Assembly: GCF_003319115.1 (NCBI RefSeq)
Contig: NZ_QOHF01000018.1
Location: forward strand, 42,410-106,409
Source: Geodermatophilus sp. TF02-6
Lineage (GTDB): Bacteria; Actinomycetota; Actinomycetes; Mycobacteriales; Geodermatophilaceae
Direction of reading: 5' to 3'
Length of the DNA stretch: 64,000 nucleotides
Position numbers and translations under genes: made by a program. The notes beneath the pieces are model-generated. The model saw only the letters and a program-made list of their open reading frames with translations. It did no database searches and was not told the origin of the DNA. Below, piece after piece: positions 1 to 64,000 of the stretch (position 1 is its first letter; every line of letters begins with the position of its first letter).

Positions 1-920
1 GTCGCGAGGTGCCGCTCGGCGGCCCACGGGCGATGACGGTGCGCCGCACGCTTCCCCAGCGCGCTCGTTCCCTCATCGGGGCGTGGTGTTTCGTCGACCA
101 CTACGGGCCCGACGACGTGGCCCGCACCGGCGGGATGGACGTCCCTCCGCATCCGCACACCGGCCTGCAGACGGTCAGCTGGCTGTTCGCCGGCGAGATC
201 GAGCACCGGGACAGCGGCGGTGTGCACGAACTCGTCCGGCCCGGCGAGCTGAACCTGATGACCGGCGGGTCCGGCGTCGCGCACTCGGAGGTCTCCACGG
301 CCGGCACCGGCACCCTGCACGGGGTCCAGCTGTGGGTGGCGTTGCCCGACTCCGCGCGCAACGTGCCCCGGGACTTCGTCCACCACGTCCCCGAGCCGCT
401 GCACCTCGACGGCGCGACCGGGCGGGTGCTGCTGGGCGCGCTGGCGGGCTGCACCTCGCCGGTGCCCACCCACACCCCGCTGCTCGGGGCGGAGCTGGTG
501 CTCGAACCGTTCGCGGAGCTCGACCTCGACGTCGCCGCGGACTTCGAGCACGGAGCGCTCGTGGACGCCGGCCCCGTCCGGCTCGACGGCGTGGAACTGG
601 CCCGAGCCGAGCTGGGCTACCTGCCGCCCGGCGCGGACCGGCTGCGGCTGGCCAACCCGGGCGGCCGGCGCGCCCGCGTGCTGCTGCTGGGTGGGGAGCC
701 CTTCGGCGAGCCGCTGCTGATGTGGTGGAACTTCGTGGGCCGCAGCCACGAGGAGATCGCCGGCTTCCGCGAGGAGTGGGAGGCCGGGTCGGCGCGCTTC
801 GGCCGGGTCGAGGGATACCGCGGCCGGGTGGCGCGCCTGCCGGCGCCAGCGATGCCCACCGTCCGAATCCGGCCGCGCCTGTCACCGCCCCGCTCCGGGG
901 ATCCCAGCGCCTGGGGATGA
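1..920 (+). CDS. Pirin family protein, 5' end outside the window
   Basis: Cupin-type metalloprotein of the pirin family; bacterial members are metal-dependent redox or quercetinase-like proteins of uncertain physiological role. The frame is open to the first base of the window, and the residues just before the first possible start (a GTG at 9) already look like pirin sequence (REVPLGGPRAM), so the true start probably lies upstream and the gene is cut by the window edge. The N-terminal cupin carries the metal-binding HPH of HPHTGLQTVSW and the later HSE of GVAHSEVS, matching the His-His-His-Glu set of pirins. The C-terminal half is the pirin_C cupin, with the motif LLLGGEPFGEPLLMWWNFVGR. A second, diverged pirin follows in the same direction. 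Family assignment is firm; substrate is unknown. Confidence 0.88.
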   Translation, partial: REVPLGGPRAMTVRRTLPQRARSLIGAWCFVDHYGPDDVARTGGMDVPPHPHTGLQTVSWLFAGEIEHRDSGGVHELVRPGELNLMTGGSGVAHSEVSTAGTGTLHGVQLWVALPDSARNVPRDFVHHVPEPLHLDGATGRVLLGALAGCTSPVPTHTPLLGAELVLEPFAELDLDVAADFEHGALVDAGPVRLDGVELARAELGYLPPGADRLRLANPGGRRARVLLLGGEPFGEPLLMWWNFVGRSHEEIAGFREEWEAGSARFGRVEGYRGRVARLPAPAMPTVRIRPRLSPPRSGDPSAWG

Positions 921-1027
921 GCACGGCGGCAGCCGGAGGGGCCGTGCCGGACCCGCCCGCGTGGCCGCGGCGTTAGGGTGCCCGAACCGCGCCCGGCCGC
1001 CGGGCGGGGAACGAGGAGGGACACGCC

Positions 1028-2032
1028 ATGCCCGCTGTCACCGTCGAGGACATCACGGTCCTGCCCCGGATCCCGCTGCCGGATCCGGCGCTGGCACGGC
1101 AGCGCGCCCCGCGCAGCATCACGACGGCGCCGCGGGGTCTGGAGGGTGAGGGCTTTCCGGTGCGGCGGGCGTTCGCGGGGGCCGGCCTGGCCGACCTCGA
1201 CCCGTTCATCCACCTGGACCAGATGGGTGAGGTGGACTACGGGCCGGGGGAGCCGAAGGGCACGCCCTGGCATCCGCACCGCGGCTTCGAAACGGTCACC
1301 TACATGATCGACGGCGTCCTCCAGCACAACGACTCGCTCGGCGGCGGCGGCGTCATCTCCGACGGAGACACGCAGTGGATGACGGCTGGGCAGGGGATCT
1401 TGCACATCGAGACCCCGCCCGAGCACCTGGTCGCCAGCGGTGGCTGCTTCCACGGGCTGCAGCTGTGGGTGAACCTGCCGAAGGCGCAGAAGTGGATCGA
1501 CCCCCGGTACCAGGATCTCGCCGGGGAGCAGGTGCGGCTCCTGGCTTCCGACGACGGCGGCGCGCTGGTGCGGGTCATCGCCGGGAACCTGGCCGGGTGG
1601 GCCGGGCCGGGCTCGACCCACACGCCGATCACGATGGTGCACGCGACCGTGAGTCCGGGAGCGCGCATGGTCCTGCCGTGGGAACCGGACTTCAACGCGC
1701 TGGTGTACGTGCTGGCCGGCCGCGGCACGGTGGGCGCCCGGCGGCGACCGGTGGAGACGGGGCAGCTCGCCGTCCTCGGCGACGGGGACGCGATCACGGT
1801 GGCCGCCGATCCCGAGCAGGACGGCCGGACCCGGACGATGGAGGTGCTGTTGCTCGGCGGGCGGCCCATCCGGGAGCCGGTCGCCTGGGCGGGTCCGTTC
1901 GTGATGAGCACCGAGACCGAGGTGCGGCAGGCGTTCGAGGACTTCCAGGCCGGCCGGCTCGGGCAGATCCCGGCCGTGCACAACGCCCCGACCGACCTGC
2001 TGGTCACCCAGACAGACTCGCCGCTCGACTGA
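1028..2032 (+). CDS. Pirin family protein
   Basis: Second pirin, 334 aa, full length. The ATG at 1028 follows a GAGGAGGG ribosome site. The metal site is visible as HPHRGFETVTY in the first cupin and as GQGILHIETPPE (His and Glu ligands) after it; the second cupin contains LLLGGRPIREPVAWAGPFVM. It is clearly diverged from the pirin just upstream, so the two are old paralogues rather than a recent duplication. Its stop codon overlaps the ATG of the small acetyltransferase that follows, so the two are probably translationally coupled. Role unknown; pirins are often linked to oxidative or aromatic stress. Confidence 0.9.
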   Translation: MPAVTVEDITVLPRIPLPDPALARQRAPRSITTAPRGLEGEGFPVRRAFAGAGLADLDPFIHLDQMGEVDYGPGEPKGTPWHPHRGFETVTYMIDGVLQHNDSLGGGGVISDGDTQWMTAGQGILHIETPPEHLVASGGCFHGLQLWVNLPKAQKWIDPRYQDLAGEQVRLLASDDGGALVRVIAGNLAGWAGPGSTHTPITMVHATVSPGARMVLPWEPDFNALVYVLAGRGTVGARRRPVETGQLAVLGDGDAITVAADPEQDGRTRTMEVLLLGGRPIREPVAWAGPFVMSTETEVRQAFEDFQAGRLGQIPAVHNAPTDLLVTQTDSPLD

Positions 2033-2361
2033 TGGGCAGCGGGTCGGAGGAGGCGGAAAGCCGCCGGGTGGTCGACAACCCCGAGCGGCAGCGGTACGAG
2101 GTCCTCGTCGATGGCGAGCTGGCCGGTTCTGCCGCGTACCAGAGGGCGGGCCAACTGGTCGTCTTCACCTCCACCGAGGTTGAGGTCCGCTTCGAGGGGC
2201 AGGGGCTGGGCGGCGAGCTGGTGCGCCGGGCCTTGGATGGCATCCGCCGCTCCGGGACGCCGGTGCTGCCGCTGTGCCCGTTCGTCCAGCAGTGGATGAG
2301 CCGTCACCCGGACTACCACGACCTCGACTACCGGCGGCCGGAGAGCCACGTGTCCGATTGA
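2032..2361 (+). CDS. Small GNAT-fold N-acetyltransferase
   Basis: A 109-aa protein beginning at an ATG that overlaps the stop of the preceding pirin (ATGA). It matches the short single-domain GCN5-related acetyltransferase family (Acetyltransf_CG, YjdJ type). Visible features are a YEVLVDGELAGSAAY strand pair, the acetyl-CoA phosphate-binding turn GQGLGGELVRRALD, and the C-terminal CPFVQQWMSRHPDY with the conserved Cys/Pro and HP(D/E)Y. Its substrate is unknown. The overlap with the pirin suggests co-expression. Confidence 0.8.
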   Translation: MGSGSEEAESRRVVDNPERQRYEVLVDGELAGSAAYQRAGQLVVFTSTEVEVRFEGQGLGGELVRRALDGIRRSGTPVLPLCPFVQQWMSRHPDYHDLDYRRPESHVSD

Positions 2362-2374
2362 GGAGGGCGGTGAC

Positions 2375-3322
2375 ATGACCGTTCAGGTGGGGCAGCGGTC
2401 CGCGGCGTGGCCGCGCTTGCGGGTGGCGGACTGGGCCGAGACCAAGGACACCCTGCACATGTGGACGCAGATCGTCGGGAAAGTCCGGATGGCCCATGCC
2501 CCGATGCTCAACCACTGGTGGCACGTCACCCTGTACGTCACTCCGCGCGGCCTGACCACCTCGGCGGTCCCGTACCGCGACGGCGCCTTCGACATCGAGT
2601 TCGACTTCGTCGAGCACGTGCTGCGCATCCGCAGCAGCAACGGCGGCACCCGCGCGGTGGCGCTGGAGCCCAAGCCGGTGGCCGAGTTCTACGCGCAGAC
2701 CATGCAAGGACTGGGTGAGCTGGGCATCGAGGCGCCGATCCAGGCGAGCCCCAACGAGGTGGACCCCGCGATCCCGTTCGCCGAGGACCACGTCCACGCC
2801 TCCTACGACCCGCACGCCACCCACCTGTTCTGGCGCCAGCTGCTGCAGGCCGACCGGGTGCTCGGCGCGTTCCGGTCCCACTTCGTCGGGAAGGTCAGCC
2901 CGGTGCACTTCTTCTGGGGGGCGATGGACATGGCCTGCACCCGGTTCTCCGGGCGGCCCGCCCCACCGCACCCCGGTGGTGCCCCCAACTGCCCGGACTG
3001 GGTGATGGTGGAGGGCTACTCCGGGGAGCTGTCCAGCGCCGGCTTCTGGCCCGGCGGTGGCGATGAGGGAGCGTTCTACGCCTACGCCTATCCGGAACCG
3101 GCCGGCTTCGCCGACCACCCGGTCGGTCCGGCCGGCGCCTTCTACAGCCGCGAGCTGGGCGAGTTCCTGCTGCCCTACGAGGTGGCAGCCGAGGCAGACG
3201 ATCCCGACGCGGCGCTGAGCGAGTTCCTCCACACCACCTACGAGGCGGCCGCGGAGCGCGGCGACTGGGATCGCGCGACGCTGGAGGACGACCCGGATCG
3301 GCTGGACCAGCACGAGCCGTAG
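2375..3322 (+). CDS. DUF5996 family protein
   Basis: A 315-aa protein starting at ATG 2375 behind an AGGAGGGCGG ribosome site, 13 bases after the acetyltransferase. It has the hallmark strings of DUF5996: DTLHMWTQIVGKVRMA near the N terminus, WWHVTLYVTPRGLTT, a central HLFWRQLLQADRV, and a C-terminal FFWGAMDMACTRFSGRPAP. No catalytic function has been assigned to this actinobacterial/proteobacterial family as far as I know. No signal peptide or membrane segment is seen. It is probably the last gene of the pirin-acetyltransferase operon. Confidence 0.85.
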   Translation: MTVQVGQRSAAWPRLRVADWAETKDTLHMWTQIVGKVRMAHAPMLNHWWHVTLYVTPRGLTTSAVPYRDGAFDIEFDFVEHVLRIRSSNGGTRAVALEPKPVAEFYAQTMQGLGELGIEAPIQASPNEVDPAIPFAEDHVHASYDPHATHLFWRQLLQADRVLGAFRSHFVGKVSPVHFFWGAMDMACTRFSGRPAPPHPGGAPNCPDWVMVEGYSGELSSAGFWPGGGDEGAFYAYAYPEPAGFADHPVGPAGAFYSRELGEFLLPYEVAAEADDPDAALSEFLHTTYEAAAERGDWDRATLEDDPDRLDQHEP

Positions 3323-3826
3323 CGGCCAACCGAGCGCGGGGAGCGATGAGCGTCAACCGGCTGTTCGCCCGACCAGCCGGAGATCGCCGGCTCAGCCAGG
3401 CCGCTGGGCACGGTGCACGCCGCGCCGGGCGATTCTCGCCCTACCGCACGGCGCTCGTCTTGCTGCGGGCCGCGTCGCGTCCGGCACCGGCAGGGGCCGG
3501 CTGCGGCCTGCGGTAGCCGCTGACTCGGGCAGGGCACCATGGGGATTCAGCCGGGTGCCTGCTGAGTGACGGTGTCGAAGAGCAGGTTGAGCCCCTCGGC
3601 CATGGTGGGGCGGGTGATGACGGCGTCGCGCACGCGCTGATGGGGCAGGGCGTCACCGCGCAGCTCGCTGCCCGATGCTCGGAGGCCAGTTCCTCGGCGA
3701 ACACGTCCCGCCGCTGGCGGGGGCCGCAGGAGGGGGACCGTCCCGATCGATGAGATCTCTCGGCGGATCGGGTCTGGGCTACGTGGACGGCGGTGCGTCC
3801 TGCGAGGCGATGATGGGAGAGCAGCG
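3323..3826. other. About 500-bp gap holding degenerate sequence
   Basis: No intact gene is apparent between the DUF5996 gene and the VOC gene. The only recognisable content is a 38-codon minus-strand remnant of a flavin disulphide oxidoreductase (3547-3663). The rest is GC-rich sequence with short open frames in several directions that resemble nothing I know. Confidence 0.6.
3547..3663 (-). pseudogene. C-terminal remnant of a pyridine nucleotide-disulphide oxidoreductase
   Basis: About 38 codons ending in a stop at 3547 contain RVRDAVITRPTMAEGLNLLF. This closely matches the extreme C terminus of mercuric-reductase-like and dihydrolipoamide-dehydrogenase-like flavoproteins, where the dimerisation domain ends in a TALRDAIxxHPTMAEGLNxLF-type motif. 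The catalytic His of the usual HPT is Arg here. The remaining 400 or so residues are missing upstream, so this is a dead 3' fragment. The match is from recall of the family, not from an alignment. Confidence 0.6.
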
Positions 3827-4174
3827 ATGGCGGTAGGCGTGTTCGCCGGCATCCCGGTCAGGGACCACCGGACGGCGGTCCAGTGGTACGGGCGGTTGCT
3901 CGGAGCCGAGCCGTCGTTCCACCCCAACGACGTCGAGGCCGTGTGGCAACTGGCCGAGGACCGCTACGTGTACGTCATCCAGGACGCCGACCGGGCCGGC
4001 GGCGCGGTCAGCACGATCTGGGTCGACGACCCCGTCGCCGAGGTCGCGAGGATCGCCGGACAGGGCCTGGAACCGGTCGACGTCGAGAAGCACGGGGGAG
4101 TGTGGAAGTACGTCTTCCACGACGCCGACGGCAACGAGACGGGGATCGGCGGAGAGGTCTCACCGGCCGAATAG
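3827..4174 (+). CDS. VOC (glyoxalase-like) family protein
   Basis: A 115-aa single-module vicinal-oxygen-chelate protein. It opens with VFAGIPVRDHRTAVQWYGRLLG, the usual first beta-alpha-beta of glyoxalase/bleomycin-resistance folds, and closes with WKYVFHDADGNETGIGGE, the second-module DPDGN-type turn with a Glu. The ATG at 3827 follows GGGAGAGCAGCG. VOC proteins of this size act as dimers on small electrophiles or as binding proteins; substrate cannot be read from the sequence. It stands near a second VOC gene and two reductase-like genes. Confidence 0.82.
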   Translation: MAVGVFAGIPVRDHRTAVQWYGRLLGAEPSFHPNDVEAVWQLAEDRYVYVIQDADRAGGAVSTIWVDDPVAEVARIAGQGLEPVDVEKHGGVWKYVFHDADGNETGIGGEVSPAE

Positions 4175-4321
4175 GTGCGGCCCGGACCGCACCTCCTCGT
4201 CGGCAGCGCAGAGCCAGGCGTGGACGGCGTCGGCGGACGCACGCAGTGCGATGAGAACCGTCGTCGGACGCCGTCAGACGTGCGGAGGTCGAACCCCCTT
4301 CGACGGAACCGGGAGGAACCG

Positions 4322-4933
4322 ATGGGACGCATCCACATCGACCTGTTCTGCAGCCTGGACCTCGTCGCCCAGGCGCCCGGCGGCGGGGAGGCGGACCAGG
4401 CCGACGACGGGTTCTCCTACGCGGGCTGGCAGTGGCCGCTGATGGACGACGTCGTCGACGAACGCATCGACGCGGGCATGAGCGGGATGGACGCCCTCCT
4501 GCTGGGCCGCAGGACCTACGAGTTCTTCGCCGGGTTCTGGCCCTCTCCGGAGGACGAGGTCGCGCGGCTGTTCAACGGGGCACACAAGTACGTCGCGTCA
4601 CGGGGAACTCCGCAGCTCACCTGGGAGGAGTCGACCCGGATCGGCGCCGACCTCGCGACCGAGGTGCGGGAGCTGCGGGACCGGCACGAGAAGGTCTACG
4701 TCTCCGGCAGCCTCGACCTCGTGCAGACCCTGCTCGCCGAGGGGCTCTACGACCAGCTCACGCTCTTCGTGCACCCGCTCGTGCTCGGCGCGGGCAAGAA
4801 GGTCTTCCAGGGTGGCGCCCTCCCGACCGGCCTGCGACTCGTGGAACCCGCGATCACCTCGCCGAAGGGCGCCGTGGTGCTGCGGTACGAGCCGACCGGC
4901 CGCCCGCCCGAGACGGGCGTCATGCCGAGCTGA
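4322..4933 (+). CDS. Dihydrofolate reductase family protein (RibD C-terminal type)
   Basis: A 203-aa protein of the DHFR/RibD_C superfamily (YyaP/YwjB-like). The ATG at 4322 follows a GGAGGAACC ribosome site. It starts RIHIDLFCSLDLVAQAPGG, has the central GMDALLLGRRTYEFFAGFW motif typical of the family, then KVYVSGSLDLVQTLL and the C-terminal LFVHPLVLGAGKKVF. These proteins bind NADPH and are not normally essential folate enzymes; physiological substrate unknown. A full-length paralogue lies at 6016 and a deleted one at 5264. Confidence 0.85.
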   Translation: MGRIHIDLFCSLDLVAQAPGGGEADQADDGFSYAGWQWPLMDDVVDERIDAGMSGMDALLLGRRTYEFFAGFWPSPEDEVARLFNGAHKYVASRGTPQLTWEESTRIGADLATEVRELRDRHEKVYVSGSLDLVQTLLAEGLYDQLTLFVHPLVLGAGKKVFQGGALPTGLRLVEPAITSPKGAVVLRYEPTGRPPETGVMPS

Positions 4934-5010
4934 GGCGCGGGTCCCGCCGCCGTCCGCACCTCGCCGACCGGTGAGGTGACCCATCCCGACCCCACAGGAG
5001 GGTGATCACG

Positions 5011-5259
5011 ATGGAGAACTTCGCACAGGCGCAGGCCCGCGCACCCGACCTCGGGGAGACGTCCGCGATCCCCGTACGTCTGGTTCCGCTGCCGAACGGC
5101 CCGTACGAGGTGACCGGGCTGCTGGAGATCGCCCGTCCGGACGGCGACCCGATCGGAGCACCCGCGTCCAAGGTGCACCTGTGCCGGTGCGGTCGCTCGG
5201 CGGACAAGCCGTTCTGCGACGGGTCGCACGCGCGCACCGGGTGGACGGACGGGGCCTGA
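5011..5259 (+). CDS. CDGSH iron-sulphur domain protein
   Basis: An 82-aa protein with the CDGSH zinc-finger-like [2Fe-2S] site: Cys58, Cys60, Cys69 and His73 in CRCGRSADKPFCDGSH. Such domains hold a redox-active [2Fe-2S] cluster with three Cys and one His ligand. I chose ATG 5011 because the AGGAGG ribosome site ends about 8 bases before it, whereas the in-frame GTG at 5002 abuts the site. A deleted DHFR-like gene follows after only 4 bases. Confidence 0.88.
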   Translation: MENFAQAQARAPDLGETSAIPVRLVPLPNGPYEVTGLLEIARPDGDPIGAPASKVHLCRCGRSADKPFCDGSHARTGWTDGA

Positions 5260-5263
5260 CCCG

Positions 5264-5410
5264 GTGTCGGCGACCGTGCTGCACACGTCGATGTCCCTCG
5301 ACGGGTTCATCGCCGGGCACGTCGAGCTCGAGCGCACCCGGGTCCTGCCGGGGGAGGCCGGGGTGACCCACCTGCACCACCGGGTCCGGCGGACGGCAGC
5401 AGCGGCGTGA
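5264..5410 (+). pseudogene. DHFR-family gene with a large in-frame internal deletion
   Basis: A 48-codon frame (GTG start 5264, stop 5410) joins two recognisable ends of one family. The first 18 codons read like the N terminus of a DHFR/RibD_C protein (LHTSMSLDGFIAG). The next part, HVELERTRVLPGEAGVTHL, reads like the C terminus of the same family. About 150 residues between them are missing, including the GRRTYE motif and the NADPH pocket, so the product cannot fold as a reductase. The frame is intact and its stop overlaps the GTG of the next VOC gene, so it may still serve translational coupling. Confidence 0.7.
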
Positions 5411-5823
5411 GGACCCTGCACGTCGGGCTCCGGGTGGCCGACCTGGACCGGTCACTGGCCTTCTACCGAGCCCTGGGCTACGAACTGGTCGGCAGCGTGC
5501 CCGACACCCCGCTGGGTCGCCTCACCATGCTGAAGCTGCCCGGGGACGACTTCGTGAGCCTGGAGCTCGTGCACGACCCGGCGGGCGACCCGGTCCACCG
5601 CGGCAACCGCCTCAGCCACCTCGTCGTCCAGACCGCGGACCTGGACGCGACCACCGCCCGGCTCGCAGCCGGCGGCATCGACACCGAGGTGCCCGGCGCG
5701 CCGGACGAACCGGACGAGATCCGCACGGCGTGGGTCACCGACCCCGACGGCGTCCGGATCGAGCTGGTCCAGTGGCCGCCCGACCACCCCGACGGCATGA
5801 CCGCCGCCGACTTCACCGACTGA
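5407..5823 (+). CDS. VOC family protein, lactoylglutathione-lyase-like
   Basis: A 138-aa two-module glyoxalase-fold protein starting at a GTG that overlaps the previous stop (GTGA). It begins LHVGLRVADLDRSLAFYRALGYE, the classic glyoxalase I start with a metal-ligand His, has FVSLELVHDP with a Glu in the next strand, NRLSHLVVQTADLD opening module two, and ends with TDPDGVRIELVQWP, which carries the last ligand Glu. The His-Glu-His-Glu pattern suggests a divalent-metal enzyme. Whether it acts on methylglyoxal-thiol adducts or another substrate is not decidable. Confidence 0.83.
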   Translation: MRTLHVGLRVADLDRSLAFYRALGYELVGSVPDTPLGRLTMLKLPGDDFVSLELVHDPAGDPVHRGNRLSHLVVQTADLDATTARLAAGGIDTEVPGAPDEPDEIRTAWVTDPDGVRIELVQWPPDHPDGMTAADFTD

Positions 5824-5840
5824 ACCCACGGGGAGAGTCC

Positions 5841-5993
5841 GTGCAGGTGGGCGCGCACGGGGTCGAGCTCTGCACCGAGACCTCCCGGGAGCCGGGGGAC
5901 CCGCCGCCCACTACGCCCCGGCGGCACGTAGCGCGGACGACCTCACCAGCGGACACCGTGGGAGCAGCCGTCGGGTGCCACAGCGCCTGTTGA
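5841..5993 (+). pseudogene. N-terminal remnant of an alpha/beta hydrolase
   Basis: Starting at GTG 5841 behind GGGGAGAG, about 22 codons (VQVGAHGVELCTETSREPGD) match the characteristic N terminus of actinobacterial alpha/beta hydrolases, where a GVELCTExFGDP segment precedes the oxyanion-hole strand. The similarity ends there and the frame stops at 5993 with low-complexity sequence, so the nucleophile, acid and His are absent. It looks like a 5' scar of a deleted gene. Confidence 0.5.
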
Positions 5994-6015
5994 TCAGCGA
6001 TCGGAGGAGGACTTG

Positions 6016-6615
6016 ATGGGCAAGGTCATCGCGACGGCGTCGATGTCGCTGGACGGCTACATCGCCAAGCACGACGACACCATCGGCCGATTGTTCGACT
6101 GGCTGCAGAACGGGGACGTCGAGTTCTCGACCGCGACGCCGGGGATGACCGTCCACCTGACCCCGCCCAGCGCCGCGTACTGGCGACGGCGGGCCGCCAC
6201 GCTCGGTGCGATCGTCTGCGGCCGGACGCTGTTCGACTTCACCGACGGCTGGGGTGGGCGACACACCAAGGACGTGCCGGTCGTGGTCGTCACCCACTCC
6301 GTGCCGACCGACTGGGTCGCCGCCCATCCCGACGCGCAGGTGTCCTTCGTGACCTCCGGGGTGGAGGCCGCCGTCGCGCGGGCGCAGGAGCTCGCCGGCG
6401 ACCGGGTCGTCGAGGTCACCGCCGGGACCATCGCCCGGCAGTGTCTCGAGCTCGGGTTGCTCGACGAGGTGGCCGTCGACCTGGTACCGGTCGTCATGGG
6501 CCAGGGCCGCCCGTTCTTCGGCGAACTCTCCCTCGACGACGCCCTCCTGGGCGACCCCACGCTCAGCATCCAGGGTGACCGGGTCACCCACCTGGTGTTC
6601 CCCGTACTGCGCTGA
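6016..6615 (+). CDS. Dihydrofolate reductase family protein
   Basis: A 199-aa RibD_C/DHFR-fold protein. The ATG at 6016 follows GGAGGAGG with good spacing; a TTG just before it is less likely. The N terminus KVIATASMSLDGYIAKHDDTIG and the GAIVCGRTLFDFTDGWGG motif are typical. The later VEVTAGTIARQCLELGLLDE and LVPVVMGQGRPFF complete the fold. It is a paralogue of the gene at 4322 and of the deleted copy at 5264. Function beyond NAD(P)H-dependent reduction is not known for this clade. Confidence 0.85.
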   Translation: MGKVIATASMSLDGYIAKHDDTIGRLFDWLQNGDVEFSTATPGMTVHLTPPSAAYWRRRAATLGAIVCGRTLFDFTDGWGGRHTKDVPVVVVTHSVPTDWVAAHPDAQVSFVTSGVEAAVARAQELAGDRVVEVTAGTIARQCLELGLLDEVAVDLVPVVMGQGRPFFGELSLDDALLGDPTLSIQGDRVTHLVFPVLR

Positions 6616-6716
6616 CCGCGCGCGGGAGCCGCTCGCGTTGGCCGACGCCACCCTCAGCGCCGCTCGACGACCTGCGTGCCCGGCCGGGACACACCCCGTC
6701 GGCCGGTCCCGGGGAC

Positions 6717-7199
6717 TCAGGCGGTGGAGGCGTCCAGCGCGAGCCGCTGGCGAAGGTCGGCGACGTGGCCGCGAGCCGGGACGTCGTACCGGGCCAGCTC
6801 GACCCGCCCGTCCTCGTCCAGGACGAAGGTGCAGCGCAGCGGCCCGGTGACGGTCCGCCCGTCGATGCTCTTCTCTCCCCAGGCGCCGTACGTCCGGTGC
6901 ACCGCGTGCTCCTGGTCGGCCAGCAGCGGGAAGGTCAGCGACTGGTCCTGGCGGAACCGCTGGAGGTCGGCGGGCTGGTCCGGCGAGACGCCGATGACGG
7001 TGTAGCCGGCCGAGTCCAAGGACGCCAGGTTGTCCCGGAAGTCGCAGGCCTCGGCGGTGCAGCCCGGCGTTCCGGCGGCCGGGTAGAAGTAGAGGATCAC
7101 CTTGCCCCCGCGCAGGTCTGTCAGGGAGACCTCGTCGCCGTCGGGGGTCGGCAGGGTGAAGTCGGGGGCCGGATCACCTGGTTGGAGCCGCGTCGGCAT
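6717..7199 (-). CDS. bcp: Peroxiredoxin, BCP/PrxQ type
   Basis: A 160-aa thiol peroxidase that reduces H2O2 and organic peroxides with thioredoxin-type donors. The motif PAAGTPGCTAEACDF has the peroxidatic Cys47 and a resolving Cys52 five residues on, the signature of atypical 2-Cys PrxQ/BCP enzymes. The ATG at 7199 follows GGAGGAAG. It lies downstream of, and in the same direction as, a urate operon whose uricase releases H2O2; the 132-base gap after the permease leaves open whether it is co-transcribed. Confidence 0.9.
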   Translation of the reverse strand: MPTRLQPGDPAPDFTLPTPDGDEVSLTDLRGGKVILYFYPAAGTPGCTAEACDFRDNLASLDSAGYTVIGVSPDQPADLQRFRQDQSLTFPLLADQEHAVHRTYGAWGEKSIDGRTVTGPLRCTFVLDEDGRVELARYDVPARGHVADLRQRLALDASTA

Positions 7200-7331
7200 G
7201 GGTCTTCCTCCTCGGTGCACGGTGGCTGGCTTGGTGCATGGTGGCTGGCCGAACAGGTCGCCGTGGAACGGGCGAGGAGCTCCGCGGACGACGGAGCGGC
7301 CCCGGTCGGGTCCGCTCCGTCGTTCCGGCGG

Positions 7332-8819
7332 TCAGTGGGTGGCTCGTGGGTTGGGCAGCCTGGACCGGGTCGGGGTGGGGTGGTCGGTGTCGGTGTGCTC
7401 GACGGCGATCCCCTCGGCGTCGCCCTCGAAGGTCGTGCCGATCGCCGGGGCCTCGGCGAAGATCGGCGCCTCCTCGGGCTGCCCGCGCCGCACGTTGAAC
7501 AGCAGGTTGAGCAGGATCGCGGTGATGGCGGCGGCGCTGATGCCGGAGTCGAAGACGACCTGGAACCAGCTCGGGAAGGAGTCGTAGAACTCCGGGACGG
7601 CGATGGGGATGATCCCCATCCCGATCGCGGCGGCGACGATCACCAGGTTGGCGTTGCCGTCGTAGTCCACCTTGGCGAGCGTGCGGATGCCGCTGGCGGC
7701 GACCGTGCCGAACAGCACCAGGCCGGCGCCGCCGAGGACGGGCAGGGGCACGAGCGCCACCAGCGCCCCGAGGACCGGGAACAGGCCCAGCAGGAACAGG
7801 ATGACGCCGCTGACGGCGACGACGAACCGGCTCTTGATCCCGGTCACCGCGACCAGCCCGACGTTCTGGGCGAACGCGCTGACCGAGAAGCCGTTGAAGA
7901 CGCCGGCGACGGTGGTGGCCAGCATGTCGGCCTGCAGACCACCGGTCACGTCGCGGCGGCCGAGCGGCTTGTCGACGACCTCCCCGATGGCCAGGATGTC
8001 CGCCGTCGTCTCGGTCATGATCACCAGCATCACGACGAGCATCGAGACGATGGCGCCCACGGCGAAGGTCGGGGTGCCGAAGTGGAACGGCTCGGTCAGC
8101 TGGAAGGCCGCGGCGTCCCCGATCCGGCCGAAGTCGGTGGCGGCGAACGGGATGGCCACCAGCGTGCCGAGCACCAGGCCGAGCAGGATCGCCACCCGGT
8201 TGAAGAAGCCGCCCAGGAAGCGGTAGATGAGCACGATGATCAACAACGTGGCCGCGGCCAGGCCGATGTTGCGCATCGAGCCGAACTCGGGGGTGTTCGC
8301 CGTTCCGCGCGCCCACCGGATCGCCACCGGCAGCAGGGACACCCCGATCACGGTGATCACCGTGCCGGTGACCACCGGGGGGAAGAACCGCAGCAGCCGG
8401 GTGAAGAACGGTGCGATGAAGAAGGCGATGGCGCCGGCGACGATGAGCGCTCCGAAGATCGCGCGCAGCCCCGCCTCGCCGCCCAGCGGTGCCCCGATGG
8501 CCAGCATCGTCGAGACGGCCGCGAACGACGTCCCCTGCACGAGCGGGAGGCGGGCGCCGATCCGCCACACCCCGATGGTCTGCAGGAGCGTGGCCAGGCC
8601 GGACATGAACAGCCCGGCGCTGATCAGGTACGTGGTCTGCTGCGGGGTGAGCTCGAGCGCGGTGCCGATGATGAGCGGTACCGCCACCACCCCGGCGTAC
8701 ATGCTGAGCACGTGCTGCAAGCCGTAGGCCACCATCGGTCCGGGCGGCAGCACCTCGTCCACCGGGTGCACGCCGGCCTTGGTCGCCCCGGCGTGCTTCC
8801 TCTTGTTCCACAGGGCCAT
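7332..8819 (-). CDS. Nucleobase:cation symporter-2 (urate/xanthine permease)
   Basis: A 495-aa polytopic membrane protein of the NCS2/NAT family (UraA, XanP, UacT). Visible family motifs are GLQHVLSMYAGVVAVPLIIG near the N terminus, the substrate motif region QNVGLVAVTGIKSRFVV, and about 12-14 hydrophobic segments. The C-terminal 45 residues are polar and cytoplasmic. The ATG at 8819 follows GAGGAGGAC. It is the distal gene of an operon with uricase, hydroxyisourate hydrolase and OHCU decarboxylase, so uric acid or xanthine uptake is the natural role. Confidence 0.88.
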   Translation of the reverse strand: MALWNKRKHAGATKAGVHPVDEVLPPGPMVAYGLQHVLSMYAGVVAVPLIIGTALELTPQQTTYLISAGLFMSGLATLLQTIGVWRIGARLPLVQGTSFAAVSTMLAIGAPLGGEAGLRAIFGALIVAGAIAFFIAPFFTRLLRFFPPVVTGTVITVIGVSLLPVAIRWARGTANTPEFGSMRNIGLAAATLLIIVLIYRFLGGFFNRVAILLGLVLGTLVAIPFAATDFGRIGDAAAFQLTEPFHFGTPTFAVGAIVSMLVVMLVIMTETTADILAIGEVVDKPLGRRDVTGGLQADMLATTVAGVFNGFSVSAFAQNVGLVAVTGIKSRFVVAVSGVILFLLGLFPVLGALVALVPLPVLGGAGLVLFGTVAASGIRTLAKVDYDGNANLVIVAAAIGMGIIPIAVPEFYDSFPSWFQVVFDSGISAAAITAILLNLLFNVRRGQPEEAPIFAEAPAIGTTFEGDAEGIAVEHTDTDHPTPTRSRLPNPRATH

Positions 8820-8852
8820 CGGTCCTCCTCCTCGGTCAGCGGGTCGGTGTGG

Positions 8853-9731
8853 TCACCAGCCCTGACCGGGGTCGAAGGCCAGACCCGGGTCGGGGGCGTC
8901 GTCGCGGCGGACGGTGGCCTCGATCAGGCCGTACGGCCGGTCGTCGGCGTGGAAGACCTCGCCCGCGTTGTCCAGCCCGAAGCGATCCAGGTCGTAGACG
9001 AAGTGGTGCTTGTTCGGGGCGGAGAAGCGGATCTCGGCGATCTCCGGCTGGCTCTCCAGCGCCGCCGTGCCCATCTCGAACAAGGTGTGCTGCAGCGCCA
9101 GGCTGTGGTGGCCGGCGAAGGTGTCCTGCAGGGCCTGCAGGACACCGTCGTAGGACTTGCCCCAGTCGACGTCCTCGCTGGTGTGGTACCACTGCGCGAG
9201 CAGCGACGTGGCCACGATGCGGTCGTGGGTGGGCTCCAGCGTCGTGTACTCGTCCTCGATGTAGCCCCAGAACTCCGCGTCGGTGGTCTTGAGCACGACC
9301 AGGTCCTTGACGCCGGAGACCACCCAGGTGGTGGAGCCGTCGTAGGTCACCGTCGCCGTGCGGACGTAGCGGCCGTCGCGGACGAAGGCGTGCGGGTTGC
9401 CCAGCCGCGCCCACGGGTACATCTCCAGCTTCACCCGCGCCCGGTGGATCGTCTCGGTGTTGTCCACGAAGTGGCGGGCCAGCCGGATGCCGAACGACTC
9501 CGGCTGCGCGACGACGTCGTCCTCCTTGGCGAAGGCGAACACGGTGTTCTTCTGCGTGTCCGTCGGCAGCACCGGTGCGTTGTCGCCGGTCAGGTGGGGC
9601 GGGTCCTGGTCGCCGGAGAGCGCGACGCTGACGTTGTAGTCGACGATCTCGTGCGGGTCGCTGTCGCGGAAGACCCGGACGACCCGGTTCTCCGCCTTGC
9701 CGTACTGGTTGTGCCCGAGCACGACTGCCAT
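8853..9731 (-). CDS. Urate oxidase (uricase)
   Basis: A 292-aa cofactor-free uricase converting urate, O2 and water to 5-hydroxyisourate and H2O2. It begins VVLGHNQYGKAENRVVRVFRD, with the conserved Lys of the catalytic dyad, and has LPTDTQKNTVFAFAKE with the catalytic Thr. The two tunnelling-fold halves are both present and the length is normal. ATG 9731 was preferred over the GTG three codons upstream because of its spacing from GAGGAG. It sits second-to-last in the urate operon, between hydroxyisourate hydrolase and the permease. Confidence 0.95.
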   Translation of the reverse strand: MAVVLGHNQYGKAENRVVRVFRDSDPHEIVDYNVSVALSGDQDPPHLTGDNAPVLPTDTQKNTVFAFAKEDDVVAQPESFGIRLARHFVDNTETIHRARVKLEMYPWARLGNPHAFVRDGRYVRTATVTYDGSTTWVVSGVKDLVVLKTTDAEFWGYIEDEYTTLEPTHDRIVATSLLAQWYHTSEDVDWGKSYDGVLQALQDTFAGHHSLALQHTLFEMGTAALESQPEIAEIRFSAPNKHHFVYDLDRFGLDNAGEVFHADDRPYGLIEATVRRDDAPDPGLAFDPGQGW

Positions 9732-9751
9732 GGGGATCACTCCTCGTGTGT

Positions 9752-10093
9752 CTAGGAACCTCGGTAGGTGGAGAAGGCGTAGGGGGACAGCAGCAGCGGC
9801 ACGTGGTAGTGCCGCTCGGTGGTGACCTCGAAGCAGATGACGACCTCGGGGTAGAACCCGCGCTGTCCGGAGCCGGCGAAGTAGCCGGCGGTGTCAAAAA
9901 CGAGCCGGTGGACGCCGGGTTCCAGTCCGGCCGGCGTGAGGTCACGCACGCGGCCGTCGCCGTCGGTCCTGGCGTCGGCGACCGGGGTCCAGGGGCCGGG
10001 CGGTCGACCGCCGCGTCGCTCCAGGCGGACGGCGACGTCGACGGCCGGGTCTCCGGTGACCGCATCGAGCACGTGGGTGGACAGGGAGCTCAC
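9752..10093 (-). CDS. 5-hydroxyisourate hydrolase (transthyretin-like)
   Basis: A 113-aa transthyretin-related protein that hydrolyses 5-hydroxyisourate to OHCU. It opens SSLSTHVLDAVTGDPA, carries the family His/Arg residues in HYHVPLLLSPYAFSTY, and ends exactly with the diagnostic tetrapeptide YRGS. The GTG start at 10093 lies 5-6 bases after GAGGAGG. It is placed between the OHCU decarboxylase and uricase genes, giving the three consecutive urate-to-allantoin enzymes. Confidence 0.95.
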   Translation of the reverse strand: MSSLSTHVLDAVTGDPAVDVAVRLERRGGRPPGPWTPVADARTDGDGRVRDLTPAGLEPGVHRLVFDTAGYFAGSGQRGFYPEVVICFEVTTERHYHVPLLLSPYAFSTYRGS

Positions 10094-10166
10094 GGCCCCT
10101 CCTCGCTGGCGCTCGTCGGCACTGCTCGCAGTGCTGCTGTGCTCCTGGGTGAGCTCGCACGCTCGC

Positions 10167-10688
10167 TCACGTCTCGAGCAGCTTCTCGACCCGGAGGCGG
10201 GCGATCTGCCCCAGTTGTTCGCCCACCTCGCGCCGCTCGGTCGCGGGGTCGTTGCGCAGGCGACGGCGGGCCTCGGCGAGCATCTCCACCGGGGACCGGC
10301 CGGCCGCCCGGATGAGGAACACCCGGCCGAAGCGCTCCTCGTAGGCGAGGTTGGCCGCACGCAGCTCTGCGCGCGTCCGGTCGTCGCTGTCGCTGACCGA
10401 TGCCTGCTCCTGCCGAGACCAGCGGGCCTCGGTGCTCCCACCGCTCGCACGGTCGCCGATCCGGGGGTGCGCGGACAGCGCCTCCTCGAGGTCCGCGTCG
10501 CTGAGCTCACGACAGGCGAGCTCGGCGGTGTCGAGCAGGGCCTCCCTGCTGCGGTACGGGCGGCCGGCGGCGAGCCGGGACACCCAGGTGGTGCTGGCGC
10601 AGCACACGCTCAGCGCCTGCCGCGCCGTGTCGGCGGGCGAGGTGTTGAAGCGGTCGAGGGCTGCGTCGCTGACCGGCTGCGCTTCCAT
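10167..10688 (-). CDS. OHCU decarboxylase
   Basis: A 173-aa all-helical enzyme that decarboxylates 2-oxo-4-hydroxy-4-carboxy-5-ureidoimidazoline to S-allantoin. The catalytic His is in the signature AHPRIGD; the Glu region ANLAYEERFGRVFLIRAAGRS is also conserved. It is the first gene of the minus-strand urate operon; two TTTCG-N5-CGAAA operator copies stand 14-49 bases upstream of its ATG. A stretch of 73 bases separates it from hydroxyisourate hydrolase. Confidence 0.93.
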   Translation of the reverse strand: MEAQPVSDAALDRFNTSPADTARQALSVCCASTTWVSRLAAGRPYRSREALLDTAELACRELSDADLEEALSAHPRIGDRASGGSTEARWSRQEQASVSDSDDRTRAELRAANLAYEERFGRVFLIRAAGRSPVEMLAEARRRLRNDPATERREVGEQLGQIARLRVEKLLET

Positions 10689-10701
10689 GGACCACCTCGG
10701 T

Positions 10702-10737
10702 TTTCGTATGTCGAAACAACCCTTTCGCTGGCAGAAA
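10702..10737. promoter_or_regulatory. Two operator copies for the IclR-type regulator (urate operon)
   Basis: Two 15-bp inverted repeats: TTTCG-TATGT-CGAAA at 10702-10716 (perfect arms) and TTTCG-CTGGC-AGAAA at 10723-10737 (one mismatch). Their centres are 21 bp apart, two helical turns, so they present the same face of the DNA. They lie immediately upstream of the OHCU decarboxylase start and share the pattern found at 11784-11843 and 14680-14715. Binding by the IclR product encoded at 10970-11725 is inferred. Confidence 0.65.
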
Positions 10738-10889
10738 GGTATGCGTGACCCACCGCACAGTCAAGGGGGTTCTGCAGCGCTTCTCCGGCGACCGGTGGCC
10801 GCTGCCGACGGCGACAGGCGCCGCAGCGGCGTCCCGAGCGTGGCGGTCGGCGTCACGGCCGGCGCCGAGCGCTCGGCGTTCAGCGCAAG

Positions 10890-10940
10890 ACCCCTCACCG
10901 GGTCGGTGCCCGAGGGGTGCAGCCTCCTCGAGCAGGAGGC
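10890..10940. terminator. Two hairpins downstream of the IclR gene
   Basis: ACCCCTC (10890-10896) pairs with GAGGGGT (10912-10918), and GCCTCCT (10922-10928) pairs perfectly with AGGAGGC (10934-10940) around a 5-base loop. They lie just past the stop of the minus-strand regulator at 10970. There is no clear T-run, as is common in this kind of genome. Confidence 0.45.
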
Positions 10941-10969
10941 GTGGAGGAGGGTGCTGGACGAGCCGAGGG

Positions 10970-11725
10970 CTACTCGGCCATGTCCGCGGCGAGGCGCTTG
11001 CTCGCCTCGGTCAGCAGCGGGATGGCCCGGTCGACGAGCGCGGGCGTCATGCGCCCGGCCGGTCCGGAGATGGACATCGCCATCCGCAGGTGGGGAGCGT
11101 CCACCGGAACGGCGACGCAACGCACACCGACCTCCTGCTCACCTTCGTCCACCGCGTAGCCGTCCTGCCGGATCTGGTGCAGCGCGGCGATGAGGGTGTC
11201 GGGATCGGTGATGGAGTGCGATGTCTGACCCGGCATCCCGGCGCGCGCCATCAGGGCGCGCACCTCGTCGTCGGGCAGCAGGGACAGGACGGCCTTGCCC
11301 ACGCCGGTGGAGTGCAGGTTCACGCGGCGGCCCACCTCGGTGAACATCCGCATGGAGTGGGTGGACGGGACCTGGCCGAGGTAGACGGCGCGGTCACCGT
11401 CCAGGGCGGCCAGGTTCGCCGACTCGCCCAGTTCGGCGACGAGCCCTTGCAGCACCGGCCGGGCCCGAGTGCCGAGCATGGCCCCGGCGACCTCCCCGAG
11501 CGGGATCAGCCGAGAGCCGAGGGCGTAGCGGCGGTTGGGCAGCTGCTGCATGTAGCCCCGGTCGACGAGGGTGCGCGCCAGCCGGTAGACCGTGGGTAGG
11601 GGGACGCCGGACGCCACGGCGATCTCGCTGAGGGGCATCTGCCCGCCGGCGCCCGCCAGGATCTCGAGGACGTCGAGGACCCGGGAGACCGACTGGACCC
11701 CGCCGGACGGTGCAGCGTCTGTCAT
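10970..11725 (-). CDS. IclR-family regulator, AllR-like
   Basis: A 251-aa IclR-type regulator. The winged helix is at residues 10-70 (VLDVLEILAGAGGQMPLSEI, then GVPLPTVYRLARTLVDRGYM), followed by the GAF-like effector domain ending near GEQEVGVRCVAVPVDAPHLR, which holds the conserved effector-pocket Cys. In E. coli the relative AllR represses glyoxylate/allantoin genes and is released by glyoxylate. Here it is divergent from malic enzyme and embedded among urate, allantoin and glyoxylate genes. The repeated 15-bp operators next to its own promoter suggest autoregulation. ATG 11725 is preferred to a TTG at 11734. Confidence 0.85.
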   Translation of the reverse strand: MTDAAPSGGVQSVSRVLDVLEILAGAGGQMPLSEIAVASGVPLPTVYRLARTLVDRGYMQQLPNRRYALGSRLIPLGEVAGAMLGTRARPVLQGLVAELGESANLAALDGDRAVYLGQVPSTHSMRMFTEVGRRVNLHSTGVGKAVLSLLPDDEVRALMARAGMPGQTSHSITDPDTLIAALHQIRQDGYAVDEGEQEVGVRCVAVPVDAPHLRMAMSISGPAGRMTPALVDRAIPLLTEASKRLAADMAE

Positions 11726-11783
11726 CTGGGCCAACCTCTCACGTGCGGCGGATCATCTCAGTCTACCCAAGCAGCGCCGCGGT

Positions 11784-11843
11784 TTTCGTCCAGCGAAATA
11801 CTTGCTCTCTCGTATGGTGAAACCTTACGTTCGCCTACCGAAA
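11784..11843. promoter_or_regulatory. Triple operator in the divergent regulator/malic enzyme promoter
   Basis: Three 15-bp sites: TTTCG-TCCAG-CGAAA (11784-11798, perfect), TCTCG-TATGG-TGAAA (11808-11822) and GTTCG-CCTAC-CGAAA (11829-11843). Centre spacings are 24 and 21 bp. They fill the space between the IclR gene (start 11725, leftward) and malic enzyme (start 11865, rightward), so one regulator could control both directions. Confidence 0.65.
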
Positions 11844-11864
11844 GCCAGCATCGAGGAGGACATC

Positions 11865-13259
<1,395 letters not shown>

Positions 13260-13320
13260 CCCGGCCGGCCCAGCCGGCCGCGTGCACCGCCCCGTGCGGT
13301 GCGAGGAGAGGAGCACGCAG

Positions 13321-14577
13321 ATGACCCGAGTCAGCGACCAGCTCGCCGACCTGCTCGACCAGCACCTGGCCGAGGCCGACCGGGAACTGCAGGTCCGCTA
13401 TCCCGGCGATCCCGGCACCCGGCAGCCGGTGCACACCGTCTACGTGCCCGCCGACCGGTTCACCGCCGAGACGCCTGCCCAGTGGGGCCGGGCGGCGCGC
13501 GAGCTGCTCGACCGCCAGGCGCCCACGGCAGCCGCACTCGCCGAGGCCACCGAGATGCCCACGACCCTGGTCGGTGAGGTCTACGACCGGGTGCGGGACA
13601 AGCTGATCGGCGAGCCGGTCGAGGACCTGCGGGTCGACTTCGAGGACGGCTACGGGCACCGCCCGGACGAGGAGGAGGACCGCGCGGCTCGAGAGGGGGC
13701 CGCCGCGCTCGCCGCCGCCGCCCACCGCCCCGGCGCCCCGCCGTTCCTCGGCATCCGGTTCAAGAGCTTCGAGGCGCCGACCCGCAGGCGAGGCCTGCGC
13801 ACCCTCGACCTGGTCCTGGAGGGCCTGCTGTCGGCCGGCGACCTCCCGGCCGGTCTGCTGCTGACCCTGCCCAAGGTCACCTCCGTGGCGCAGGTGGCCG
13901 CGATGGTCGACGTCTGCGCCCGGCTGGAGCAGGCCCACGGGCTGCCCGCAGGGCGGCTCCGCTTCGAGATCCAGGTGGAGACCCCGCAGGCCGTGCTGGG
14001 CGGCGACGGCACCGCCACGGTCGCGCGCATGATCACTGCCGCGGCCGGGCGCTGCACCGGGCTGCACTACGGCACCTATGACTACAGCGCCGCCCTGGGG
14101 ATCGCGGCGGCGCAGCAGAGCCTGGACCACCCCGCTGCCGACCACGCCAAGGCGGTGATGCAGCTGGCCGCCGCCGGCACCGGCGTCCGGTTGTCCGACG
14201 GCTCGACCAACGTGCTGCCCGTGGGGGAACGAGACCGCGTCCACGCCGCCTGGCGGCTGCACGCCCGCCTCGTCGAGCGCTCCCTGCGGCGCGGCTTCTA
14301 CCAGGGGTGGGACATGCACCCGGGTCACCTGCCGACCCGCTACCTGGCGACCTACGCCTTCTTCCGCCGGGACCTGCCGTCGACCGCCGAGCGCATCCGG
14401 GCCTACCTCGGCCGGCGCGAGACCGACGTCATGGACGAGCCGGCGACTGCGCAGGCGCTGGCCGGCGCGGTGCTGCGAGGCCTCGACTGCGGCGCCGTGA
14501 CCGCCGAGGAGGTCGTCGAGGCCACCGGCGCCGATCGCGGACAGCTGGAGGTCCTGGCGCGGCGCGTCACCGCCTGA
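13321..14577 (+). CDS. DUF6986 aldolase/citrate-lyase-like protein, possible malate synthase
   Basis: A 418-aa protein of the HpcH/HpaI-citrate lyase-malate synthase TIM-barrel superfamily. Acidic metal-site motifs are visible in LRVDFEDGYGHRPDEEEDR and in RLRFEIQVETPQAV, and a conserved LHYGTYDYSAALGI follows. The C-terminal third (RRGFYQGWDMHPGHLPTRYLA) is specific to this family, which has no proven reaction that I know of. Located between malic enzyme and hydroxypyruvate isomerase in a glyoxylate regulon that lacks a classical malate synthase, it is a candidate enzyme condensing glyoxylate with acetyl-CoA. That function is inferred. Confidence 0.75.
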   Translation: MTRVSDQLADLLDQHLAEADRELQVRYPGDPGTRQPVHTVYVPADRFTAETPAQWGRAARELLDRQAPTAAALAEATEMPTTLVGEVYDRVRDKLIGEPVEDLRVDFEDGYGHRPDEEEDRAAREGAAALAAAAHRPGAPPFLGIRFKSFEAPTRRRGLRTLDLVLEGLLSAGDLPAGLLLTLPKVTSVAQVAAMVDVCARLEQAHGLPAGRLRFEIQVETPQAVLGGDGTATVARMITAAAGRCTGLHYGTYDYSAALGIAAAQQSLDHPAADHAKAVMQLAAAGTGVRLSDGSTNVLPVGERDRVHAAWRLHARLVERSLRRGFYQGWDMHPGHLPTRYLATYAFFRRDLPSTAERIRAYLGRRETDVMDEPATAQALAGAVLRGLDCGAVTAEEVVEATGADRGQLEVLARRVTA

Positions 14578-14679
14578 TCGCTCATCGGCGCGGCGCCCAG
14601 CCGCGCGCGCCCATCACCCCGGCACCCCGCCGGTCGGAGGACGCCCTGTGGTTGACGCCACAGACCTACCCGGCTAAGC

Positions 14680-14715
14680 TTTCGTCTAGCAAAAGAAAAC
14701 ATCCACGATGTGAAA
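14680..14715. promoter_or_regulatory. Operator pair in front of hydroxypyruvate isomerase
   Basis: TTTCG-TCTAG-CAAAA at 14680-14694 (one mismatch), and a weaker site whose right arm TGAAA is intact at 14701-14715. The centres are again 21 bp apart. The weaker copy overlaps the GAAAGAG ribosome site of the gene starting at 14726, so a bound regulator would block transcription and perhaps initiation. Confidence 0.55.
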
Positions 14716-14725
14716 GAGCTTCTCG

Positions 14726-15547
14726 ATGCCGACCGCTCGCTACGCCGTCAACCTCTCCATCCTGTTCACCGAGCTGCCCCTGCTGGACCGTCCGGCGGCG
14801 GCCGCCGAGGCCGGTTTCGGCGGCGTGGAGTTCTGGTGGCCGTTCGCCACCGCCGTCCCCGGTGACCGGGACGTCGACGCGTTCGTGCGGGCGGTGGAGG
14901 ACGCCGGGGTGTCCCTGGTGGGCCTGAACTTCTTCGCCGGCGACATGCCCGCCGGCGACCGGGGCCTGGTGTCCTGGCCGGCCCGGTCGGCGGAGTTCGT
15001 CGACAACGTCGACGTCACCGTGGGCATCGGCGAGCGGCTCGGCTGCCGGGCCTTCAACGCCCTGTACGGCAACCGGGTCGACGACGCCACCCCGGACGAG
15101 CAGGACACCCTCGCCGTGGAGAACCTGGCCCGCGCTGGCCAGGCCGCGGCGCGCATCGGCGGCACCGTGCTCGTCGAGTCGGTCAGCGGCGCCCCCCGCT
15201 ACCCGCTGCTGACCGCGCAGGACTCGATCGACGTCATCGACCGGGTCGCACGGGAGACCGACGTGACCGACCTCGGCTTCCTCTGCGACCTCTACCACCT
15301 GGCGGTCAACGGCGACGACCTCGACCAGGTGATCGACATCTACGGCCCGCGCGTGGCACACGTCCAGATCGCCGACCACCCCGGTCGCCACGAGCCCGGC
15401 ACCGGGGCGCTCGACCTCGATCACTACCTCGGCAAGCTCACCGCCGCCGGCTACGACGGCTGGATCGCACTGGAGTACAAGCCGCGCGGCGCCAGCGCCG
15501 ACAGCTTCGACTGGCTGCCCCGCGAGCGTCGCCGACCGGCGGCCTGA
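14726..15547 (+). CDS. hyi: Hydroxypyruvate isomerase family TIM barrel
   Basis: A 273-aa sugar-phosphate-isomerase-like TIM barrel interconverting hydroxypyruvate and tartronate semialdehyde. It begins YAVNLSILFTELPLLDRPAAA, with the LFTE motif of Hyi proteins, and has GGTVLVESVS (metal Glu), FLCDLYHLAVNGDD (Asp/His) and VAHVQIADHPGRHEPGTG, followed by WIALEYKP with the last Glu. It is the first gene of the hyi-glxR-gcl-glycerate kinase run and directly follows an operator pair. Confidence 0.92.
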   Translation: MPTARYAVNLSILFTELPLLDRPAAAAEAGFGGVEFWWPFATAVPGDRDVDAFVRAVEDAGVSLVGLNFFAGDMPAGDRGLVSWPARSAEFVDNVDVTVGIGERLGCRAFNALYGNRVDDATPDEQDTLAVENLARAGQAAARIGGTVLVESVSGAPRYPLLTAQDSIDVIDRVARETDVTDLGFLCDLYHLAVNGDDLDQVIDIYGPRVAHVQIADHPGRHEPGTGALDLDHYLGKLTAAGYDGWIALEYKPRGASADSFDWLPRERRRPAA

Positions 15548-15603
15548 GCCGGTCCCCCGCACCGATCAGCCCCCGTTCGCCCCCCACCGAGAGAGGAACA
15601 GCC

Positions 15604-16488
15604 ATGACGACCGTCGCGGTCATCGGCCTCGGGATCATGGGCGGCCCGATGGCCGCCAACCTACTCAAGGCCGATTACGACGTGGTCGGCTACAACCGCA
15701 GCCGGCAGAAGGTGGACCAGCTCGTCGCCGCAGGTGGCCGCGGCGCCGCCGACGTCGCCGAGGCCGTCCGCGACGCCGACGTCGTCCTGACGATGCTGCC
15801 CGACTCCCCGGACGTCGAGGCCGTCGTCCTCGGCGAGGGCGGGATCCTGGAGGCGGCCAAGCCGGGCACGCTGCTCATCGACGCCAGCACCATCCGCCCC
15901 GACGTGTCGGTGCGGCTGGCCGAGGCGGCCGGGGCCCGGGGCATCCGGGCGGTCGACGCGCCGGTCTCCGGCGGCGAGGTCGGAGCCATCGAGGGCACGC
16001 TGTCGATCATGGTCGGTGGGGACGCCGACGACGTGGCCGCCGCACGGCCGGTCCTGGAAGCGGTCGGCTCCACCATCGTGCACGTCGGCCCGGCCGGCTC
16101 CGGGCAGACGGTCAAGGCGGCCAACCAGCTGATCGTGGCCGGCACCATCGAGCTGGTCGCCGAGGCGCTGGTCTTCCTCGAGGCCCACGGCGTGGACACC
16201 CAGGCCGCCGTCGAGGTCCTCGCCGGCGGGCTGGCCGGCAACCGGATCCTCGACCGCAAGGCCGCCGGCATGATCGCCCGCGAGTTCCGCCCCGGCTTCC
16301 GCGTGGACCTGCACCACAAGGACCTGGGCATCGTCACCAGCGCCGCCCGGGAGGCCGGCGTCGCCATCCCGGTCGGCGCGCTGGTCGCCCAGCTGATGGG
16401 CGCGCTGCGCGCGGAGGGCCACGGCTCCCTCGACCACTCCGCCCTGCTGCTGCTGGTCGAGCAGCTCTCCGGCCGCAGCACCAGCTGA
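15604..16488 (+). CDS. glxR: 2-hydroxy-3-oxopropionate (tartronate semialdehyde) reductase
   Basis: A 294-aa beta-hydroxyacid dehydrogenase reducing tartronate semialdehyde to D-glycerate with NAD(P)H. The N-terminal Rossmann motif is VAVIGLGIMGGPMAANLL; the substrate motif is DAPVSGGEVGAIEGTLSIMVGG; the catalytic Lys is in GSGQTVKAANQLIVAG. An AGAGAGGAA ribosome site precedes ATG 15604. It lies between hydroxypyruvate isomerase and glyoxylate carboligase, as in the E. coli allantoin/glyoxylate operon. Confidence 0.93.
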   Translation: MTTVAVIGLGIMGGPMAANLLKADYDVVGYNRSRQKVDQLVAAGGRGAADVAEAVRDADVVLTMLPDSPDVEAVVLGEGGILEAAKPGTLLIDASTIRPDVSVRLAEAAGARGIRAVDAPVSGGEVGAIEGTLSIMVGGDADDVAAARPVLEAVGSTIVHVGPAGSGQTVKAANQLIVAGTIELVAEALVFLEAHGVDTQAAVEVLAGGLAGNRILDRKAAGMIAREFRPGFRVDLHHKDLGIVTSAAREAGVAIPVGALVAQLMGALRAEGHGSLDHSALLLLVEQLSGRSTS

Positions 16489-16542
16489 GCCCCGCTCCCA
16501 TCCACTTCCCGGGCCCCGCAGGGGCCGAGACAGGAGAGACCC

Positions 16543-18342
<1,800 letters not shown>

Positions 18343-18343
18343 A

Positions 18344-18435
18344 GCAGGACCCCCTGCCCCCCGCCGCTCGCAGGCTGGCCTCGCCCGGAGGCTCGCCCCG
18401 AGCGTGCGAGGGGTGAGAGGGGCGAGGTCCTCCTG
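18344..18435. repeat. Intergenic palindromic repeat, copy 1
   Basis: A hairpin-forming element just after the carboligase stop: GCAGGACC (18344-18351) against GGTCCTCCTGC (18425-18435). Its core, 18395-18415, is 21 bases identical to 52693-52713 and close to 53703-53723. It may act as a terminator or attenuator inside the glyoxylate operon. Confidence 0.6.
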
Positions 18436-18484
18436 CCTGCAGCGGGGCCGCCGTCCCCTCCGCCGAGCCCACCGAGGAGGAACC

Positions 18485-19624
18485 GTGCGCATCGTGGTGG
18501 CACCCGACAAGTTCAAGGGCAGCCTGTCCGCATCCGAGGTCGCCGCCCACGTCGCCGCCGGGCTGACGGCCGCCGCCCCGGGCCTGACCGTGGCCGCCAT
18601 CCCCGTCGCCGACGGGGGAGAGGGCACGCTCGAGGCCGCCGAGGCCGCCGGGTTCCGGCGGGTGCCGGCCGAGGTCGCCGGGCCGACCGGCGAGCCGCTG
18701 GCCAGTGCCCTGGCGGTGCGCGGAACCACCGCGGTGGTGGAGATGGCCGCGGCGTCGGGGCTGGCCGCGCTGCCCGCCGGGCGGCCGGCCCCGCTGGCCG
18801 CGACCAGCCTGGGCACCGGCCAGCTGATCCGGACGGCCCTGGACCTCGGTTGCACCGAGGTGGTCGTGGGTGTCGGGGGCAGCGCCTGCACCGACGGCGG
18901 CGCCGGGGTGCTCGTCGGCCTCGGCGCCCGGCTGCTCGACCGCGAGGGCCGCGAACTCCCACCCGGCGGAGGTGCCCTGGTCGACCTGGCGCGGGTCGAC
19001 CTCGCCGGCCTGGACCCGCGGCTGACGTCGGTACGGGTCGTCCTCGCCTCCGACGTCGACAACCCCCTGCTGGGTCCCCGGGGGGCCGCGGCCGTGTACG
19101 CCCCGCAGAAGGGCGCGTCCCCGGCCGACGTGGAGCTGCTCGAGATCGGGCTGCGCCGCTGGGTCGACACCCTGGGGCAGGTGCTGAGGGAGGCGGCAGC
19201 CGCCGCTCAGGCACCGGGCGCCGGCGCGGCGGGCGGAGTGGGCTACGCCTGCCTCGCCGTGCTCGGCGCCGTGCGCCGGCCGGGCATCGACGTCGTCCTC
19301 GACCTCACCGACTTCTCCGCCGAGCTGGCCGTGGCCGGGCTCGTGGTGACCGGAGAGGGGTCGCTGGACGCGCAGACGCTGCACGGCAAGGCGCCGGCCG
19401 GGGTCGCCGCTCGAGCCCGCGCCGCCGGGGTGCCGGTGGTCGCGGTCGCCGGACGCTGCCTGCTCGACGCCGGCGGTCTGCGCGACGCCGGCATCGCCGC
19501 CGCCTACGCCCTCACCGATCTGGAACCCGACGTCGACCGCTGCATCCAGGAGGCCGGCCCGCTGCTCGAGCAGCTCGCGCACCGGATCGCTCGTGAGCGC
19601 CTCGCCGTCCAACCCGCGCCGTGA
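18485..19624 (+). CDS. glxK: Glycerate kinase (GarK/GlxK type)
   Basis: A 379-aa class-II-type glycerate kinase phosphorylating D-glycerate to a phosphoglycerate. It begins with the family signature IVVAPDKFKGSLSASEVA, then IPVADGGEGTLEA, GVGGSACTDGGAGVL and the C-terminal VVTGEGSLDAQTLHGKAP. The GTG at 18485 follows GAGGAGGAACC. This step delivers glyoxylate carbon into glycolysis. Its stop overlaps a GTG but the next strong ribosome site precedes ATG 19654. Confidence 0.93.
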   Translation: MRIVVAPDKFKGSLSASEVAAHVAAGLTAAAPGLTVAAIPVADGGEGTLEAAEAAGFRRVPAEVAGPTGEPLASALAVRGTTAVVEMAAASGLAALPAGRPAPLAATSLGTGQLIRTALDLGCTEVVVGVGGSACTDGGAGVLVGLGARLLDREGRELPPGGGALVDLARVDLAGLDPRLTSVRVVLASDVDNPLLGPRGAAAVYAPQKGASPADVELLEIGLRRWVDTLGQVLREAAAAAQAPGAGAAGGVGYACLAVLGAVRRPGIDVVLDLTDFSAELAVAGLVVTGEGSLDAQTLHGKAPAGVAARARAAGVPVVAVAGRCLLDAGGLRDAGIAAAYALTDLEPDVDRCIQEAGPLLEQLAHRIARERLAVQPAP

Positions 19625-19653
19625 GCCTGGCCCGCTCCTCAGGAAGGAGCCTC

Positions 19654-19836
19654 ATGACCGCGACGCAGCGGGTCATCACCGACGGACTGCCCGCGCAGCT
19701 GCCCCGCGTCGACGCCGATGAGACCGCAGAGTGGCGAGAGCCCCTCGACGGCGTGGTGGCCGAGGCGGCGGCCCGCCACCGGCTGGACGATCCGGATTCC
19801 TTCCCGGTGGGGATCTCCGCGGGAGGCGACTCGTGA
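19654..19836 (+). pseudogene. Small ORF resembling the N terminus of pyruvate dehydrogenase E1 (AceE)
   Basis: A 60-codon frame with a strong AGGAAGGAG ribosome site. Residues 5-34 (VITDGLPAQLPRVDADETAE and the following WREPLDGVV) match the conserved start of actinobacterial AceE proteins, where RVIxxGxxxxLPDxDPxETxEW is followed by the LMLRLLER segment. Here that continuation is missing and the rest (RHRLDDPDSFPVGISAGGDS) is not AceE-like. It is either a remnant of an AceE paralogue with most of its 900 codons deleted, or a small protein of unknown role. Its stop overlaps the next gene's GTG (GTGA). Confidence 0.45.
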
Positions 19837-20240
19837 CCTCCGTTCCGCTCTTCGTCAACGGGGAGGGGATGCGCGGCGGGTCCGTGCACCACAGCATCGC
19901 CGGGCACCGCTTCCTCGGCGAGGTGACCACCGCGCCCCGCTACCGCTTCTACTCCGTCGGGGACCGCTTCCCGGCGCTCTGGCCGGTGACCGACGACGGT
20001 CGGTCGGTGCCCGGGGAGCTCTACGACGTGCCGCTGGAAGTGATCCGGGACGCGTTCATCCCGTCGGAACCACCGGAGCTCGAGCTCGGGGTCATCGAGC
20101 TGCACGACGGTTCCGCCGCGCTGGCGGTGCTCCTCCGGCCCGAGGCGCACGGCTCCCCGGAGATGGCCGACATCTCGGAATCCGGCGGGTGGCGCGCCCA
20201 TCGCGCTCGGTCCGCCACATCAGGCGGTGGGGATGAGTGA
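19833..20240 (+). CDS. Allophanate hydrolase C-terminal-like (GGCT fold) protein
   Basis: A 135-aa protein starting at GTG 19833, overlapping the previous stop. It resembles the C-terminal domain of allophanate hydrolase (AtzF_C), a gamma-glutamylcyclotransferase-like barrel: VPLFVNGEGMRGGSVHHSIA at the N terminus, TTAPRYRFYSVGDRFPALWPV, then PGELYDVPLEVIRDAF and LELGVIELHDGSAALAVLL. The amidase domain of the full enzyme is absent. Between glycerate kinase and ureidoglycine aminohydrolase, it probably helps ureide nitrogen release, but no reaction can be assigned. Confidence 0.6.
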   Translation: MTSVPLFVNGEGMRGGSVHHSIAGHRFLGEVTTAPRYRFYSVGDRFPALWPVTDDGRSVPGELYDVPLEVIRDAFIPSEPPELELGVIELHDGSAALAVLLRPEAHGSPEMADISESGGWRAHRARSATSGGGDE

Positions 20241-20316
20241 CGACGTCGCCGTGCAGGCATCACAGCCGCCCACCCATCCCTCGACGATGACGACGACGAC
20301 GACGAAGGAGTCGGAC

Positions 20317-21147
<831 letters not shown>

Positions 21148-21502
21148 GACCCAGCAGGCGTGCGGCTGGCAGACGAGTGATGACCGTGCCGCCTGCCCCA
21201 CGAGCCGTCACAGGACGACGGAACGGCCCACACCCCTGCGCCGACGGCGACGAGCACCCCGCCGCCCTCGACAGCTGGCCGACTCACCACGGCACTGCCC
21301 GCAGCCGCTCTGCCCTCGAGAGTCCCCCTTCGGTCAGCCGACTCTGCCGCGGAGCGACCTGCCTGGGCGGGACGGCCGCTCGAGCAGGTGCACGCCCGGC
21401 TCGCCAGAGACCTGCACGACCTGCTCCATCCACTCGCCAGAGTGCAGCCCACCTGGTGGACGCGGCGGCCGGTGCCGGTACCCATGACGAGGAGGAACGT
21501 CG
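21148..21502. other. 355-bp gap upstream of allantoinase
   Basis: No gene is recognised here. Short open frames cross it, but none has family similarity or a convincing start. I see no copy of the 15-bp operator. A strong ribosome site (GAGGAGGAACG) marks its right end. It may contain a promoter for allantoinase that I cannot identify. Confidence 0.5.
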
Positions 21503-23227
21503 ATGACCGAGAAGCCGTCCCGGCAGCCGGGGACGCCCGACCCAGGCCCCGAGCAGACCGCCGGACAGGAGGCCCCCCAGCAGCCGCCCCCGGAGGCTCG
21601 GCGCGCGCCGTCCTCGACCTCGGACCCCACCGGGCGCCCGCAGCAGATGCCAGAGGACCCGGCGAAGATCGCCGAGGAGAACTCGGCGCGCTCGGTCACC
21701 AAGCCGACCGCGGCACAGAACGCCTTCGAGTCCGAGCAGGCCCGCAAACTCGAGGTCAGCGAGGACGTCAACGATCCTGACCGGGTCCGCCGCCTGATCG
21801 CCGAGTACAAGCGAGAGCACGGACTCGCCGACGACGCCGTCGGCTCCTCCCCCATGGGGGCGGACGACGACGGCGCCTTCGCCGGTGACCACCGGGAGTT
21901 CGACCTGGTGTTCCGGGGACGCCGCATCCTCACCACGGCCGGGGTGGTCGCGCGTGAGATAGGGGTTCGAGACGGGAAGATCGTGGCCATCGAGCCCCTG
22001 GGCGCCGGCCTGCGCGGCCGCGAGGCCGTGGAGCTGGACGACGCCGAGACCCTGCTGCCCGGCCTCGTCGACACCCACGTGCACGTCAACGAGCCCGGCC
22101 GCACCGAGTGGGAGGGCTTTGCCTCTGCCACCCGGGCCGCGGCCGCCGGCGGGGTGACCACGGTCCTGGACATGCCGCTCAACTCGATCCCGGCCACGGT
22201 CAACGCCCCGGCGCTGGAGTACAAGCGGCTGTTCGCCCAGGACAACGTCTTCGTGGACGTCGGCTTCTGGGGCGGGGCGATCCCGGGCAACAGGTCCCAC
22301 CTGAGGGGGTTGCACGACGACGGCGTGTTCGGCTTCAAGTGCTTCCTGCTCCACTCGGGCGTGGACGAGTTCCCGCACCTGGAGGCCGACGAGATGGAGG
22401 AGGACCTGGCGGAGATCAGGACCTTCGACTCGCTGATGATCGTGCACGCCGAGGACTCGCGCGCCATCGACCGGGCCCCGCACCCGGAGGGAGTCGTGTA
22501 CGAGAACTTCCTGAAGTCGCGGCCGCGCGGCGCGGAGAACCTGGCCATCGCCGAGGTCATCGAGCGCACCCGCTGGACAGGCGCCCGCTCGCACATCCTG
22601 CACCTGTCCTCCTCGGACGCCCTGCCCATGATCGCCACGGCCAAACGGAACGGGCTCGACCTCACCGTCGAGACGTGCCCCCACTACCTCACGCTGCTCG
22701 CCGAGGAGGTGCCGAACGGGGCCACGGCGTTCAAGTGCTGCCCTCCCGTGCGGGAGGTCGACAACCGCGAACTGCTGTGGAAGGGGCTGATCGACGGGAC
22801 CATCGACTTCATCGTCTCCGACCACTCCCCCTCCACCCTCGATCTGAAGGACCTGGACAACGGGGACTTCGGAGTCGCATGGGGCGGCGTCTCCTCCCTC
22901 CAGCTGGGCCTGTCCCTGATCTGGACCGAGGCCCGCCGCCGCGGCATCGGGCTGGAACGCGTGGTGGAGTGGATGTCGACGCGACCGGCCCGGCGGGCCG
23001 GCTTGCGCGCCAAGGGCAGGCTGGCGCTGGGCTACGACGCCGACCTCGTCGTCTTCGCGGCCGATGACGCGTTCGTGGTCGACGCCACCAAGCTCCACCA
23101 CAAGAACCCCATCACCCCCTACCACGGCAAGGCGTTGTCCGGAGTGGTGCGCAAGACCTACCTGCGTGGCACGACGGTGGACTACCGCACGCCCCGGGGG
23201 CGGTTGCTCCGCCGCGGGGAGAGCTGA
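21503..23227 (+). CDS. allB: Allantoinase with a long N-terminal extension
   Basis: A 574-aa cyclic amidohydrolase opening allantoin to allantoate. The binuclear metal site is complete: DTHVHVNEPG (two His), the carbamylated Lys in FGFKCFLLHSG, His in IVHAEDS and HILHLSS, and Asp in SDHSPSTLDL. Family members are about 450 residues; here the catalytic part begins near residue 130 (FDLVFRGRRILTTAGV). The first 125 residues are Pro/Glu/Ala-rich, probably disordered, ending in a charged helical stretch (PDRVRRLIAEYKREHGL). The ATG at 21503 has the best ribosome site, so the extension appears to be translated. Confidence 0.92.
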   Translation: MTEKPSRQPGTPDPGPEQTAGQEAPQQPPPEARRAPSSTSDPTGRPQQMPEDPAKIAEENSARSVTKPTAAQNAFESEQARKLEVSEDVNDPDRVRRLIAEYKREHGLADDAVGSSPMGADDDGAFAGDHREFDLVFRGRRILTTAGVVAREIGVRDGKIVAIEPLGAGLRGREAVELDDAETLLPGLVDTHVHVNEPGRTEWEGFASATRAAAAGGVTTVLDMPLNSIPATVNAPALEYKRLFAQDNVFVDVGFWGGAIPGNRSHLRGLHDDGVFGFKCFLLHSGVDEFPHLEADEMEEDLAEIRTFDSLMIVHAEDSRAIDRAPHPEGVVYENFLKSRPRGAENLAIAEVIERTRWTGARSHILHLSSSDALPMIATAKRNGLDLTVETCPHYLTLLAEEVPNGATAFKCCPPVREVDNRELLWKGLIDGTIDFIVSDHSPSTLDLKDLDNGDFGVAWGGVSSLQLGLSLIWTEARRRGIGLERVVEWMSTRPARRAGLRAKGRLALGYDADLVVFAADDAFVVDATKLHHKNPITPYHGKALSGVVRKTYLRGTTVDYRTPRGRLLRRGES

Positions 23228-23362
23228 CCACCACGCAACGGCGCGGGCCGTCGGGGACCTCCCGGGTCTCCGGCGGCCCCTCTCGTCCGCGACGTCCATG
23301 CCGGCCGCATGCCGGCCGGGGCGCTCGTCAGCCAGACCCCTTGACTGTGACGCGCCCACAGA

Positions 23363-23403
23363 TATCTTCTCACGAAACAAAAGTTTGATTTCACATCGTG
23401 AAG
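23363..23403. promoter_or_regulatory. Orphan operator pair of the glyoxylate-regulon type
   Basis: TATCT-TCTCA-CGAAA (23363-23377) and TTTCA-CATCG-TGAAG (23389-23403) follow the same 5-5-5 layout as the sites at 10702, 11784 and 14680. The region is locally AT-rich. It lies between two convergent gene ends (allantoinase stop 23227, FAD enzyme stop 23492), where no promoter is needed. A short open tail to the right (REKAFKNWPR, stop near 23489) may be what is left of a former target gene. Confidence 0.45.
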
Positions 23404-23491
23404 CCAAGAGCCTCGTGGGTCGGGTCGTATCGAAGGTCCGCACCTACGCCACTGCCCGGGAGAAGGCGTTCAAGAACTGGCCTCGGTGAGG

Positions 23492-25123
23492 CTAGCCCCG
23501 GTGCCGTGGTCTGGCTCGGAAACGGGGTGTCCTGGACAGCTGCCGGGCGGCGAGGTAGCCGCTTGCTCCGCCGAGCCCCGGGCCGGGGTGGGTGGAGGCG
23601 CCGATGTGCCACAGGTCGCGCACCGGGGTGCGGTGGCCGCGCGTGCGTGGTGTGGGCCGCCAGATGAGGAACTGGTCGAGGCTGCAGGCTCCCGAGTACG
23701 GGTCGCCGCCGACCAGGTTGGGGTTCCAGGCCTCCAGGTCGGCCGGGGAGAGCACGCGGCGGGCGGTGAGTGCGGAGTCCAGGTTGGTCACGTGCCTGGA
23801 CAGTTCGTCGACCACCCGGTCGGCGTAGCGCTCGCGCAGGTCGTGCGTCCAGGTGCCGTCACCGACGTCGATCTGTCCGGCGGCGTCGCCGACCGGGTGG
23901 CCGGGTGTCTCCTGCAGCTGCAGCCACAGCACACCGGCGCCGTCGGGCACGCGGGTCGGGTCGAGTGCGGCGGGCTGGCCGGCGACGATGGTGGGGACGG
24001 CGGGCAGCAGGTGCCGCTGGGCCTCGTTGACCGCCCGGCTGATGCTGTCCAGCCCCGCGGAGACGTGCACGATCGCGGCCCGGGACAGGCGGTCGTGGTC
24101 GTGTGCCCAGCGCGGCGGCTCGGACAGGGCCAGGTGGATCTGCATGTCGCCGCGGCCGTACCGGTAGCCGCGGGCGGCCCGGCGCACCTGCTCCGGCACC
24201 GCCGCCACGCCGTCGAGCAGCCCCAGGTACAGCGCCTGCGGGGTCACGCTGGCCAGCACCGCCTGGCGGGCGTCGACGCGTTCGCCGTCGGCCAGCCGGA
24301 TGCCCGTGGCGCGCCCGTCCCGGATCTCCACGGCCGTGGCTTCGGCGCCGGTGCGGGTGGTGCCTCCGGCATCGGCGACCACCGCCGCCAGCGCGTCGAC
24401 CAGCCGGACCCCGCCGCCCTCGGGCACCGGGCAGCCACCCTGGGCCAGCGCGAGGGCGATGACCTTGTTGATGAAGCCGCTGAAGGCGTCGTCGGGCCCG
24501 AGCCCCTCGTGGCCGGTCCACGGGGACAGCAACGCCTGCACGGTGGGGGAGGCGAAAGTGCCGGTCAGCCAGGAGCGGGCGGACTCCAGCCCCTCGGAGC
24601 CGAACTGCTGCAGCCCGCGGGGTCCCAGCTTCCAGGCCGCGCGGGCGACGAGCTTGAGTCCGTCGAGGGAGAGCAGCTCGGTGCCCAGCGCACCGAAGGC
24701 GATGTCCGCCCGGCCGCCGAAGTCGGTCAGGAAGGCGCGCCAGGCGTCTCCGTCGCCGGCAGACACCCGGTCGAAGTCGGCCGCGGTGACGTCGGTGTCG
24801 GTGGACAGCACGGCCGTCGACCCGTCGGGCAGCGCGGCGGCTGCCGGGATGTCGGTGTTGCGGTAGACCAGGCCGCGGGCGGCCAGGTCGTCCTCGAGGG
24901 ATGGGTAGGCCGGCCCGCCGACGAACAGCGGGTGCCAGCACGACATCAGGTCGGTGGTGTACCCGGGGGCGGGGGTGTCGGCCTCGGTGCGGATGGCGCC
25001 GCCCAGGCGCGGGTTGCGCTCGTAGACCCCGACGTCCCGCCCGTTCTTGGCGAGCACGGCCGCGGCCACCATCGCGTTGATGCCGCTGCCGATGACGACG
25101 ACGTCGTGTCCGGCCACGGCCAC
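23492..25123 (-). CDS. Phytoene-desaturase-like FAD-dependent oxidoreductase
   Basis: A 543-aa FAD amine-oxidase/desaturase-fold protein. The FAD-binding Rossmann motif is DVVVIGSGINAMVAAAVLAKNG with the distal Glu in YERNPRLGGAI; the C terminus has LWHIGASTHPGPGLGGASGYLAA, the second FAD motif of CrtI-like enzymes. It resembles the PYROXD2/BBZ-like clade rather than true carotenoid desaturases, and no carotenoid genes are nearby. The GTG at 25123 is used; a GTG two codons later is an alternative. A truncated IclR regulator lies upstream. Substrate unknown. Confidence 0.82.
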   Translation of the reverse strand: MAVAGHDVVVIGSGINAMVAAAVLAKNGRDVGVYERNPRLGGAIRTEADTPAPGYTTDLMSCWHPLFVGGPAYPSLEDDLAARGLVYRNTDIPAAAALPDGSTAVLSTDTDVTAADFDRVSAGDGDAWRAFLTDFGGRADIAFGALGTELLSLDGLKLVARAAWKLGPRGLQQFGSEGLESARSWLTGTFASPTVQALLSPWTGHEGLGPDDAFSGFINKVIALALAQGGCPVPEGGGVRLVDALAAVVADAGGTTRTGAEATAVEIRDGRATGIRLADGERVDARQAVLASVTPQALYLGLLDGVAAVPEQVRRAARGYRYGRGDMQIHLALSEPPRWAHDHDRLSRAAIVHVSAGLDSISRAVNEAQRHLLPAVPTIVAGQPAALDPTRVPDGAGVLWLQLQETPGHPVGDAAGQIDVGDGTWTHDLRERYADRVVDELSRHVTNLDSALTARRVLSPADLEAWNPNLVGGDPYSGACSLDQFLIWRPTPRTRGHRTPVRDLWHIGASTHPGPGLGGASGYLAARQLSRTPRFRARPRHRG

Positions 25124-25315
25124 CCGGTGCCCTGGAGGTCGGTCACGGAAACGACGACGTCCAGGGACTCGCGTCCGGGACTGTGGCGACGTCGTGCCCG
25201 GAGTCGTGGCCCGACTCCACCCGGATCCCCTCGGTCCGCTGCGGGCGGCGGCCTCCGGGGCCGACCGTCAGCGGCTCTCGTGCCGCCTGTTCGGCGGACG
25301 CTGGGTCTGGCCGCC

Positions 25316-26050
25316 TCACCGTCCCTCGAGGCGTTGCCGACCCCCCTGCGGGGGGTGACCCCCGAGCCGACGGGTCAACTCGGCCGCTGCCCGTGTTGTT
25401 CGCACCGCCAGTCGCTGGCGCGCCTCGCCGTCGACGTCCCCGGACGGGAAGGTCACCGCGGCGCCGGCCACCGGATGTCCCGAGTGGTCGTACACGGCTG
25501 CCGCGACCGAAGCGAAGCCGGGTGTCACCTGCCCCTCCTCGGTGGCGTAGCCGGTCTGGCGGACGTCGGTGAGCAGACGCCGCAACGCCGACAGCGACGC
25601 CGGTCCGACTCCGTGGCGTTCCACGAAGGCGCTGGCGTCAGGGAAGAGCGCCCGCACGTGAGCGGCCGGCAGCTGGGCCAGCACCGCGCGTCCGCTGGCC
25701 GTCAGCTGCGCCGGCAGTCGGACCCCGACGTCCGTCACCAAGGGTGGTCGTCCGGGCGCCCGCTCTTCGACCACGTAGAGCACCTCGCGCCCGTGCAGCA
25801 CCGCCAGGTGCGCCGTGTGGCCCACCGCGTCGACGAGCCTGCCCAGCACCGGCCGTGCCAGCCGGGCGAGCGGCTCCTGGCGCATGTACGCCGACCCGAG
25901 CTCGAAGGCGCTGACGCCGAGGCCGTACCGGCGTTCCTCGGGCAGGTGGACGACGAAGCCCGCACCCTGGAGCTCGGCGAGCAGGCTGTGGCGCGTCCAT
26001 GGCTCCATCGCACACGGTCGAGGTCGGGCGACCCAGTCCCGCACCATCAC
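25316..26050 (-). pseudogene. IclR-family regulator lacking most of its DNA-binding domain
   Basis: From about residue 20 on, the frame is IclR-like: LLAELQGAGFVVHLPEERRY (wing of the HTH), YGLGVSAFELGSAYMRQEPL, then the effector domain including RQTGYATEEGQVTPGFASVA. The roughly 45 residues forming the first helices and recognition helix of the winged helix are replaced by unrelated sequence (MMVRDWVARPRPCAMEPW). The break lies near 25990-26010, right next to the stop of the reductase gene at 26081. As encoded, it should not bind DNA in the normal way. Confidence 0.65.
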
Positions 26051-26080
26051 GGCTGTCTGGGATGACAGACATTCCGGGTC

Positions 26081-27040
26081 TCAGATGTCGAGGACGAGCC
26101 GGTCGCCCTCGCAGCGGGAGACGCAGATCATCATGGTGTCCCCGGCCTCGCGCTCCTCCTCGCTGAGCAGTTGGTCACGGTGGTCCGGAACACCTGCCAG
26201 GACCGTCGTCTCGCAGGTTCCGCAGATCCCCTCCTGGCAGGAGCTCAGCGCCGGGATGCCTGTTCGGTGGAGGGCGTCGAGGATCGACTCGTCGGCGCCG
26301 ACCTCGATCTCCGTGCCGTCGCTGGTCTCGACGACGAAGGCGGAGTCGCCCTCCCGGGCGCGGGTGCCGTCGGGGTCGGCCGTGAACCGCTCGAGGACGA
26401 CGCGGCAGCCCTCGTGGCGGGCGGCGTAGCCCTCGATCGCGGCGAGCAGGCCGGCGGGCCCGCAGGCGTAGACCGCGGCGTCGGCGGCGCCCAGCCGGTC
26501 CAGTGCCGACTCGAGGTCGATGACGCCCGAGTCGGAATCCCGGTGCAGGACGACCTTCGACCCGTACGCCCGCAGGACCTCGGTGAAGGCCATCCGGCTC
26601 CCGTTGGTCCCGAGGTAGAGCAGGGTCCAGTCCTTGCCGGCGGCGTCGGCCGCGGCCACCATCGGCACCAGAGGCGTGATGCCGATGCCCCCGGCCACGA
26701 AGACGTACCGCTGCCCTCCGAGGTCCAGGGCGAAGTTGTTCCGCGGGGCGCCGACTCCGAGCGTGTCCCCCGCGCGGATGCGCTCGTGCAGCCACGTCGA
26801 CCCGCCGCGGCTGACCTCCTCGTGGAGCACGGCGATGCGCCAGGTGGAGTCCGTCGGCGCGGAGCACAGGGAGTACTGCCGCACCAGGTCGTCCCCGAGG
26901 AGCACGTCCACGTGCGCGCCCGGCTCCCATGGCGGGAGTGGCCCGCCGTCCGGTCGGGCCAGCTCGAAGGAGGCGACGCGGTCGGCCTCCTGCCGGATCT
27001 CGTGCACGACCAGGGGGGTGAACCCCTTCCCGACCACCAT
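26081..27040 (-). CDS. VanB/phthalate-dioxygenase-reductase-type oxidoreductase
   Basis: A 319-aa class IA-like reductase: FMN-binding barrel with RQYSLCSAPTDSTWRIAV, NAD-binding domain with VFVAGGIGITPLVPMVAAA, and a C-terminal plant-type [2Fe-2S] domain with SSCQEGICGTCETTVLAG and the last Cys in MICVSRCEG. It would pass electrons from NAD(P)H to an oxygenase. It is divergent from the P450 gene at 27204 and shares its promoter region, so it may be a direct P450 reductase, an arrangement like the two-component guaiacol P450. ATG 27040 follows AGGAGC. Confidence 0.9.
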   Translation of the reverse strand: MVVGKGFTPLVVHEIRQEADRVASFELARPDGGPLPPWEPGAHVDVLLGDDLVRQYSLCSAPTDSTWRIAVLHEEVSRGGSTWLHERIRAGDTLGVGAPRNNFALDLGGQRYVFVAGGIGITPLVPMVAAADAAGKDWTLLYLGTNGSRMAFTEVLRAYGSKVVLHRDSDSGVIDLESALDRLGAADAAVYACGPAGLLAAIEGYAARHEGCRVVLERFTADPDGTRAREGDSAFVVETSDGTEIEVGADESILDALHRTGIPALSSCQEGICGTCETTVLAGVPDHRDQLLSEEEREAGDTMMICVSRCEGDRLVLDI

Positions 27041-27114
27041 GACCGCTGCTCCTGTCCTGCGTGTCCGACTGCACGGCCAATGTCCGGACGCGACACAGCG
27101 GTCGACAACCGTGG

Positions 27115-27131
27115 TTCTCACTCGGCGAGAA
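27115..27131. promoter_or_regulatory. Palindrome in the divergent reductase/P450 promoter
   Basis: TTCTC-N7-GAGAA, perfect arms, sits between the reductase (leftward from 27040) and the P450 (rightward from 27204). It resembles an operator for one of the local IclR proteins; no regulator is proven. Confidence 0.3.
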
Positions 27132-27203
27132 AGACGTCTCGTCCGGGGCTCCGCGTCGTCCTAGCGTCCACGCGACACAGACAGCGCGTACCGAGGAAGT
27201 GAC

Positions 27204-28409
27204 ATGACTGCACCGAGCCGTGCCGGCGCCCCGGTCATCGCCGACGATCCGTACGACGACGCGAACCTGGCCGACCCCTACCCGCTGTTCGAGCGGATGC
27301 GGGATGCCGGCCCGGTCGTGTGGCTGGAGAGGTACGGAGTCCACGCCTTCACCCGGTTCGACCCCTGCCGGGAGATCCTGCTCGACCACGAGACCTTCAT
27401 CTCCGGCGCAGGCGTCGGGCCGCGGAACTTCCACCACCAGCCGTCCTGGCGGCCGCAGGGGATCCTCGACTCCGACCCCCCGGTGCACACGCCGCTGCGC
27501 ACGGCCATGGCGGGGGTCATCTCCCCGCGGAACGTGCGCGGCCTGCGCGCCCAGTTCCAGGTCTTCGCCGAGCAGCTCGTCGACGAGCTGGTGCAGCAGC
27601 GGGAGTTCGACGCGGTGACCGAGATGGCAGAGCTGTTCCCGATCGAGGTCTTCGGCAACGCGGTCGGCATCCCCCGCGAGGGCCGGGAGGCGAACCTGCT
27701 CGCGCACGGCGCGATGAACTTCAGCCAGTTCGGCCCCGAGGACGCGCGGTACGAGGAGTTCTTCGCCGAGGGCGAGTCGACGATCGACTGGGTCATGGAC
27801 AACTGCGCGCGGGAGAACCTCACTCCGGACGGGCTCGGTGCGCAGATCTGGCAGTACGCCGACGACGGCACGATCACCCCGGACGAGGCCACCCGGCTGG
27901 TGCGGGCGCTGCTGTCCGCCGGTGTGGACACGACCGTCTTCGCCATCGGCAACGCCATTCGGTGCCTGGCGTCGAACCCGGACCAGTGGGACGCCCTCCA
28001 CCAGCAGCCCCGTCTGACGAAGTTCGCCGTCGACGAAGCCCTGCGCTTCGACTCGCCCTTCCAGTCCTTCTTCCGCACGACCGGCCGGGACGTCGACTTC
28101 CACGGCCTCGTTCTGCCGGAGGACACCAAGATCGTGCTCTTCGTGGGAGCGGCCAACCGGGACCCTCGACGCTGGGGCGACGACGCTGACGACTACCGCA
28201 TCACCCGGGACGCCGGCGGGCACCTGGCCTTCGGCATGGGGATCCACCAGTGCGTCGGCCAGCCCATCTCCCGGCTGGAGATGGACGTCTTGCTGACCGA
28301 GCTGGCCAAGCGCGTCGCGCGGATCGAGCTGATCGGTGAGCCTGCGCACTATCTGCACAACACACTGCGCGGCTGGACCTCCGTGCCGGTCCGCGTACAC
28401 CCCGCCTGA
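27204..28409 (+). CDS. Cytochrome P450, CYP199-like
   Basis: A 401-aa soluble class-I-type P450. The I-helix oxygen motif is LLSAGVDTTVFAIGN, the ExxR is DEALR, and the heme-thiolate loop is FGMGIHQCVGQP. The region FQSFFRTTGRDVDFHG and the following LFVGAANRDPRRW closely resemble CYP199A enzymes, which hydroxylate or demethylate para-substituted benzoates and cinnamates. No ferredoxin gene is adjacent; the divergent VanB-like reductase probably supplies electrons. A 14-bp-stem terminator separates it from the convergent ammonia-lyase. Substrate is inferred only. Confidence 0.9.
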   Translation: MTAPSRAGAPVIADDPYDDANLADPYPLFERMRDAGPVVWLERYGVHAFTRFDPCREILLDHETFISGAGVGPRNFHHQPSWRPQGILDSDPPVHTPLRTAMAGVISPRNVRGLRAQFQVFAEQLVDELVQQREFDAVTEMAELFPIEVFGNAVGIPREGREANLLAHGAMNFSQFGPEDARYEEFFAEGESTIDWVMDNCARENLTPDGLGAQIWQYADDGTITPDEATRLVRALLSAGVDTTVFAIGNAIRCLASNPDQWDALHQQPRLTKFAVDEALRFDSPFQSFFRTTGRDVDFHGLVLPEDTKIVLFVGAANRDPRRWGDDADDYRITRDAGGHLAFGMGIHQCVGQPISRLEMDVLLTELAKRVARIELIGEPAHYLHNTLRGWTSVPVRVHPA

Positions 28410-28452
28410 GCAGGCTTCTGCAGCCGGCTCGGGCCGGTCCCGGCGCGCGGCG

Positions 28453-28508
28453 GACGGGACACCCGACCGGACGCGGCGGCAGGCCGTTCCGCGATCGGGT
28501 GTCCCGTC
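28453..28508. terminator. Bidirectional terminator between P450 and ammonia-lyase
   Basis: A perfect 14-bp stem: 28453-28466 (GACGGGACACCCGA) against 28495-28508, loop of 28 bases. It lies between two convergent genes and could stop transcription from both sides. Confidence 0.7.
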
Positions 28509-28557
28509 GTCGGTCACCAGGCATGCGGCTGGTGTCGTCAGCGGGCGGCGTTCGTCC

Positions 28558-30231
28558 TCACGCCGGGACCTGGCCGGCCACGTGGCCGGCCACGGCACCC
28601 AGGACGGCCCCGGAGTGGACGAGGTCGGCTGCTGCGCGGATGCGCGGGTACATCACGACGTCGCGGGTGATGTGGTCGATGCCGCGGCCGTCGCTGGTCG
28701 GCGTGGCGCGAACCAGCTCGAGAACGGCGCGGGTCGACGGTGACAGTGACTCCGGGCCCTTCCCGCTCAGCTGCAGGCGCAGCTCCAGCGCCTGCGCGGC
28801 CATGACCAGCTCGATCCCGACGACCGTCTCGATGTTGTTGACCACCTGGCGGGCGTGCCGGCCGGCGTTGTTCGCCATCGACACGTGGTCCTCCTGGTTC
28901 GCGCAGGTGGGGATGGAGTCCACGCTGTCGGGGTGGGCCAGTGTCTTGCAGTCCGAGACCAGGGCGGCGGCCAGGTACTGCGGCAGCATGTAGCCGCAGT
29001 CGATGCCCACGTGCTCCGAGGCCACGAGCATGTCCGGCAGCCCCCGGTTGAGGGTGCCGTCGTCCAGGCGGAACAGGCGGCGCTCGGCGATGTTGCCGAC
29101 CTCGGTCGTGACGATGGCGGTGAAGTCGGAGACGAACGCCAGGTACTCGGCGTGGAAGTTGCCGCCCGAGACCGCCTTGAGTCGCCGGCTGCTCGGGAGG
29201 TCGGGGAAGATCAGCGGGTTGTCGGTGGCGGCGTTGATCTCGCGCTCCACGATGCCGCGGCCGAACGCGAGGGTCTCGCGAACGGGGCCGTGCACCTGCG
29301 GCACGCACCGCAGTGAGTAGGCATCCTGAGGCGGCTGACGGCTCGGGTCGGTCGTCTCCCCGCCGTCGACGAACTCGCTGCCGGCCAGCAGCGCGCGCAG
29401 ATGGGCCGCCGCGGCGATCTGACCTTCGTGCCCGCGGGCCTCGTGCAGTTGGGGGACGAAGGCGTCACCGAAGCCGGTCAGCGCCTCGATGGTCATCGCG
29501 GCGGTGACCTCGCTGGTGCGCACCAGCCGATCGGCGTCGTAGAGCGCCAGGGCCGCCAGCGCCGTGGAGAACGACGTGCCGTTCACCAGCGCCAGGCCCT
29601 CCTTGGGCCCGAGCACGACGCGCTCGATCCCTGCGGACCGCATGGCGGCCACGCCGGACACGATCCGGCCGTCGACCCATGCCTCGCCGGACTCCTCCTC
29701 GGGGTCGGCGTCCCCCATGGGCCGGGTGGCGACGATCGCCAGGTGGGCCAGCGGGATCAGGTCGCCGCTGGCGCCGAGGCTGCCGAACTCCGGGACGGCG
29801 GGCAGCACGCCGGCGTCGAGCATGGCGGCGAGGGTCTGCACCAGGACGGGGCGGACACCCGAGTACCCGCGGGTGAGGCTGACGATGCGGATCAGCATCG
29901 CGGCGCGGACCACCTCCGGGTCGAGCCACCCACCCACGCCGGAGGCGTTGGAGATGACCAGCCGCCGGGACAGCTCGCTGGCCAGGTCGGGCTGCTGGAG
30001 CGCCTGTCGGCCGGCCAGGGACCCGAAGCCGGTGTTGATGCTGTAGATCGGCTCCAGGCGACCCACCGGGTCGTCGCCGTGGACGGCGAGGGCGGAGTCG
30101 ACCCAGTGCAGGCTGGCGTTCATCGCCTCGGTGGCCTCGGGCGCGATCCGCACCGGCGCGCCGTATCGGGCGACCGCCATCAGATCCTCCAGCGTCAGGG
30201 GCTTGGCCCCGACCGTCACCTGCTCGATCAC
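28558..30231 (-). CDS. Aromatic amino acid ammonia-lyase (HAL/TAL/PAL family)
   Basis: A 557-aa MIO-type lyase. The prosthetic-group triad is Ala154-Ser155-Gly156 in FGSLGASGDLIPLAH; the catalytic Tyr63 is in YSINTGFGSLAG; the later LAHPDSVDSIPTCANQEDHV matches the histidase-like core. At the substrate-selectivity position, where histidases have Ser-His, tyrosine lyases His-Leu and phenylalanine lyases Phe-Leu, this protein has Ser94-Asn95 (RLVISNASGVG). Substrate is therefore open. The GTG start at 30231 follows GGAGGAG. It is downstream of an IclR gene and two aromatic-oxygenase-type genes. Confidence 0.88.
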   Translation of the reverse strand: MIEQVTVGAKPLTLEDLMAVARYGAPVRIAPEATEAMNASLHWVDSALAVHGDDPVGRLEPIYSINTGFGSLAGRQALQQPDLASELSRRLVISNASGVGGWLDPEVVRAAMLIRIVSLTRGYSGVRPVLVQTLAAMLDAGVLPAVPEFGSLGASGDLIPLAHLAIVATRPMGDADPEEESGEAWVDGRIVSGVAAMRSAGIERVVLGPKEGLALVNGTSFSTALAALALYDADRLVRTSEVTAAMTIEALTGFGDAFVPQLHEARGHEGQIAAAAHLRALLAGSEFVDGGETTDPSRQPPQDAYSLRCVPQVHGPVRETLAFGRGIVEREINAATDNPLIFPDLPSSRRLKAVSGGNFHAEYLAFVSDFTAIVTTEVGNIAERRLFRLDDGTLNRGLPDMLVASEHVGIDCGYMLPQYLAAALVSDCKTLAHPDSVDSIPTCANQEDHVSMANNAGRHARQVVNNIETVVGIELVMAAQALELRLQLSGKGPESLSPSTRAVLELVRATPTSDGRGIDHITRDVVMYPRIRAAADLVHSGAVLGAVAGHVAGQVPA

Positions 30232-30333
30232 GATCTCTCCTCCGGTTCGCGCCCGATCCGGCACGACCATGGGTGGTGGGTTCTGCGACGACGGTCGATC
30301 CCCAGTCGTTGGGGACGCACGTTCCCGTCTGTG

Positions 30334-31122
30334 TCATGCGGGAGGACGGCCGCGGGTCGAGCTGTCGCAGCCCGGGTCGTCCAGGACCTCCGCGAGCCGC
30401 CTGCCGGCGGCCGCGAGGCTGGCGCGGGCCTGCGACAGCCACGCCGGGCCGCACCGGATCTCCGGTCCGGCCACGGTCAGCGAGCAGACGACCTCCCCTC
30501 CGGCGAAGACGGGGATGGCGACCGCGACGGCGCCTTCGGACAGCTCGCCGTGGGTGACCAGGTACCCGCTGCGGCGGATCTGCTCGAGCTCGCGGAGGAT
30601 GGCGGCTGGCGGCAGGGTGCGGTCGGTCGTCTGCCACTGGGGCTGCTCGAAGACCCGCTGGACGACCGCCGCGGGGGCGTAGGCCAGCAGCATCCGCTGC
30701 CCCGCGCCGGCGTACAGGGGGAGCAGCTGCCCGAGGCGGAAGGCCATCCGCATCGGGTGGTGGGACTCGACCTGCCGCAGGCACAGCGCCCGCGTCCCGG
30801 CCCGCACGGTGAGGACGGCGGTCTCCCCGGTGGCCTGGCTGATCTCCCGCAGCACCGAGTGCCCGAGCTCGACCAGCCGGGTGCGGGTCGCGTCGAGCCC
30901 GGCGAGCTCGAGCAGCCGCCAGCCCGGCACGTAGGAGCGGTCGCGCTCCTCGACGAGGTCGAGCTCGCGCAGCGTCCGCAGGTAGCGGTAGACGGTGCTC
31001 AGCGGGATCCCGAGCTCGGTGGCGATGGAGTCGGCCCGGGCCTCGCCGGACTCCGCGACGGTGATCAGCACGCTGAGACCCCGCAGGAACGAAGCGCCGC
31101 TGGTGTCTGCACCCTGGCCCAT
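30334..31122 (-). CDS. IclR-family transcriptional regulator
   Basis: A 262-aa full-length IclR protein: winged helix at residues 10-70 (SIATELGIPLSTVYRYLRTL), effector domain with GETAVLTVRAGTRALCLRQV, RRSGYLVTHGELSEGAVAVA and the terminal helix LAAAGRRLAEVL. It is oriented with the ammonia-lyase downstream (103 bases) and the VanB-like reductase upstream, so it probably controls the aromatic genes of this island. Its relation to the truncated IclR at 25316 is distant. Confidence 0.88.
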   Translation of the reverse strand: MGQGADTSGASFLRGLSVLITVAESGEARADSIATELGIPLSTVYRYLRTLRELDLVEERDRSYVPGWRLLELAGLDATRTRLVELGHSVLREISQATGETAVLTVRAGTRALCLRQVESHHPMRMAFRLGQLLPLYAGAGQRMLLAYAPAAVVQRVFEQPQWQTTDRTLPPAAILRELEQIRRSGYLVTHGELSEGAVAVAIPVFAGGEVVCSLTVAGPEIRCGPAWLSQARASLAAAGRRLAEVLDDPGCDSSTRGRPPA

Positions 31123-31252
31123 CGCCCTCCCTTCGTTGCCGGGCCGATCAGCCCTGGGCCCCGCGGTCGCTGCCGGCCACGACGGCTGTGTCACGACATC
31201 GGCAGGGTAGGACGCGCTCGCGCTGCCGGATCGGTGGTGGCACCACCGCGCC

Positions 31253-32248
31253 TCACAGGTCGAGGACGAGTCGGGGGCCGCAGGACCGGGAGACGCAGAC
31301 GAGCACGGTGGTTCCCGAGGACCGTTCCTCCGGGGAGAGGAGCGAGTCCCGGTGGTCGGGCGTACCGGCCAGCACCGTCGTCTCGCAGGTGCCGCAGATG
31401 CCCTCGCGGCAGCTGTTGGGCACGTCGACGCCCACCCGTTCCAGCGCCTCGAGCAGGGTCTCCTGCGGCTCCACCGCGACCACCTCGCCGCTGGCGGCCA
31501 GCTCGACGTCGAATCCGCTGTCGTCGGCCGTGGGCGCGGGTTCGGCTGCGGGCGTGAACCGCTCTCGGCGCACGGTGAGGTCCGGACGTAGCGCGCACCG
31601 CTCCGCCACGGCGGCCATGAGCGGTTCCGGGCCGCAGCAGTAGACGGCGGTGGCCGGCGCGCACGCGTCGAGAGCCGCATCCAGGTCGATCAGACCCAGC
31701 TCGTCCTGCGGCACGAGGGTGACCCGGTCCCCGTAGCGGGCCAGTTCGTCGGCGAACGCCATGCCGGAACGGGACCGGGCCCCGTCAACGACGGCGAAGG
31801 GGCGCCCCGTCCGGAACGCGGCCGCCACCAGCGGGAGGACGGGTGTGATCCCGATTCCCCGGGCGATGAAGAGGTAGGACGGGGCCTCCACCAAGGGGAA
31901 GTTGTTGCGGGGGCCCCGGACCTCCAGGACGTCGCCCGCCCGCAGCCGGGAGTGCACGTGCCGGGAGCCGCCCCGGCTCTGGAGCTCCTCCAGCACGGCC
32001 AGACGCCAGTGGGCTCGGTCGTCGAGGTCGCCGCACAGCGAGTACTGGCGCACGAGGTCCTCGGCGAGGACCAGGTCGACGTGCGCGCCCGCCTCCCACT
32101 CCGGCAGGTCGCGTCCGTCCGCTGCACGCAGCTCCAGGGCCAGGACGCCGTCGGCGACGTGGGTGAGGGCGTCGACGACGACGCGGCGGCTCTCGTGCAC
32201 GGTGCTCGCGCGGGCTCCCGGTGCGGGACGGTCGAGGGTTGCGGTCAT
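31253..32248 (-). CDS. VanB-type Rieske oxygenase reductase
   Basis: A 331-aa reductase with the same three domains as the one at 26081: VRQYSLCGDLDDRAHWRLAV (FMN), FIARGIGITPVLPLVAAAF (NAD) and a C-terminal [2Fe-2S] with NSCREGICGTCETTVLAG. It lies in one minus-strand run with a small unknown gene and a Rieske oxygenase C-terminal fragment, the classical VanA-VanB pairing for O-demethylation or ring hydroxylation. Because the oxygenase is truncated, this reductase has probably lost its original partner. Confidence 0.9.
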   Translation of the reverse strand: MTATLDRPAPGARASTVHESRRVVVDALTHVADGVLALELRAADGRDLPEWEAGAHVDLVLAEDLVRQYSLCGDLDDRAHWRLAVLEELQSRGGSRHVHSRLRAGDVLEVRGPRNNFPLVEAPSYLFIARGIGITPVLPLVAAAFRTGRPFAVVDGARSRSGMAFADELARYGDRVTLVPQDELGLIDLDAALDACAPATAVYCCGPEPLMAAVAERCALRPDLTVRRERFTPAAEPAPTADDSGFDVELAASGEVVAVEPQETLLEALERVGVDVPNSCREGICGTCETTVLAGTPDHRDSLLSPEERSSGTTVLVCVSRSCGPRLVLDL

Positions 32249-32288
32249 GCGATGCCTTCGGAGGAGACGGACGGATGGGGGTGGGGGA

Positions 32289-32732
32289 TCAGGGGACCCA
32301 GCGCAGTGGCTGCGCGGTCACGGGGGTCAAGCGGACGACGGTCGTCCCGCTGCGACCCGGAGCGAGCGTGAGCCGCAGCAACTCGTCCTGCTCGCCTTCC
32401 CCGACGAAGACGTCGCCGGGGCGCAGCCAGCGGTGCCAGGGGCCCTGGGCGGCGGCGACGAGGCACTGCCCGCTCACCGGGACGACGACGATCTCCTCGC
32501 CGGCCCGCCGCGCCACGTCGACGACCGCGCCGTCGCGGTGCGTGTCCTGCCGAACCGTGACGTGGTCGTGGTCGGCCTCGACCTCCACGGCCCAGCAGCC
32601 GGCCTCCCGTGGCACCAGTCGGACCGACCACCGCCAGGGATCGCCGCGCTCGTCGGAGTCGGGACAGGCGGCGAGCGTGCGGGGTGCTGCGTCGGCGGAG
32701 AGGCCGACGTCGTCCCGGACGAGCATCCACAT
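32289..32732 (-). CDS. Unknown protein between oxygenase and reductase genes
   Basis: A 147-aa protein starting at ATG 32732, 7 bases after the oxygenase-fragment stop. It is beta-rich (WRWSVRLVPREAGCWAVEVE, AGEEIVVVPVSGQCLVAA, PGDVFVGEGEQDELLRLTL) with no membrane segment. The pattern is loosely cupin-like and faintly recalls HutD, but I cannot assign a family. Tight spacing on both sides places it in the oxygenase-reductase operon. Confidence 0.6.
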   Translation of the reverse strand: MWMLVRDDVGLSADAAPRTLAACPDSDERGDPWRWSVRLVPREAGCWAVEVEADHDHVTVRQDTHRDGAVVDVARRAGEEIVVVPVSGQCLVAAAQGPWHRWLRPGDVFVGEGEQDELLRLTLAPGRSGTTVVRLTPVTAQPLRWVP

Positions 32733-32739
32733 GGTCGGC

Positions 32740-33282
32740 TCAGCCCGCCGTGACGGGGCGGCGCTGGGGAGCACCGGCCGCGGTGGGCTCGCGAACGGCG
32801 GCTTCGGCCTCGATCAGCTGGCTCATCATCCGGCGTGCCTTCGCGACACCGGCGTCCTGGGCGATCAGGACGTCGTGCTCTCCGGCCGGCCGCTGCTGCA
32901 TCCCGATCTCTTGCAGCGCCAGTGCCTCCGCGTCCTCCTCGAGGACCGTCGCCAGCCCCTCGCGGAGTTCCTCGGTGGCCCGGACGTCGTCGACGGCGAA
33001 GTTGCGGCTGAACGCGTAGTAGTACCAGCTGGTCGTGGCATCGATCGGGGTGATCCCGTTGAGCACCTTGATGAGGTGGCCCTCCTCGCGGGGCCGGCCC
33101 TGGCCGGTGATCCCCGAGTGCAGGACGTGGAAGCCGGGCAGGCGGAACTCGGTGCAGTGGAACCGGTCGTACAGGCCGGTCGTCCCCATCGTCGTGGCGT
33201 ACAGCGGCGGTGCCTCGACGCCCGGCATCAGCCGGTCGACCGTGACGACGTCGCCCTGGACCTCGACGGTGATCGCCGTGCG
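32740..33282 (-). pseudogene. Rieske aromatic oxygenase alpha subunit, N-terminal half deleted
   Basis: About 180 codons of the catalytic domain remain: TAITVEVQGDVVTVDRLMPG, then PPLYATTMGTTGLYDRFHCT, GFHVLHSGITGQG and TSWYYYAFSRNF, strings typical of VanA-type (vanillate demethylase-like) oxygenases. The Rieske [2Fe-2S] domain and the non-heme iron His/His/Asp motif are missing. The frame breaks at about 33282, exactly where a plus-strand GntR-type fragment begins. Without the Rieske domain it cannot be a working oxygenase, although an internal ATG at 33228 would give a 162-aa product. Confidence 0.75.
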
Positions 33283-33527
33283 GCAACAACCTGCTCGTGG
33301 CGATGATCGACCAGTTGTGGGATCACCCCGTCAACCGCCGCATCACCCGCTCCTACCTGCTGCGGGATCCGTCGAACGTCGAGGCCATGGTGCGGCAGCA
33401 CCGGACCATCCTCGAGGCGGCCGCGGCCGGTGACGAGGAGCGGCTGCTGGCGATCGCCACCGATCACATGCGGGAGGGCTACGGGGAGACCCTCTCGGGC
33501 GGCGAAGCACTTCTCGACGTGGGTTGA
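33282..33527 (+). pseudogene. GntR-family regulator, only the C-terminal FCD part left
   Basis: From 33282 the frame reads GNNLLVAMIDQLWDHPVNRR, then HRTILEAAAAGDEERLLAIA and TDHMREGYGETL, the last helices of an FCD effector domain as found in FadR-type GntR regulators. The winged helix and first FCD helices are missing. It is head-to-head with the truncated oxygenase and shares its breakpoint, so a single deletion removed both 5' ends and the promoter between them. Confidence 0.7.
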
Positions 33528-33672
33528 CCCCGTCAGCACCACGGTGGGCGCCGATCGCCGGGGGAGTTCATCGAGACGCACGTCGCCCGTGCCGAGGACG
33601 GGCGCCCGCTGGCTGGCTGGCCTTCCTCCGTGACCTGACCGCGGCGGCGGACGTGGATGCCTCCCCGCGTCC

Positions 33673-34272
33673 TCACACCGTCGCGACGTCCAAGTTGCGC
33701 AGAGTCCGGTCGCAGACCGCCCGCATGCGGTCGACGGTCATGCTCCTGGAGCGCAGCAGCACCTGCAGGGCCAGCCCGTCGATCATGCCGATCAAGGCGT
33801 TGGCGGCGAGTACCGGGTCCTCCTCCCGGAACAGGCCGCTGTCCTGACCGTCACGGAGGATGCCGGCGACGATCCGCCGCCACTCGCCGTAGACCTGCTC
33901 GTTCATCTCCTGCAGATCCGGGTCGTGGAGAGCTTCGACCCAGAGTTCGGCCCAGACGTGCCAGGCGCGGACGGTGACGTCGTCGACCGGCAGGTACGAC
34001 TCGACGAAGGCGCGCAGGCGCTCGCGTGGATCAGGGTGCTCGTCGAGCAGTGGCCGTCGGCGATCGAGAGACCGCGCGAAGTTCCACTCGAAGGCGGCCC
34101 GCATCAGTTCGGTCTTGGTGTCGAAGTAGTAGTGGACGGTTCCGGTGCTGGTGCCGGCGCGCTTGGCCACGTCGGCCACCCGGAGCGACTTGAAGCCGAT
34201 CTCCGACACGACCTCGCAGGCGGCCGACAGGATCTGCTCCCGCCGCTCGGCCTCCACGCTGGGCCTGGCCAT
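33673..34272 (-). CDS. TetR-family regulator, BetI-like
   Basis: A 199-aa TetR protein. The N-terminal HTH is REQILSAACEVVSEIGFKSL, then VADVAKRAGTSTGTVHYYFD; the C-terminal domain resembles BetI (RAWHVWAELWVEALHDPDL). It is divergent from an 11-gene amino-acid-type catabolic operon, and two TGAC-N6-GTCA palindromes sit in the shared 195-bp promoter region. It is most probably the local repressor, relieved by a substrate or CoA-ester intermediate; the ligand is unknown. Confidence 0.88.
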   Translation of the reverse strand: MARPSVEAERREQILSAACEVVSEIGFKSLRVADVAKRAGTSTGTVHYYFDTKTELMRAAFEWNFARSLDRRRPLLDEHPDPRERLRAFVESYLPVDDVTVRAWHVWAELWVEALHDPDLQEMNEQVYGEWRRIVAGILRDGQDSGLFREEDPVLAANALIGMIDGLALQVLLRSRSMTVDRMRAVCDRTLRNLDVATV

Positions 34273-34309
34273 GCACCCCTCCGCGCCTCGGTGTCGCGCC
34301 TGTCCTGTC

Positions 34310-34323
34310 TGACCGATCAGTCA
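34310..34323. promoter_or_regulatory. Probable TetR operator 1
   Basis: TGACCGATCAGTCA, a 14-bp palindrome with a GATC centre and one mismatched pair, 38 bases upstream of the regulator's ATG. Its outer arms TGAC...GTCA are shared with the copy at 34438-34451. Confidence 0.5.
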
Positions 34324-34437
34324 AGTTACGGCACGACCGGCCGCCTGCACAGCTCCTCCGGGGGATTTTCTCGCGTTGGCAGCCGCCACTTGACAACGGA
34401 TGGTGATACGCGCCACGCTCACCGCCTCGTTCATAAC

Positions 34438-34451
34438 TGACGCGTCCGTCA
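34438..34451. promoter_or_regulatory. Probable TetR operator 2
   Basis: TGACGCGTCCGTCA, arms TGAC/GTCA as in the copy at 34310. It lies 16 bases before the GTG of the binding-protein gene, a position where binding would block transcription of the operon. Confidence 0.5.
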
Positions 34452-34467
34452 AACATCGGAGGGCATC

Positions 34468-35349
34468 GTGCCGACGCTCAACAAGGGGCTCCTGGCCTCC
34501 CTGACCGCCCTGTCCGTCGCTCTGGTCACCGGTTGCTCCGGCGGTTCCACCGGCGACGAGGCCAGTGCCGACGGTGGCGGGTACGGCGAGTGCGAGGTCT
34601 ACGGCGAGGCGGGCTCCATCTCCCTGGAGCCCGTGACCGACGGCGTCCTCACGGTGCAGACGACCCTCCCGTCGCCCGGGTGGTGGAAGGGCGAGACGCC
34701 GGACAGCATCGTCGGCGGCTACGAGTACTGCCTGGCGGCCAACATCGCGCACCGCGCCGGCCTGGACGCGGTGGAGGTCGAGAACGTCTCCTTCGACGCG
34801 CTCGTCGCCGGCCAGACCCAGGACTTCGACATCGCGATGGCGCAGATCTCCGTGACGCCGGAACGCGAGAAGGTGGTCACCTTCTCGGCGCCGTACTTCG
34901 ACTCGAACCTCGGCGTCCTCGCCCCGGCGGACGCCGACGTCACCGAGGACGACATCCGCGAGCGGACCGTCGGCGTCCAGCTCGGGACGACCTCGGTGGC
35001 CTGGGCGCAGGACCAGCTGAAGCCGAACACCGAGCCGCAGCTGTTCCAGGACACGACCTCGATGGTGACCGCGGTCAGCTCCGGCGTCGTCGACGTGGCC
35101 GTCCAGGACACCGCGATCATGCTTGGCTTCGCCAAGAACTCCGGCGGCACGCTGAAGGTCGTCGGCCAGTTCGAGTCCGGGGAGAAGTACGCGGCCATCT
35201 ACCCCAAGGACTCCACGAGCGGCGAGACGATGAACCAGGCCATCGACGCCATGCGCCAGGACGGCACGCTCGACGAGCTCTCGGCCACGTGGCTCGGTCC
35301 CGAGCTCGGCGGCGACCCGGCCACGGTCCCGGTGTGGTCCCTCCGGTGA
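34468..35349 (+). CDS. Amino-acid ABC transporter substrate-binding lipoprotein
   Basis: A 293-aa family-3 solute-binding protein anchored in the membrane by a lipid. The signal peptide ends in the lipobox VTGC with the lipidated Cys23. The mature part shows FDIAMAQISVTPEREKVVTF and FSAPYFDSNLGVL, the polar amino-acid binding-protein hallmark, and DVAVQDTAIMLGF near the hinge. It is the first gene of the operon, GTG start 34468 after CGGAGGGC. The downstream DDAH-like gene suggests a ligand such as arginine, a methylarginine or citrulline; this is inference. Confidence 0.88.
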   Translation: MPTLNKGLLASLTALSVALVTGCSGGSTGDEASADGGGYGECEVYGEAGSISLEPVTDGVLTVQTTLPSPGWWKGETPDSIVGGYEYCLAANIAHRAGLDAVEVENVSFDALVAGQTQDFDIAMAQISVTPEREKVVTFSAPYFDSNLGVLAPADADVTEDDIRERTVGVQLGTTSVAWAQDQLKPNTEPQLFQDTTSMVTAVSSGVVDVAVQDTAIMLGFAKNSGGTLKVVGQFESGEKYAAIYPKDSTSGETMNQAIDAMRQDGTLDELSATWLGPELGGDPATVPVWSLR

Positions 35350-36455
35350 GCGCTCCCGTGACCAGTCGCACGCGAACCGCTGCGGAGGTCTCGGCGACGC
35401 CGACGCCTCCGCAGCCCGTTCTCCCCACGGCGGCCCTCGCACTCCTGATCGGAGTGCTCTGCGCACTGGCGGCCGCCCTCGCGCTGCGGTCGCTGCACTC
35501 GATGCTGGGGAACCCCCCGGCAGCGGTGGACGCGGGCCTCGTCGCCCTGGGCGCCGTCGCCCTGCTCCCGCTCGTCCCGGCCGGACGCGCCTTCGGTTCC
35601 GCCCGGAGCCGTTCGCGGCTGCTGGCCGAGGGCCGGCTCGCCGGCGCGCGCCACGAGGCGGCCAGCGGTCGGGAGCACGCGCACACCGCGATGGGGTACG
35701 CCCTGGCCGTCCTCCTCTGCGCGGCGCTCGTCTGGTTCGCCACGGCCAACGACGGCGCGATCTCGACGACGTTCCTGCGCTGGGAGTTCCTGCAGTCCAG
35801 CTTCGCCAACGTGCTGAAGGCGTTCTGGATCAACGTCGAGGTGGCCGTCGGCGCCCAGGTGCTGGTGCTCGTCGTCGGTCTGCTCGTCGCGGTGATGCGG
35901 CTGCTGCCCGGCCGCGCCGGGCGTCCGCTGCGCTGGCTGGCGATCGCCTACGTGGACACCTTCCGCGCCATCCCGAGCATCATCGTGCTCTACCTCGTCG
36001 GTTTCGGCCTGAAGCTGGCGCAGGTACCGCTGGTCAAGGACCTGTCGCCGGTCTGGCTGGCGATCATCGCGCTGACGCTGACCTACTCCAGCTACGTGGC
36101 CGAGGTCTACCGCGCCGGCATCGAGTCGATCCACCCCAGTCAGTGGGCGGCGTCGCGGTCCCTCGGGCTGTCCTACGGCATGACGCTGCGCACCGTGATC
36201 GTCCCCCAGGCGGTCCGGCGCATCGTCCCGCCGCTGCTCAACGACTTCATCGGGCTGCAGAAGGACACCGCACTGATCGGCGTCATGGGGGTGACCGACG
36301 CGTTCACGCAGGCCCGGCTCACCGCCTCCAACGTCTTCAACCTCACGCCGGTCATCGTGGTCGCCGTCCTGTTCGTGATCATCACGATCCCGCAGGCGCG
36401 CTACGTCGACCGGCTCCTCGGCAAGCAGCAGAGCCGGACCGGACGGACGACATGA
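35346..36455 (+). CDS. Amino-acid ABC transporter permease
   Basis: A 369-aa permease starting at a GTG that overlaps the binding-protein stop. The HisM-type core has FANVLKAFWINVEVAVGAQV, YVDTFRAIPSIIVLYLVGFG, and the EAA loop AASRSLGLSYGMTLRTVIVP. It is longer than usual (220-250 aa) because about 110 residues with two or three extra membrane segments precede the core. A single permease gene suggests a homodimeric channel. Confidence 0.88.
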   Translation: MSAPVTSRTRTAAEVSATPTPPQPVLPTAALALLIGVLCALAAALALRSLHSMLGNPPAAVDAGLVALGAVALLPLVPAGRAFGSARSRSRLLAEGRLAGARHEAASGREHAHTAMGYALAVLLCAALVWFATANDGAISTTFLRWEFLQSSFANVLKAFWINVEVAVGAQVLVLVVGLLVAVMRLLPGRAGRPLRWLAIAYVDTFRAIPSIIVLYLVGFGLKLAQVPLVKDLSPVWLAIIALTLTYSSYVAEVYRAGIESIHPSQWAASRSLGLSYGMTLRTVIVPQAVRRIVPPLLNDFIGLQKDTALIGVMGVTDAFTQARLTASNVFNLTPVIVVAVLFVIITIPQARYVDRLLGKQQSRTGRTT

Positions 36456-37195
36456 CATTTCTCCAGATCAACGACGTGCACAAGCGCTACGGCGAGCACG
36501 ACGTCCTGCGCGGCGTGAGCCTGGACGTGGCCAAGCACGAGGTGGTCTGCCTCATCGGCGCCTCGGGTTCGGGCAAGTCCACCCTGCTGCGCTGCATCAA
36601 CGCCCTCGAGCCGATCCAGCAGGGCGAGATCCGCGTCGACGGCGACGTCGTCAGCGGCCAGGGGGTGGACGTCAACCGGTTGCGCCGCAACGTGGGCATG
36701 GTGTTCCAGTCCTACAACCTGTTCCCGCACATGACCGTGCTCCGGAACGTCACCCTCGCCCCGGTCAAGATCGGGGGGAAGTCCACGGCGGCGGCCGAGG
36801 AGCAGGGGCTCGCCCTGCTGGACCGGGTCGGCATGAAGGACAAGGCGGGCGCCTACCCCGACGCCCTGTCCGGCGGCCAGCAACAGCGCGTCGCCATCGT
36901 CCGCGCTCTGGCCTCGAGCCCCCAGGTGCTGCTCCTCGACGAGATCACCGCCGCGCTGGACCCCGAGCTCGTGGGCGACGTCCTCGCGATCGTGCGCGAG
37001 CTGGCCCAGGACGGGCTGACGATGCTGCTCGCCACCCACGAGATGGGCTTCGCCCGGGAGGTCGCCTCGCAGGTGTGCTTCCTGCACCAGGGGCGGATCC
37101 TCGAGCGCGGCACCCCGGCGCAGATCTTCGAGGACCCGCAGGAGGACCGGACCCGCCAGTTCCTGAGCCGGGTCCTCGTCGCGGGGAGGTTGTGA
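36452..37195 (+). CDS. Amino-acid ABC transporter ATP-binding protein
   Basis: A 247-aa ATPase of the polar amino-acid importer class. Walker A is GASGSGKST, the signature is LSGGQQQR, and Walker B reads LLLDEITAALD (DEIT in place of the commoner DEPT, a variant seen in ectoine-type importers). ATGATG-type overlap with the permease stop indicates coupling. It completes a one-SBP, one-permease, one-ATPase uptake system. Confidence 0.93.
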   Translation: MTFLQINDVHKRYGEHDVLRGVSLDVAKHEVVCLIGASGSGKSTLLRCINALEPIQQGEIRVDGDVVSGQGVDVNRLRRNVGMVFQSYNLFPHMTVLRNVTLAPVKIGGKSTAAAEEQGLALLDRVGMKDKAGAYPDALSGGQQQRVAIVRALASSPQVLLLDEITAALDPELVGDVLAIVRELAQDGLTMLLATHEMGFAREVASQVCFLHQGRILERGTPAQIFEDPQEDRTRQFLSRVLVAGRL

Positions 37196-37196
37196 C

Positions 37197-38063
37197 GTGC
37201 CCGAGCAGCCAGCAGGGATCGCGCTGGTGCGGCGACCCACCGAGGACCTCGCCGACGGCATCGTCACGCACGTCGAGCGGGTGCCCGTGGACGTGGCGCT
37301 CGCCGCGGAGCAGCACGCCGGCTACCGCGCGGTGCTGGCCGCCGCCGGCTGGGAGGTCCGGGAGGTGGACCCGGCGCCCGGCTGCCCGGACGCTCCCTTC
37401 GTCGAGGACTCGGTCGTGGTGGTGGACGGGACGGCGGTGCTGACCCGCAGCGGCGCCCGGGCGCGCCGGGCGGAGCTGCCCGGCACCGAGAAGGCGGTGC
37501 GGGACCTCGGTCTCGAGGTCGTGCGCATCGACGGGGACGGCACGCTCGACGGCGGTGACGTCCTGCAGGTCGGTGCGACGGTGTACGTGGGCCGCGGCGG
37601 GCGCACCAACGCCGAGGGGATCCGGCAGCTGCGCGGGCACCTGGCCCCGCTCGGCCGCACGGTGGTCCCGGTCGGGCTCCGGGCGGTCCTGCACCTGAAG
37701 TCGGCCGTGACGGCGCTTCCCGACGGCACGTTCCTGGCGCTGCCGGAGCTGCTCGAACCGGGTTCCTTCCCGGTTGCCCGACCGGTTGTCGAGGAGCCGG
37801 GTTGCCACGTCGTCCCCCTGGGCGGGGACGAGGTGCTCATCAGCGCCTCGGCACCACGGACGGCGGACCGGCTGGCGGACCTGGGGTTCACGCCCCGGGT
37901 GGTCGACATCGGCGAGTTCGAGAAGCTCGAGGGCTGCGTCACCTGCCTCAGCGTTCTGGTCCGCCGCCCGGCGCCCGCTGCACAGGCCTTTCCCCGTCCC
38001 ACGCCGCCGGCGGCGGCGATCGACGCCCGCTCCGCACACCCGTCATCAGAGGAGACCCCGTGA
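37197..38063 (+). CDS. Dimethylargininase/amidinotransferase-family hydrolase
   Basis: A 288-aa DDAH-type guanidine-modifying enzyme. The family hydrolyses methylated arginines to citrulline and methylamines, or acts on related guanidines. Visible motifs: FVEDSVVVVDGTAVLTR, LDGGDVLQVGATVYVG, the catalytic His in VLHLKSAVTALPDGTF, and the C-terminal nucleophile region KLEGCVTCLSVLV. The GTG start at 37197 is one base past the ATPase stop region. A 40-residue Pro/Ala tail is unusual. Coupling to an amino-acid importer supports a role on imported arginine derivatives. Confidence 0.85.
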   Translation: MPEQPAGIALVRRPTEDLADGIVTHVERVPVDVALAAEQHAGYRAVLAAAGWEVREVDPAPGCPDAPFVEDSVVVVDGTAVLTRSGARARRAELPGTEKAVRDLGLEVVRIDGDGTLDGGDVLQVGATVYVGRGGRTNAEGIRQLRGHLAPLGRTVVPVGLRAVLHLKSAVTALPDGTFLALPELLEPGSFPVARPVVEEPGCHVVPLGGDEVLISASAPRTADRLADLGFTPRVVDIGEFEKLEGCVTCLSVLVRRPAPAAQAFPRPTPPAAAIDARSAHPSSEETP

Positions 38064-39238
38064 CCCGCGCCATCCGAGACGGCATCGAGCTCACCGAGGA
38101 GCAGCGCGAGTTCGTCGCGTTGGCCCGCGACTTCGCCGAGCGCGAGATCCGACCCCGGTCCCGTTCGGTCGACGAGGCCGACACCGAGTCGCCGCTGGAC
38201 CTGTGGGCGAAGGCCGCCCGGGTGGGCCTGAGCTCGTACATGCTCCCCGCGGAGTACGGCGGCGGCGGCGTGACGGACCTGGTCACGCAGTGCCTGGTGC
38301 AGGAGGAGCTCTGCTACGGCGACGTCGGCATCGGCAACTTCCTGACCTCCAGCGCGTTCTTCGCCGAGCCGGTGCTGGCCCTCGGCACGGAGGAGCAGAA
38401 GAAGCGCTGGATCGGCCCGCTCACCGGGGAGACCCCGCCGGTCACCGCCGTGGCGGTCACCGAGCCGGGTGTCGGCTCCGACTCGGCGAGCCTGCAGACC
38501 CGGGCGGTGCGCGACGGCGACCACTACCTCCTGACCGGCCAGAAGACCTGGATCTCCAACGCGCCGTACGCGCAGTGGATCGTGGTCTTCGCCACGGTCG
38601 ACCCCTCCCTGCGTTCCCGTGGCGTCACCGCCTTCCTGGTGGAGCGGGACATGCCGGGGGTCACGATCGGTGCGCCGATGAAGAAGCTCGGCCAGCGCGG
38701 GATCGTCAACGCCGAGGTGTTCCTCGAGGACGTCCGCGTGCCGGTGGACCACCGGCTCGGCGAGGAGGGGCAGGGCTTCTACGGCCTGATGCGCACGTTC
38801 GACGGCTCGCGGATCCTCATCGGCGCCGGCGCGACCGGCCTGTCGCGGGCCGCCCTGGACGCCACGGTGCGGTACGCGAGCGAGCGGACGCAGTTCGGCA
38901 AGCCGATCATCGAGCACCAGGCCGTCGCCTTCCGGCTCGCCGACATGGCCGCCCGCACCGACGTCTCCCACCTCGTCACGATGCGGGCCGCCCGCCTCTT
39001 CGACGCCGGGATCCCCTGCACCGCCGAGTCCGCGATCGCGAAGCTCACCGCGAGCGAGAACACCACCTGGGTCACCAACGCCGCGCTGCAGACCCACGGC
39101 GGCTGGGGGTACTCCCGCGAGTACTTCCCGGAGAAGTGGCTGCGCGACGCCAAGCTGGAGGAGCTCGAGGAGGGCACCTCCGACATCCAGCGGCTGATCA
39201 TCTCCCGCGCTCTGTTCGCGCGCCGAGCGGGCAGCTGA
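38060..39238 (+). CDS. Acyl-CoA dehydrogenase
   Basis: A 392-aa flavoprotein oxidising an acyl-CoA to the 2-enoyl-CoA. It contains VTEPGVGSDSASLQTRAVRD, the FAD/substrate region TGQKTWISNAPYAQWIVV, and the C-terminal ALQTHGGWGYSREYFPEKW with EEGTSDIQRLIISR, where the catalytic Glu of this family resides. GTG 38060 overlaps the DDAH stop (GTGA). Chain length cannot be read from the sequence; placement implies oxidation of a short acyl-CoA made by the next enzyme. Confidence 0.92.
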   Translation: MTRAIRDGIELTEEQREFVALARDFAEREIRPRSRSVDEADTESPLDLWAKAARVGLSSYMLPAEYGGGGVTDLVTQCLVQEELCYGDVGIGNFLTSSAFFAEPVLALGTEEQKKRWIGPLTGETPPVTAVAVTEPGVGSDSASLQTRAVRDGDHYLLTGQKTWISNAPYAQWIVVFATVDPSLRSRGVTAFLVERDMPGVTIGAPMKKLGQRGIVNAEVFLEDVRVPVDHRLGEEGQGFYGLMRTFDGSRILIGAGATGLSRAALDATVRYASERTQFGKPIIEHQAVAFRLADMAARTDVSHLVTMRAARLFDAGIPCTAESAIAKLTASENTTWVTNAALQTHGGWGYSREYFPEKWLRDAKLEELEEGTSDIQRLIISRALFARRAGS

Positions 39239-41334
39239 TGGGCGGCGACCTCGGCACGTTCTCCGACCCGCGGTCGGTGGCGATCGTCGGCGCCTCGGCC
39301 GACCCGGCCAAGTGGGGCTACTGGCTCGCCCGGGGAGCGCTGCGCGGCGCCCACCGGCGGTCGGTGCACCTGGTGAACGCCGGGTCCGCGGTGATCGACG
39401 GGGTGGCGTCCGTCCCGTCGCTGCGGGCCCTGCCCGAGCCGCCGGAGCTGGTCGTGCTCTGCGCCCCGGCCGCCACGGTCCCGGCCGTCGTCGACGAGGC
39501 GCTCGAGCTGGGGGCGAAGGGCTTCCTCGGGATCACCGCGGGCATCGACGCCGCCCACGACGACCCCGGGCTGGAGCGGCGGATGGCGGCCGAGATCCGG
39601 GCCGCGGGTGCCCGGATCGTCGGCCCCAACTGCCTGGGCATCTACGACGCCGCCTCCGAGCTCGAGCTCGCCTGGGGCAGTTTCCAGCCGGGGAGCCTCG
39701 CCGTCGTCTCCCAGTCCGGTCAGCTGGGGCTGGAGATGGCGGGACTCGCCGCGCACGCCGGGCTCGGCATCTCCCGGTTCGTGTCGATCGGCAACCAGGT
39801 CGACGTCACCGCGGTCGACGTCCTCGACGACCTGGTCGACTCCGAGGCGACGAAGGCGGTCGTGCTCTACCTGGAGGGCTTCGCCGACGGCCGGGCGCTG
39901 CTGGCCGCGCTGGCCCGCCTGCGGGACGCCGGGAAGCCGGTGGTGGTGCTCACCGTCGGGGCGAGCGAGGCGAGCCGGGTCGCCGCCCGGTCGCACACCG
40001 GGGCGCTCACCGCCGCCACCGACGTGGTCGCCGCCGCCTGCCGGGCGGTCGGCGCGGTGCTCGTCGACACGCCGGCCCAGGCCGTCGACCTGGCGCACCT
40101 GCTGCTCGGCAGCCCGCTCCCGGCCGGCCGCCGGATCGCCGTGGTGAGCGACAGCGGGGGACAGGGGGCGATCGCCGCCGACACGCTGGCGCGGGAGGGG
40201 CTGCGCGTGCCGCGGCTGGCCCCGCAGACCTCGGCGGGTCTGGCCGCGCTGCTGCCCGCTTCCGCCGGGGTCGCCAACCCCGTCGACCTCGCCGGCGCCG
40301 GCGAGCGGGACCTCGACACCTACGCCCGGGTGGTGGAGGCGCTGCTGCGCAGCGGGGACATCGACGCCGTCGTCCTGTCCGGCTACTTCGGCTGCTACGG
40401 CGACGACACCCCCGAGCTGGTGGAGCGGGAACTCGAGGTGGTCAAGACGCTGGCCGACGCCGTGCGCGTGCACGGCCGCCCGGTGGTGGTGCACTCGATG
40501 AGCTCCGACTCCGACGCCGTCCGGTCGATGCGCGCGCACGCCGTGCCGACGTTGCACACCGTCGACGCCGTCGCCCGCTCCCTCGCGCTCGCCGCCGACC
40601 TGGCCGAGCAGCCGGGCGGTCTGGTCCCCGAGGTGGCGCCCTCCTCGGCCGGGACCGGCGATCCGCTCCCGTACCTCGAGGGCCGGGCGCGGATCGCCGC
40701 TTCCGGCGTGCGCTATCCCGCCGCCGAGGCGGTGCACACCGCCGAGGACGTGCGCCGGGCGAGCGGCCGGCTCACCGCGCCGTACGTGCTCAAGGCCGGG
40801 TGGCTCGAGCACAAGACCGACGTCGGCGGGGTCGCGGTCGCGCTCGCCGACGCCGACGCCGCCGTCGCCGCCTTCCGCGGCATGCTCGCCCGGCTGGGCG
40901 AGGGCGCCTACGTCCTCGAGGAGATGGACGGCCGGCGCGACACCGTGGAGTTGATCGTCGGCGCCCACCGGGACCCGTCCTTCGGGCCGGTGGTCCTGGT
41001 CGGCATCGGCGGGGTGCAGGCCGAGGTGTACCGCGACGTCCGGATCGGCCTCGCCCCGGTCACCCAGGAGCAGGGCCGCCGGATGGTGGAGTCGCTGCGC
41101 GGCTACCCCGTGCTGACCGGCTGGCGGGGACGGCCCCCGGTCGACGTGGACGCGGCCGCCTCGGTCGTGGCCGCCGTCTCGCGGCTGCTCGCGGAGCAGC
41201 CCGACGTCGCCGAGTGCGAGATCAACCCGCTGCGGGTCGGCCCGGACGCGGCCGTCGCGGTCGACGCCCTGGTGGTCGCCGCTCCCGATGACGCACAGAT
41301 CCCCGCCCGCACGCGAACAGGAGCACAGCCGTGA
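39238..41334 (+). CDS. Acyl-CoA synthetase, ADP/NDP-forming (acetate-CoA ligase family)
   Basis: A 698-aa fused ACD-type enzyme: CoA-binding domain (RSVAIVGASADPAKWGYWL), succinyl-CoA-synthetase-like domains with GPNCLGIYD and SQSGQLGLEM, the phospho-His region AARSHTGALTAATDV, and a C-terminal ATP-grasp domain (YVLKAGWLEHKTDVGGVAVA, ECEINPLRVGPD). It activates a carboxylate to its CoA thioester at the cost of ATP to ADP. ATG 39238 shares a base with the dehydrogenase stop. The acid it activates is probably the product of the operon's aldehyde dehydrogenase. Confidence 0.88.
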   Translation: MGGDLGTFSDPRSVAIVGASADPAKWGYWLARGALRGAHRRSVHLVNAGSAVIDGVASVPSLRALPEPPELVVLCAPAATVPAVVDEALELGAKGFLGITAGIDAAHDDPGLERRMAAEIRAAGARIVGPNCLGIYDAASELELAWGSFQPGSLAVVSQSGQLGLEMAGLAAHAGLGISRFVSIGNQVDVTAVDVLDDLVDSEATKAVVLYLEGFADGRALLAALARLRDAGKPVVVLTVGASEASRVAARSHTGALTAATDVVAAACRAVGAVLVDTPAQAVDLAHLLLGSPLPAGRRIAVVSDSGGQGAIAADTLAREGLRVPRLAPQTSAGLAALLPASAGVANPVDLAGAGERDLDTYARVVEALLRSGDIDAVVLSGYFGCYGDDTPELVERELEVVKTLADAVRVHGRPVVVHSMSSDSDAVRSMRAHAVPTLHTVDAVARSLALAADLAEQPGGLVPEVAPSSAGTGDPLPYLEGRARIAASGVRYPAAEAVHTAEDVRRASGRLTAPYVLKAGWLEHKTDVGGVAVALADADAAVAAFRGMLARLGEGAYVLEEMDGRRDTVELIVGAHRDPSFGPVVLVGIGGVQAEVYRDVRIGLAPVTQEQGRRMVESLRGYPVLTGWRGRPPVDVDAAASVVAAVSRLLAEQPDVAECEINPLRVGPDAAVAVDALVVAAPDDAQIPARTRTGAQP

Positions 41335-42188
41335 TCGAACCGTCCCCGCTCGCCGAGTTCGCCGGGAGGGTGGCCCTGGTCACCGGAGGCGGCTCCGGCA
41401 TCGGTCGGGCGATCGCCCTCCGGTACGCCGCCGGCGGCGGCGACGTGGTGGTGCTCGGCCGCCGTCCCGAGCCGCTGGAGGAGACCGCGCACCTGGCGGA
41501 GGAGCTCGGCGCGCGGGCGGCCGTCGTGAGCTGCGACGTCCGGGACCCGGACGCCGTGACGGCCGCGGTGGACGGCGTGGTGGGGGAGCACGGCCGCATC
41601 GACGCCCTGGTCAACAACGCCGCGGGCAACTTCGTGTGCCCCGCCGAGGACCTGTCCCCGAACGGCTGGCGAGCCGTCCTCGACATCGTGCTCAACGGCA
41701 CCTTCTACTGCACCCGCGCCGCGGCCCGGCACATGCTGCCCGCCGGGCGGGGCGCCATCCTGAACGTCATCGCCAGCTATGCGTGGCACGGTCACCCCGG
41801 CACGGTGCACAGCGCCGCGGCCAAGGGCGGCATCCTCGCGATGACCCGCACGCTGGCCGCCGAGTGGGGCGGCCGCGGAGTGCGGGTGAACTGCATCTCC
41901 CCCGGACCGACCGAGACCGAGGGGGCCGGCGCGGCCCTGTGGCCGACCGACGCGGACCGGGCGCGGGTGCTCGGCAGCGTGCCGGCGGGCCGGTTCACCA
42001 CGCCCGAGGAGGTCGCCGAGAGCGCGGCGTTCCTGCTCGACGACGCCCGCGCCGGGTACGTCACCGGCGACGTCCTGTCCGTGGACGGCGGCCAGTGGCT
42101 CGGCAAGGCCGTCTACGCCGACTCCAGCAGGGCCGACTCCAGCAGGGCCGACTCCAGCAGGGCCGACTCCAGCCGGAGCCGGTCGTGA
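41331..42188 (+). CDS. SDR oxidoreductase, 2,4-dienoyl-CoA-reductase-like
   Basis: A 285-aa short-chain dehydrogenase. NAD(P) motif VALVTGGGSGIGRAIAL, then ALVNNAAGNFVCPAEDLS. At the normal YxxxK site it reads SAAAK (VHSAAAKGGILAMTRTLA), lacking the Tyr; dienoyl-CoA reductases show the same pattern, so it is more likely of that type than a 3-oxoacyl reductase. The C terminus carries a run of the pentapeptide ADSSR, encoded by a 15-bp tandem repeat, absent from normal family members. GTG 41331 overlaps the synthetase stop. Confidence 0.85.
   Translation: MIEPSPLAEFAGRVALVTGGGSGIGRAIALRYAAGGGDVVVLGRRPEPLEETAHLAEELGARAAVVSCDVRDPDAVTAAVDGVVGEHGRIDALVNNAAGNFVCPAEDLSPNGWRAVLDIVLNGTFYCTRAAARHMLPAGRGAILNVIASYAWHGHPGTVHSAAAKGGILAMTRTLAAEWGGRGVRVNCISPGPTETEGAGAALWPTDADRARVLGSVPAGRFTTPEEVAESAAFLLDDARAGYVTGDVLSVDGGQWLGKAVYADSSRADSSRADSSRADSSRSRS
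42117..42176 (+). repeat. 15-bp tandem repeat, four copies, coding
   Basis: Three identical units GCCGACTCCAGCAGG (42117-42131, 42132-42146, 42147-42161) and a fourth with one change (42162-42176). They encode ADSSR repeats at the end of the SDR protein, just before the overlapping start of the ThDP enzyme. Confidence 0.95.
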
Positions 42189-43801
42189 CCCCGATGACCG
42201 GCGGCCAGGCACTGGTCGCCGCGCTCGACGCCCACGGGGTCGACACGGTCTTCGGCATCCCCGGCACGCACAACCTGGAGATCTACCGGCACCTGGCCGA
42301 GCAGGGCATCCGGCACGTCAGCCCGCGCCACGAGCAGGGCGCCGGGTACGCGGCCGACGGGTACGCGCGCACCACCGGCCGGCCGGGCGTCGCCGTGGTG
42401 ACCAGCGGGCCGGCCCTGCTCAACACCGCGGCCGCCGTCGGCCAGGCGTGGTCGGACTCGGTGCCGGTGCTCGTCGTCTCGCCGGGGTTGCCGCTGCGCC
42501 ATCCGGGTCTGGGCAACGGTCTGCTGCACGAGTCCCGCGACCAGGGCGGCGCGCTGGCCGCGATCGCCGCGGCCAGCATCCGCGCGACGAGCGTCCCCGA
42601 GATCCCGGTCGCGGTCGCGCAGGCCTTCGCGATCATGACCGGTGGCCGCCCGCGGCCGGTGCACCTGGAGGTGCCGCTCGACGTCCTGGCCGAGACCGGC
42701 GACGTCGTGCTGTCCTCCCCGGTCGCCGCCGCGGCGCCGGTCGCCGCCCCGCTCGACGTCGCGGCCGCGGCGGCCCGCCTGACCGGGGCCTCCCGTCCGG
42801 TCCTGCTGGTCGGCGGCGGGGCTCGCGGCGCCGCGGAGGAGGTGCGCCGCGTCGCCGAACGGCTCGGCGCGCCGGTGGTCACCACCGCCAACGGCAAGGG
42901 CGTGCTCCCCGAGGACCACCCGCTGTCGCTCGGTGCGGGGGTGCACCTCCCCGCCGTCCGGGAGCTGGTGGACGACGCCGACGTCGTCCTCGCCGTCGGC
43001 ACGGAACTGGCCCCCTCCGACCTGTGGTACGGCCCCCTGCCGCTCGCCGACCGGCTGGTGCGGGTCGACGTCGACCCGGTCGGTGCCGTGACCAACGCGG
43101 TGCCCGGCATCGCGCTCGTGGGCGACGCGGCCCGTACCCTGCGGGCCCTGCTCGACCTGCTGCCCAGCACCGACGCGGGGGAGCCCGCGGCCCGGAGGGC
43201 CGAGTCGTGGCGGGACCGCAAGGCCAAGGACGCCGAGGCCGAGGGTGCGGAGTGGTTGGAGATCGTGGCGGCCCTCGCCGAGGCGCTGCCGCGCGATGCG
43301 GTCGTCGCCGGCGACAGCGCGATGGTCTGCTACTACGGCGCGATGACGAACCTGCCAGTCCACCGGCCCGGCGCGTTCCTCTACCCGACCGGGTTCGGCA
43401 CCCTCGGCTACGGGTTGCCCGCCGCGGTGGGCGCCAAGGTCGGCGATCCGGGGGCGCCGGTCCTCGCCCTGCTGGGCGACGGCGGGGTGATGTTCACGAT
43501 CGCCGAGCTGGCCACCGCCGCCGACCTCGGCCTGCCGCTGCCGATCGTGATCGTCGACAACTCCGGCTACGGCGAGATCCGCAACGAGATGCTCGACCGC
43601 GAGGACCCGGTGCACGCGGTGACGTTCGCCTCGCCCGACTTCGCCGCGCTCGGCCGGGCCATGGGTTGCTCCGGCGTGACCCTGCACGGGCCCGCCGGGC
43701 TCGCGGGCGCCGTCCGGGAGGCCCTCGCCGCCGACCGGGCGACCGTGATCCACCTCCGCCACTCCGACCCCGCCGCGCGCCTGCAAGGAGACGCCCGATG
43801 A
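42185..43801 (+). CDS. ThDP-dependent 2-oxoacid decarboxylase, AruI-like
   Basis: A 538-aa acetolactate-synthase-fold enzyme. It most resembles 5-guanidino-2-oxopentanoate decarboxylase: VDTVFGIPGTHNLEIYRHLA and IRHVSPRHEQGAGYAADGYA, with the catalytic Glu50. The ThDP motif is LLGDGGVMFTIAELATAADL with DNSGYGEIRNEM. It would decarboxylate a 2-oxo acid to an aldehyde. Neighbouring genes for an amino-acid dehydrogenase and an aldehyde dehydrogenase give the steps before and after. GTG 42185 overlaps the SDR stop; ATG 42194 is an alternative start. Confidence 0.82.
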   Translation: MTPMTGGQALVAALDAHGVDTVFGIPGTHNLEIYRHLAEQGIRHVSPRHEQGAGYAADGYARTTGRPGVAVVTSGPALLNTAAAVGQAWSDSVPVLVVSPGLPLRHPGLGNGLLHESRDQGGALAAIAAASIRATSVPEIPVAVAQAFAIMTGGRPRPVHLEVPLDVLAETGDVVLSSPVAAAAPVAAPLDVAAAAARLTGASRPVLLVGGGARGAAEEVRRVAERLGAPVVTTANGKGVLPEDHPLSLGAGVHLPAVRELVDDADVVLAVGTELAPSDLWYGPLPLADRLVRVDVDPVGAVTNAVPGIALVGDAARTLRALLDLLPSTDAGEPAARRAESWRDRKAKDAEAEGAEWLEIVAALAEALPRDAVVAGDSAMVCYYGAMTNLPVHRPGAFLYPTGFGTLGYGLPAAVGAKVGDPGAPVLALLGDGGVMFTIAELATAADLGLPLPIVIVDNSGYGEIRNEMLDREDPVHAVTFASPDFAALGRAMGCSGVTLHGPAGLAGAVREALAADRATVIHLRHSDPAARLQGDAR

Positions 43802-44976
43802 GCTCGTCGTTCCTCGAGACCACCTGGACCGACCCGGTCACCGGGCGCAAGGGGTACGTCGTCCTCGACACCCTGGTCCGCGGCCTGGCCAGCGGCGGGC
43901 TGCGGCTGCGCGAGGGCTGCACCCTGGAGGAGGTGCGCGGCCTGGCGCAGGGCATGACCCGCAAGGAGGCGCTGGTCTACGACCCGGCCGACACCTACCT
44001 CCCGCTGGGCGGCGGCAAGGGCGGCATCGACATCGATCCCGCCGACCCGCGGGCGGTCGACGTCCTCCGCCGCTTCCTCGCCGCCGTCCTGCCCGTGGTC
44101 AAGGAGCAGTGGAACACCGGCGAGGACTTCGGCCTGCGCCAGGAGACGCTGGACAAGGTCGCCGCCGAGCTCGGGCTCGCCTCCACCGTCGAGGCGGTGT
44201 TCGCGACCCTGCCGGACGCGCCCGCCGCACGCGACCGGCTGGCGCAGGCGTTCACCGTGGACGTCGACGGGATCTCCCTGGGCGACCTCGTCGGCGGGTA
44301 CGGGGTGGCGCGCGCGGGCCTCACCTACGCCGAGCGGCTCGGGCTCGCCCCGGCCGCGACGACCGCGGTCGTGCAGGGGTTCGGCTCCATCGGCGGTGCC
44401 GCGGCCCGCTACCTCGCCCGCGCCGGCGTGACGGTGATCGCCGTCGCCGACCGGGACGGCCTGATCCGCAACGACGAGGGGCTCGACGTCGAGGCGCTGC
44501 TCGCCGCGCGCAACGGCCTCGGCGTCATCGACCGGTCCGCGCTCCGCCCCGGGGACTCCACGGCGCCCACCGAGCAGTGGCTCGACGTGCCCTGCGACCT
44601 GCTCGTGCCGGCGGCCATGTCGTACGTGGTCGCGGCCGCCGACGTGCTCCGCATCGACGCCCGGGTCGTGGTCGAGGGCGCGAACATGCCGACGCTGCCC
44701 GAGGCCGAGGCGGCGCTGACCGCCCGCGGCATCCCGGTGGTCCCCGACTTCCTCGCCAACGTGATGACCAACGCCTGGTGGTGGTGGGTGGTGTTCGGCG
44801 ACATCGCCCCGACCGCCGAGTCGTCGTTCGCGAAGATCGACACGGTCATGCGTCGGCTGGTCGAGACGGTGGCGGCCGACGCCGAGGCGTGCGGCCGGAC
44901 GCTGCGCGAGAGCGCGCTGGCGCTGGCGGCGCGCAACGCCGAGGTGGTGCAGGCGCGCGTCGGTGTGACGCGGTGA
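43798..44976 (+). CDS. Glu/Leu/Phe/Val dehydrogenase family protein
   Basis: A 392-aa amino-acid dehydrogenase performing NAD(P)-dependent oxidative deamination. The catalytic Lys motif is LPLGGGKGGIDIDP, the Rossmann motif TAVVQGFGSIGGAAARYLAR, followed by VVEGANMPTLPEAEAAL and VVPDFLANVMTNAWWWWVVF. ATG 43798 overlaps the decarboxylase stop. It is diverged from standard glutamate dehydrogenase, so a side chain such as arginine or citrulline is conceivable but unproven. Confidence 0.88.
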   Translation: MSSSFLETTWTDPVTGRKGYVVLDTLVRGLASGGLRLREGCTLEEVRGLAQGMTRKEALVYDPADTYLPLGGGKGGIDIDPADPRAVDVLRRFLAAVLPVVKEQWNTGEDFGLRQETLDKVAAELGLASTVEAVFATLPDAPAARDRLAQAFTVDVDGISLGDLVGGYGVARAGLTYAERLGLAPAATTAVVQGFGSIGGAAARYLARAGVTVIAVADRDGLIRNDEGLDVEALLAARNGLGVIDRSALRPGDSTAPTEQWLDVPCDLLVPAAMSYVVAAADVLRIDARVVVEGANMPTLPEAEAALTARGIPVVPDFLANVMTNAWWWWVVFGDIAPTAESSFAKIDTVMRRLVETVAADAEACGRTLRESALALAARNAEVVQARVGVTR

Positions 44977-46403
44977 CCCGCGAGGAGTGGCGCCGGGACG
45001 CGGTCTTCGTGGCCGGCCGCTGGCAGCCGACCTACGAGGGCCGCACCCTCGGCGTGGAGAACCCGGCCACCGAGGAGATCGTGGGCAGCTCCGCCGAGGC
45101 GGGACGCGGGGAGGTGGACGACGCCGTCGCCGCGGCCGCCGCGGCCTTCCCGGGCTGGGCCGGTCTGCCGGTCGGCGACCGGGGAACGGTCCTGCGCCGG
45201 TGGCTCGGCGAGCTGCGGTCCCGGCGGGAGCTGCTGGTCGAGACGACGATCGCGGAGGTCGGCGCGCCGAGGAAGGTGGCGGAGGAGTCGCACGTCGACA
45301 CCGGGCTAGCCGTCCTCGAGGGGTACCTGGCCGCGGCCGGCAGCGTGCCGTGGGAGGAGCGGGTCGCGAACTCGCTGGTCCTGCGGGAGCCGATCGGCGT
45401 CGTCGGCTGCATCACCCCGTGGAACTACCCGCTGTACCAGGTGCTCGCCAAGGTGGGCGGTGCCCTGGTGGCCGGCTGCACGGTGGTGCTCAAGCCGGCG
45501 GAGCTCACCCCGCTCTCGGCATACCTGCTGGCCGACGCCGCCGCGGCGGCAGGCCTGCCGGCGGGCGTGTTCAACCTGGTGCCGGGGGCCGGCCGGGTGG
45601 TGGGCGAGGCGCTCGTCGCCCATCCCGGCGTGGACATGGTCTCCTTCACCGGCTCCACCGGCGTCGGGGCCCGGGTGTCCACGCTGGCCGCGCCGACGGT
45701 GAAGCGGGTGGCGCTGGAGCTGGGCGGCAAGTCCGCCTCGGTCGTGCTGCCCGACGCCGACCTGCCGGCCGCGGTGGAGGGCACGGTGGCCGCGGCGATG
45801 CTCAACAGCGGGCAGACGTGCAGCGCGTGGAGCCGGCTGCTGGTCCCCGCCGACCGTCTCGACGAGGCGGTGGCCTCGGCCGCCGCCGCGGCCGAGCGGC
45901 TGGTCGTCGGCGACCCGGAGGCGACCGACACCCTGATCGGTCCGGTGGTCTCGGCCGCCCAGCGCGAGACGGTCCTCGGGTTCGTGCGCCGGGCCGTCGA
46001 GCAGGGCGCGGTCGTGGCCGCCGGCGGTCCGGACCGACCGGTCGGGCTGGACCGGGGCCACTACGTCGCCCCCACCGTCGTCACGGCGGTCCGGCCGGAC
46101 GCCGAGATCGTCCGGGAGGAGGTCTTCGGGCCGGTGCTCACCGTGCAGGCGTACCGCGACGAGGACGACGGCCTGGCGATGGCCAACGCTCCCGACTACG
46201 GGCTCTCCGGCGCCGTGTGGTCCGGTTCGGAGGAGGCGGCGCTGGCGTTCGCCCGGGGGATGCGCACCGGGCAGGTGGACGTCAACGGTGCCGCGTTCAA
46301 CCCGACGGCGCCCTTCGGCGGCTACCGACGGTCGGGCAACGGTCGCGAGCTCGGGAAGTGGGGGATCGAGGAGTTCCTCGAGACCAAATCGGTGCAGCGG
46401 TGA
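44973..46403 (+). CDS. Aldehyde dehydrogenase
   Basis: A 476-aa NAD(P)-dependent aldehyde dehydrogenase. The catalytic Cys is in [15 protein letters not shown], the Glu in [13 protein letters not shown], the cofactor motif is [11 protein letters not shown], and [20 protein letters not shown] forms the N-terminal pocket. GTG 44973 overlaps the previous stop. It should oxidise the aldehyde formed by the upstream decarboxylase to the carboxylic acid for CoA activation. Confidence 0.93.
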
Positions 46404-47416
46404 CCGCTCCGGCGGTCGACGTCGCTGCGCCCGCTGCTCGTCGTCGTCTCGTCTCCGCGGTTCTCGCACTGGTCGCCATCACCGCCGTCTGGGGATCGAC
46501 CTTCCCGTTGAGCAAGGACCTGCTGACCCGGATGTCGGTGACCGACTACCTGGCGCTCCGGTTCCTGACCGCGGCGGTCGTGATGGCGCTCGCCAATCCG
46601 CGGGCGCTGGTGCGGCGGTTGGACCGCCGGGTGCTCGTGGTCGGCGCCGGCCTCGGGTTCTGCTACTTCCTCGGCCAGGTGCTGCAGTTCTTCGGCCTCC
46701 AGCACACCGCTGCGACCGTGTCGGCGTTCGTGGTCTCGATGTACGTGGTGTTCACGCCGCTGTTGAGCGCGGCGTTGCTGCGTACACGTCCCGATCGGGT
46801 CACGGCCGTCGCCACGGTGGCGGCGACGGCGGGTGTGGCCACGATGTCGCTGCGGGGCTGGGCGCTGGGGTTCGGCGAGCTGCTGACCCTGCTCGCCGCC
46901 GTCCTGTACGCCGGGCACATCCTGGCGTTGGGCCGGTGGTCGACGGGCCGGACGGCGTATGCCTTGACGTTCGTGCAGCTGCTCACCATGGGCGTCTGCT
47001 TGCTGGGCTGGGCATCGCTCGACGGTCTGCAGGCTCCGGGACGGGCGGACCTGCTGACCTTCCTGTACCTGGCGGTGGTCGCCGGGGGCGTCGCCATGCT
47101 CGTCCAGACCTGGGCGCAGGCACACGTCGCTGCCACCCAGGTCGCAGTCCTCATGGTGCTCGAGCCGGTGTGGGCCGCGTTCTTCGGTGTCGCGCTCTGG
47201 CAGGAGGCACTGGACCTCCGCACGGCCATCGGTGGCGCGCTCGTGCTGAGCGCGATGGTGGTGGTGGCGACCCGCCCCAGCGGAACGCGGGCAGCCAACG
47301 CCGGCGCCGCGGAGGCGGCGGCCGTCGGAGCCGTACCGAGAGCGGAGGACCGGAACGGACGAACACGATGTGCTGGTCATCGGCGGCGGGGTCGCCGGAG
47401 CCTCGATCGGCTGTGA
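46400..47416 (+). CDS. DMT-family (EamA) transporter
   Basis: A 338-aa ten-helix drug/metabolite transporter starting at GTG 46400, overlapping the aldehyde dehydrogenase stop. EamA hallmarks are ITAVWGSTFPLSKDLLTRMS and the second-half VLMVLEPVWAAFFGVALWQE. It is the last gene of the operon and may export a waste product such as an amine or urea-like compound. The last 40 residues are basic and overlap, in another frame, a FAD-motif fragment, so the natural stop may have been lost. Confidence 0.85.
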   Translation: MTAPAVDVAAPAARRRLVSAVLALVAITAVWGSTFPLSKDLLTRMSVTDYLALRFLTAAVVMALANPRALVRRLDRRVLVVGAGLGFCYFLGQVLQFFGLQHTAATVSAFVVSMYVVFTPLLSAALLRTRPDRVTAVATVAATAGVATMSLRGWALGFGELLTLLAAVLYAGHILALGRWSTGRTAYALTFVQLLTMGVCLLGWASLDGLQAPGRADLLTFLYLAVVAGGVAMLVQTWAQAHVAATQVAVLMVLEPVWAAFFGVALWQEALDLRTAIGGALVLSAMVVVATRPSGTRAANAGAAEAAAVGAVPRAEDRNGRTRCAGHRRRGRRSLDRL

Positions 47417-47426
47417 GATCGCCGTC
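47358..47426 (+). pseudogene. N-terminal FAD-motif remnant of a DAO-type oxidoreductase
   Basis: In the frame offset from the transporter, DEHDVLVIGGGVAGASIGCE is a perfect dinucleotide-binding start of D-amino-acid-oxidase-like flavoproteins. Similarity stops after about 23 codons. It overlaps the end of the transporter gene, as expected if the operon once had a further gene and a deletion removed nearly all of it. Confidence 0.55.
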
Positions 47427-47843
47427 GGGGCTGCGCGTTCCGACCCGCCGGCGGGACAGCGGGGTCGAGATCCCGCCGCTCCCCGAAGCCGAACGCGGAG
47501 GGAGTGTGTCCCCGGGTGACACCGGGTAGGGCGCCACGGTCCCGACAGCCGCAACCCGCCGGTGCGGGCGGCGACGACCCTCACGCCGGAGGCCCGGGTG
47601 CGCTGCCGTGCGAGCTCACGACCGGCCATCCGGGGAGCGAGCTGGAACTCGTGCGCGCCGTCAGCGGGCCGACGCCGACCGGCGGAAGCGTCTCGCATTC
47701 CGGTCGGGTGCTCGTCCACGTCCCGAAGCGGGGCGACGAGGGCGTCACCGGCACCGTCGAGGACGAGTGCGACGAGGGCTCGGCCGAGGACGGCGTGCAG
47801 AGCGACGGAGCCGGGCGGTACGCCACACGAGAGGAGCCGGCGC
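47417..47843. other. 427-bp gap after the catabolic operon
   Basis: Apart from the first few bases of the flavoprotein remnant I recognise no gene. Long open frames exist on both strands because of the base composition, but none shows family similarity or a convincing ribosome site. A GAGAGGAGCC site near its right end serves the next gene. Confidence 0.5.
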
Positions 47844-48572
47844 ATGAGCGTCAATCCGCTGATCAAGGACCGGAAGAGCCCCATCCGACCGGCTGGCCAG
47901 AGCAAGGGCTTCTGGCTGGCCACCCTCGAGCAGGGAGCGAACCTGCTGCAGACCGCCGGACCGCTCAACCACTTCGACGTCTACGTCGTCGGTTTCCACC
48001 CTGCCAAGGGCGAGCCGGACATGCAGATGGAGGCCCACCACTTCTGCCGGGTGGTCAACGACGACCTGCTGCAGTGCGTGCTCTTCGACGGCAACACCAA
48101 GGACGCCAACCTCATCGGCATCGAGTACATCGTCTCCGGCCGGCTGTTCGACCGGTTGCCGGAGGAGGAGCGGCCCTACTGGCACCCGCACAACTTCGAG
48201 CTGCTGTCCGGTCAGCTCGTCGCCCCGGGCCTGCCGGAGGTGGCGGAGAAGGCGTTCTTCAAGCTGCTGATGAACTCCTACGGCAAGACCTGGCACACCT
48301 GGCACACCGGCACGCACGCCGAGCCCGGGATGGATCTCCCCTACGGGGATCCGAAGCTGATGTGGTCGTTCAACCGGGACGGCGAGGGTCGGGAGGATCT
48401 GCTCCGTGACCGGAACGAGGCGATGGGCCTGGACGTCGACGCCAAGCGGGCCGACCGGCAGTCCCTCCTCCCTCTGGCCCGGCCGCAACACGGGGTGGAC
48501 GAGATGAAGGACGACTTCCCCGGCAGCACACCCATCCCCGGGGTCGTGGACGTACACGCCGTCCGCCCCTGA
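47844..48572 (+). CDS. DUF1264 / oil-body-associated-protein-like protein
   Basis: A 242-aa protein of the OBAP family (DUF1264), also found in plants and fungi. Typical strings: LNHFDVYVVGFHPAKGEPDM, MEAHHFCRVVNDDLLQCVLF, FDGNTKDANLIGIEYIVSGR and WHPHNFELLSGQLVAPGLPE, with TWHTWHTGTH later. No signal peptide or membrane helix is evident. ATG 47844 follows GAGAGGAGCC. Bacterial function is unknown. Confidence 0.85.
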   Translation: MSVNPLIKDRKSPIRPAGQSKGFWLATLEQGANLLQTAGPLNHFDVYVVGFHPAKGEPDMQMEAHHFCRVVNDDLLQCVLFDGNTKDANLIGIEYIVSGRLFDRLPEEERPYWHPHNFELLSGQLVAPGLPEVAEKAFFKLLMNSYGKTWHTWHTGTHAEPGMDLPYGDPKLMWSFNRDGEGREDLLRDRNEAMGLDVDAKRADRQSLLPLARPQHGVDEMKDDFPGSTPIPGVVDVHAVRP

Positions 48573-48726
48573 CCCGCCGCCGGTCGAGCCCGGCGCCGTC
48601 GCCACCGATCCTGTCCCGATGAGGTCTCCCGGCACCGTCCGGCTCAAGTTCCCGTGCCACGCGTCGATGTAGTCGGTCGAGCGAACCGGAGCGTCCAGTC
48701 CCCTCATCGGAGAAGAGTTGGTCCCC

Positions 48727-50811
48727 ATGGCGTCGTCGGCCGACAAGAGCCCCGTCTCGCAGACGCTGCACGAGTTCCAGAGCGTCGTCGATGCGATCCA
48801 CCGGTCCCAGGCGGTCGTCGAGTTCGGCCTCGACGGCACCGTGCTCGCGGCCAACCGCAAGTTCCTCGACGTGATGGGGTACACGTCGGCCGAGGTCGAG
48901 GGCCAGCACCACCGCGTGTTCTGCCCTCCGGAACTGGTCGAGACCCCCGAGTACGCCGAGTTCTGGGCCTCCCTCGCCAGCGGCTCGTACGAGTCCGGCG
49001 AGTTCCGGCGGGTGACCAAGGACGGCCGGGAGGTGTGGCTGCAGGCCACCTACAACCCGATCCTCGACGCGGACGGCCGGCCGGCCAAGATCGTCAAGTT
49101 CGCGAGCGACGTCACCACCCAGAAACTGCAGGCCATGGACCAGCTGGGCAAGGTCGCGGCGATCGACCGGGCCCAGGCGGTCATCGAGTTCGACCTCACC
49201 GGCCGGGTGCTGACCGCCAACCGCAACTTCCTCGACGTGATGGGCTACGAGCTGGCCGAGGTCGCCGGCAAGCACCACCGCCAGTTCTGCGAGCCCGAGC
49301 TCGCCGCCAGCGCCGAGTACGCCGACTTCTGGCAGGACCTGGGCCAGGGCCGGTTCACCGGCGGCCTGTACAAGCGGGTGGCCAAGGGTGGGCGCGCGGT
49401 GTGGCTGCAGGCCACCTACAACCCGATCCTCGACGCGGACGGCCGGCCCACCAAGATCGTCAAGTTCGCGAGCGACGTCACCGCCGAGACGCTGCGCAAC
49501 GCCGAGTTCCTCGGCAAGGTCGCGGCGATCGACCGGGCCCAGGCGGTTGTCGAGTTCGACCTCGACGGCACCGTCCTCGCCGCCAATGACAACTTCCTGT
49601 CGGTCATGGGCTACTCGCTGGGCGAGGTCCAGGGCCGGCACCACCGGGTGTTCTGCGACCCCGACCTCGCCCAGTCGCCGGAGTACGCCGAGTTCTGGGA
49701 GCGGCTCGGCGGCGGCGCGTTCGAGTCCGGCGAGTACAAGCGGGTCGCCAAGGGCGGGCGGGAGGTGTGGCTGCAGGCCACCTACAACCCGATCCTCGAC
49801 GCGGACGGCCGGCCGATGAAGGTGGTCAAGTTCGCCGTCGACGTCACCGCGGAGAAGCTGCGCAACGCCGAGATCGAGGCGCGGGTCAACGCCGTCGACC
49901 GGGCGCAGGCGGTCATCGAGTTCGACCTCGAGGGCGTGGTCCTCTCGGCGAACGAGAACTTCCTCAGGACGATGGGCTACTCGCTGCGCGAGATCGTCGG
50001 CCGGCACCACAGCGACTTCTGCTCCGAGGAGTACACCCGGTCCGAGGAGTACCGCGACTTCTGGCTGCGGCTGGGCAAGGGCGAGGTGATCGCCGGCCGC
50101 TTCCACCGCAAGGGCAAGTACGGGCGCGACGTGCACATCCAGGCGACCTACAACCCCGTGCTCGACCTCGCCGGCCGGCCGGCGAAGGTGATCAAGTACG
50201 CCTACGACATCTCCGCCCAGATCGAGCGCGAGCAGCGCATCGCCGAGGGCACCCGGGACATGACGACGTCCGTGCGCAGCCTCGCCGTGTCCATCGAGGA
50301 CATCGCGCGCAGCTCCCGGACGGCGACCGACCTCGCCGAGGAGACCCAGGACAACGCCCAGCGCGGCGTCGAGGCGCTGCGGGCCTCGCTGGAGGCGATC
50401 GCGCTCATCCAGCGCTCGTCGGTGTCGATCGGGGAGATCGTGCGGGTCATGGGCGAGATCGCCAACCAGACCAACCTGCTGGCGTTCAACGCTTCCATCG
50501 AGGCCGCCCGCGCCGGCGAGCACGGCGTCGGGTTCTCCATCGTGGCCGGCGAGGTGCGCAAGCTCGCCGAGCGCTCGTCGGAGGCCGCCCAGCAGATCGG
50601 CAAGCTCATCGAGGAGTCCACCGACCGGGTGAACCAGGGGTCGGAGGTGTCCAAGCGGGCCGAGGACGCCTTCGAGCGCATCGTGGGCAGCGTCGCCCGC
50701 ACCACCGAGGCCATCCGGACCATCTCCGAGTCGACCCGGGTGCAGCAGGAGGCCTCCCAGGAGGTCGACGCGCTGATAGCCGGGCTCAGCACGGTCGACT
50801 CCGACGCCTGA
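48727..50811 (+). CDS. Soluble methyl-accepting chemotaxis protein with four tandem PAS domains
   Basis: A 694-aa cytoplasmic chemoreceptor. Four PAS-PAC units, each 122 residues, follow one another (each with a SQAVVEF/AQAVIEF-type start, a GRHHR/GKHHR-type loop and [17 protein letters not shown] or close), then the signalling hairpin with [20 protein letters not shown]. There is no membrane segment. Three of the units contain an identical 50-base stretch at an exact 366-bp period, so they arose or were homogenised recently. PAS domains of this sort may bind heme or flavin; no ligand can be assigned. A triple-CheW protein follows. Confidence 0.92.
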
Positions 50812-50837
50812 CGAGCCGGGCCGGAGGAGGGGTGCTG

Positions 50838-52346
50838 GTGGACAGCGACAGCGGTCAGGCCGTCCTCGGGCTGCTGCGCATCGCGGGCATGGACGTCGCG
50901 GTGCCGCTGGCGGCGCTGCGGGAGGTGGTGCCGTGCCCAGAGCGGCTGTCCGGGCTCCCGGCGGCCGCCGAGGGACTGCTCGGCGCGATGCGGCTGCGCT
51001 CCCTCGTGCTGCCCGTGCTCGACCTCCGGCCGGTCATCGGCCGCACCTGCGCCCGGACCGGCGAGGAGGTCGTGGTCGTGGTCGCGGACGCCGGCTCTGC
51101 CCTGGGCCTGCTCGCCGACGAGGTGCGCGGCGTGGTCCGGGTGCCGACCGAGGCGCTGGTCCCGGTGACCGTGCACGACGGCACCCTGCTGTTCTCCTCC
51201 GCCTTCCTGCACCCGGACACGGGCGTGCCGGTCAGCGTGCTCGACGCCGCCGCGGTGCTCGCCCGTCCGGGCCTGCCCGTGGTCGCGGACCTGACCCGCG
51301 CCGTGGGACCTCCGGACGGGGACGCCGGCCGGGGGACGGGGCGGGCGGTGCGCCGGCTGGTCACGGTCCGCTGCGGCACCCACGTGCTCGCGGTCGACAT
51401 CGCGCAGGTGCACACCACGCTCCCGCGCTTCCCGGTGCGCGCCTCGGTGCTGTCCGGCTCGCTGTGCCGGGGCGTCGTCGACTTCGCCGGCGCCGAGGTG
51501 CCGGTGGCCGACCCGCTCGAGCTGCTCGGCCTCGGCCGGATGGCCGACGACGGCTTCGGCGCCGGTCTCGTCCTCGACCTGGGCCACGGCTACGTGGTGC
51601 TCGGGGTCAGCGCGCTGCTGGACCTCGTGGAGCTGGCGCAGACCGACGTCCTCGCCTTCCCGGCGCTGGCCACCCGCCGCTCCGACCTGGTGACCGGGAC
51701 CGCACGGCTGCCCGACGGCTCGACGTGTCTGGTCGTCGACGGCGACGCGCTGGTCGTCGACGGCGACGTGGTCGCCCTCGCGTCGGTCAACACCGCGCTC
51801 ACCGACGGCCGGCCGGCCGTCCCGACGCCCCGCGACCGGGCTCCCGCGGACCGGCCGGACGGTGTCGGCCGGCCCTACCTGGTCCACTCGGCCGGGGCGG
51901 ACGTCGCCACGCGGCTCGACCAGGTCGCCGAGATCCTGCCCTTCCCGGAGGACGCGCTGGCGACCGCCACGGCCGACGGCGTCCTCGGCGTCGTCGTCCA
52001 CCGGCAGGCGGCCGTGCCGGTGCTGTGCCTGCGCACCCTGCTCGGCCGGCCCCCGACGGGCCGCCTGGCCACCTCCTGCCTCCTGCTGGTCGCCGTCGAC
52101 GGCGGCCACGTCGCCTTCGCCGTGGACGCCCTGCGCTCGATCGAGCCGCTGACCTGGCGCGATCCCGACGCGGCCGACCCGGACGCGGACGGCGACCTGA
52201 GCCGGGTGCTGCGCGGCGCGCCCCTCCTCCAGGTCGGCACCGGGTCGCGGCTGCTCCCCGACCTCGACCTGGTGCACCTCGCCGGTCGCGTCCTCGCCGG
52301 CTCCGCCGCCGCGCCCGCCGTCCCCGCCGCCGCCTCCACCGGGTGA
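50838..52346 (+). CDS. Protein with three tandem CheW domains
   Basis: A 502-aa protein built from three CheW-like modules starting near residues 5, 175 and 345 (AVLGLLRIAGMDVAVPLAAL, LVTVRCGTHVLAVDIAQVHT, YLVHSAGADVATRLDQVAEI). CheW couples chemoreceptors to the kinase CheA. I chose GTG 50838 because the GGAGGAGG site ends 7 bases before it; GTG 50832 is too close. No CheA, CheY, CheB or CheR is in the window. It follows the PAS chemoreceptor by 26 bases and is probably its scaffold. Confidence 0.85.
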   Translation: MDSDSGQAVLGLLRIAGMDVAVPLAALREVVPCPERLSGLPAAAEGLLGAMRLRSLVLPVLDLRPVIGRTCARTGEEVVVVVADAGSALGLLADEVRGVVRVPTEALVPVTVHDGTLLFSSAFLHPDTGVPVSVLDAAAVLARPGLPVVADLTRAVGPPDGDAGRGTGRAVRRLVTVRCGTHVLAVDIAQVHTTLPRFPVRASVLSGSLCRGVVDFAGAEVPVADPLELLGLGRMADDGFGAGLVLDLGHGYVVLGVSALLDLVELAQTDVLAFPALATRRSDLVTGTARLPDGSTCLVVDGDALVVDGDVVALASVNTALTDGRPAVPTPRDRAPADRPDGVGRPYLVHSAGADVATRLDQVAEILPFPEDALATATADGVLGVVVHRQAAVPVLCLRTLLGRPPTGRLATSCLLLVAVDGGHVAFAVDALRSIEPLTWRDPDAADPDADGDLSRVLRGAPLLQVGTGSRLLPDLDLVHLAGRVLAGSAAAPAVPAAASTG

Positions 52347-52463
52347 GCGCCGGGCGGACGGCGCCAGCGCGCTGCGCCTGGTGGCGCGACGCCGAGCCCG
52401 CTACCGTCCGGACCCGCCCGGTCGGGAGGCCCGACGCCGGGAGCCGAGCCGGAGGAGGTAGCC

Positions 52464-52673
52464 GTGACCGACCACGTGTACCGGCTGAGCGAGATCGTCG
52501 GTAGCAGCCAGACCAGCGTCGACGACGCGATCCGCACCGCGATCCGCAAGGCCGCGCAGACGGTGCGGCGCATCGAGTGGTTCGAGACCAAGGAGATCCG
52601 CGGCCAGGTCGTCGACGGCGACGTCGGCTACTTCCAGGTACGCCTGGCGATCGGCTTCCGGGTCGAGGATTGA
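52464..52673 (+). CDS. Dodecin family protein
   Basis: A 69-aa dodecin, a small flavin- or CoA-binding protein that assembles into a hollow dodecamer and buffers free flavin. It has the typical start VYRLSEIVGSSQTSVDDAIR, the helix AIRKAAQTVRRIEWFETKEI with the flavin-stacking Trp, and the closing strand YFQVRLAIGFRVED. GTG 52464 follows GGAGGAGGTAGCC. Confidence 0.93.
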   Translation: MTDHVYRLSEIVGSSQTSVDDAIRTAIRKAAQTVRRIEWFETKEIRGQVVDGDVGYFQVRLAIGFRVED

Positions 52674-52674
52674 C

Positions 52675-52728
52675 GGCCCCGTCCCGGGCCCCGCCCCGAG
52701 CGTGCGAGGGGTGGGGAGGACGGGGTCC
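52675..52728. repeat. Intergenic palindromic repeat, copy 2 (terminator-like)
   Basis: GGCCCCGTCC (52675-52684) pairs with GGACGGGGTCC (52718-52728) with one bulge. The core 52693-52713 is identical to that of copy 1. It stands between the convergent dodecin and DUF5313 genes and probably terminates both. Confidence 0.65.
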
Positions 52729-52731
52729 TCT

Positions 52732-53142
52732 CTAGTCGAAGCTGCCGGCGCCGTTCCGCCGGTAGGGCGAGCGGCGTTCGAGCTGCTCCCGCTCGGCGCG
52801 CTCCTCCCGCATGCGGGCGGCGGTGCCGGCCCGGTAGCCGGCCTTGGCGACCCGGTGCTCGGTCGTCTCGACCATGAACGCCAGCGAGAAGACCAGGCCC
52901 ATCAGCAGGCCGCCGACCGCGGCCGACAGTCGGTAGACCAGCGGCACGGGCACGGCCACCACGCACAGGACGAGCACCGGCAGCAGCTGGACGACGGCGC
53001 GGGTGAGGTGCCGGCGCACCCATCCGGGCCCGGTGGTGTCGGCGAGCACCCAGGGCGAGAGCTCCCGCGGCAGCCCGCCGCCCAGGGCGTAGCGCACCCA
53101 CTGCAGCGGCGTGGGGCGGCGCGGAGCCGAGCGGGGTGGCAC
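52732..53142 (-). CDS. DUF5313 membrane protein
   Basis: A 136-aa actinobacterial membrane protein. N-terminal TPLQWVRYALGGGLPRELSP, WVLADTTGPGWVRRHLTRAV, then two membrane segments (LLPVLVLCVVAVPVPLVY; VGGLLMGLVFSLAFM) followed by VETTEHRVAKAGYRAGTAAR, the conserved end of the family. The GTG at 53142 is the likely start. Function unknown. It is divergent from the CBS-domain gene. Confidence 0.82.
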   Translation of the reverse strand: MPPRSAPRRPTPLQWVRYALGGGLPRELSPWVLADTTGPGWVRRHLTRAVVQLLPVLVLCVVAVPVPLVYRLSAAVGGLLMGLVFSLAFMVETTEHRVAKAGYRAGTAARMREERAEREQLERRSPYRRNGAGSFD

Positions 53143-53245
53143 ACGTCGACGGTAGGCCGGTACGGGCGTTGCCGGGGGCTCGTGCGCCGGAGCACACTCG
53201 CTCCCGCCACCCGACGGCCCTGCGACCTCACGGCATGGAGGTCCC

Positions 53246-53677
53246 GTGCACATCAACCAGCTGCTCCGCCGCAAGGGAGCCGACGTCGCCACCGTCGACG
53301 CCTCCGCCAGCGTCCGCACCGCGCTCGCGCTGCTCGCCGAGCACGGCATCGGCGCGCTGGTCGTCTCCGCCGACGGGCACACCGTCGACGGCATCGTCTC
53401 CGAGCGGGACGTCGTCCGCGCGCTGCACCAGCGTGGCGCCGGGCTGCTCGCCGACCCGGTGTCCAGCGTGATGACCGCCGAGGTGCACACCTGCCGCCCC
53501 GTGGCCGGGGTGGAGGAGCTGGCCCGCACGATGACCGAGCACCGGGTGCGGCACGTCCCGGTGGTGGACGGCGGGGTGCTGGTCGGGATCGTCTCGATCG
53601 GGGACGTCGTCAAGGCCCGGCTGGACCAGCTGGAGGACGAGCGCGCCCAGCTGGTCGACTACATCCAGACCGGGTGA
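53246..53677 (+). CDS. CBS-pair domain protein
   Basis: A 143-aa protein consisting of two CBS motifs: ASVRTALALLAEHGIGALVV with DGIVSERDVVRALH, and VEELARTMTEHRVRHVPVVD with LVGIVSIGDVVKARLDQL. Such stand-alone pairs bind adenine nucleotides and sense energy state. GTG 53246 follows GGAGG. It is followed by an intergenic hairpin repeat. Confidence 0.9.
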   Translation: MHINQLLRRKGADVATVDASASVRTALALLAEHGIGALVVSADGHTVDGIVSERDVVRALHQRGAGLLADPVSSVMTAEVHTCRPVAGVEELARTMTEHRVRHVPVVDGGVLVGIVSIGDVVKARLDQLEDERAQLVDYIQTG

Positions 53678-53740
53678 GGACCCCGGCCCGCTTGCAGGGG
53701 CCCGCCGGGAGCTTGCGAGCGGTGGGGAGCAAGGGGGTCC
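53678..53740. repeat. Intergenic palindromic repeat, copy 3 (terminator-like)
   Basis: GGACCCC (53678-53684) pairs with GGGGTCC (53734-53740), and CTTGC (53691-53695) with GCAAG (53729-53733). The core 53703-53723 resembles copies 1 and 2 with a few substitutions. It directly follows the CBS gene stop. Confidence 0.6.
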
Positions 53741-53834
53741 TTGTTCCGCCACTCGCAAGCTCGCGGCGGTGCCCTGGAGGGGGCTGCTCGGGGCTCGGGG
53801 ACGCCGAGGAGGCGCCCGGGCGTACGGTGCCCCG

Positions 53835-54752
53835 GTGGACGAGCGGCGGTCGGGGGTCGCCTCCGGGTTGGCCGCCTACGGCCTCTGGGGCCTGTTCCCC
53901 CTCTACTTCCCCCTGCTGGAACCGGCCGGCGGGGTGGAGATCGTGGCCCACCGGGTGGTCTGGTCGCTGGTCTTCGTCGCCGTCCTGCTGACCGCGCGGC
54001 GCCGCTGGGCGCTCGTCCGCGCGGCGGTCACCGACCGGCGCACGCTGCTGGTCCTCCTCGGCGCGGCGGTGCTCATCGCGGCCAACTGGCTGGTCTTCGT
54101 CTACGGCGTCAACTCCGGTCACGTGGTGGAGACCTCGCTCGGCTACTTCATCAACCCGCTGGTCAGCGTGCTGCTCGGCGTGGTGGTGTTCACCGAGCGG
54201 CTGCGCCCGCTGCAGTGGGTGGCCGTCGGCACCGCCGGGGTCGCCGTGGCGGTGCTGACCGTCGACTACGGCCGTCCGCCGTGGATCGCCCTCACCCTGG
54301 CCGCCACCTTCGGCCTCTACGGGCTGATGAAGAAGCTGGTGCGGGTCGAGGCGGCGCCGGGGCTGTTCGTGGAGACGGCGCTGGTCGTCGTCCCCGCACT
54401 GGCCGCGCTGGCCGTGCTGCACGCGCGGGGGGAGGCGACCGCCGGCAGCGCCGGGGTCGGGCACCTGCTGCTGCTCATGAGCTCCGGGGTGGCGACCGCC
54501 GTCCCGCTGCTGCTGTTCGCCGCCGCGACCCGACGGATCCCGCTGTCCACGGTCGGGCTGCTGCAGTACCTCACCCCGCTCATGCAGCTGGCGATCGGGG
54601 TGTTCGTCTACTCCGAGCCGATGCCGCCGGCGCGGCTGGCCGGCTTCGTCATCGTGTGGATCGCCCTCGCGGTGTTCACCGTCGACAGCCTGCGCCAGGC
54701 CCGCGCCGGAGCCCGCCGGCGGTCGGCGCAGGAGGCGCCGGCGTCGGTCTGA
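53835..54752 (+). CDS. rarD: EamA-family transporter RarD
   Basis: A 305-aa DMT transporter of the RarD type with ten hydrophobic segments. It begins SGVASGLAAYGLWGLFPLYF, has VEIVAHRVVWSLVFVAVLLT and LIAANWLVFVYGVNSGHVVE, and the second-half TVGLLQYLTPLMQLAIGVFV, all strong RarD signatures. GTG 53835 precedes DERRSG and fits family length. Substrate is unknown (RarD was first linked to chloramphenicol sensitivity). Confidence 0.9.
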   Translation: MDERRSGVASGLAAYGLWGLFPLYFPLLEPAGGVEIVAHRVVWSLVFVAVLLTARRRWALVRAAVTDRRTLLVLLGAAVLIAANWLVFVYGVNSGHVVETSLGYFINPLVSVLLGVVVFTERLRPLQWVAVGTAGVAVAVLTVDYGRPPWIALTLAATFGLYGLMKKLVRVEAAPGLFVETALVVVPALAALAVLHARGEATAGSAGVGHLLLLMSSGVATAVPLLLFAAATRRIPLSTVGLLQYLTPLMQLAIGVFVYSEPMPPARLAGFVIVWIALAVFTVDSLRQARAGARRRSAQEAPASV

Positions 54753-54840
54753 CGGCCCGGGCGGTGCGGGCCACGAGGCGGCCCGGGACGTCGGTGGTCG
54801 GGACTACCGTCGCAGGTGTCACCCGACAGGAGGAAACCCG

Positions 54841-55212
54841 ATGTCCGCCGACCCAGCTCCCGCGGTCTCCCCGCCGGGGGGCGAGGTGCCTCTTCCCCCG
54901 GCTCCCGACGTCCCCGCCGCCCAGGTCCCCGACGAACCCGCCCCGCGGCCGGGCGGTCTCACCCGCCGCGAGCACGACGTGCTCGCCTTCGAGCGCCAGT
55001 GGTGGCGCCGGCCCGGCGCCAAGGAGACGGCGATCCGTGACCGGTTCGGCCTGGCGCCGGTCCGCTACTACCAGGTGCTCAACGCGCTGGTCGACCGGCC
55101 GGCGGCGCTCGAGGCCGACCCGCTGCTCGTGCGGCGCCTGCGCCGGCTGCGCGCCGCGCGGGGACACCGGCGATCGGCGCAGGTCCTGGGCAACGAGGGG
55201 CGCGGCGTCTAG
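54841..55212 (+). CDS. DUF3263 domain protein
   Basis: A 123-aa actinobacterial protein with a Pro-rich N-terminal 40 residues and a helix-turn-helix-like core: LTRREHDVLAFERQWWRRPG, then KETAIRDRFGLAPVRYYQVL and ALVDRPAALEADPLLVRRLR. This family often precedes a LytR C-terminal-domain gene, as here. ATG 54841 follows GACAGGAGG. A DNA-binding role is plausible but unproven. Confidence 0.88.
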   Translation: MSADPAPAVSPPGGEVPLPPAPDVPAAQVPDEPAPRPGGLTRREHDVLAFERQWWRRPGAKETAIRDRFGLAPVRYYQVLNALVDRPAALEADPLLVRRLRRLRAARGHRRSAQVLGNEGRGV

Positions 55213-55223
55213 ATTCGCTCACC

Positions 55224-56957
55224 GTGGGCAAGCACGCGGCGCCGAACGGTGACGTACCGGACCGGGGGAGCGTCCAGCTCCCCCATGGCCGCCGCCGCAC
55301 GGACGTCGCCGCGAGCGGCCGCCCGACCGACCTCGACCCGAGCGACTCCCCGACGGCGCCCAACCGCAGCCGCGCCGACCGGCGGCGCGACGGCCTGCTG
55401 GACGCGGGCGAGGACCCGGGCCGCCGGCGCCCCGCGCAGCCCCGCCCCGTCCCGCCGGGCACGCCGCGCACCGGCGCCCCCGGCTCCGCGCGCCCGGCCG
55501 TCCCCGCCTCCCCGCCGGCCGCTGCCGCCGGGACGCCGCGCGGCGGCGGTCCGGCCCGTCCCGCGGCACCGGTCCGGCCGGTCCCCGCTCCGCCCGTGCC
55601 GGTCCCGGTCGGCTCCGCGCCGGCCCCTGCCCCTGCCGCGCCGGTCTCCGCGCGCCCGGGGCCGGCTCCCGCCCGACCGGCCGCGCGCCCCCGGTCCCCG
55701 GAGCCGGCGCCGCAGACCCGCCTGCGCCTGCCGGTCCCACCGCCCGCCGCGGCTGAGCCCGCCGCGCCGGCCGCCCCGCGCACCACCGTGGCCCCGTTCC
55801 AGGCGGTGCCCACCCCCGACTCCGGCGGCGACGGGCCGACCGCCGAGCCAGCCGGCCGGGCGGAGGCCCTCGGCCGGGACCCCGTCGACCCGGAGGTCCT
55901 CGGCCGCAGCCCCGGACACGCGATCCGCCCGGAGGCGGCCGGCACCGGCCCGGGCGGCTCCCCCGTGCCGACCGCGCACCCGGCCGAGCCGGGTCCGGGA
56001 GCCGAGCCGTCCTGGCGTTCCGGGAGCCCCTCGGCCGCGCCGGGCTACCGGGACTGGACCAGCCCCTCCCGCACCCGCGACCAGGCACCTCCCGACCAGG
56101 CACTCCTGGACCAGGCGCCTCCGGCCACCACCGCCATCCCCGACCGCCCGGCCGGGGCGCGCCGGGCGGTCGCCCCGGCGACCGCGGCGATCCCCGACCG
56201 GGCACCGGCCGGACGAGGGCTGGCCGACGACGAGGACGACGAGCGCGCCGACCCCTCCCCGGACCGCGACCGCGTGGCCCGCAGCGGTCCGGACACCGGC
56301 AGCTCCACCGGCGTCGTCGGCGGCCGCGCCGCCGCCCGGGCCGAGCGGCAGGCGGCCGAGGCCGAGCGCCGGCGCGCCGCCCGTCGCAGCGGCGCTCCAG
56401 CCCCCCGCACCGACGAGGACGGGGACGGCCGCCGCGGCACCGGCGTGCGCCGCGCCGCCACCGGGCTGCTGGCCGTGGCCGTCATCGCCCTGGTCGTGCT
56501 CGGGGTCTACTCGTTCACGTCGCCGCAGGCGGAGGAGGCCGCCCGCGCCCGCGCGGCCGAGGCTGCCCCGACGTCCTCGGCCGTCGCCGCGCCCAGCTCG
56601 GTCCTGCCGCCGCTGGAGGTGTCGCCGCTGCCACCGGTCGACGCGGCGGCGGCCACGCCGGTGCGCGTCCCGGTGACCGTGCTCAACGCCACCGGGGTCC
56701 CCGGCCTGGCCGCCGCCATCGTCGCCCAGCTCGGCACCCAGGGCTGGCAGTCGCCCGGCGTCGGGCAGTACCAGGGCGGGGACGTCGCGGTCACCACCGT
56801 CTACTACGCCGAGGGCGACGAGACCCAGCGCCAGGCCGCGCTGCAGCTGATGGAGCAGTTCCCGCAGATCACCGGCCCAGGAGTGCGCTTCTTCGACGTC
56901 CCGGACGTCGCCGAGCCCGGTCTCGTGGTGGTGGCCACCGGCGAGTGGCGGCCCTGA
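55224..56957 (+). CDS. Membrane-anchored LytR C-terminal domain protein with long disordered N terminus
   Basis: A 577-aa protein. Residues 1-410 are Pro/Ala/Arg-rich and probably disordered; one membrane segment lies at about 414-432 (LLAVAVIALVVLGVYSF); the LytR_C domain follows from about 481 (VRVPVTVLNATGVPGLAAAI, ending VPDVAEPGLVVVATGE). LytR_C domains are found in cell-wall glycopolymer ligase systems, but the catalytic LCP domain is absent. GTG 55224 is 11 bases after the DUF3263 stop. Its 3' end overlaps the next gene by 13 bases. Confidence 0.85.
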   Translation: MGKHAAPNGDVPDRGSVQLPHGRRRTDVAASGRPTDLDPSDSPTAPNRSRADRRRDGLLDAGEDPGRRRPAQPRPVPPGTPRTGAPGSARPAVPASPPAAAAGTPRGGGPARPAAPVRPVPAPPVPVPVGSAPAPAPAAPVSARPGPAPARPAARPRSPEPAPQTRLRLPVPPPAAAEPAAPAAPRTTVAPFQAVPTPDSGGDGPTAEPAGRAEALGRDPVDPEVLGRSPGHAIRPEAAGTGPGGSPVPTAHPAEPGPGAEPSWRSGSPSAAPGYRDWTSPSRTRDQAPPDQALLDQAPPATTAIPDRPAGARRAVAPATAAIPDRAPAGRGLADDEDDERADPSPDRDRVARSGPDTGSSTGVVGGRAAARAERQAAEAERRRAARRSGAPAPRTDEDGDGRRGTGVRRAATGLLAVAVIALVVLGVYSFTSPQAEEAARARAAEAAPTSSAVAAPSSVLPPLEVSPLPPVDAAAATPVRVPVTVLNATGVPGLAAAIVAQLGTQGWQSPGVGQYQGGDVAVTTVYYAEGDETQRQAALQLMEQFPQITGPGVRFFDVPDVAEPGLVVVATGEWRP

Positions 56958-59920
56958 CCGCAGCCCGACCCGCCCGCGGCCACCGTCCCCGGAACCCCCG
57001 GGGGCGGTCGTCCGTTGGCCGCACCGTGCGTCCCGTTCGCGGGCCCGTGACCCGTCGCCCGCGCCCCGGCGCCCGCCCGACACCGGCCGCCCTGATCGTC
57101 CTGCTGCTCACCGGCGTCCTGCTGGCCGCCGCGCCCCCTGCGCCGGCCGCCGCGGCCGCGGACGTCGCCACCGAGGAGGCGATGGTCCCCTCCGGGTCGG
57201 GCGCCGACGCCGTCGAGCTCGACACCACCGTCTACGTCCCCGCGTCGGCCACCGCCGACGCCCCCGCGCCGGCCGTCGTCCTCGCCCACGGCTTCGGCGG
57301 CAGCAAGGACTCCGTCGCCGCCGACGCCCGCGACCTGGCCGGGCGCGGCTACGTCGTCCTCACCTACTCGGCGCGCGGGTTCGGGCGCAGCACCGGCCAG
57401 ATCGGGCTGGACGACCCGCGCTTCGAGGTCGCCGACCTGTCCACCCTGCTCGACCGGCTCGCCGCGCGCGACGACGTCCTCCTCGACGCCCCGGGCGACC
57501 CGCGGGTCGGCGTCGCCGGCGCCTCCTACGGCGGGGCGCTGGCCCTGCTCGCCGCCGGCCACGACCCCCGGGTCGACGCGATCGCCCCGCAGATCACCTG
57601 GAACTCGCTGACCGCGGCGCTGTTCCCCTCGCAGGTCGGCGCGGCCGACGAGCCGACCGTGGCGGCGACGCCGCAGGGCGACGGCGGGGTCTACAAGCGG
57701 CTGTGGTCGGGGCTGTTCTTCGGCGTCGGGTCGGCGCCCAGCGGCGGGCTGCTCGACGGCCTGGGTGGTGGGGACGGCGCGGCCGCGGCGCCCGGCGGTG
57801 CGCCCGCGTCCCTCCCGGTCGACCCCACCTCGGTCGACCCGCAGCAGGCCGAGCAGCTGCTCACCTGCGGGCGCTTCCGCGCCGACGTCTGCGCCGCCTA
57901 CCAGGCCGCCGCCGCCTCCGGGACGCTGACGCCCGAGGTCGCCGCCGTGCTCGACCGGAGCAGCCCGGCCGCCGTCCTGGACCGCATCCACGCGCCCACC
58001 CTGCTCGTCCAGGGCACCCAGGACTCGCTGTTCGGCCTCGGCCAGGCCGACGCCAACGCCCGTGGCATCGCCGCGAACGGCACCCCGGTCGAGGTCGTCT
58101 GGTACGCCGGCGGGCACGACGCCCAGGCGTCCGAGCGCACCACCGAGCGGCTGCGCGACCAGGTGGCCGGCTGGTTCGACCGGTACCTGCGGGGAGAGGG
58201 CACCGACCCGGGCACCGGTTTCGAGTTCCCCGCCCCCACCGGCCTGACCGGCGGGCTGGGCACCGCGCAGAGCAGCGTGCAGGGCGGCACCCCGACCGTC
58301 GTCGCCCCCGCCTACCCCGGCCTGGCCGGCGCCGCCCCGGCGGAGCGGCGGTCGATCGCCGTCGACGGGTCGGTGCAGCCGGTGGTGACCCCGGCGGGCG
58401 GCACACCCGCGGCGATCACGGTGGTGCCCGGGCTCGGCTCGCTCGGCTCGGCGCTGCCGGGCACCTCGGTCGAGATCCCCGGTCAGTTCGCCGCCTTCGC
58501 CAGCGACCCCCTCGACGCGGCCGTCGAGGTCGTCGGAGCGCCCACGGTCGACCTCGCCGTCGCCTCCTCCAGCGGGTCGGCGACCCTGTTCGCCAAGCTC
58601 TACGACGTCGGCCCCGACGGGCAGCAGACGCTGCCCTCGGGGCTGGTCGCGCCGCTGTCGCTCACCGGCCTGTCGGCCGACCCCACGGCACCGACCCGGG
58701 TGTCGGTGACCCTGCCGGCGATCGTGCACCGCTTCGAGGCCGGGCACACGATGCGGGTGGTCGTCTCCTCGACCGACCAGGCCTTCGCGCTGCCGGCGCA
58801 GTCCGCCGTCTACTCGGTCGCCCTGGCCGGTGGGGACGGCGCCGCGCTCAGCGTCCCCGAGGTCGCCGCGCGGGCGCAGGACACCGGCGGCACCTCCCGC
58901 TGGTGGGTGCTGCTCGGCGCCCTGGCCGCCCTCGGCCTGCTCGGCTGGGGCGCCGCCGTCCTGGAGGGGCGCCGGCGTCGTCGCCGGGTCTCGGCCGTCG
59001 AGCCCGACGGGGAGGACGTGCCGCTGCGCTTCACCGGCGTCACCAAGGCGTACAAGGACGGCTTCGTCGCCGTCCGCGACCTCTCCTTCGAGGTGCGCCG
59101 CGGCCAGGTGCTCGGCCTGCTCGGGCCCAACGGCGCGGGCAAGACGACGTCGCTGCGGATGCTCATGGGGCTGATCCGGCCGACGTCCGGGCGGATCACC
59201 GTCTTCGGCCACGAGGTCCGCCCCGGGGCGCCGGTGCTGTCCCGGCTGGGCTCGTTCGTCGAGGGCACCGGCCTGCAGCCGCACCTGTCCGGCCGGGACA
59301 ACCTGCGGCTGTACTGGGCCGCCACCGGCCGGCCGGCCGAGGACGCGCACCTGGAGGAGGCTCTCGAGGTCGCCGGCCTGGGTGCCGCCATCGACCGCCC
59401 GGTGCGCCGGTACAGCCAGGGCATGCGCCAGCGGGTGGCGATCGCCCAGGCCATGCTCGGCCTGCCCGACCTGCTGGTCCTCGACGAGCCGACCAACGGG
59501 CTGGACCCGCCGCAGATCCACGCGATGCGCGAGGTGCTGCGCTCCTACGCCGCGACCGGGCGCACGGTGATCGTCTCCAGCCACCTGCTGGCCGAGATCG
59601 AGCAGACCTGCAGCCACGTCGTCGTCATGGCCAAGGGGCAGAAGATCGCCCAGGGGACGGTGGAGGAGATCGTGGGCACCGGCGGCGCCGTGTCGGTGGG
59701 GCTGGCCGACGACGCGGACGCCGACCGCGCGGCCGCCGTCCTGCAGGGCCTGCCCGGGGTGACCGTCGAGCGCACCGACGAGGGGCTGGTCGCCGAGCTC
59801 GACGGCACGCCCCGAGCACGGGCGCTGCAGGCGCTGGTGGCCGCCGGCATCGAGGTGGACGCCTTCACCCCGCGGCGCCGGCTGGAGGACGCGTTCCTGG
59901 CACTGGTGGGGGAGGGCTGA
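56945..59920 (+). CDS. Fusion: exported alpha/beta hydrolase, membrane helix and ABC-transporter ATPase
   Basis: A 991-aa protein. Signal-like segment at about 47-71; S15-like alpha/beta hydrolase with nucleophile Ser near 195 (VAGASYGGALALL), Asp near 358 (GTQDSLFG) and His near 390 (AGGHDAQ); a C-terminal beta domain; a membrane helix near 652-673 (WVLLGALAALGLLGWGAAVL); then an ABC ATPase with Walker A GPNGAGKT (about 727), signature YSQGMRQR and Walker B LLVLDEPTNGLD. The order predicts the hydrolase outside and the ATPase inside. GTG 56945 overlaps the previous gene; GTG 57026 is an alternative start. Its permease follows. Confidence 0.85.
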   Translation: MAALTAARPARGHRPRNPRGRSSVGRTVRPVRGPVTRRPRPGARPTPAALIVLLLTGVLLAAAPPAPAAAAADVATEEAMVPSGSGADAVELDTTVYVPASATADAPAPAVVLAHGFGGSKDSVAADARDLAGRGYVVLTYSARGFGRSTGQIGLDDPRFEVADLSTLLDRLAARDDVLLDAPGDPRVGVAGASYGGALALLAAGHDPRVDAIAPQITWNSLTAALFPSQVGAADEPTVAATPQGDGGVYKRLWSGLFFGVGSAPSGGLLDGLGGGDGAAAAPGGAPASLPVDPTSVDPQQAEQLLTCGRFRADVCAAYQAAAASGTLTPEVAAVLDRSSPAAVLDRIHAPTLLVQGTQDSLFGLGQADANARGIAANGTPVEVVWYAGGHDAQASERTTERLRDQVAGWFDRYLRGEGTDPGTGFEFPAPTGLTGGLGTAQSSVQGGTPTVVAPAYPGLAGAAPAERRSIAVDGSVQPVVTPAGGTPAAITVVPGLGSLGSALPGTSVEIPGQFAAFASDPLDAAVEVVGAPTVDLAVASSSGSATLFAKLYDVGPDGQQTLPSGLVAPLSLTGLSADPTAPTRVSVTLPAIVHRFEAGHTMRVVVSSTDQAFALPAQSAVYSVALAGGDGAALSVPEVAARAQDTGGTSRWWVLLGALAALGLLGWGAAVLEGRRRRRRVSAVEPDGEDVPLRFTGVTKAYKDGFVAVRDLSFEVRRGQVLGLLGPNGAGKTTSLRMLMGLIRPTSGRITVFGHEVRPGAPVLSRLGSFVEGTGLQPHLSGRDNLRLYWAATGRPAEDAHLEEALEVAGLGAAIDRPVRRYSQGMRQRVAIAQAMLGLPDLLVLDEPTNGLDPPQIHAMREVLRSYAATGRTVIVSSHLLAEIEQTCSHVVVMAKGQKIAQGTVEEIVGTGGAVSVGLADDADADRAAAVLQGLPGVTVERTDEGLVAELDGTPRARALQALVAAGIEVDAFTPRRRLEDAFLALVGEG

Positions 59921-59925
59921 GCCCG

Positions 59926-60831
59926 ATGAGCACCGCACACGAAGGGGCCATTGTGGCCACAGAGGCCCCCCGGGCCGTGCAGGCGACCGGCGCGGTCGCC
60001 GGGTACCGGCCCGAGCGCACGCTGCGGCTGTCGGTGGAGCTGCGCCGGCAGTTCAAGCGGCGGCGCACCATCGGCGTCCTCGCCCTCATGGTGGCGCTGC
60101 CGCTGATCCTCATCGCCGCCCTGCAGCTGGGCGGCAGCGAGGACGCGCAGGCCAACAGCCGGATCAACCTGGTCGACGTGGCCACCGCCGGCGGGCTGAA
60201 CTTCACCCTGTTCGTGCTGTTCGCCACGACCAGCTTCTTCCTGGTCGTGGTCTACGCGCTGTTCTTCGGCGACACCGTGGCCGCCGAGGCGCAGTGGGGG
60301 TCGCTGCGCTACACGCTGGCCACCCCGGTGCCGCGGGCGCGGCTGCTGCGGCAGAAGTGGTACGCCGCGCTGCTGCTGTCGGTGGGCGCGCTGCTCACCC
60401 TGGTCCTGACCGCGCTCGTCGCCGGCAGCACCGCGTTCGGGTTCGCGCCCATCCAGACGCCGATCGGGGTGACCCTCGGACAGGCCGACGGGCTGCTGCG
60501 GCTGGCCGGGATGGTCGGCTACCTCGCCGTCCACCTGCTGGTCGTCGGCACGCTGGCGTTCTGGTTCTCCACGGTCACCGACGCGCCGCTGGCCGCCGTC
60601 GGGGGTGCGGTGTTCACCGTGTTCGTCTTCGCCATCCTCGACCAGGTCGAGCAGCTGGGCAGCATCCGCGACTTCTTCCCGACCGCGTACGAGTTCGCCT
60701 GGACCGACCTGCTGCAGACCCCGGTCGACTCCGGCGACCTGTTCCGCGGCGTCGTCCAGTCGCTGCTCTACGCGGCGGTCTTCACCGCGCTGGCGTTCCG
60801 CCACTTCGCCCGCCGCGACGTCACCTCCTGA
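59926..60831 (+). CDS. ABC-2-type transporter permease
   Basis: A 301-aa membrane protein with six hydrophobic segments, partner of the ATPase encoded just upstream (5-base gap). Key strings are RLSVELRRQFKRRRTIGVLA, WGSLRYTLATPVPRARLLRQKWYAA (split: the core is TPVPRARLLRQKW) and LAAVGGAVFTVFVFAILDQV. ABC-2 permeases with this layout export drugs, lipids or polysaccharides. Substrate unknown. Confidence 0.87.
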   Translation: MSTAHEGAIVATEAPRAVQATGAVAGYRPERTLRLSVELRRQFKRRRTIGVLALMVALPLILIAALQLGGSEDAQANSRINLVDVATAGGLNFTLFVLFATTSFFLVVVYALFFGDTVAAEAQWGSLRYTLATPVPRARLLRQKWYAALLLSVGALLTLVLTALVAGSTAFGFAPIQTPIGVTLGQADGLLRLAGMVGYLAVHLLVVGTLAFWFSTVTDAPLAAVGGAVFTVFVFAILDQVEQLGSIRDFFPTAYEFAWTDLLQTPVDSGDLFRGVVQSLLYAAVFTALAFRHFARRDVTS

Positions 60832-60886
60832 GCTGTAGCGGAGTGTGCGAGTGCGGGTTTCCTGTGCTCGCACACTCCGCTACAGC
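60832..60886. terminator. Perfect 20-bp-stem hairpin between convergent genes
   Basis: The arm 60832-60851 is perfectly complementary to 60867-60886, with a 15-base loop. It begins at the base after the permease stop, and its right arm contains the stop codon of the minus-strand HAD gene (60880-60882). It should terminate both transcripts. Confidence 0.85.
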
Positions 60887-61701
60887 GAGGCGCGGACGGC
60901 CTGCGCCCAGCCCTCGCCCATGGGCGCGTCGGTCACGGTCGCGTTGGGGACGGCGACCAGCAGGTCGGCCATCCCGTCGACGGTCGCCCCGTTGGCGGTG
61001 ATCCACAGCCGGTCGACCGCCGGCGCCATCTCCAGGTCGCTGACGCTGTCGCCGATGGCCACCGCGTCGTCCGGGGTGAGCCCGCGGCGCTCGAGGTCCC
61101 AGGCGATCGCCGCGCCCTTGGAGATGCCGCGCGGCATCAGGTGGTAGACCCGCGGCGGCAGCGCGTCGGCGGCCAGCGTCATGCGGGACGTCGCCGGGAT
61201 GGCGCCGTTGTCCTTGAGCGTCAGCCAGCCGAACCCGCGCTCGGCCAGGTCGGCGTCGACCGCCAGCGGGTCGACCCGGCCGCGCAGCAGCGCGTCGGTG
61301 ACGTGCGTGGCGTGCCAGGGTGCGTGCCACTCCAGCCGGCCGGGGTGGCGGGCCAGCAGCTGCTCCACGACGCCGGTCTCGGTCATGACCTCCATCGGTG
61401 TCCGCCCGGCGTGCTCGGCCGGCAGCCGGCCGGTCAGCCGGTGCACCCCGCGGCCGGCGTCCCAGCTGACCACCGAGCCCAGCTCGGCGATGGCGCCGTC
61501 GGCGGCGAAGATGCGGGCGGCCTCCACCACCTGCTCGAAGGTGCGCCCGCTGACCAGTACCAGCTCGATGCCGGCCCGGTGCAGGTCGAGCAGGGCCGCG
61601 GCCGGGTCGGCGGTGAGGTCGCGGTGCGCGGTGTGCCAGAACGAGCCCCGCGGGCCGACCATCGTGCCGTCGAGGTCGGTGTAGACGACGCGCGCGCTCA
61701 C
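60880..61701 (-). CDS. HAD-superfamily phosphatase (Cof/MPGP-like)
   Basis: A 273-aa C2-cap HAD hydrolase. Motif I is VYTDLDGTMVGP, motif II VLVSGRTFEQV, motif III Lys in RGISKGAAIAW, motif IV AIGDSVSDLEMAPAV. The cap resembles mannosyl-3-phosphoglycerate or sucrose-phosphate phosphatases. GTG 61701 is the likely start. It is divergent from threonine synthase. Substrate is not decidable. Confidence 0.85.
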   Translation of the reverse strand: MSARVVYTDLDGTMVGPRGSFWHTAHRDLTADPAAALLDLHRAGIELVLVSGRTFEQVVEAARIFAADGAIAELGSVVSWDAGRGVHRLTGRLPAEHAGRTPMEVMTETGVVEQLLARHPGRLEWHAPWHATHVTDALLRGRVDPLAVDADLAERGFGWLTLKDNGAIPATSRMTLAADALPPRVYHLMPRGISKGAAIAWDLERRGLTPDDAVAIGDSVSDLEMAPAVDRLWITANGATVDGMADLLVAVPNATVTDAPMGEGWAQAVRASL

Positions 61702-61762
61702 CGGCCCATCCTGGCCCGGGCCGGAGCGCTGTCGACCAGGTGGGTAGAGTCGGGCCGTTCCA

Positions 61763-61879
61763 CTCATCCAGAGGGGCAGAGGGACACGGCCCGGCGAAGC
61801 CCCGGCAACCGCCGCTCGCGCGGAAGGGTGCCAATTCCGTCCCGCGCGGCTCGACGGCCCGACGCGGGGAAGATGAGGA
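61763..61879 (+). ncRNA. SAM-I (S-box) riboswitch
   Basis: The leader has the S-box consensus in order: CTCATCCAGAGGGGCAGAGG (P1/P2 with the kink-turn), GGCCCGGCGAAGCCCCGGCA, AAGGGTGCCAATTCC (P3/P4 core), and closing GAAGATGAGGAG that pairs back with CTCATC to form P1. The 3' strand of P1 (GATGAG, 61872-61877) overlaps the first bases of the AGGAGGT ribosome site (61876-61882), so SAM binding would directly hide the site. It controls threonine synthase. Confidence 0.93.
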
Positions 61880-61891
61880 GGTAGTCGTCGC

Positions 61892-63211
61892 ATGACCCTG
61901 ACCGCTCCCGGCTCCACCACGACCAGCCCAGCCGTCCAGGCCGACTCGTCCGCCGGCGGCCCGGTCCCGCCGTCCCCGGCCCGCGGGCTGGTCTGCCGCA
62001 ACTGCGGCGCCACGTTCGCACCTGTCGCCCAGCACGCTTGCGCCGAGTGCTTCGGCCCCCTGGAGGTCGACTACGACCCCGAGCTGATGCGGCAGGTCAC
62101 CCGCCAGCAGATCGAGGCCGGGCCGCAGAACATCTGGCGCTACGCCGCGCTGCTGCCGGTCGGCCAGGACCCGGCCGACCGCGTCACCCTGGACCCGGGC
62201 CTGACGCCGCTGGTGCGGGCCGACCGGCTGGCCGCCGAGCTGGGCCTCACCGGCGGGCTGTGGGTCAAGGACGACTCGGCCAACCCGACCCACTCGTTCA
62301 AGGACCGCGTGGTCAGCCTCGCCGCCACCGCCGCCAAGCGACTGGGTTACGCGAAGATCGCGGCCGCCTCGACCGGCAACCTGGCCAACTCGGTGGCCGC
62401 GCACGCCGCCCGCGTCGGCCTGCCCTCCTACGTCTTCATCCCGTCCGACCTCGAGCCGGGCAAGGTCGTGCAGTCGGCGGTCTACGGGCAGACCCTGGTC
62501 GCCGTCGACGGCTCCTACGACGACGTCAACCGGCTCACCAGCGAGCTGGCCGAGACCGACGAGTTCGAGGACACCGCGTTCGTCAACCAGAACGTGCGGC
62601 CCTACTACGCCGAGGGCTCCAAGACGATGGGCTACGAGATCGCCGAGCAGCTCGGCTGGCGGATCCCGGCCCAGGTCGTCGTCCCGATGGCGTCCGGGTC
62701 GCTGCTGACCAAGGTGGACAAGGCCTTCCGCGAGCTGGTCGCCGCCGGCATCGTCGAGGCCACCGAGTGGCGGGTCTTCGGCGCCCAGTCGGCCGGCTGC
62801 GACCCGATCGCGACCGCCTTCGACAACGGCTGGGACGTCGTCAAGCCGGTCAAGCCCACCGGCATCGCCAAGTCGCTGAACATCGGCAACCCCGCCGACG
62901 GCCCGTACGCGCTCGACGCGATCCGCCGCACCGGCGGCGCGGTGGGCCGGGTGGACGACGCGCAGATCGTGCAGGGCATCCGCGACCTGGCCCGCACCAC
63001 CGGCGTCTTCGCCGAGACCGCCGGCGGGGTCACCGTCGCCGTCCTCCGTCAGCTGGTCGAGGACGGCCGGCTCGACCCGGCGGCCGAGACCGTCGTCCTC
63101 AACACCGGCGAGGGGCTGAAGACGCTCGACCCTCTGGAGCCGGTCGTCGGGCCGACCCACCGGGTGCAGCCGTCGCTGGCGTCGGTGCGGGCCGCCGGCC
63201 TCATCGGGTGA
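61892..63211 (+). CDS. thrC: Threonine synthase
   Basis: A 439-aa PLP enzyme converting O-phosphohomoserine to threonine. An N-terminal zinc-ribbon-like segment (CRNCGATFAP and CAECFGPLEV) precedes the PLP fold; the Schiff-base Lys is in NPTHSFKDRVVSLAAT (about residue 137), the phosphate loop in AASTGNLANSVAAHAAR. It resembles the plant-like class. ATG 61892 follows AGGAGGT, which is embedded in the end of a SAM riboswitch. O-phosphohomoserine is a branch point with methionine synthesis, giving logic to SAM control. Confidence 0.94.
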   Translation: MTLTAPGSTTTSPAVQADSSAGGPVPPSPARGLVCRNCGATFAPVAQHACAECFGPLEVDYDPELMRQVTRQQIEAGPQNIWRYAALLPVGQDPADRVTLDPGLTPLVRADRLAAELGLTGGLWVKDDSANPTHSFKDRVVSLAATAAKRLGYAKIAAASTGNLANSVAAHAARVGLPSYVFIPSDLEPGKVVQSAVYGQTLVAVDGSYDDVNRLTSELAETDEFEDTAFVNQNVRPYYAEGSKTMGYEIAEQLGWRIPAQVVVPMASGSLLTKVDKAFRELVAAGIVEATEWRVFGAQSAGCDPIATAFDNGWDVVKPVKPTGIAKSLNIGNPADGPYALDAIRRTGGAVGRVDDAQIVQGIRDLARTTGVFAETAGGVTVAVLRQLVEDGRLDPAAETVVLNTGEGLKTLDPLEPVVGPTHRVQPSLASVRAAGLIG

Positions 63212-63324
63212 CCGGTCGGGGGGCGTCCCACGGGCCGGGACACCCCCCGACCTCCCGGTCCCCGGAGTGCGTGAACTTGCTCTCACCACGGCTTTCGTGC
63301 TGTACGGTCTGCGCGGTTCCAGTT

Positions 63325-63402
63325 CCACGTTCGTGTCAGGCGGGCGGGAGAGCTGTACCCGGCCTCCTGGATCGCGGAGGTCGTAGGCACGCACGAACGT
63401 GG
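63325..63402 (+). promoter_or_regulatory. Structured leader of the cold-shock gene
   Basis: CCACGTTCGTG (63325-63335) is perfectly complementary to CACGAACGTGG (63392-63402). The right arm runs into the GGGAG ribosome site (63401-63405) of the csp gene, so the stem would partly cover it. A temperature- or RNA-chaperone-responsive leader is inferred. Confidence 0.5.
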
Positions 63403-63410
63403 GAGCACAC

Positions 63411-63611
63411 GTGGCACAGGGCACCGTGAAGTGGTTCAACGCCGAGAAGGGCTTCGGCTTCATCGCCGTCGACGGCGGTCAGGACGTCTTCGTCCACTAC
63501 TCGGCCATCCAGATGGACGGCTACAAGAGCCTCGACGAGGGCCAGCGGGTCTCCTTCGAGGTCGTCCAGGGCGAGAAGGGGCCGCAGGCCGATTCCGTGC
63601 GCGTCGCCTGA
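63411..63611 (+). CDS. Cold-shock protein (CspA family)
   Basis: A 66-aa single OB-fold RNA chaperone with RNP1 KGFGFI and RNP2 VFVHYSAI. The start is GTG 63411 ([20 protein letters not shown]); the upstream in-frame residues are leader sequence. It lies 199 bases downstream of threonine synthase, with its own leader. A strong hairpin terminator follows. Confidence 0.95.
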
Positions 63612-63625
63612 GCCACACCGTTCTC

Positions 63626-63666
63626 GCACCGAGGCCCGGTTCCCGTCAGGGGCCGGGCCTCGGTGC
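63626..63666. terminator. Terminator after the cold-shock gene
   Basis: A perfect 14-bp stem: 63626-63639 (GCACCGAGGCCCGG) against 63653-63666, loop of 13 bases, 15 bases past the csp stop. No long T-tract follows. Confidence 0.8.
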
Positions 63667-63693
63667 TGTCCTGAGGTGACCGCTCGCCGGCGC

Positions 63694-64000
63694 GGACGGG
63701 GCGGGTCCCGGGGGGACGACCGACGAGTGGGGCCCGGAGGGTCCCCGAGGAGGGACGTGGCGGGGCTCGGTGCAGGTGGGGTACGGCACCTGGCCGGACG
63801 GGGCGGGTCCCGGGGGGACGACCGACGAGTGGGGCCCGGAGGGTCCCCGAGGAGGGACGTGGCGGGGCTCGGTGCAGGTGGGGTACGGCACCTGGCCGGA
63901 CGGGGCGGGTCCCGGGGGGACGACCGACGAGTGGGGCCCGGAGGGTCCCCGAGGAGGGACGTGGCGGGGCTCGGTGCAGGTGGGGTACGGCACCTGGCCG
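63694..64000. repeat. 102-bp tandem repeat, three copies, continuing beyond the window
   Basis: Three head-to-tail copies start at 63694, 63796 and 63898; the third reaches 63999 at the window edge, and the copies look identical. The period is a multiple of three and free of stops in at least one frame on each strand (minus: 34-residue Pro/His-rich unit; plus: Gly/Trp-rich unit). No start codon with a ribosome site or known family was found, so I treat it as a non-coding minisatellite. No other gene is seen after 63611. Confidence 0.92.

Follow-up and report, generated by a model that had tools for sequence, protein, structure and literature searches.

An operon of Geodermatophilus sp. TF02-6 that may degrade methylarginines through citrulline and acyl-CoA intermediates

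The window is a stretch of 64,000 nucleotides from Geodermatophilus sp. TF02-6. It carries 11 plus-strand genes lying back to back (34468-47416), and with a divergent tetR gene the locus spans 33673-47416 (Table 1). Families were assigned with Pfam and NCBIfam profiles, the ATPase with NCBIfam alone, and the named frames were backed by GC content by codon position. Four-base overlaps were found at the junctions permease/ATPase, DDAH/acyl-CoA dehydrogenase (ACAD), ligase/SDR, SDR/ThDP enzyme, ThDP enzyme/ELFV dehydrogenase, ELFV dehydrogenase/aldehyde dehydrogenase (ALDH) and ALDH/EamA. The binding protein/permease junction is another 4-base overlap if the permease starts at GTG 35346, and an 8-base gap if it starts at 35358. 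The ACAD and ligase genes have 1 base in common, and a 1-base gap lies between ATPase and DDAH. The 11 overlapping genes are predicted to form one operon. An earlier note on this DNA had reported eleven consecutive, mostly overlapping plus-strand genes with a divergent TetR, which was confirmed; its near-universal 4-base overlaps held at 7 or 8 of the 10 junctions, depending on the permease start.

Table 1. Genes and operator-like sites of the locus (window positions)
Feature	Positions	Strand	Basis
TetR-family regulator, divergent	33673..34272	-	ORF; NCBIfam TetR models all under cut-off
Possible second operator near tetR start, CTGTCTGACCGATCAGTCAA, weak	34305..34324	.	Second-best site, 8 mismatches to palindromic consensus
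Conserved operator-like site, ATAACTGACGCGTCCGTCAA	34433..34452	.	15 bases 5' of first start codon; motif comparison across operons
Solute-binding lipoprotein, SBP_bac_3	34468..35349	+	PF00497, 75 bits
ABC permease	35346..36455 (start 35346 or 35358)	+	PF00528 (BPD_transp_1); TIGR01726 above cut-off
ABC ATPase, polar amino acid type	36452..37195	+	Best models EhuA, GlnQ, under cut-off
DDAH-type hydrolase, operon-bound subfamily	37197..38063	+	NF045660; catalytic and carboxylate-side residues conserved
Acyl-CoA dehydrogenase (ACAD)	38060..39238	+	PF00441, PF02771, PF02770; EGT-motif Glu present
ADP-forming acyl-CoA ligase, alpha and beta domains fused	39238..41334	+	PF13549, PF13607, PF13380 (ATP-grasp_5/CoA-binding/Succ_CoA_lig)
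SDR, 2,4-dienoyl-CoA reductase layout (Y, then S-x-x-x-K)	41331..42188	+	NF005811 under cut-off; motif
ThDP-dependent 2-oxo acid decarboxylase, AruI family	42185..43801	+	NF005712 above cut-off
ELFV-type amino-acid dehydrogenase, gene 9	43798..44976	+	PF00208, PF02812; Ser32 at glutamate-binding Lys position
Aldehyde dehydrogenase (ALDH)	44973..46403	+	PF00171, 508 bits
EamA/DMT transporter, last gene of operon	46400..47416	+	PF00892

Related operons from Geodermatophilaceae, Nocardioidaceae, Streptosporangiaceae and Pseudonocardiaceae were compared. The set held 28 import-cassette operons including the window's, all picked for having their own importer. Repeats of one genome (L077-L081, L097, L163, L166, L168, L169) were omitted from the count, as were L083-L086, L090, L091, L096, L100, L173-L176, L073-L076 and Streptomyces-like and distant loci. 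The search for co-occurrence of the gene families, proposed in the earlier note, found all 11 genes in window order in one other operon, from a Nocardioidaceae genome (L162). The arrangement is beyond chance, because it recurs whole or in part in 27 operons besides the window's. ACAD and the ADP-forming ligase were each present in 27/28 operons and the ThDP enzyme in 26/28. An ELFV amino-acid dehydrogenase was present in 24/28, and a 2-hydroxyacid dehydrogenase in exactly the remaining 4; both would make a 2-oxo acid. The full gene set of the earlier note was not general: ALDH occurred in only 11/28 copies and EamA in only 14/28 (15 at the count thresholds, but the one at L177 belongs to an adjoining operon). 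The core stood without DDAH in 19 of the 28 operons, and without any importer in more distant families (L034, L040).

An operator-like motif was found 5' of the first gene in 28/28 operons, with 1 to 5 mismatches. It had been derived without 10 of them, and the held-out set was positive (10/10). At up to 3 mismatches, the window's genome contained a single site. Of 24 genomes scanned, 21 had a match, and the scan returned 29 rows: 26 at the related operon, including one that is a single site read again on the opposite strand, and 3 away from it (G275, G413, G414). At this stringency, no second motif-bearing locus supplying the absent ALDH was found in the 24 genomes. The motif was absent from the Humibacillus, Micrococcales and N. 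mangrovicus copies (0/3). The score of the possible second site was often reached by shuffled sequence (shuffle mean 9.5 mismatches); perfect TGACTGG-CCAGTCA palindromes were present at about the equivalent place in L068, L069 and L071. A TetR homologue adjoins 25/28 operons, and homologues beside L087 and L088 were also visible in the longer stretches L166 and L163; none was seen in the L095 stretch. The adjacent TetR repressor likely controls the operon.

The DDAH-type hydrolase scored 374.1 bits on NF045660 (curated cut-off 340) and had no Pfam match at 1e-5. On NF045659, which from its name we take to be the Rv2323c clade, it scored 69 bits (cut-off 300). Six of the nine operon copies were aligned with the P. 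aeruginosa enzyme. All six retained C249, H162, D66, E65 and D60, together with the carboxylate-side arginines R85 and R132; the catalytic Cys, His, acidic and substrate-binding roles are presumably those of the P. aeruginosa residues. All six also had E114 replaced by Asp and L18 by Ile. Asp at position 114 was shared by two other aligned Geodermatophilaceae DDAHs.

A DDAH census covered 453 genomes, 112 of Geodermatophilaceae (the window's included) and 341 of Nocardioidaceae. DDAHs at least 79% identical were found in 6/112 and 3/341 genomes, respectively, and all nine were inside the related operon. The other 96 matches (2 in Geodermatophilaceae, 94 in Nocardioidaceae) were 51-61% identical. 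Five of these ordinary DDAHs were located. The two in Geodermatophilaceae sit among unrelated genes; in G466, G506 and G548 the DDAH gene is either on a different contig from the ThDP gene or separated from it by hundreds of kilobases. The view that DDAH adjoins the other genes by chance was rejected, the subfamily of at least 79% identity occurring, in the two families searched, only in the related operon.

G548 contains a stand-alone TetR-ABC-DDAH-dehydrogenase module. The neighbouring operon encodes the ThDP enzyme, ALDH, ligase and ACAD; its dehydrogenase is of the 2-hydroxyacid type. The module and the operon each carry the motif. This genome gave one ThDP match at 1e-160, the basis for proposing that the two share one ThDP enzyme, and weaker ThDP paralogues are possible. 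In the module, DDAH and the amino-acid dehydrogenase together make up a single entry unit, so citrulline is the likeliest substrate of the ELFV dehydrogenase.

Gene 9 has the ELFV fold and the catalytic lysines K56 and K74. Ser32, invariant in 16/16 rows, takes the place of the Lys with which glutamate dehydrogenase (GDH) grips the side-chain carboxylate of its substrate; the roles of the three positions are taken to be those in GDH. GDH models reached 129 bits at best (cut-off 620). Databases name kin of gene 9 glutamate dehydrogenase or Glu/Leu/Phe/Val dehydrogenase; the former name was rejected for gene 9, as its key Lys is Ser. For the structure model, the best Foldseek matches were GDHs with TM about 0.6, its N-terminal domain having low confidence (pLDDT <50 at residues 1-20, 28-54, 71-77 and 106-113; weak in the substrate domain). 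According to the available text of a paper from 2023, neither an oxidase nor a dehydrogenase specific for L-citrulline had been reported, and one was engineered there for diagnostics (PMC10694123). By that text, a citrulline dehydrogenase would be without precedent.

The ThDP enzyme scored 547.1 bits on NF005712 (5-guanidino-2-oxopentanoate decarboxylase, AruI; cut-off 500). AruI homology by itself leaves the ThDP substrate unfixed. A paralogue about 50% identical has as neighbours a ureohydrolase of the arginase family and an ABC transporter of polar amino-acid type (L073), and an aminotransferase lies beside more distant homologues (L173, L174, L175). By profile search, neither an aminotransferase (arginine:pyruvate transaminase) nor a guanidinobutyrase was found among the 11 operon genes. 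The two arginase-family matches of the window's genome are both on other contigs.

Two exchangeable import cassettes precede the core, an amino-acid ABC transporter (n=10) and a GABA-type ABC transporter (n=18). DDAH was present in 9/10 of the former and 0/18 of the latter (Fisher 1.4e-6, kinship among operons ignored). Amino-acid ABC copies without DDAH were N. albidus L082 (counted) and N. mangrovicus L100 (left out; including it gives 9/11). The earlier note had placed guanidine hydrolysis (or direct use) in the pathway; such hydrolysis is an exchangeable entry and not part of the core, because the core is also found lacking DDAH and behind the GABA-type importer. The GABA-type binding proteins of the 18 operons retain W9, W202, R205, D228 and Y264 of the GABA site. 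They also retain the Asp in contact with the amino group of GABA (PMC12999171, available text), which suggests that the ligand in these 18 operons has a cationic end group and not a neutral ureido group. Position 13 was Asp in 16/16 rows with an ELFV dehydrogenase (14 distinct genomes) and Ala in 4/4 of the 2-hydroxyacid type. As a proof this difference was dropped: 8/268 alignment columns separate the two groups, a pocket hit (eight positions) by chance has a probability of 0.22, and the difference may be one event because all four 2-hydroxyacid types are on one side of one branch.

These binding proteins bear on a possible but doubtful alternative, with arginine or ornithine as a cationic substrate of the core and DDAH as a side entry or a variant akin to dihydrolases. 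Together the dehydrogenase and ThDP enzyme would then give 4-guanidino- or 4-aminobutyraldehyde, followed by the acid and the CoA ester. The GABA-site residues, with Asp13 accompanying the ELFV dehydrogenase as if to bind the alpha-amino group of a molecule like GABA or 5-aminovalerate, fit this alternative; against it stand the chance of 0.22 for a pocket hit and that possible single event. In the available text of PMC7268258, the AruI homologue IlvB1 of S. meliloti prefers 5-amino-2-oxopentanoate, also in its favor. PA4985, a binder of GABA and 5-aminovalerate, is encoded near AruSR, the controller of the arginine transaminase pathway; however, the same partly available source found no PA4985-AruS interaction and cautions that adjacent genes may be unconnected (PMC11113362). 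Known DDAHs yield citrulline, the window DDAH is far from arginine dihydrolase (22 vs 121 bits), and DDAH is paired with the dehydrogenase in the stand-alone module, all of which argue against the cationic substrate.

The SDR scored 296 bits on NF005811, under its cut-off of 318. Its Tyr precedes the Lys by 15 residues, and the usual Tyr position is taken by Ser. This dienoyl-CoA reductase layout, YAWHGHPGTVHSAAAK, was present in 14/14 SDR-bearing operons and is, we assume, the pattern of human DECR1. Simple arginine schemes give no role for an SDR of this type, and the SDR and CoA steps are foreign to known arginine routes. The layout would suit degradation of an unrelated amino acid (branched-chain, methionine or unsaturated) with DDAH recruited for another purpose, as would the 19 DDAH-free operons, the importer-free core of distant families and the Humibacillus importer, closest to BcaP-type permeases (under cut-off). 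We consider such a core improbable: the operon DDAH subfamily was found nowhere else in the two families searched, the ThDP enzyme is above the 2-ketoarginine decarboxylase cut-off, the L073 paralogue adjoins the ureohydrolase and polar amino-acid ABC, and the other exchangeable cassette carries a GABA-type importer. Detoxification or export of a guanidino compound, with EamA as exporter and the enzymes modifying the compound, is very unlikely. EamA closes the window operon and occurs in 14/28, but it is absent from half of the operons, and the window operon has its own ABC importer, as do the 27 others (chosen for having one).

The direct sequence evidence consists of gene content, gene order, the motif, the intact DDAH catalytic residues, cassette exchange and the stand-alone entry module; from it we infer all substrates, the regulation and the end products. 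On balance, we give roughly even credence to an operon that imports N-methylarginines (or arginine), converts them to citrulline by DDAH and oxidises citrulline via the 2-oxo acid to an acyl-CoA. The ABC importer would take up N-methylarginines or arginine, and DDAH would release citrulline and (di)methylamine from methylarginine. The ELFV dehydrogenase would convert citrulline to 5-ureido-2-oxopentanoate, from which the AruI-type ThDP enzyme would form 4-ureidobutyraldehyde. ALDH would oxidise this to 4-ureidobutyrate, the ADP-forming ligase would make 4-ureidobutyryl-CoA, and ACAD would give a 2-enoyl-CoA. Citrulline would thus be stripped stepwise, somewhat like a fatty acid. The arginine-type catabolism of the earlier note gained support from the DDAH and AruI scores above curated cut-offs, from the DDAH subfamily tied to this operon in the two families searched, and from the module that joins DDAH to the dehydrogenase. 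Its step order fits the gene anatomy but leaves the SDR layout unexplained.

Parts of this citrulline route resemble known systems. DDAH and methylarginine use are known from P. aeruginosa, whose ATA (AruHI) pathway leads from the amino acid to the 2-oxo acid, followed by AruI decarboxylation and aldehyde oxidation. The window operon is predicted to share the 2-oxo acid, the AruI-family ThDP decarboxylation and the aldehyde oxidation. Unlike ATA, it has no aminotransferase or guanidinobutyrase, and it has DDAH, an ELFV dehydrogenase, an ADP-forming CoA ligase and ACAD, with TetR in place of AruSR. ScyA/ScyB of scytonemin synthesis, which act on tryptophan and join two units, likewise pair an ELFV dehydrogenase with an (acetolactate-synthase-like) ThDP enzyme, but they have no transporter, DDAH or CoA steps. 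A further likeness to ATA is the GABA-type binding protein encoded near its regulator (PMC11113362, available text). The CATCH-N arginine transamination network of Sinorhizobium meliloti also uses IlvB1, and aldehyde dehydrogenases acting on 4-guanidinobutyraldehyde; in the available text of PMC7268258, it ends in GABA and succinate via a ureohydrolase and transaminases, and the CoA activation proposed for the window operon is not seen. The mycobacterial roc cluster also has a DDAH-family hydrolase, the DDAH-annotated Rv2323c, which serves arginine use; the accessible part of that paper describes a permease and an ornithine aminotransferase homologue, and no ThDP, ELFV dehydrogenase or CoA genes (PMC4569260). 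Rv2323c seems to belong to another clade than the window DDAH.

The earlier note knew of no described pathway with the full gene set, and none was found in the literature searched, which covered few subscription papers. The route is apparently undescribed so far. Methylarginines arise from eukaryotic protein turnover, and the literature searched describes little of the fate of DDAH-released citrulline in actinobacteria. More tentatively, gene 9 may be the first natural L-citrulline dehydrogenase, in a CoA-dependent breakdown of methylarginine and citrulline via 5-ureido-2-oxopentanoate and 4-ureidobutyryl-CoA, with plug-in cassettes (methylarginine with DDAH, basic amino acid, 2-hydroxy acid) feeding a common lower pathway governed by a single operator. 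The operon family offers 24 natural candidates for citrulline dehydrogenase, and the cassette swap ahead of one core allows substrate specificity to be tested by comparing operons.

Profile searches upheld the family assignments that the earlier note had made for the operon genes, and the eleven consecutive plus-strand genes and divergent TetR gene that it had described were present in the window. Neighboring genes overlapped by 4 bases at 7 of the 10 junctions (8 with the permease start at 35346). The DDAH scored 374 bits on NCBIfam NF045660 (cut-off 340), and the ThDP enzyme scored 547 bits on NF005712, 5-guanidino-2-oxopentanoate decarboxylase (cut-off 500). The genome (53 contigs, 4.73 Mb) was searched for a second DDAH at 1e-40 and gave no match. 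Two arginase-family ureohydrolase genes (L112 and L113) lie on contigs other than that of the window. Other features are listed in the table; the Fer2 and VanA_C pair resembles a Rieske oxygenase system.

Features of the window and of one distant gene cluster copy
Feature	Position	Strand	Remark
Aromatic amino acid lyase	28558-30270	-	PF00221, 539 bits
Fer2 ferredoxin-type protein and VanA_C domain piece	31253-33330	-	Upstream of tetR; adjoining frames
TetR gene	33673-34272	-	Divergent from operon
Copy of the shared upstream motif	34433-34452		
Eleven genes of operon	34468-47416	+	Open reading frames
C-terminus of SDR	42110-42188		ADSSR tandem repeat, four times
DUF1264 protein	47904-48572	+	Directly downstream of operon
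Chemotaxis-like protein, then protein with three CheW domains	48727-52346	+	First protein: four PAS boxes and methyl-accepting signalling part
S15-type hydrolase part fused to ABC ATPase part	57047-59920	+	Single open frame
Distant copy without importer (genome G061)	L034, 5603-13278		TetR-ACAD-SDR-ThDP-DH-ACS

The gene cluster of the window is a conserved unit. Class-wide, gene 9 (ELFV dehydrogenase) had matches in 28 of 296 genomes; family-wide, gene 8 (ThDP enzyme) had matches in 12 of 112, the window's own genome being included in both counts. Gene 8 also had matches in 16 of 341 Nocardioidaceae genomes, and a gene 9 scan of named genomes gave 25 loci. Some, not all, of the matches to either gene carried the operon. 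After repeats of one genome were taken out, 28 operons with an ABC import cassette were compared, two of them from genome G548. As judged by tblastn thresholds, the CoA ligase and the acyl-CoA dehydrogenase (ACAD) were each present in 27 operons, the ThDP enzyme in 26 (L093 has none, and L177 appears to share its neighbor's), the ELFV dehydrogenase in 24, the SDR in 14 and the ALDH in 11. In 4 operons a 2-hydroxyacid dehydrogenase took the place of the ELFV dehydrogenase. A TetR homologue accompanied 25 operons, and two more once longer stretches were read; none was seen at L095. The Nocardioidaceae genome containing L162 had all eleven genes in the same order as the window.

A 20-base site like ATAACTGACGCG(C/T)CAGTCAA was found 5' of the first import gene in all 18 operons used for its derivation. 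It also occurred, with 1 to 5 mismatches, in 10 of 10 further operons, for which some start sites in the comparison were tblastn estimates. None of 200 base shuffles equaled the real match in any of the 28 operons. At L170 and L095, the site was farther away or weak. A motif search of 24 genomes gave matches in 21, and 26 of the 29 matches were at this operon type; the G061 match sits between TetR and ACAD of the distant copy. No second site with up to 3 mismatches was found in the window's genome. Three copies of the cluster lacked the motif: those of Humibacillus and Micrococcales, both with another importer, and that of N. mangrovicus. We infer that TetR binds this motif. Because L162 and L082 (N. 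albidus) have an additional site immediately 5' of ACAD, the entry cassette and the core may be addressed separately.

A PotABCD-like transporter precedes ACAD in 18 of the 28 operons, and an amino-acid ABC transporter does so in 10, among them L177, which has no ACAD of its own. DDAH accompanied 9 of the 10 amino-acid ABC cassettes and none of the 18 PotABCD-like ones; the two amino-acid ABC loci without DDAH were L082 and L100 (N. mangrovicus, outside the count). Compared with solved structures, two PotABCD-type binding proteins resembled the GABA binders 4eq7 and Pf622. On a gene 9 tree of 21 labeled rows, built before extra Nocardioidaceae were added, the four cassette states require 6 changes, and the PotABCD label requires at least 3 from well supported branches alone. 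B. capsensis and B. mobilis, which are closely related, differ in cassette state. On the simplest interpretation, these cassettes supply a 2-oxo acid to one ThDP enzyme.

In the two families searched, Geodermatophilaceae and Nocardioidaceae, the operon's DDAH forms a separate subfamily. DDAHs at least 79% identical to it occurred in 6 of 112 and 3 of 341 genomes, respectively, and all nine lie inside this operon. The other matches (2 and 94, respectively) were 51-61% identical; the five of these 96 whose positions were determined all lie outside operons of this type. G548 has both DDAH kinds. Its TetR-SBP-permease-ATPase-DDAH-dehydrogenase entry module is a stand-alone unit, and the adjoining operon contains the ThDP enzyme, ALDH, ligase, ACAD, SDR and 2-hydroxyacid dehydrogenase; both bear the motif. 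The alignment showed that DDAH retained the known catalytic residues and those that hold the amino-acid end. The dehydrogenase has Ser32 instead of the Lys typical of glutamate dehydrogenases. The pairing of DDAH with a following amino-acid dehydrogenase most plausibly reflects consecutive steps with citrulline in between: DDAH would convert methylarginine to citrulline, which the dehydrogenase would then oxidize.

A serious rival is that the core handles arginine or ornithine, with DDAH as one entry among others, because of the GABA-type binding sites and the preference of a ThDP homologue. Of the eight residues that make up the GABA site of iGABASnFR2 (PMC12999171), the GABA-type binding proteins retain five (W9, W202, R205, D228 and Y264); they have Tyr at position 102, Leu at 100 and either Asp or Ala at 13. 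According to the same paper, D228 touches the GABA amino group, so the substrates of these operons probably have a cationic end. An S. meliloti ThDP homologue prefers the ornithine-derived 2-oxo acid, as stated in PMC7268258. All 16 rows (14 distinct genomes) that have the ELFV dehydrogenase carry Asp at position 13, and all 4 rows that have the 2-hydroxyacid dehydrogenase carry Ala there, as expected if Asp13 meets an alpha-amino group. However, eight of 268 alignment columns separate the two groups (chance pocket hit, 0.22), and the position-13 change may be a single event on the tree. Also counting against the citrulline reading are the two amino-acid ABC loci without DDAH and the SDR, whose active-site layout is that of dienoyl-CoA reductases, which no simple arginine scheme accounts for.

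ThDP-enzyme paralogues about 50% identical are present in the same family. At L073, one adjoins an arginase-family ureohydrolase and a polar amino-acid ABC transporter, as expected for a guanidinobutyrate route. The Nocardioidaceae loci L173, L174 and L175 have paralogues in ThDP-ALDH-aminotransferase clusters, with a glycine-betaine-type binding protein at L173 and L175; these clusters add another entry variant within that ThDP family.

The literature search, which covered its sources in part, did not turn up a description of an operon of this kind, any mention of 4-ureidobutyrate in the breakdown of citrulline, or a naturally occurring dehydrogenase for L-citrulline. According to PMC10694123, no oxidase or dehydrogenase specific for L-citrulline has been reported. 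We regard the operon as a variant within the 2-ketoarginine class of pathways. Its parts come from known families; what appears to be new is the way they are combined and the chemistry predicted for them.
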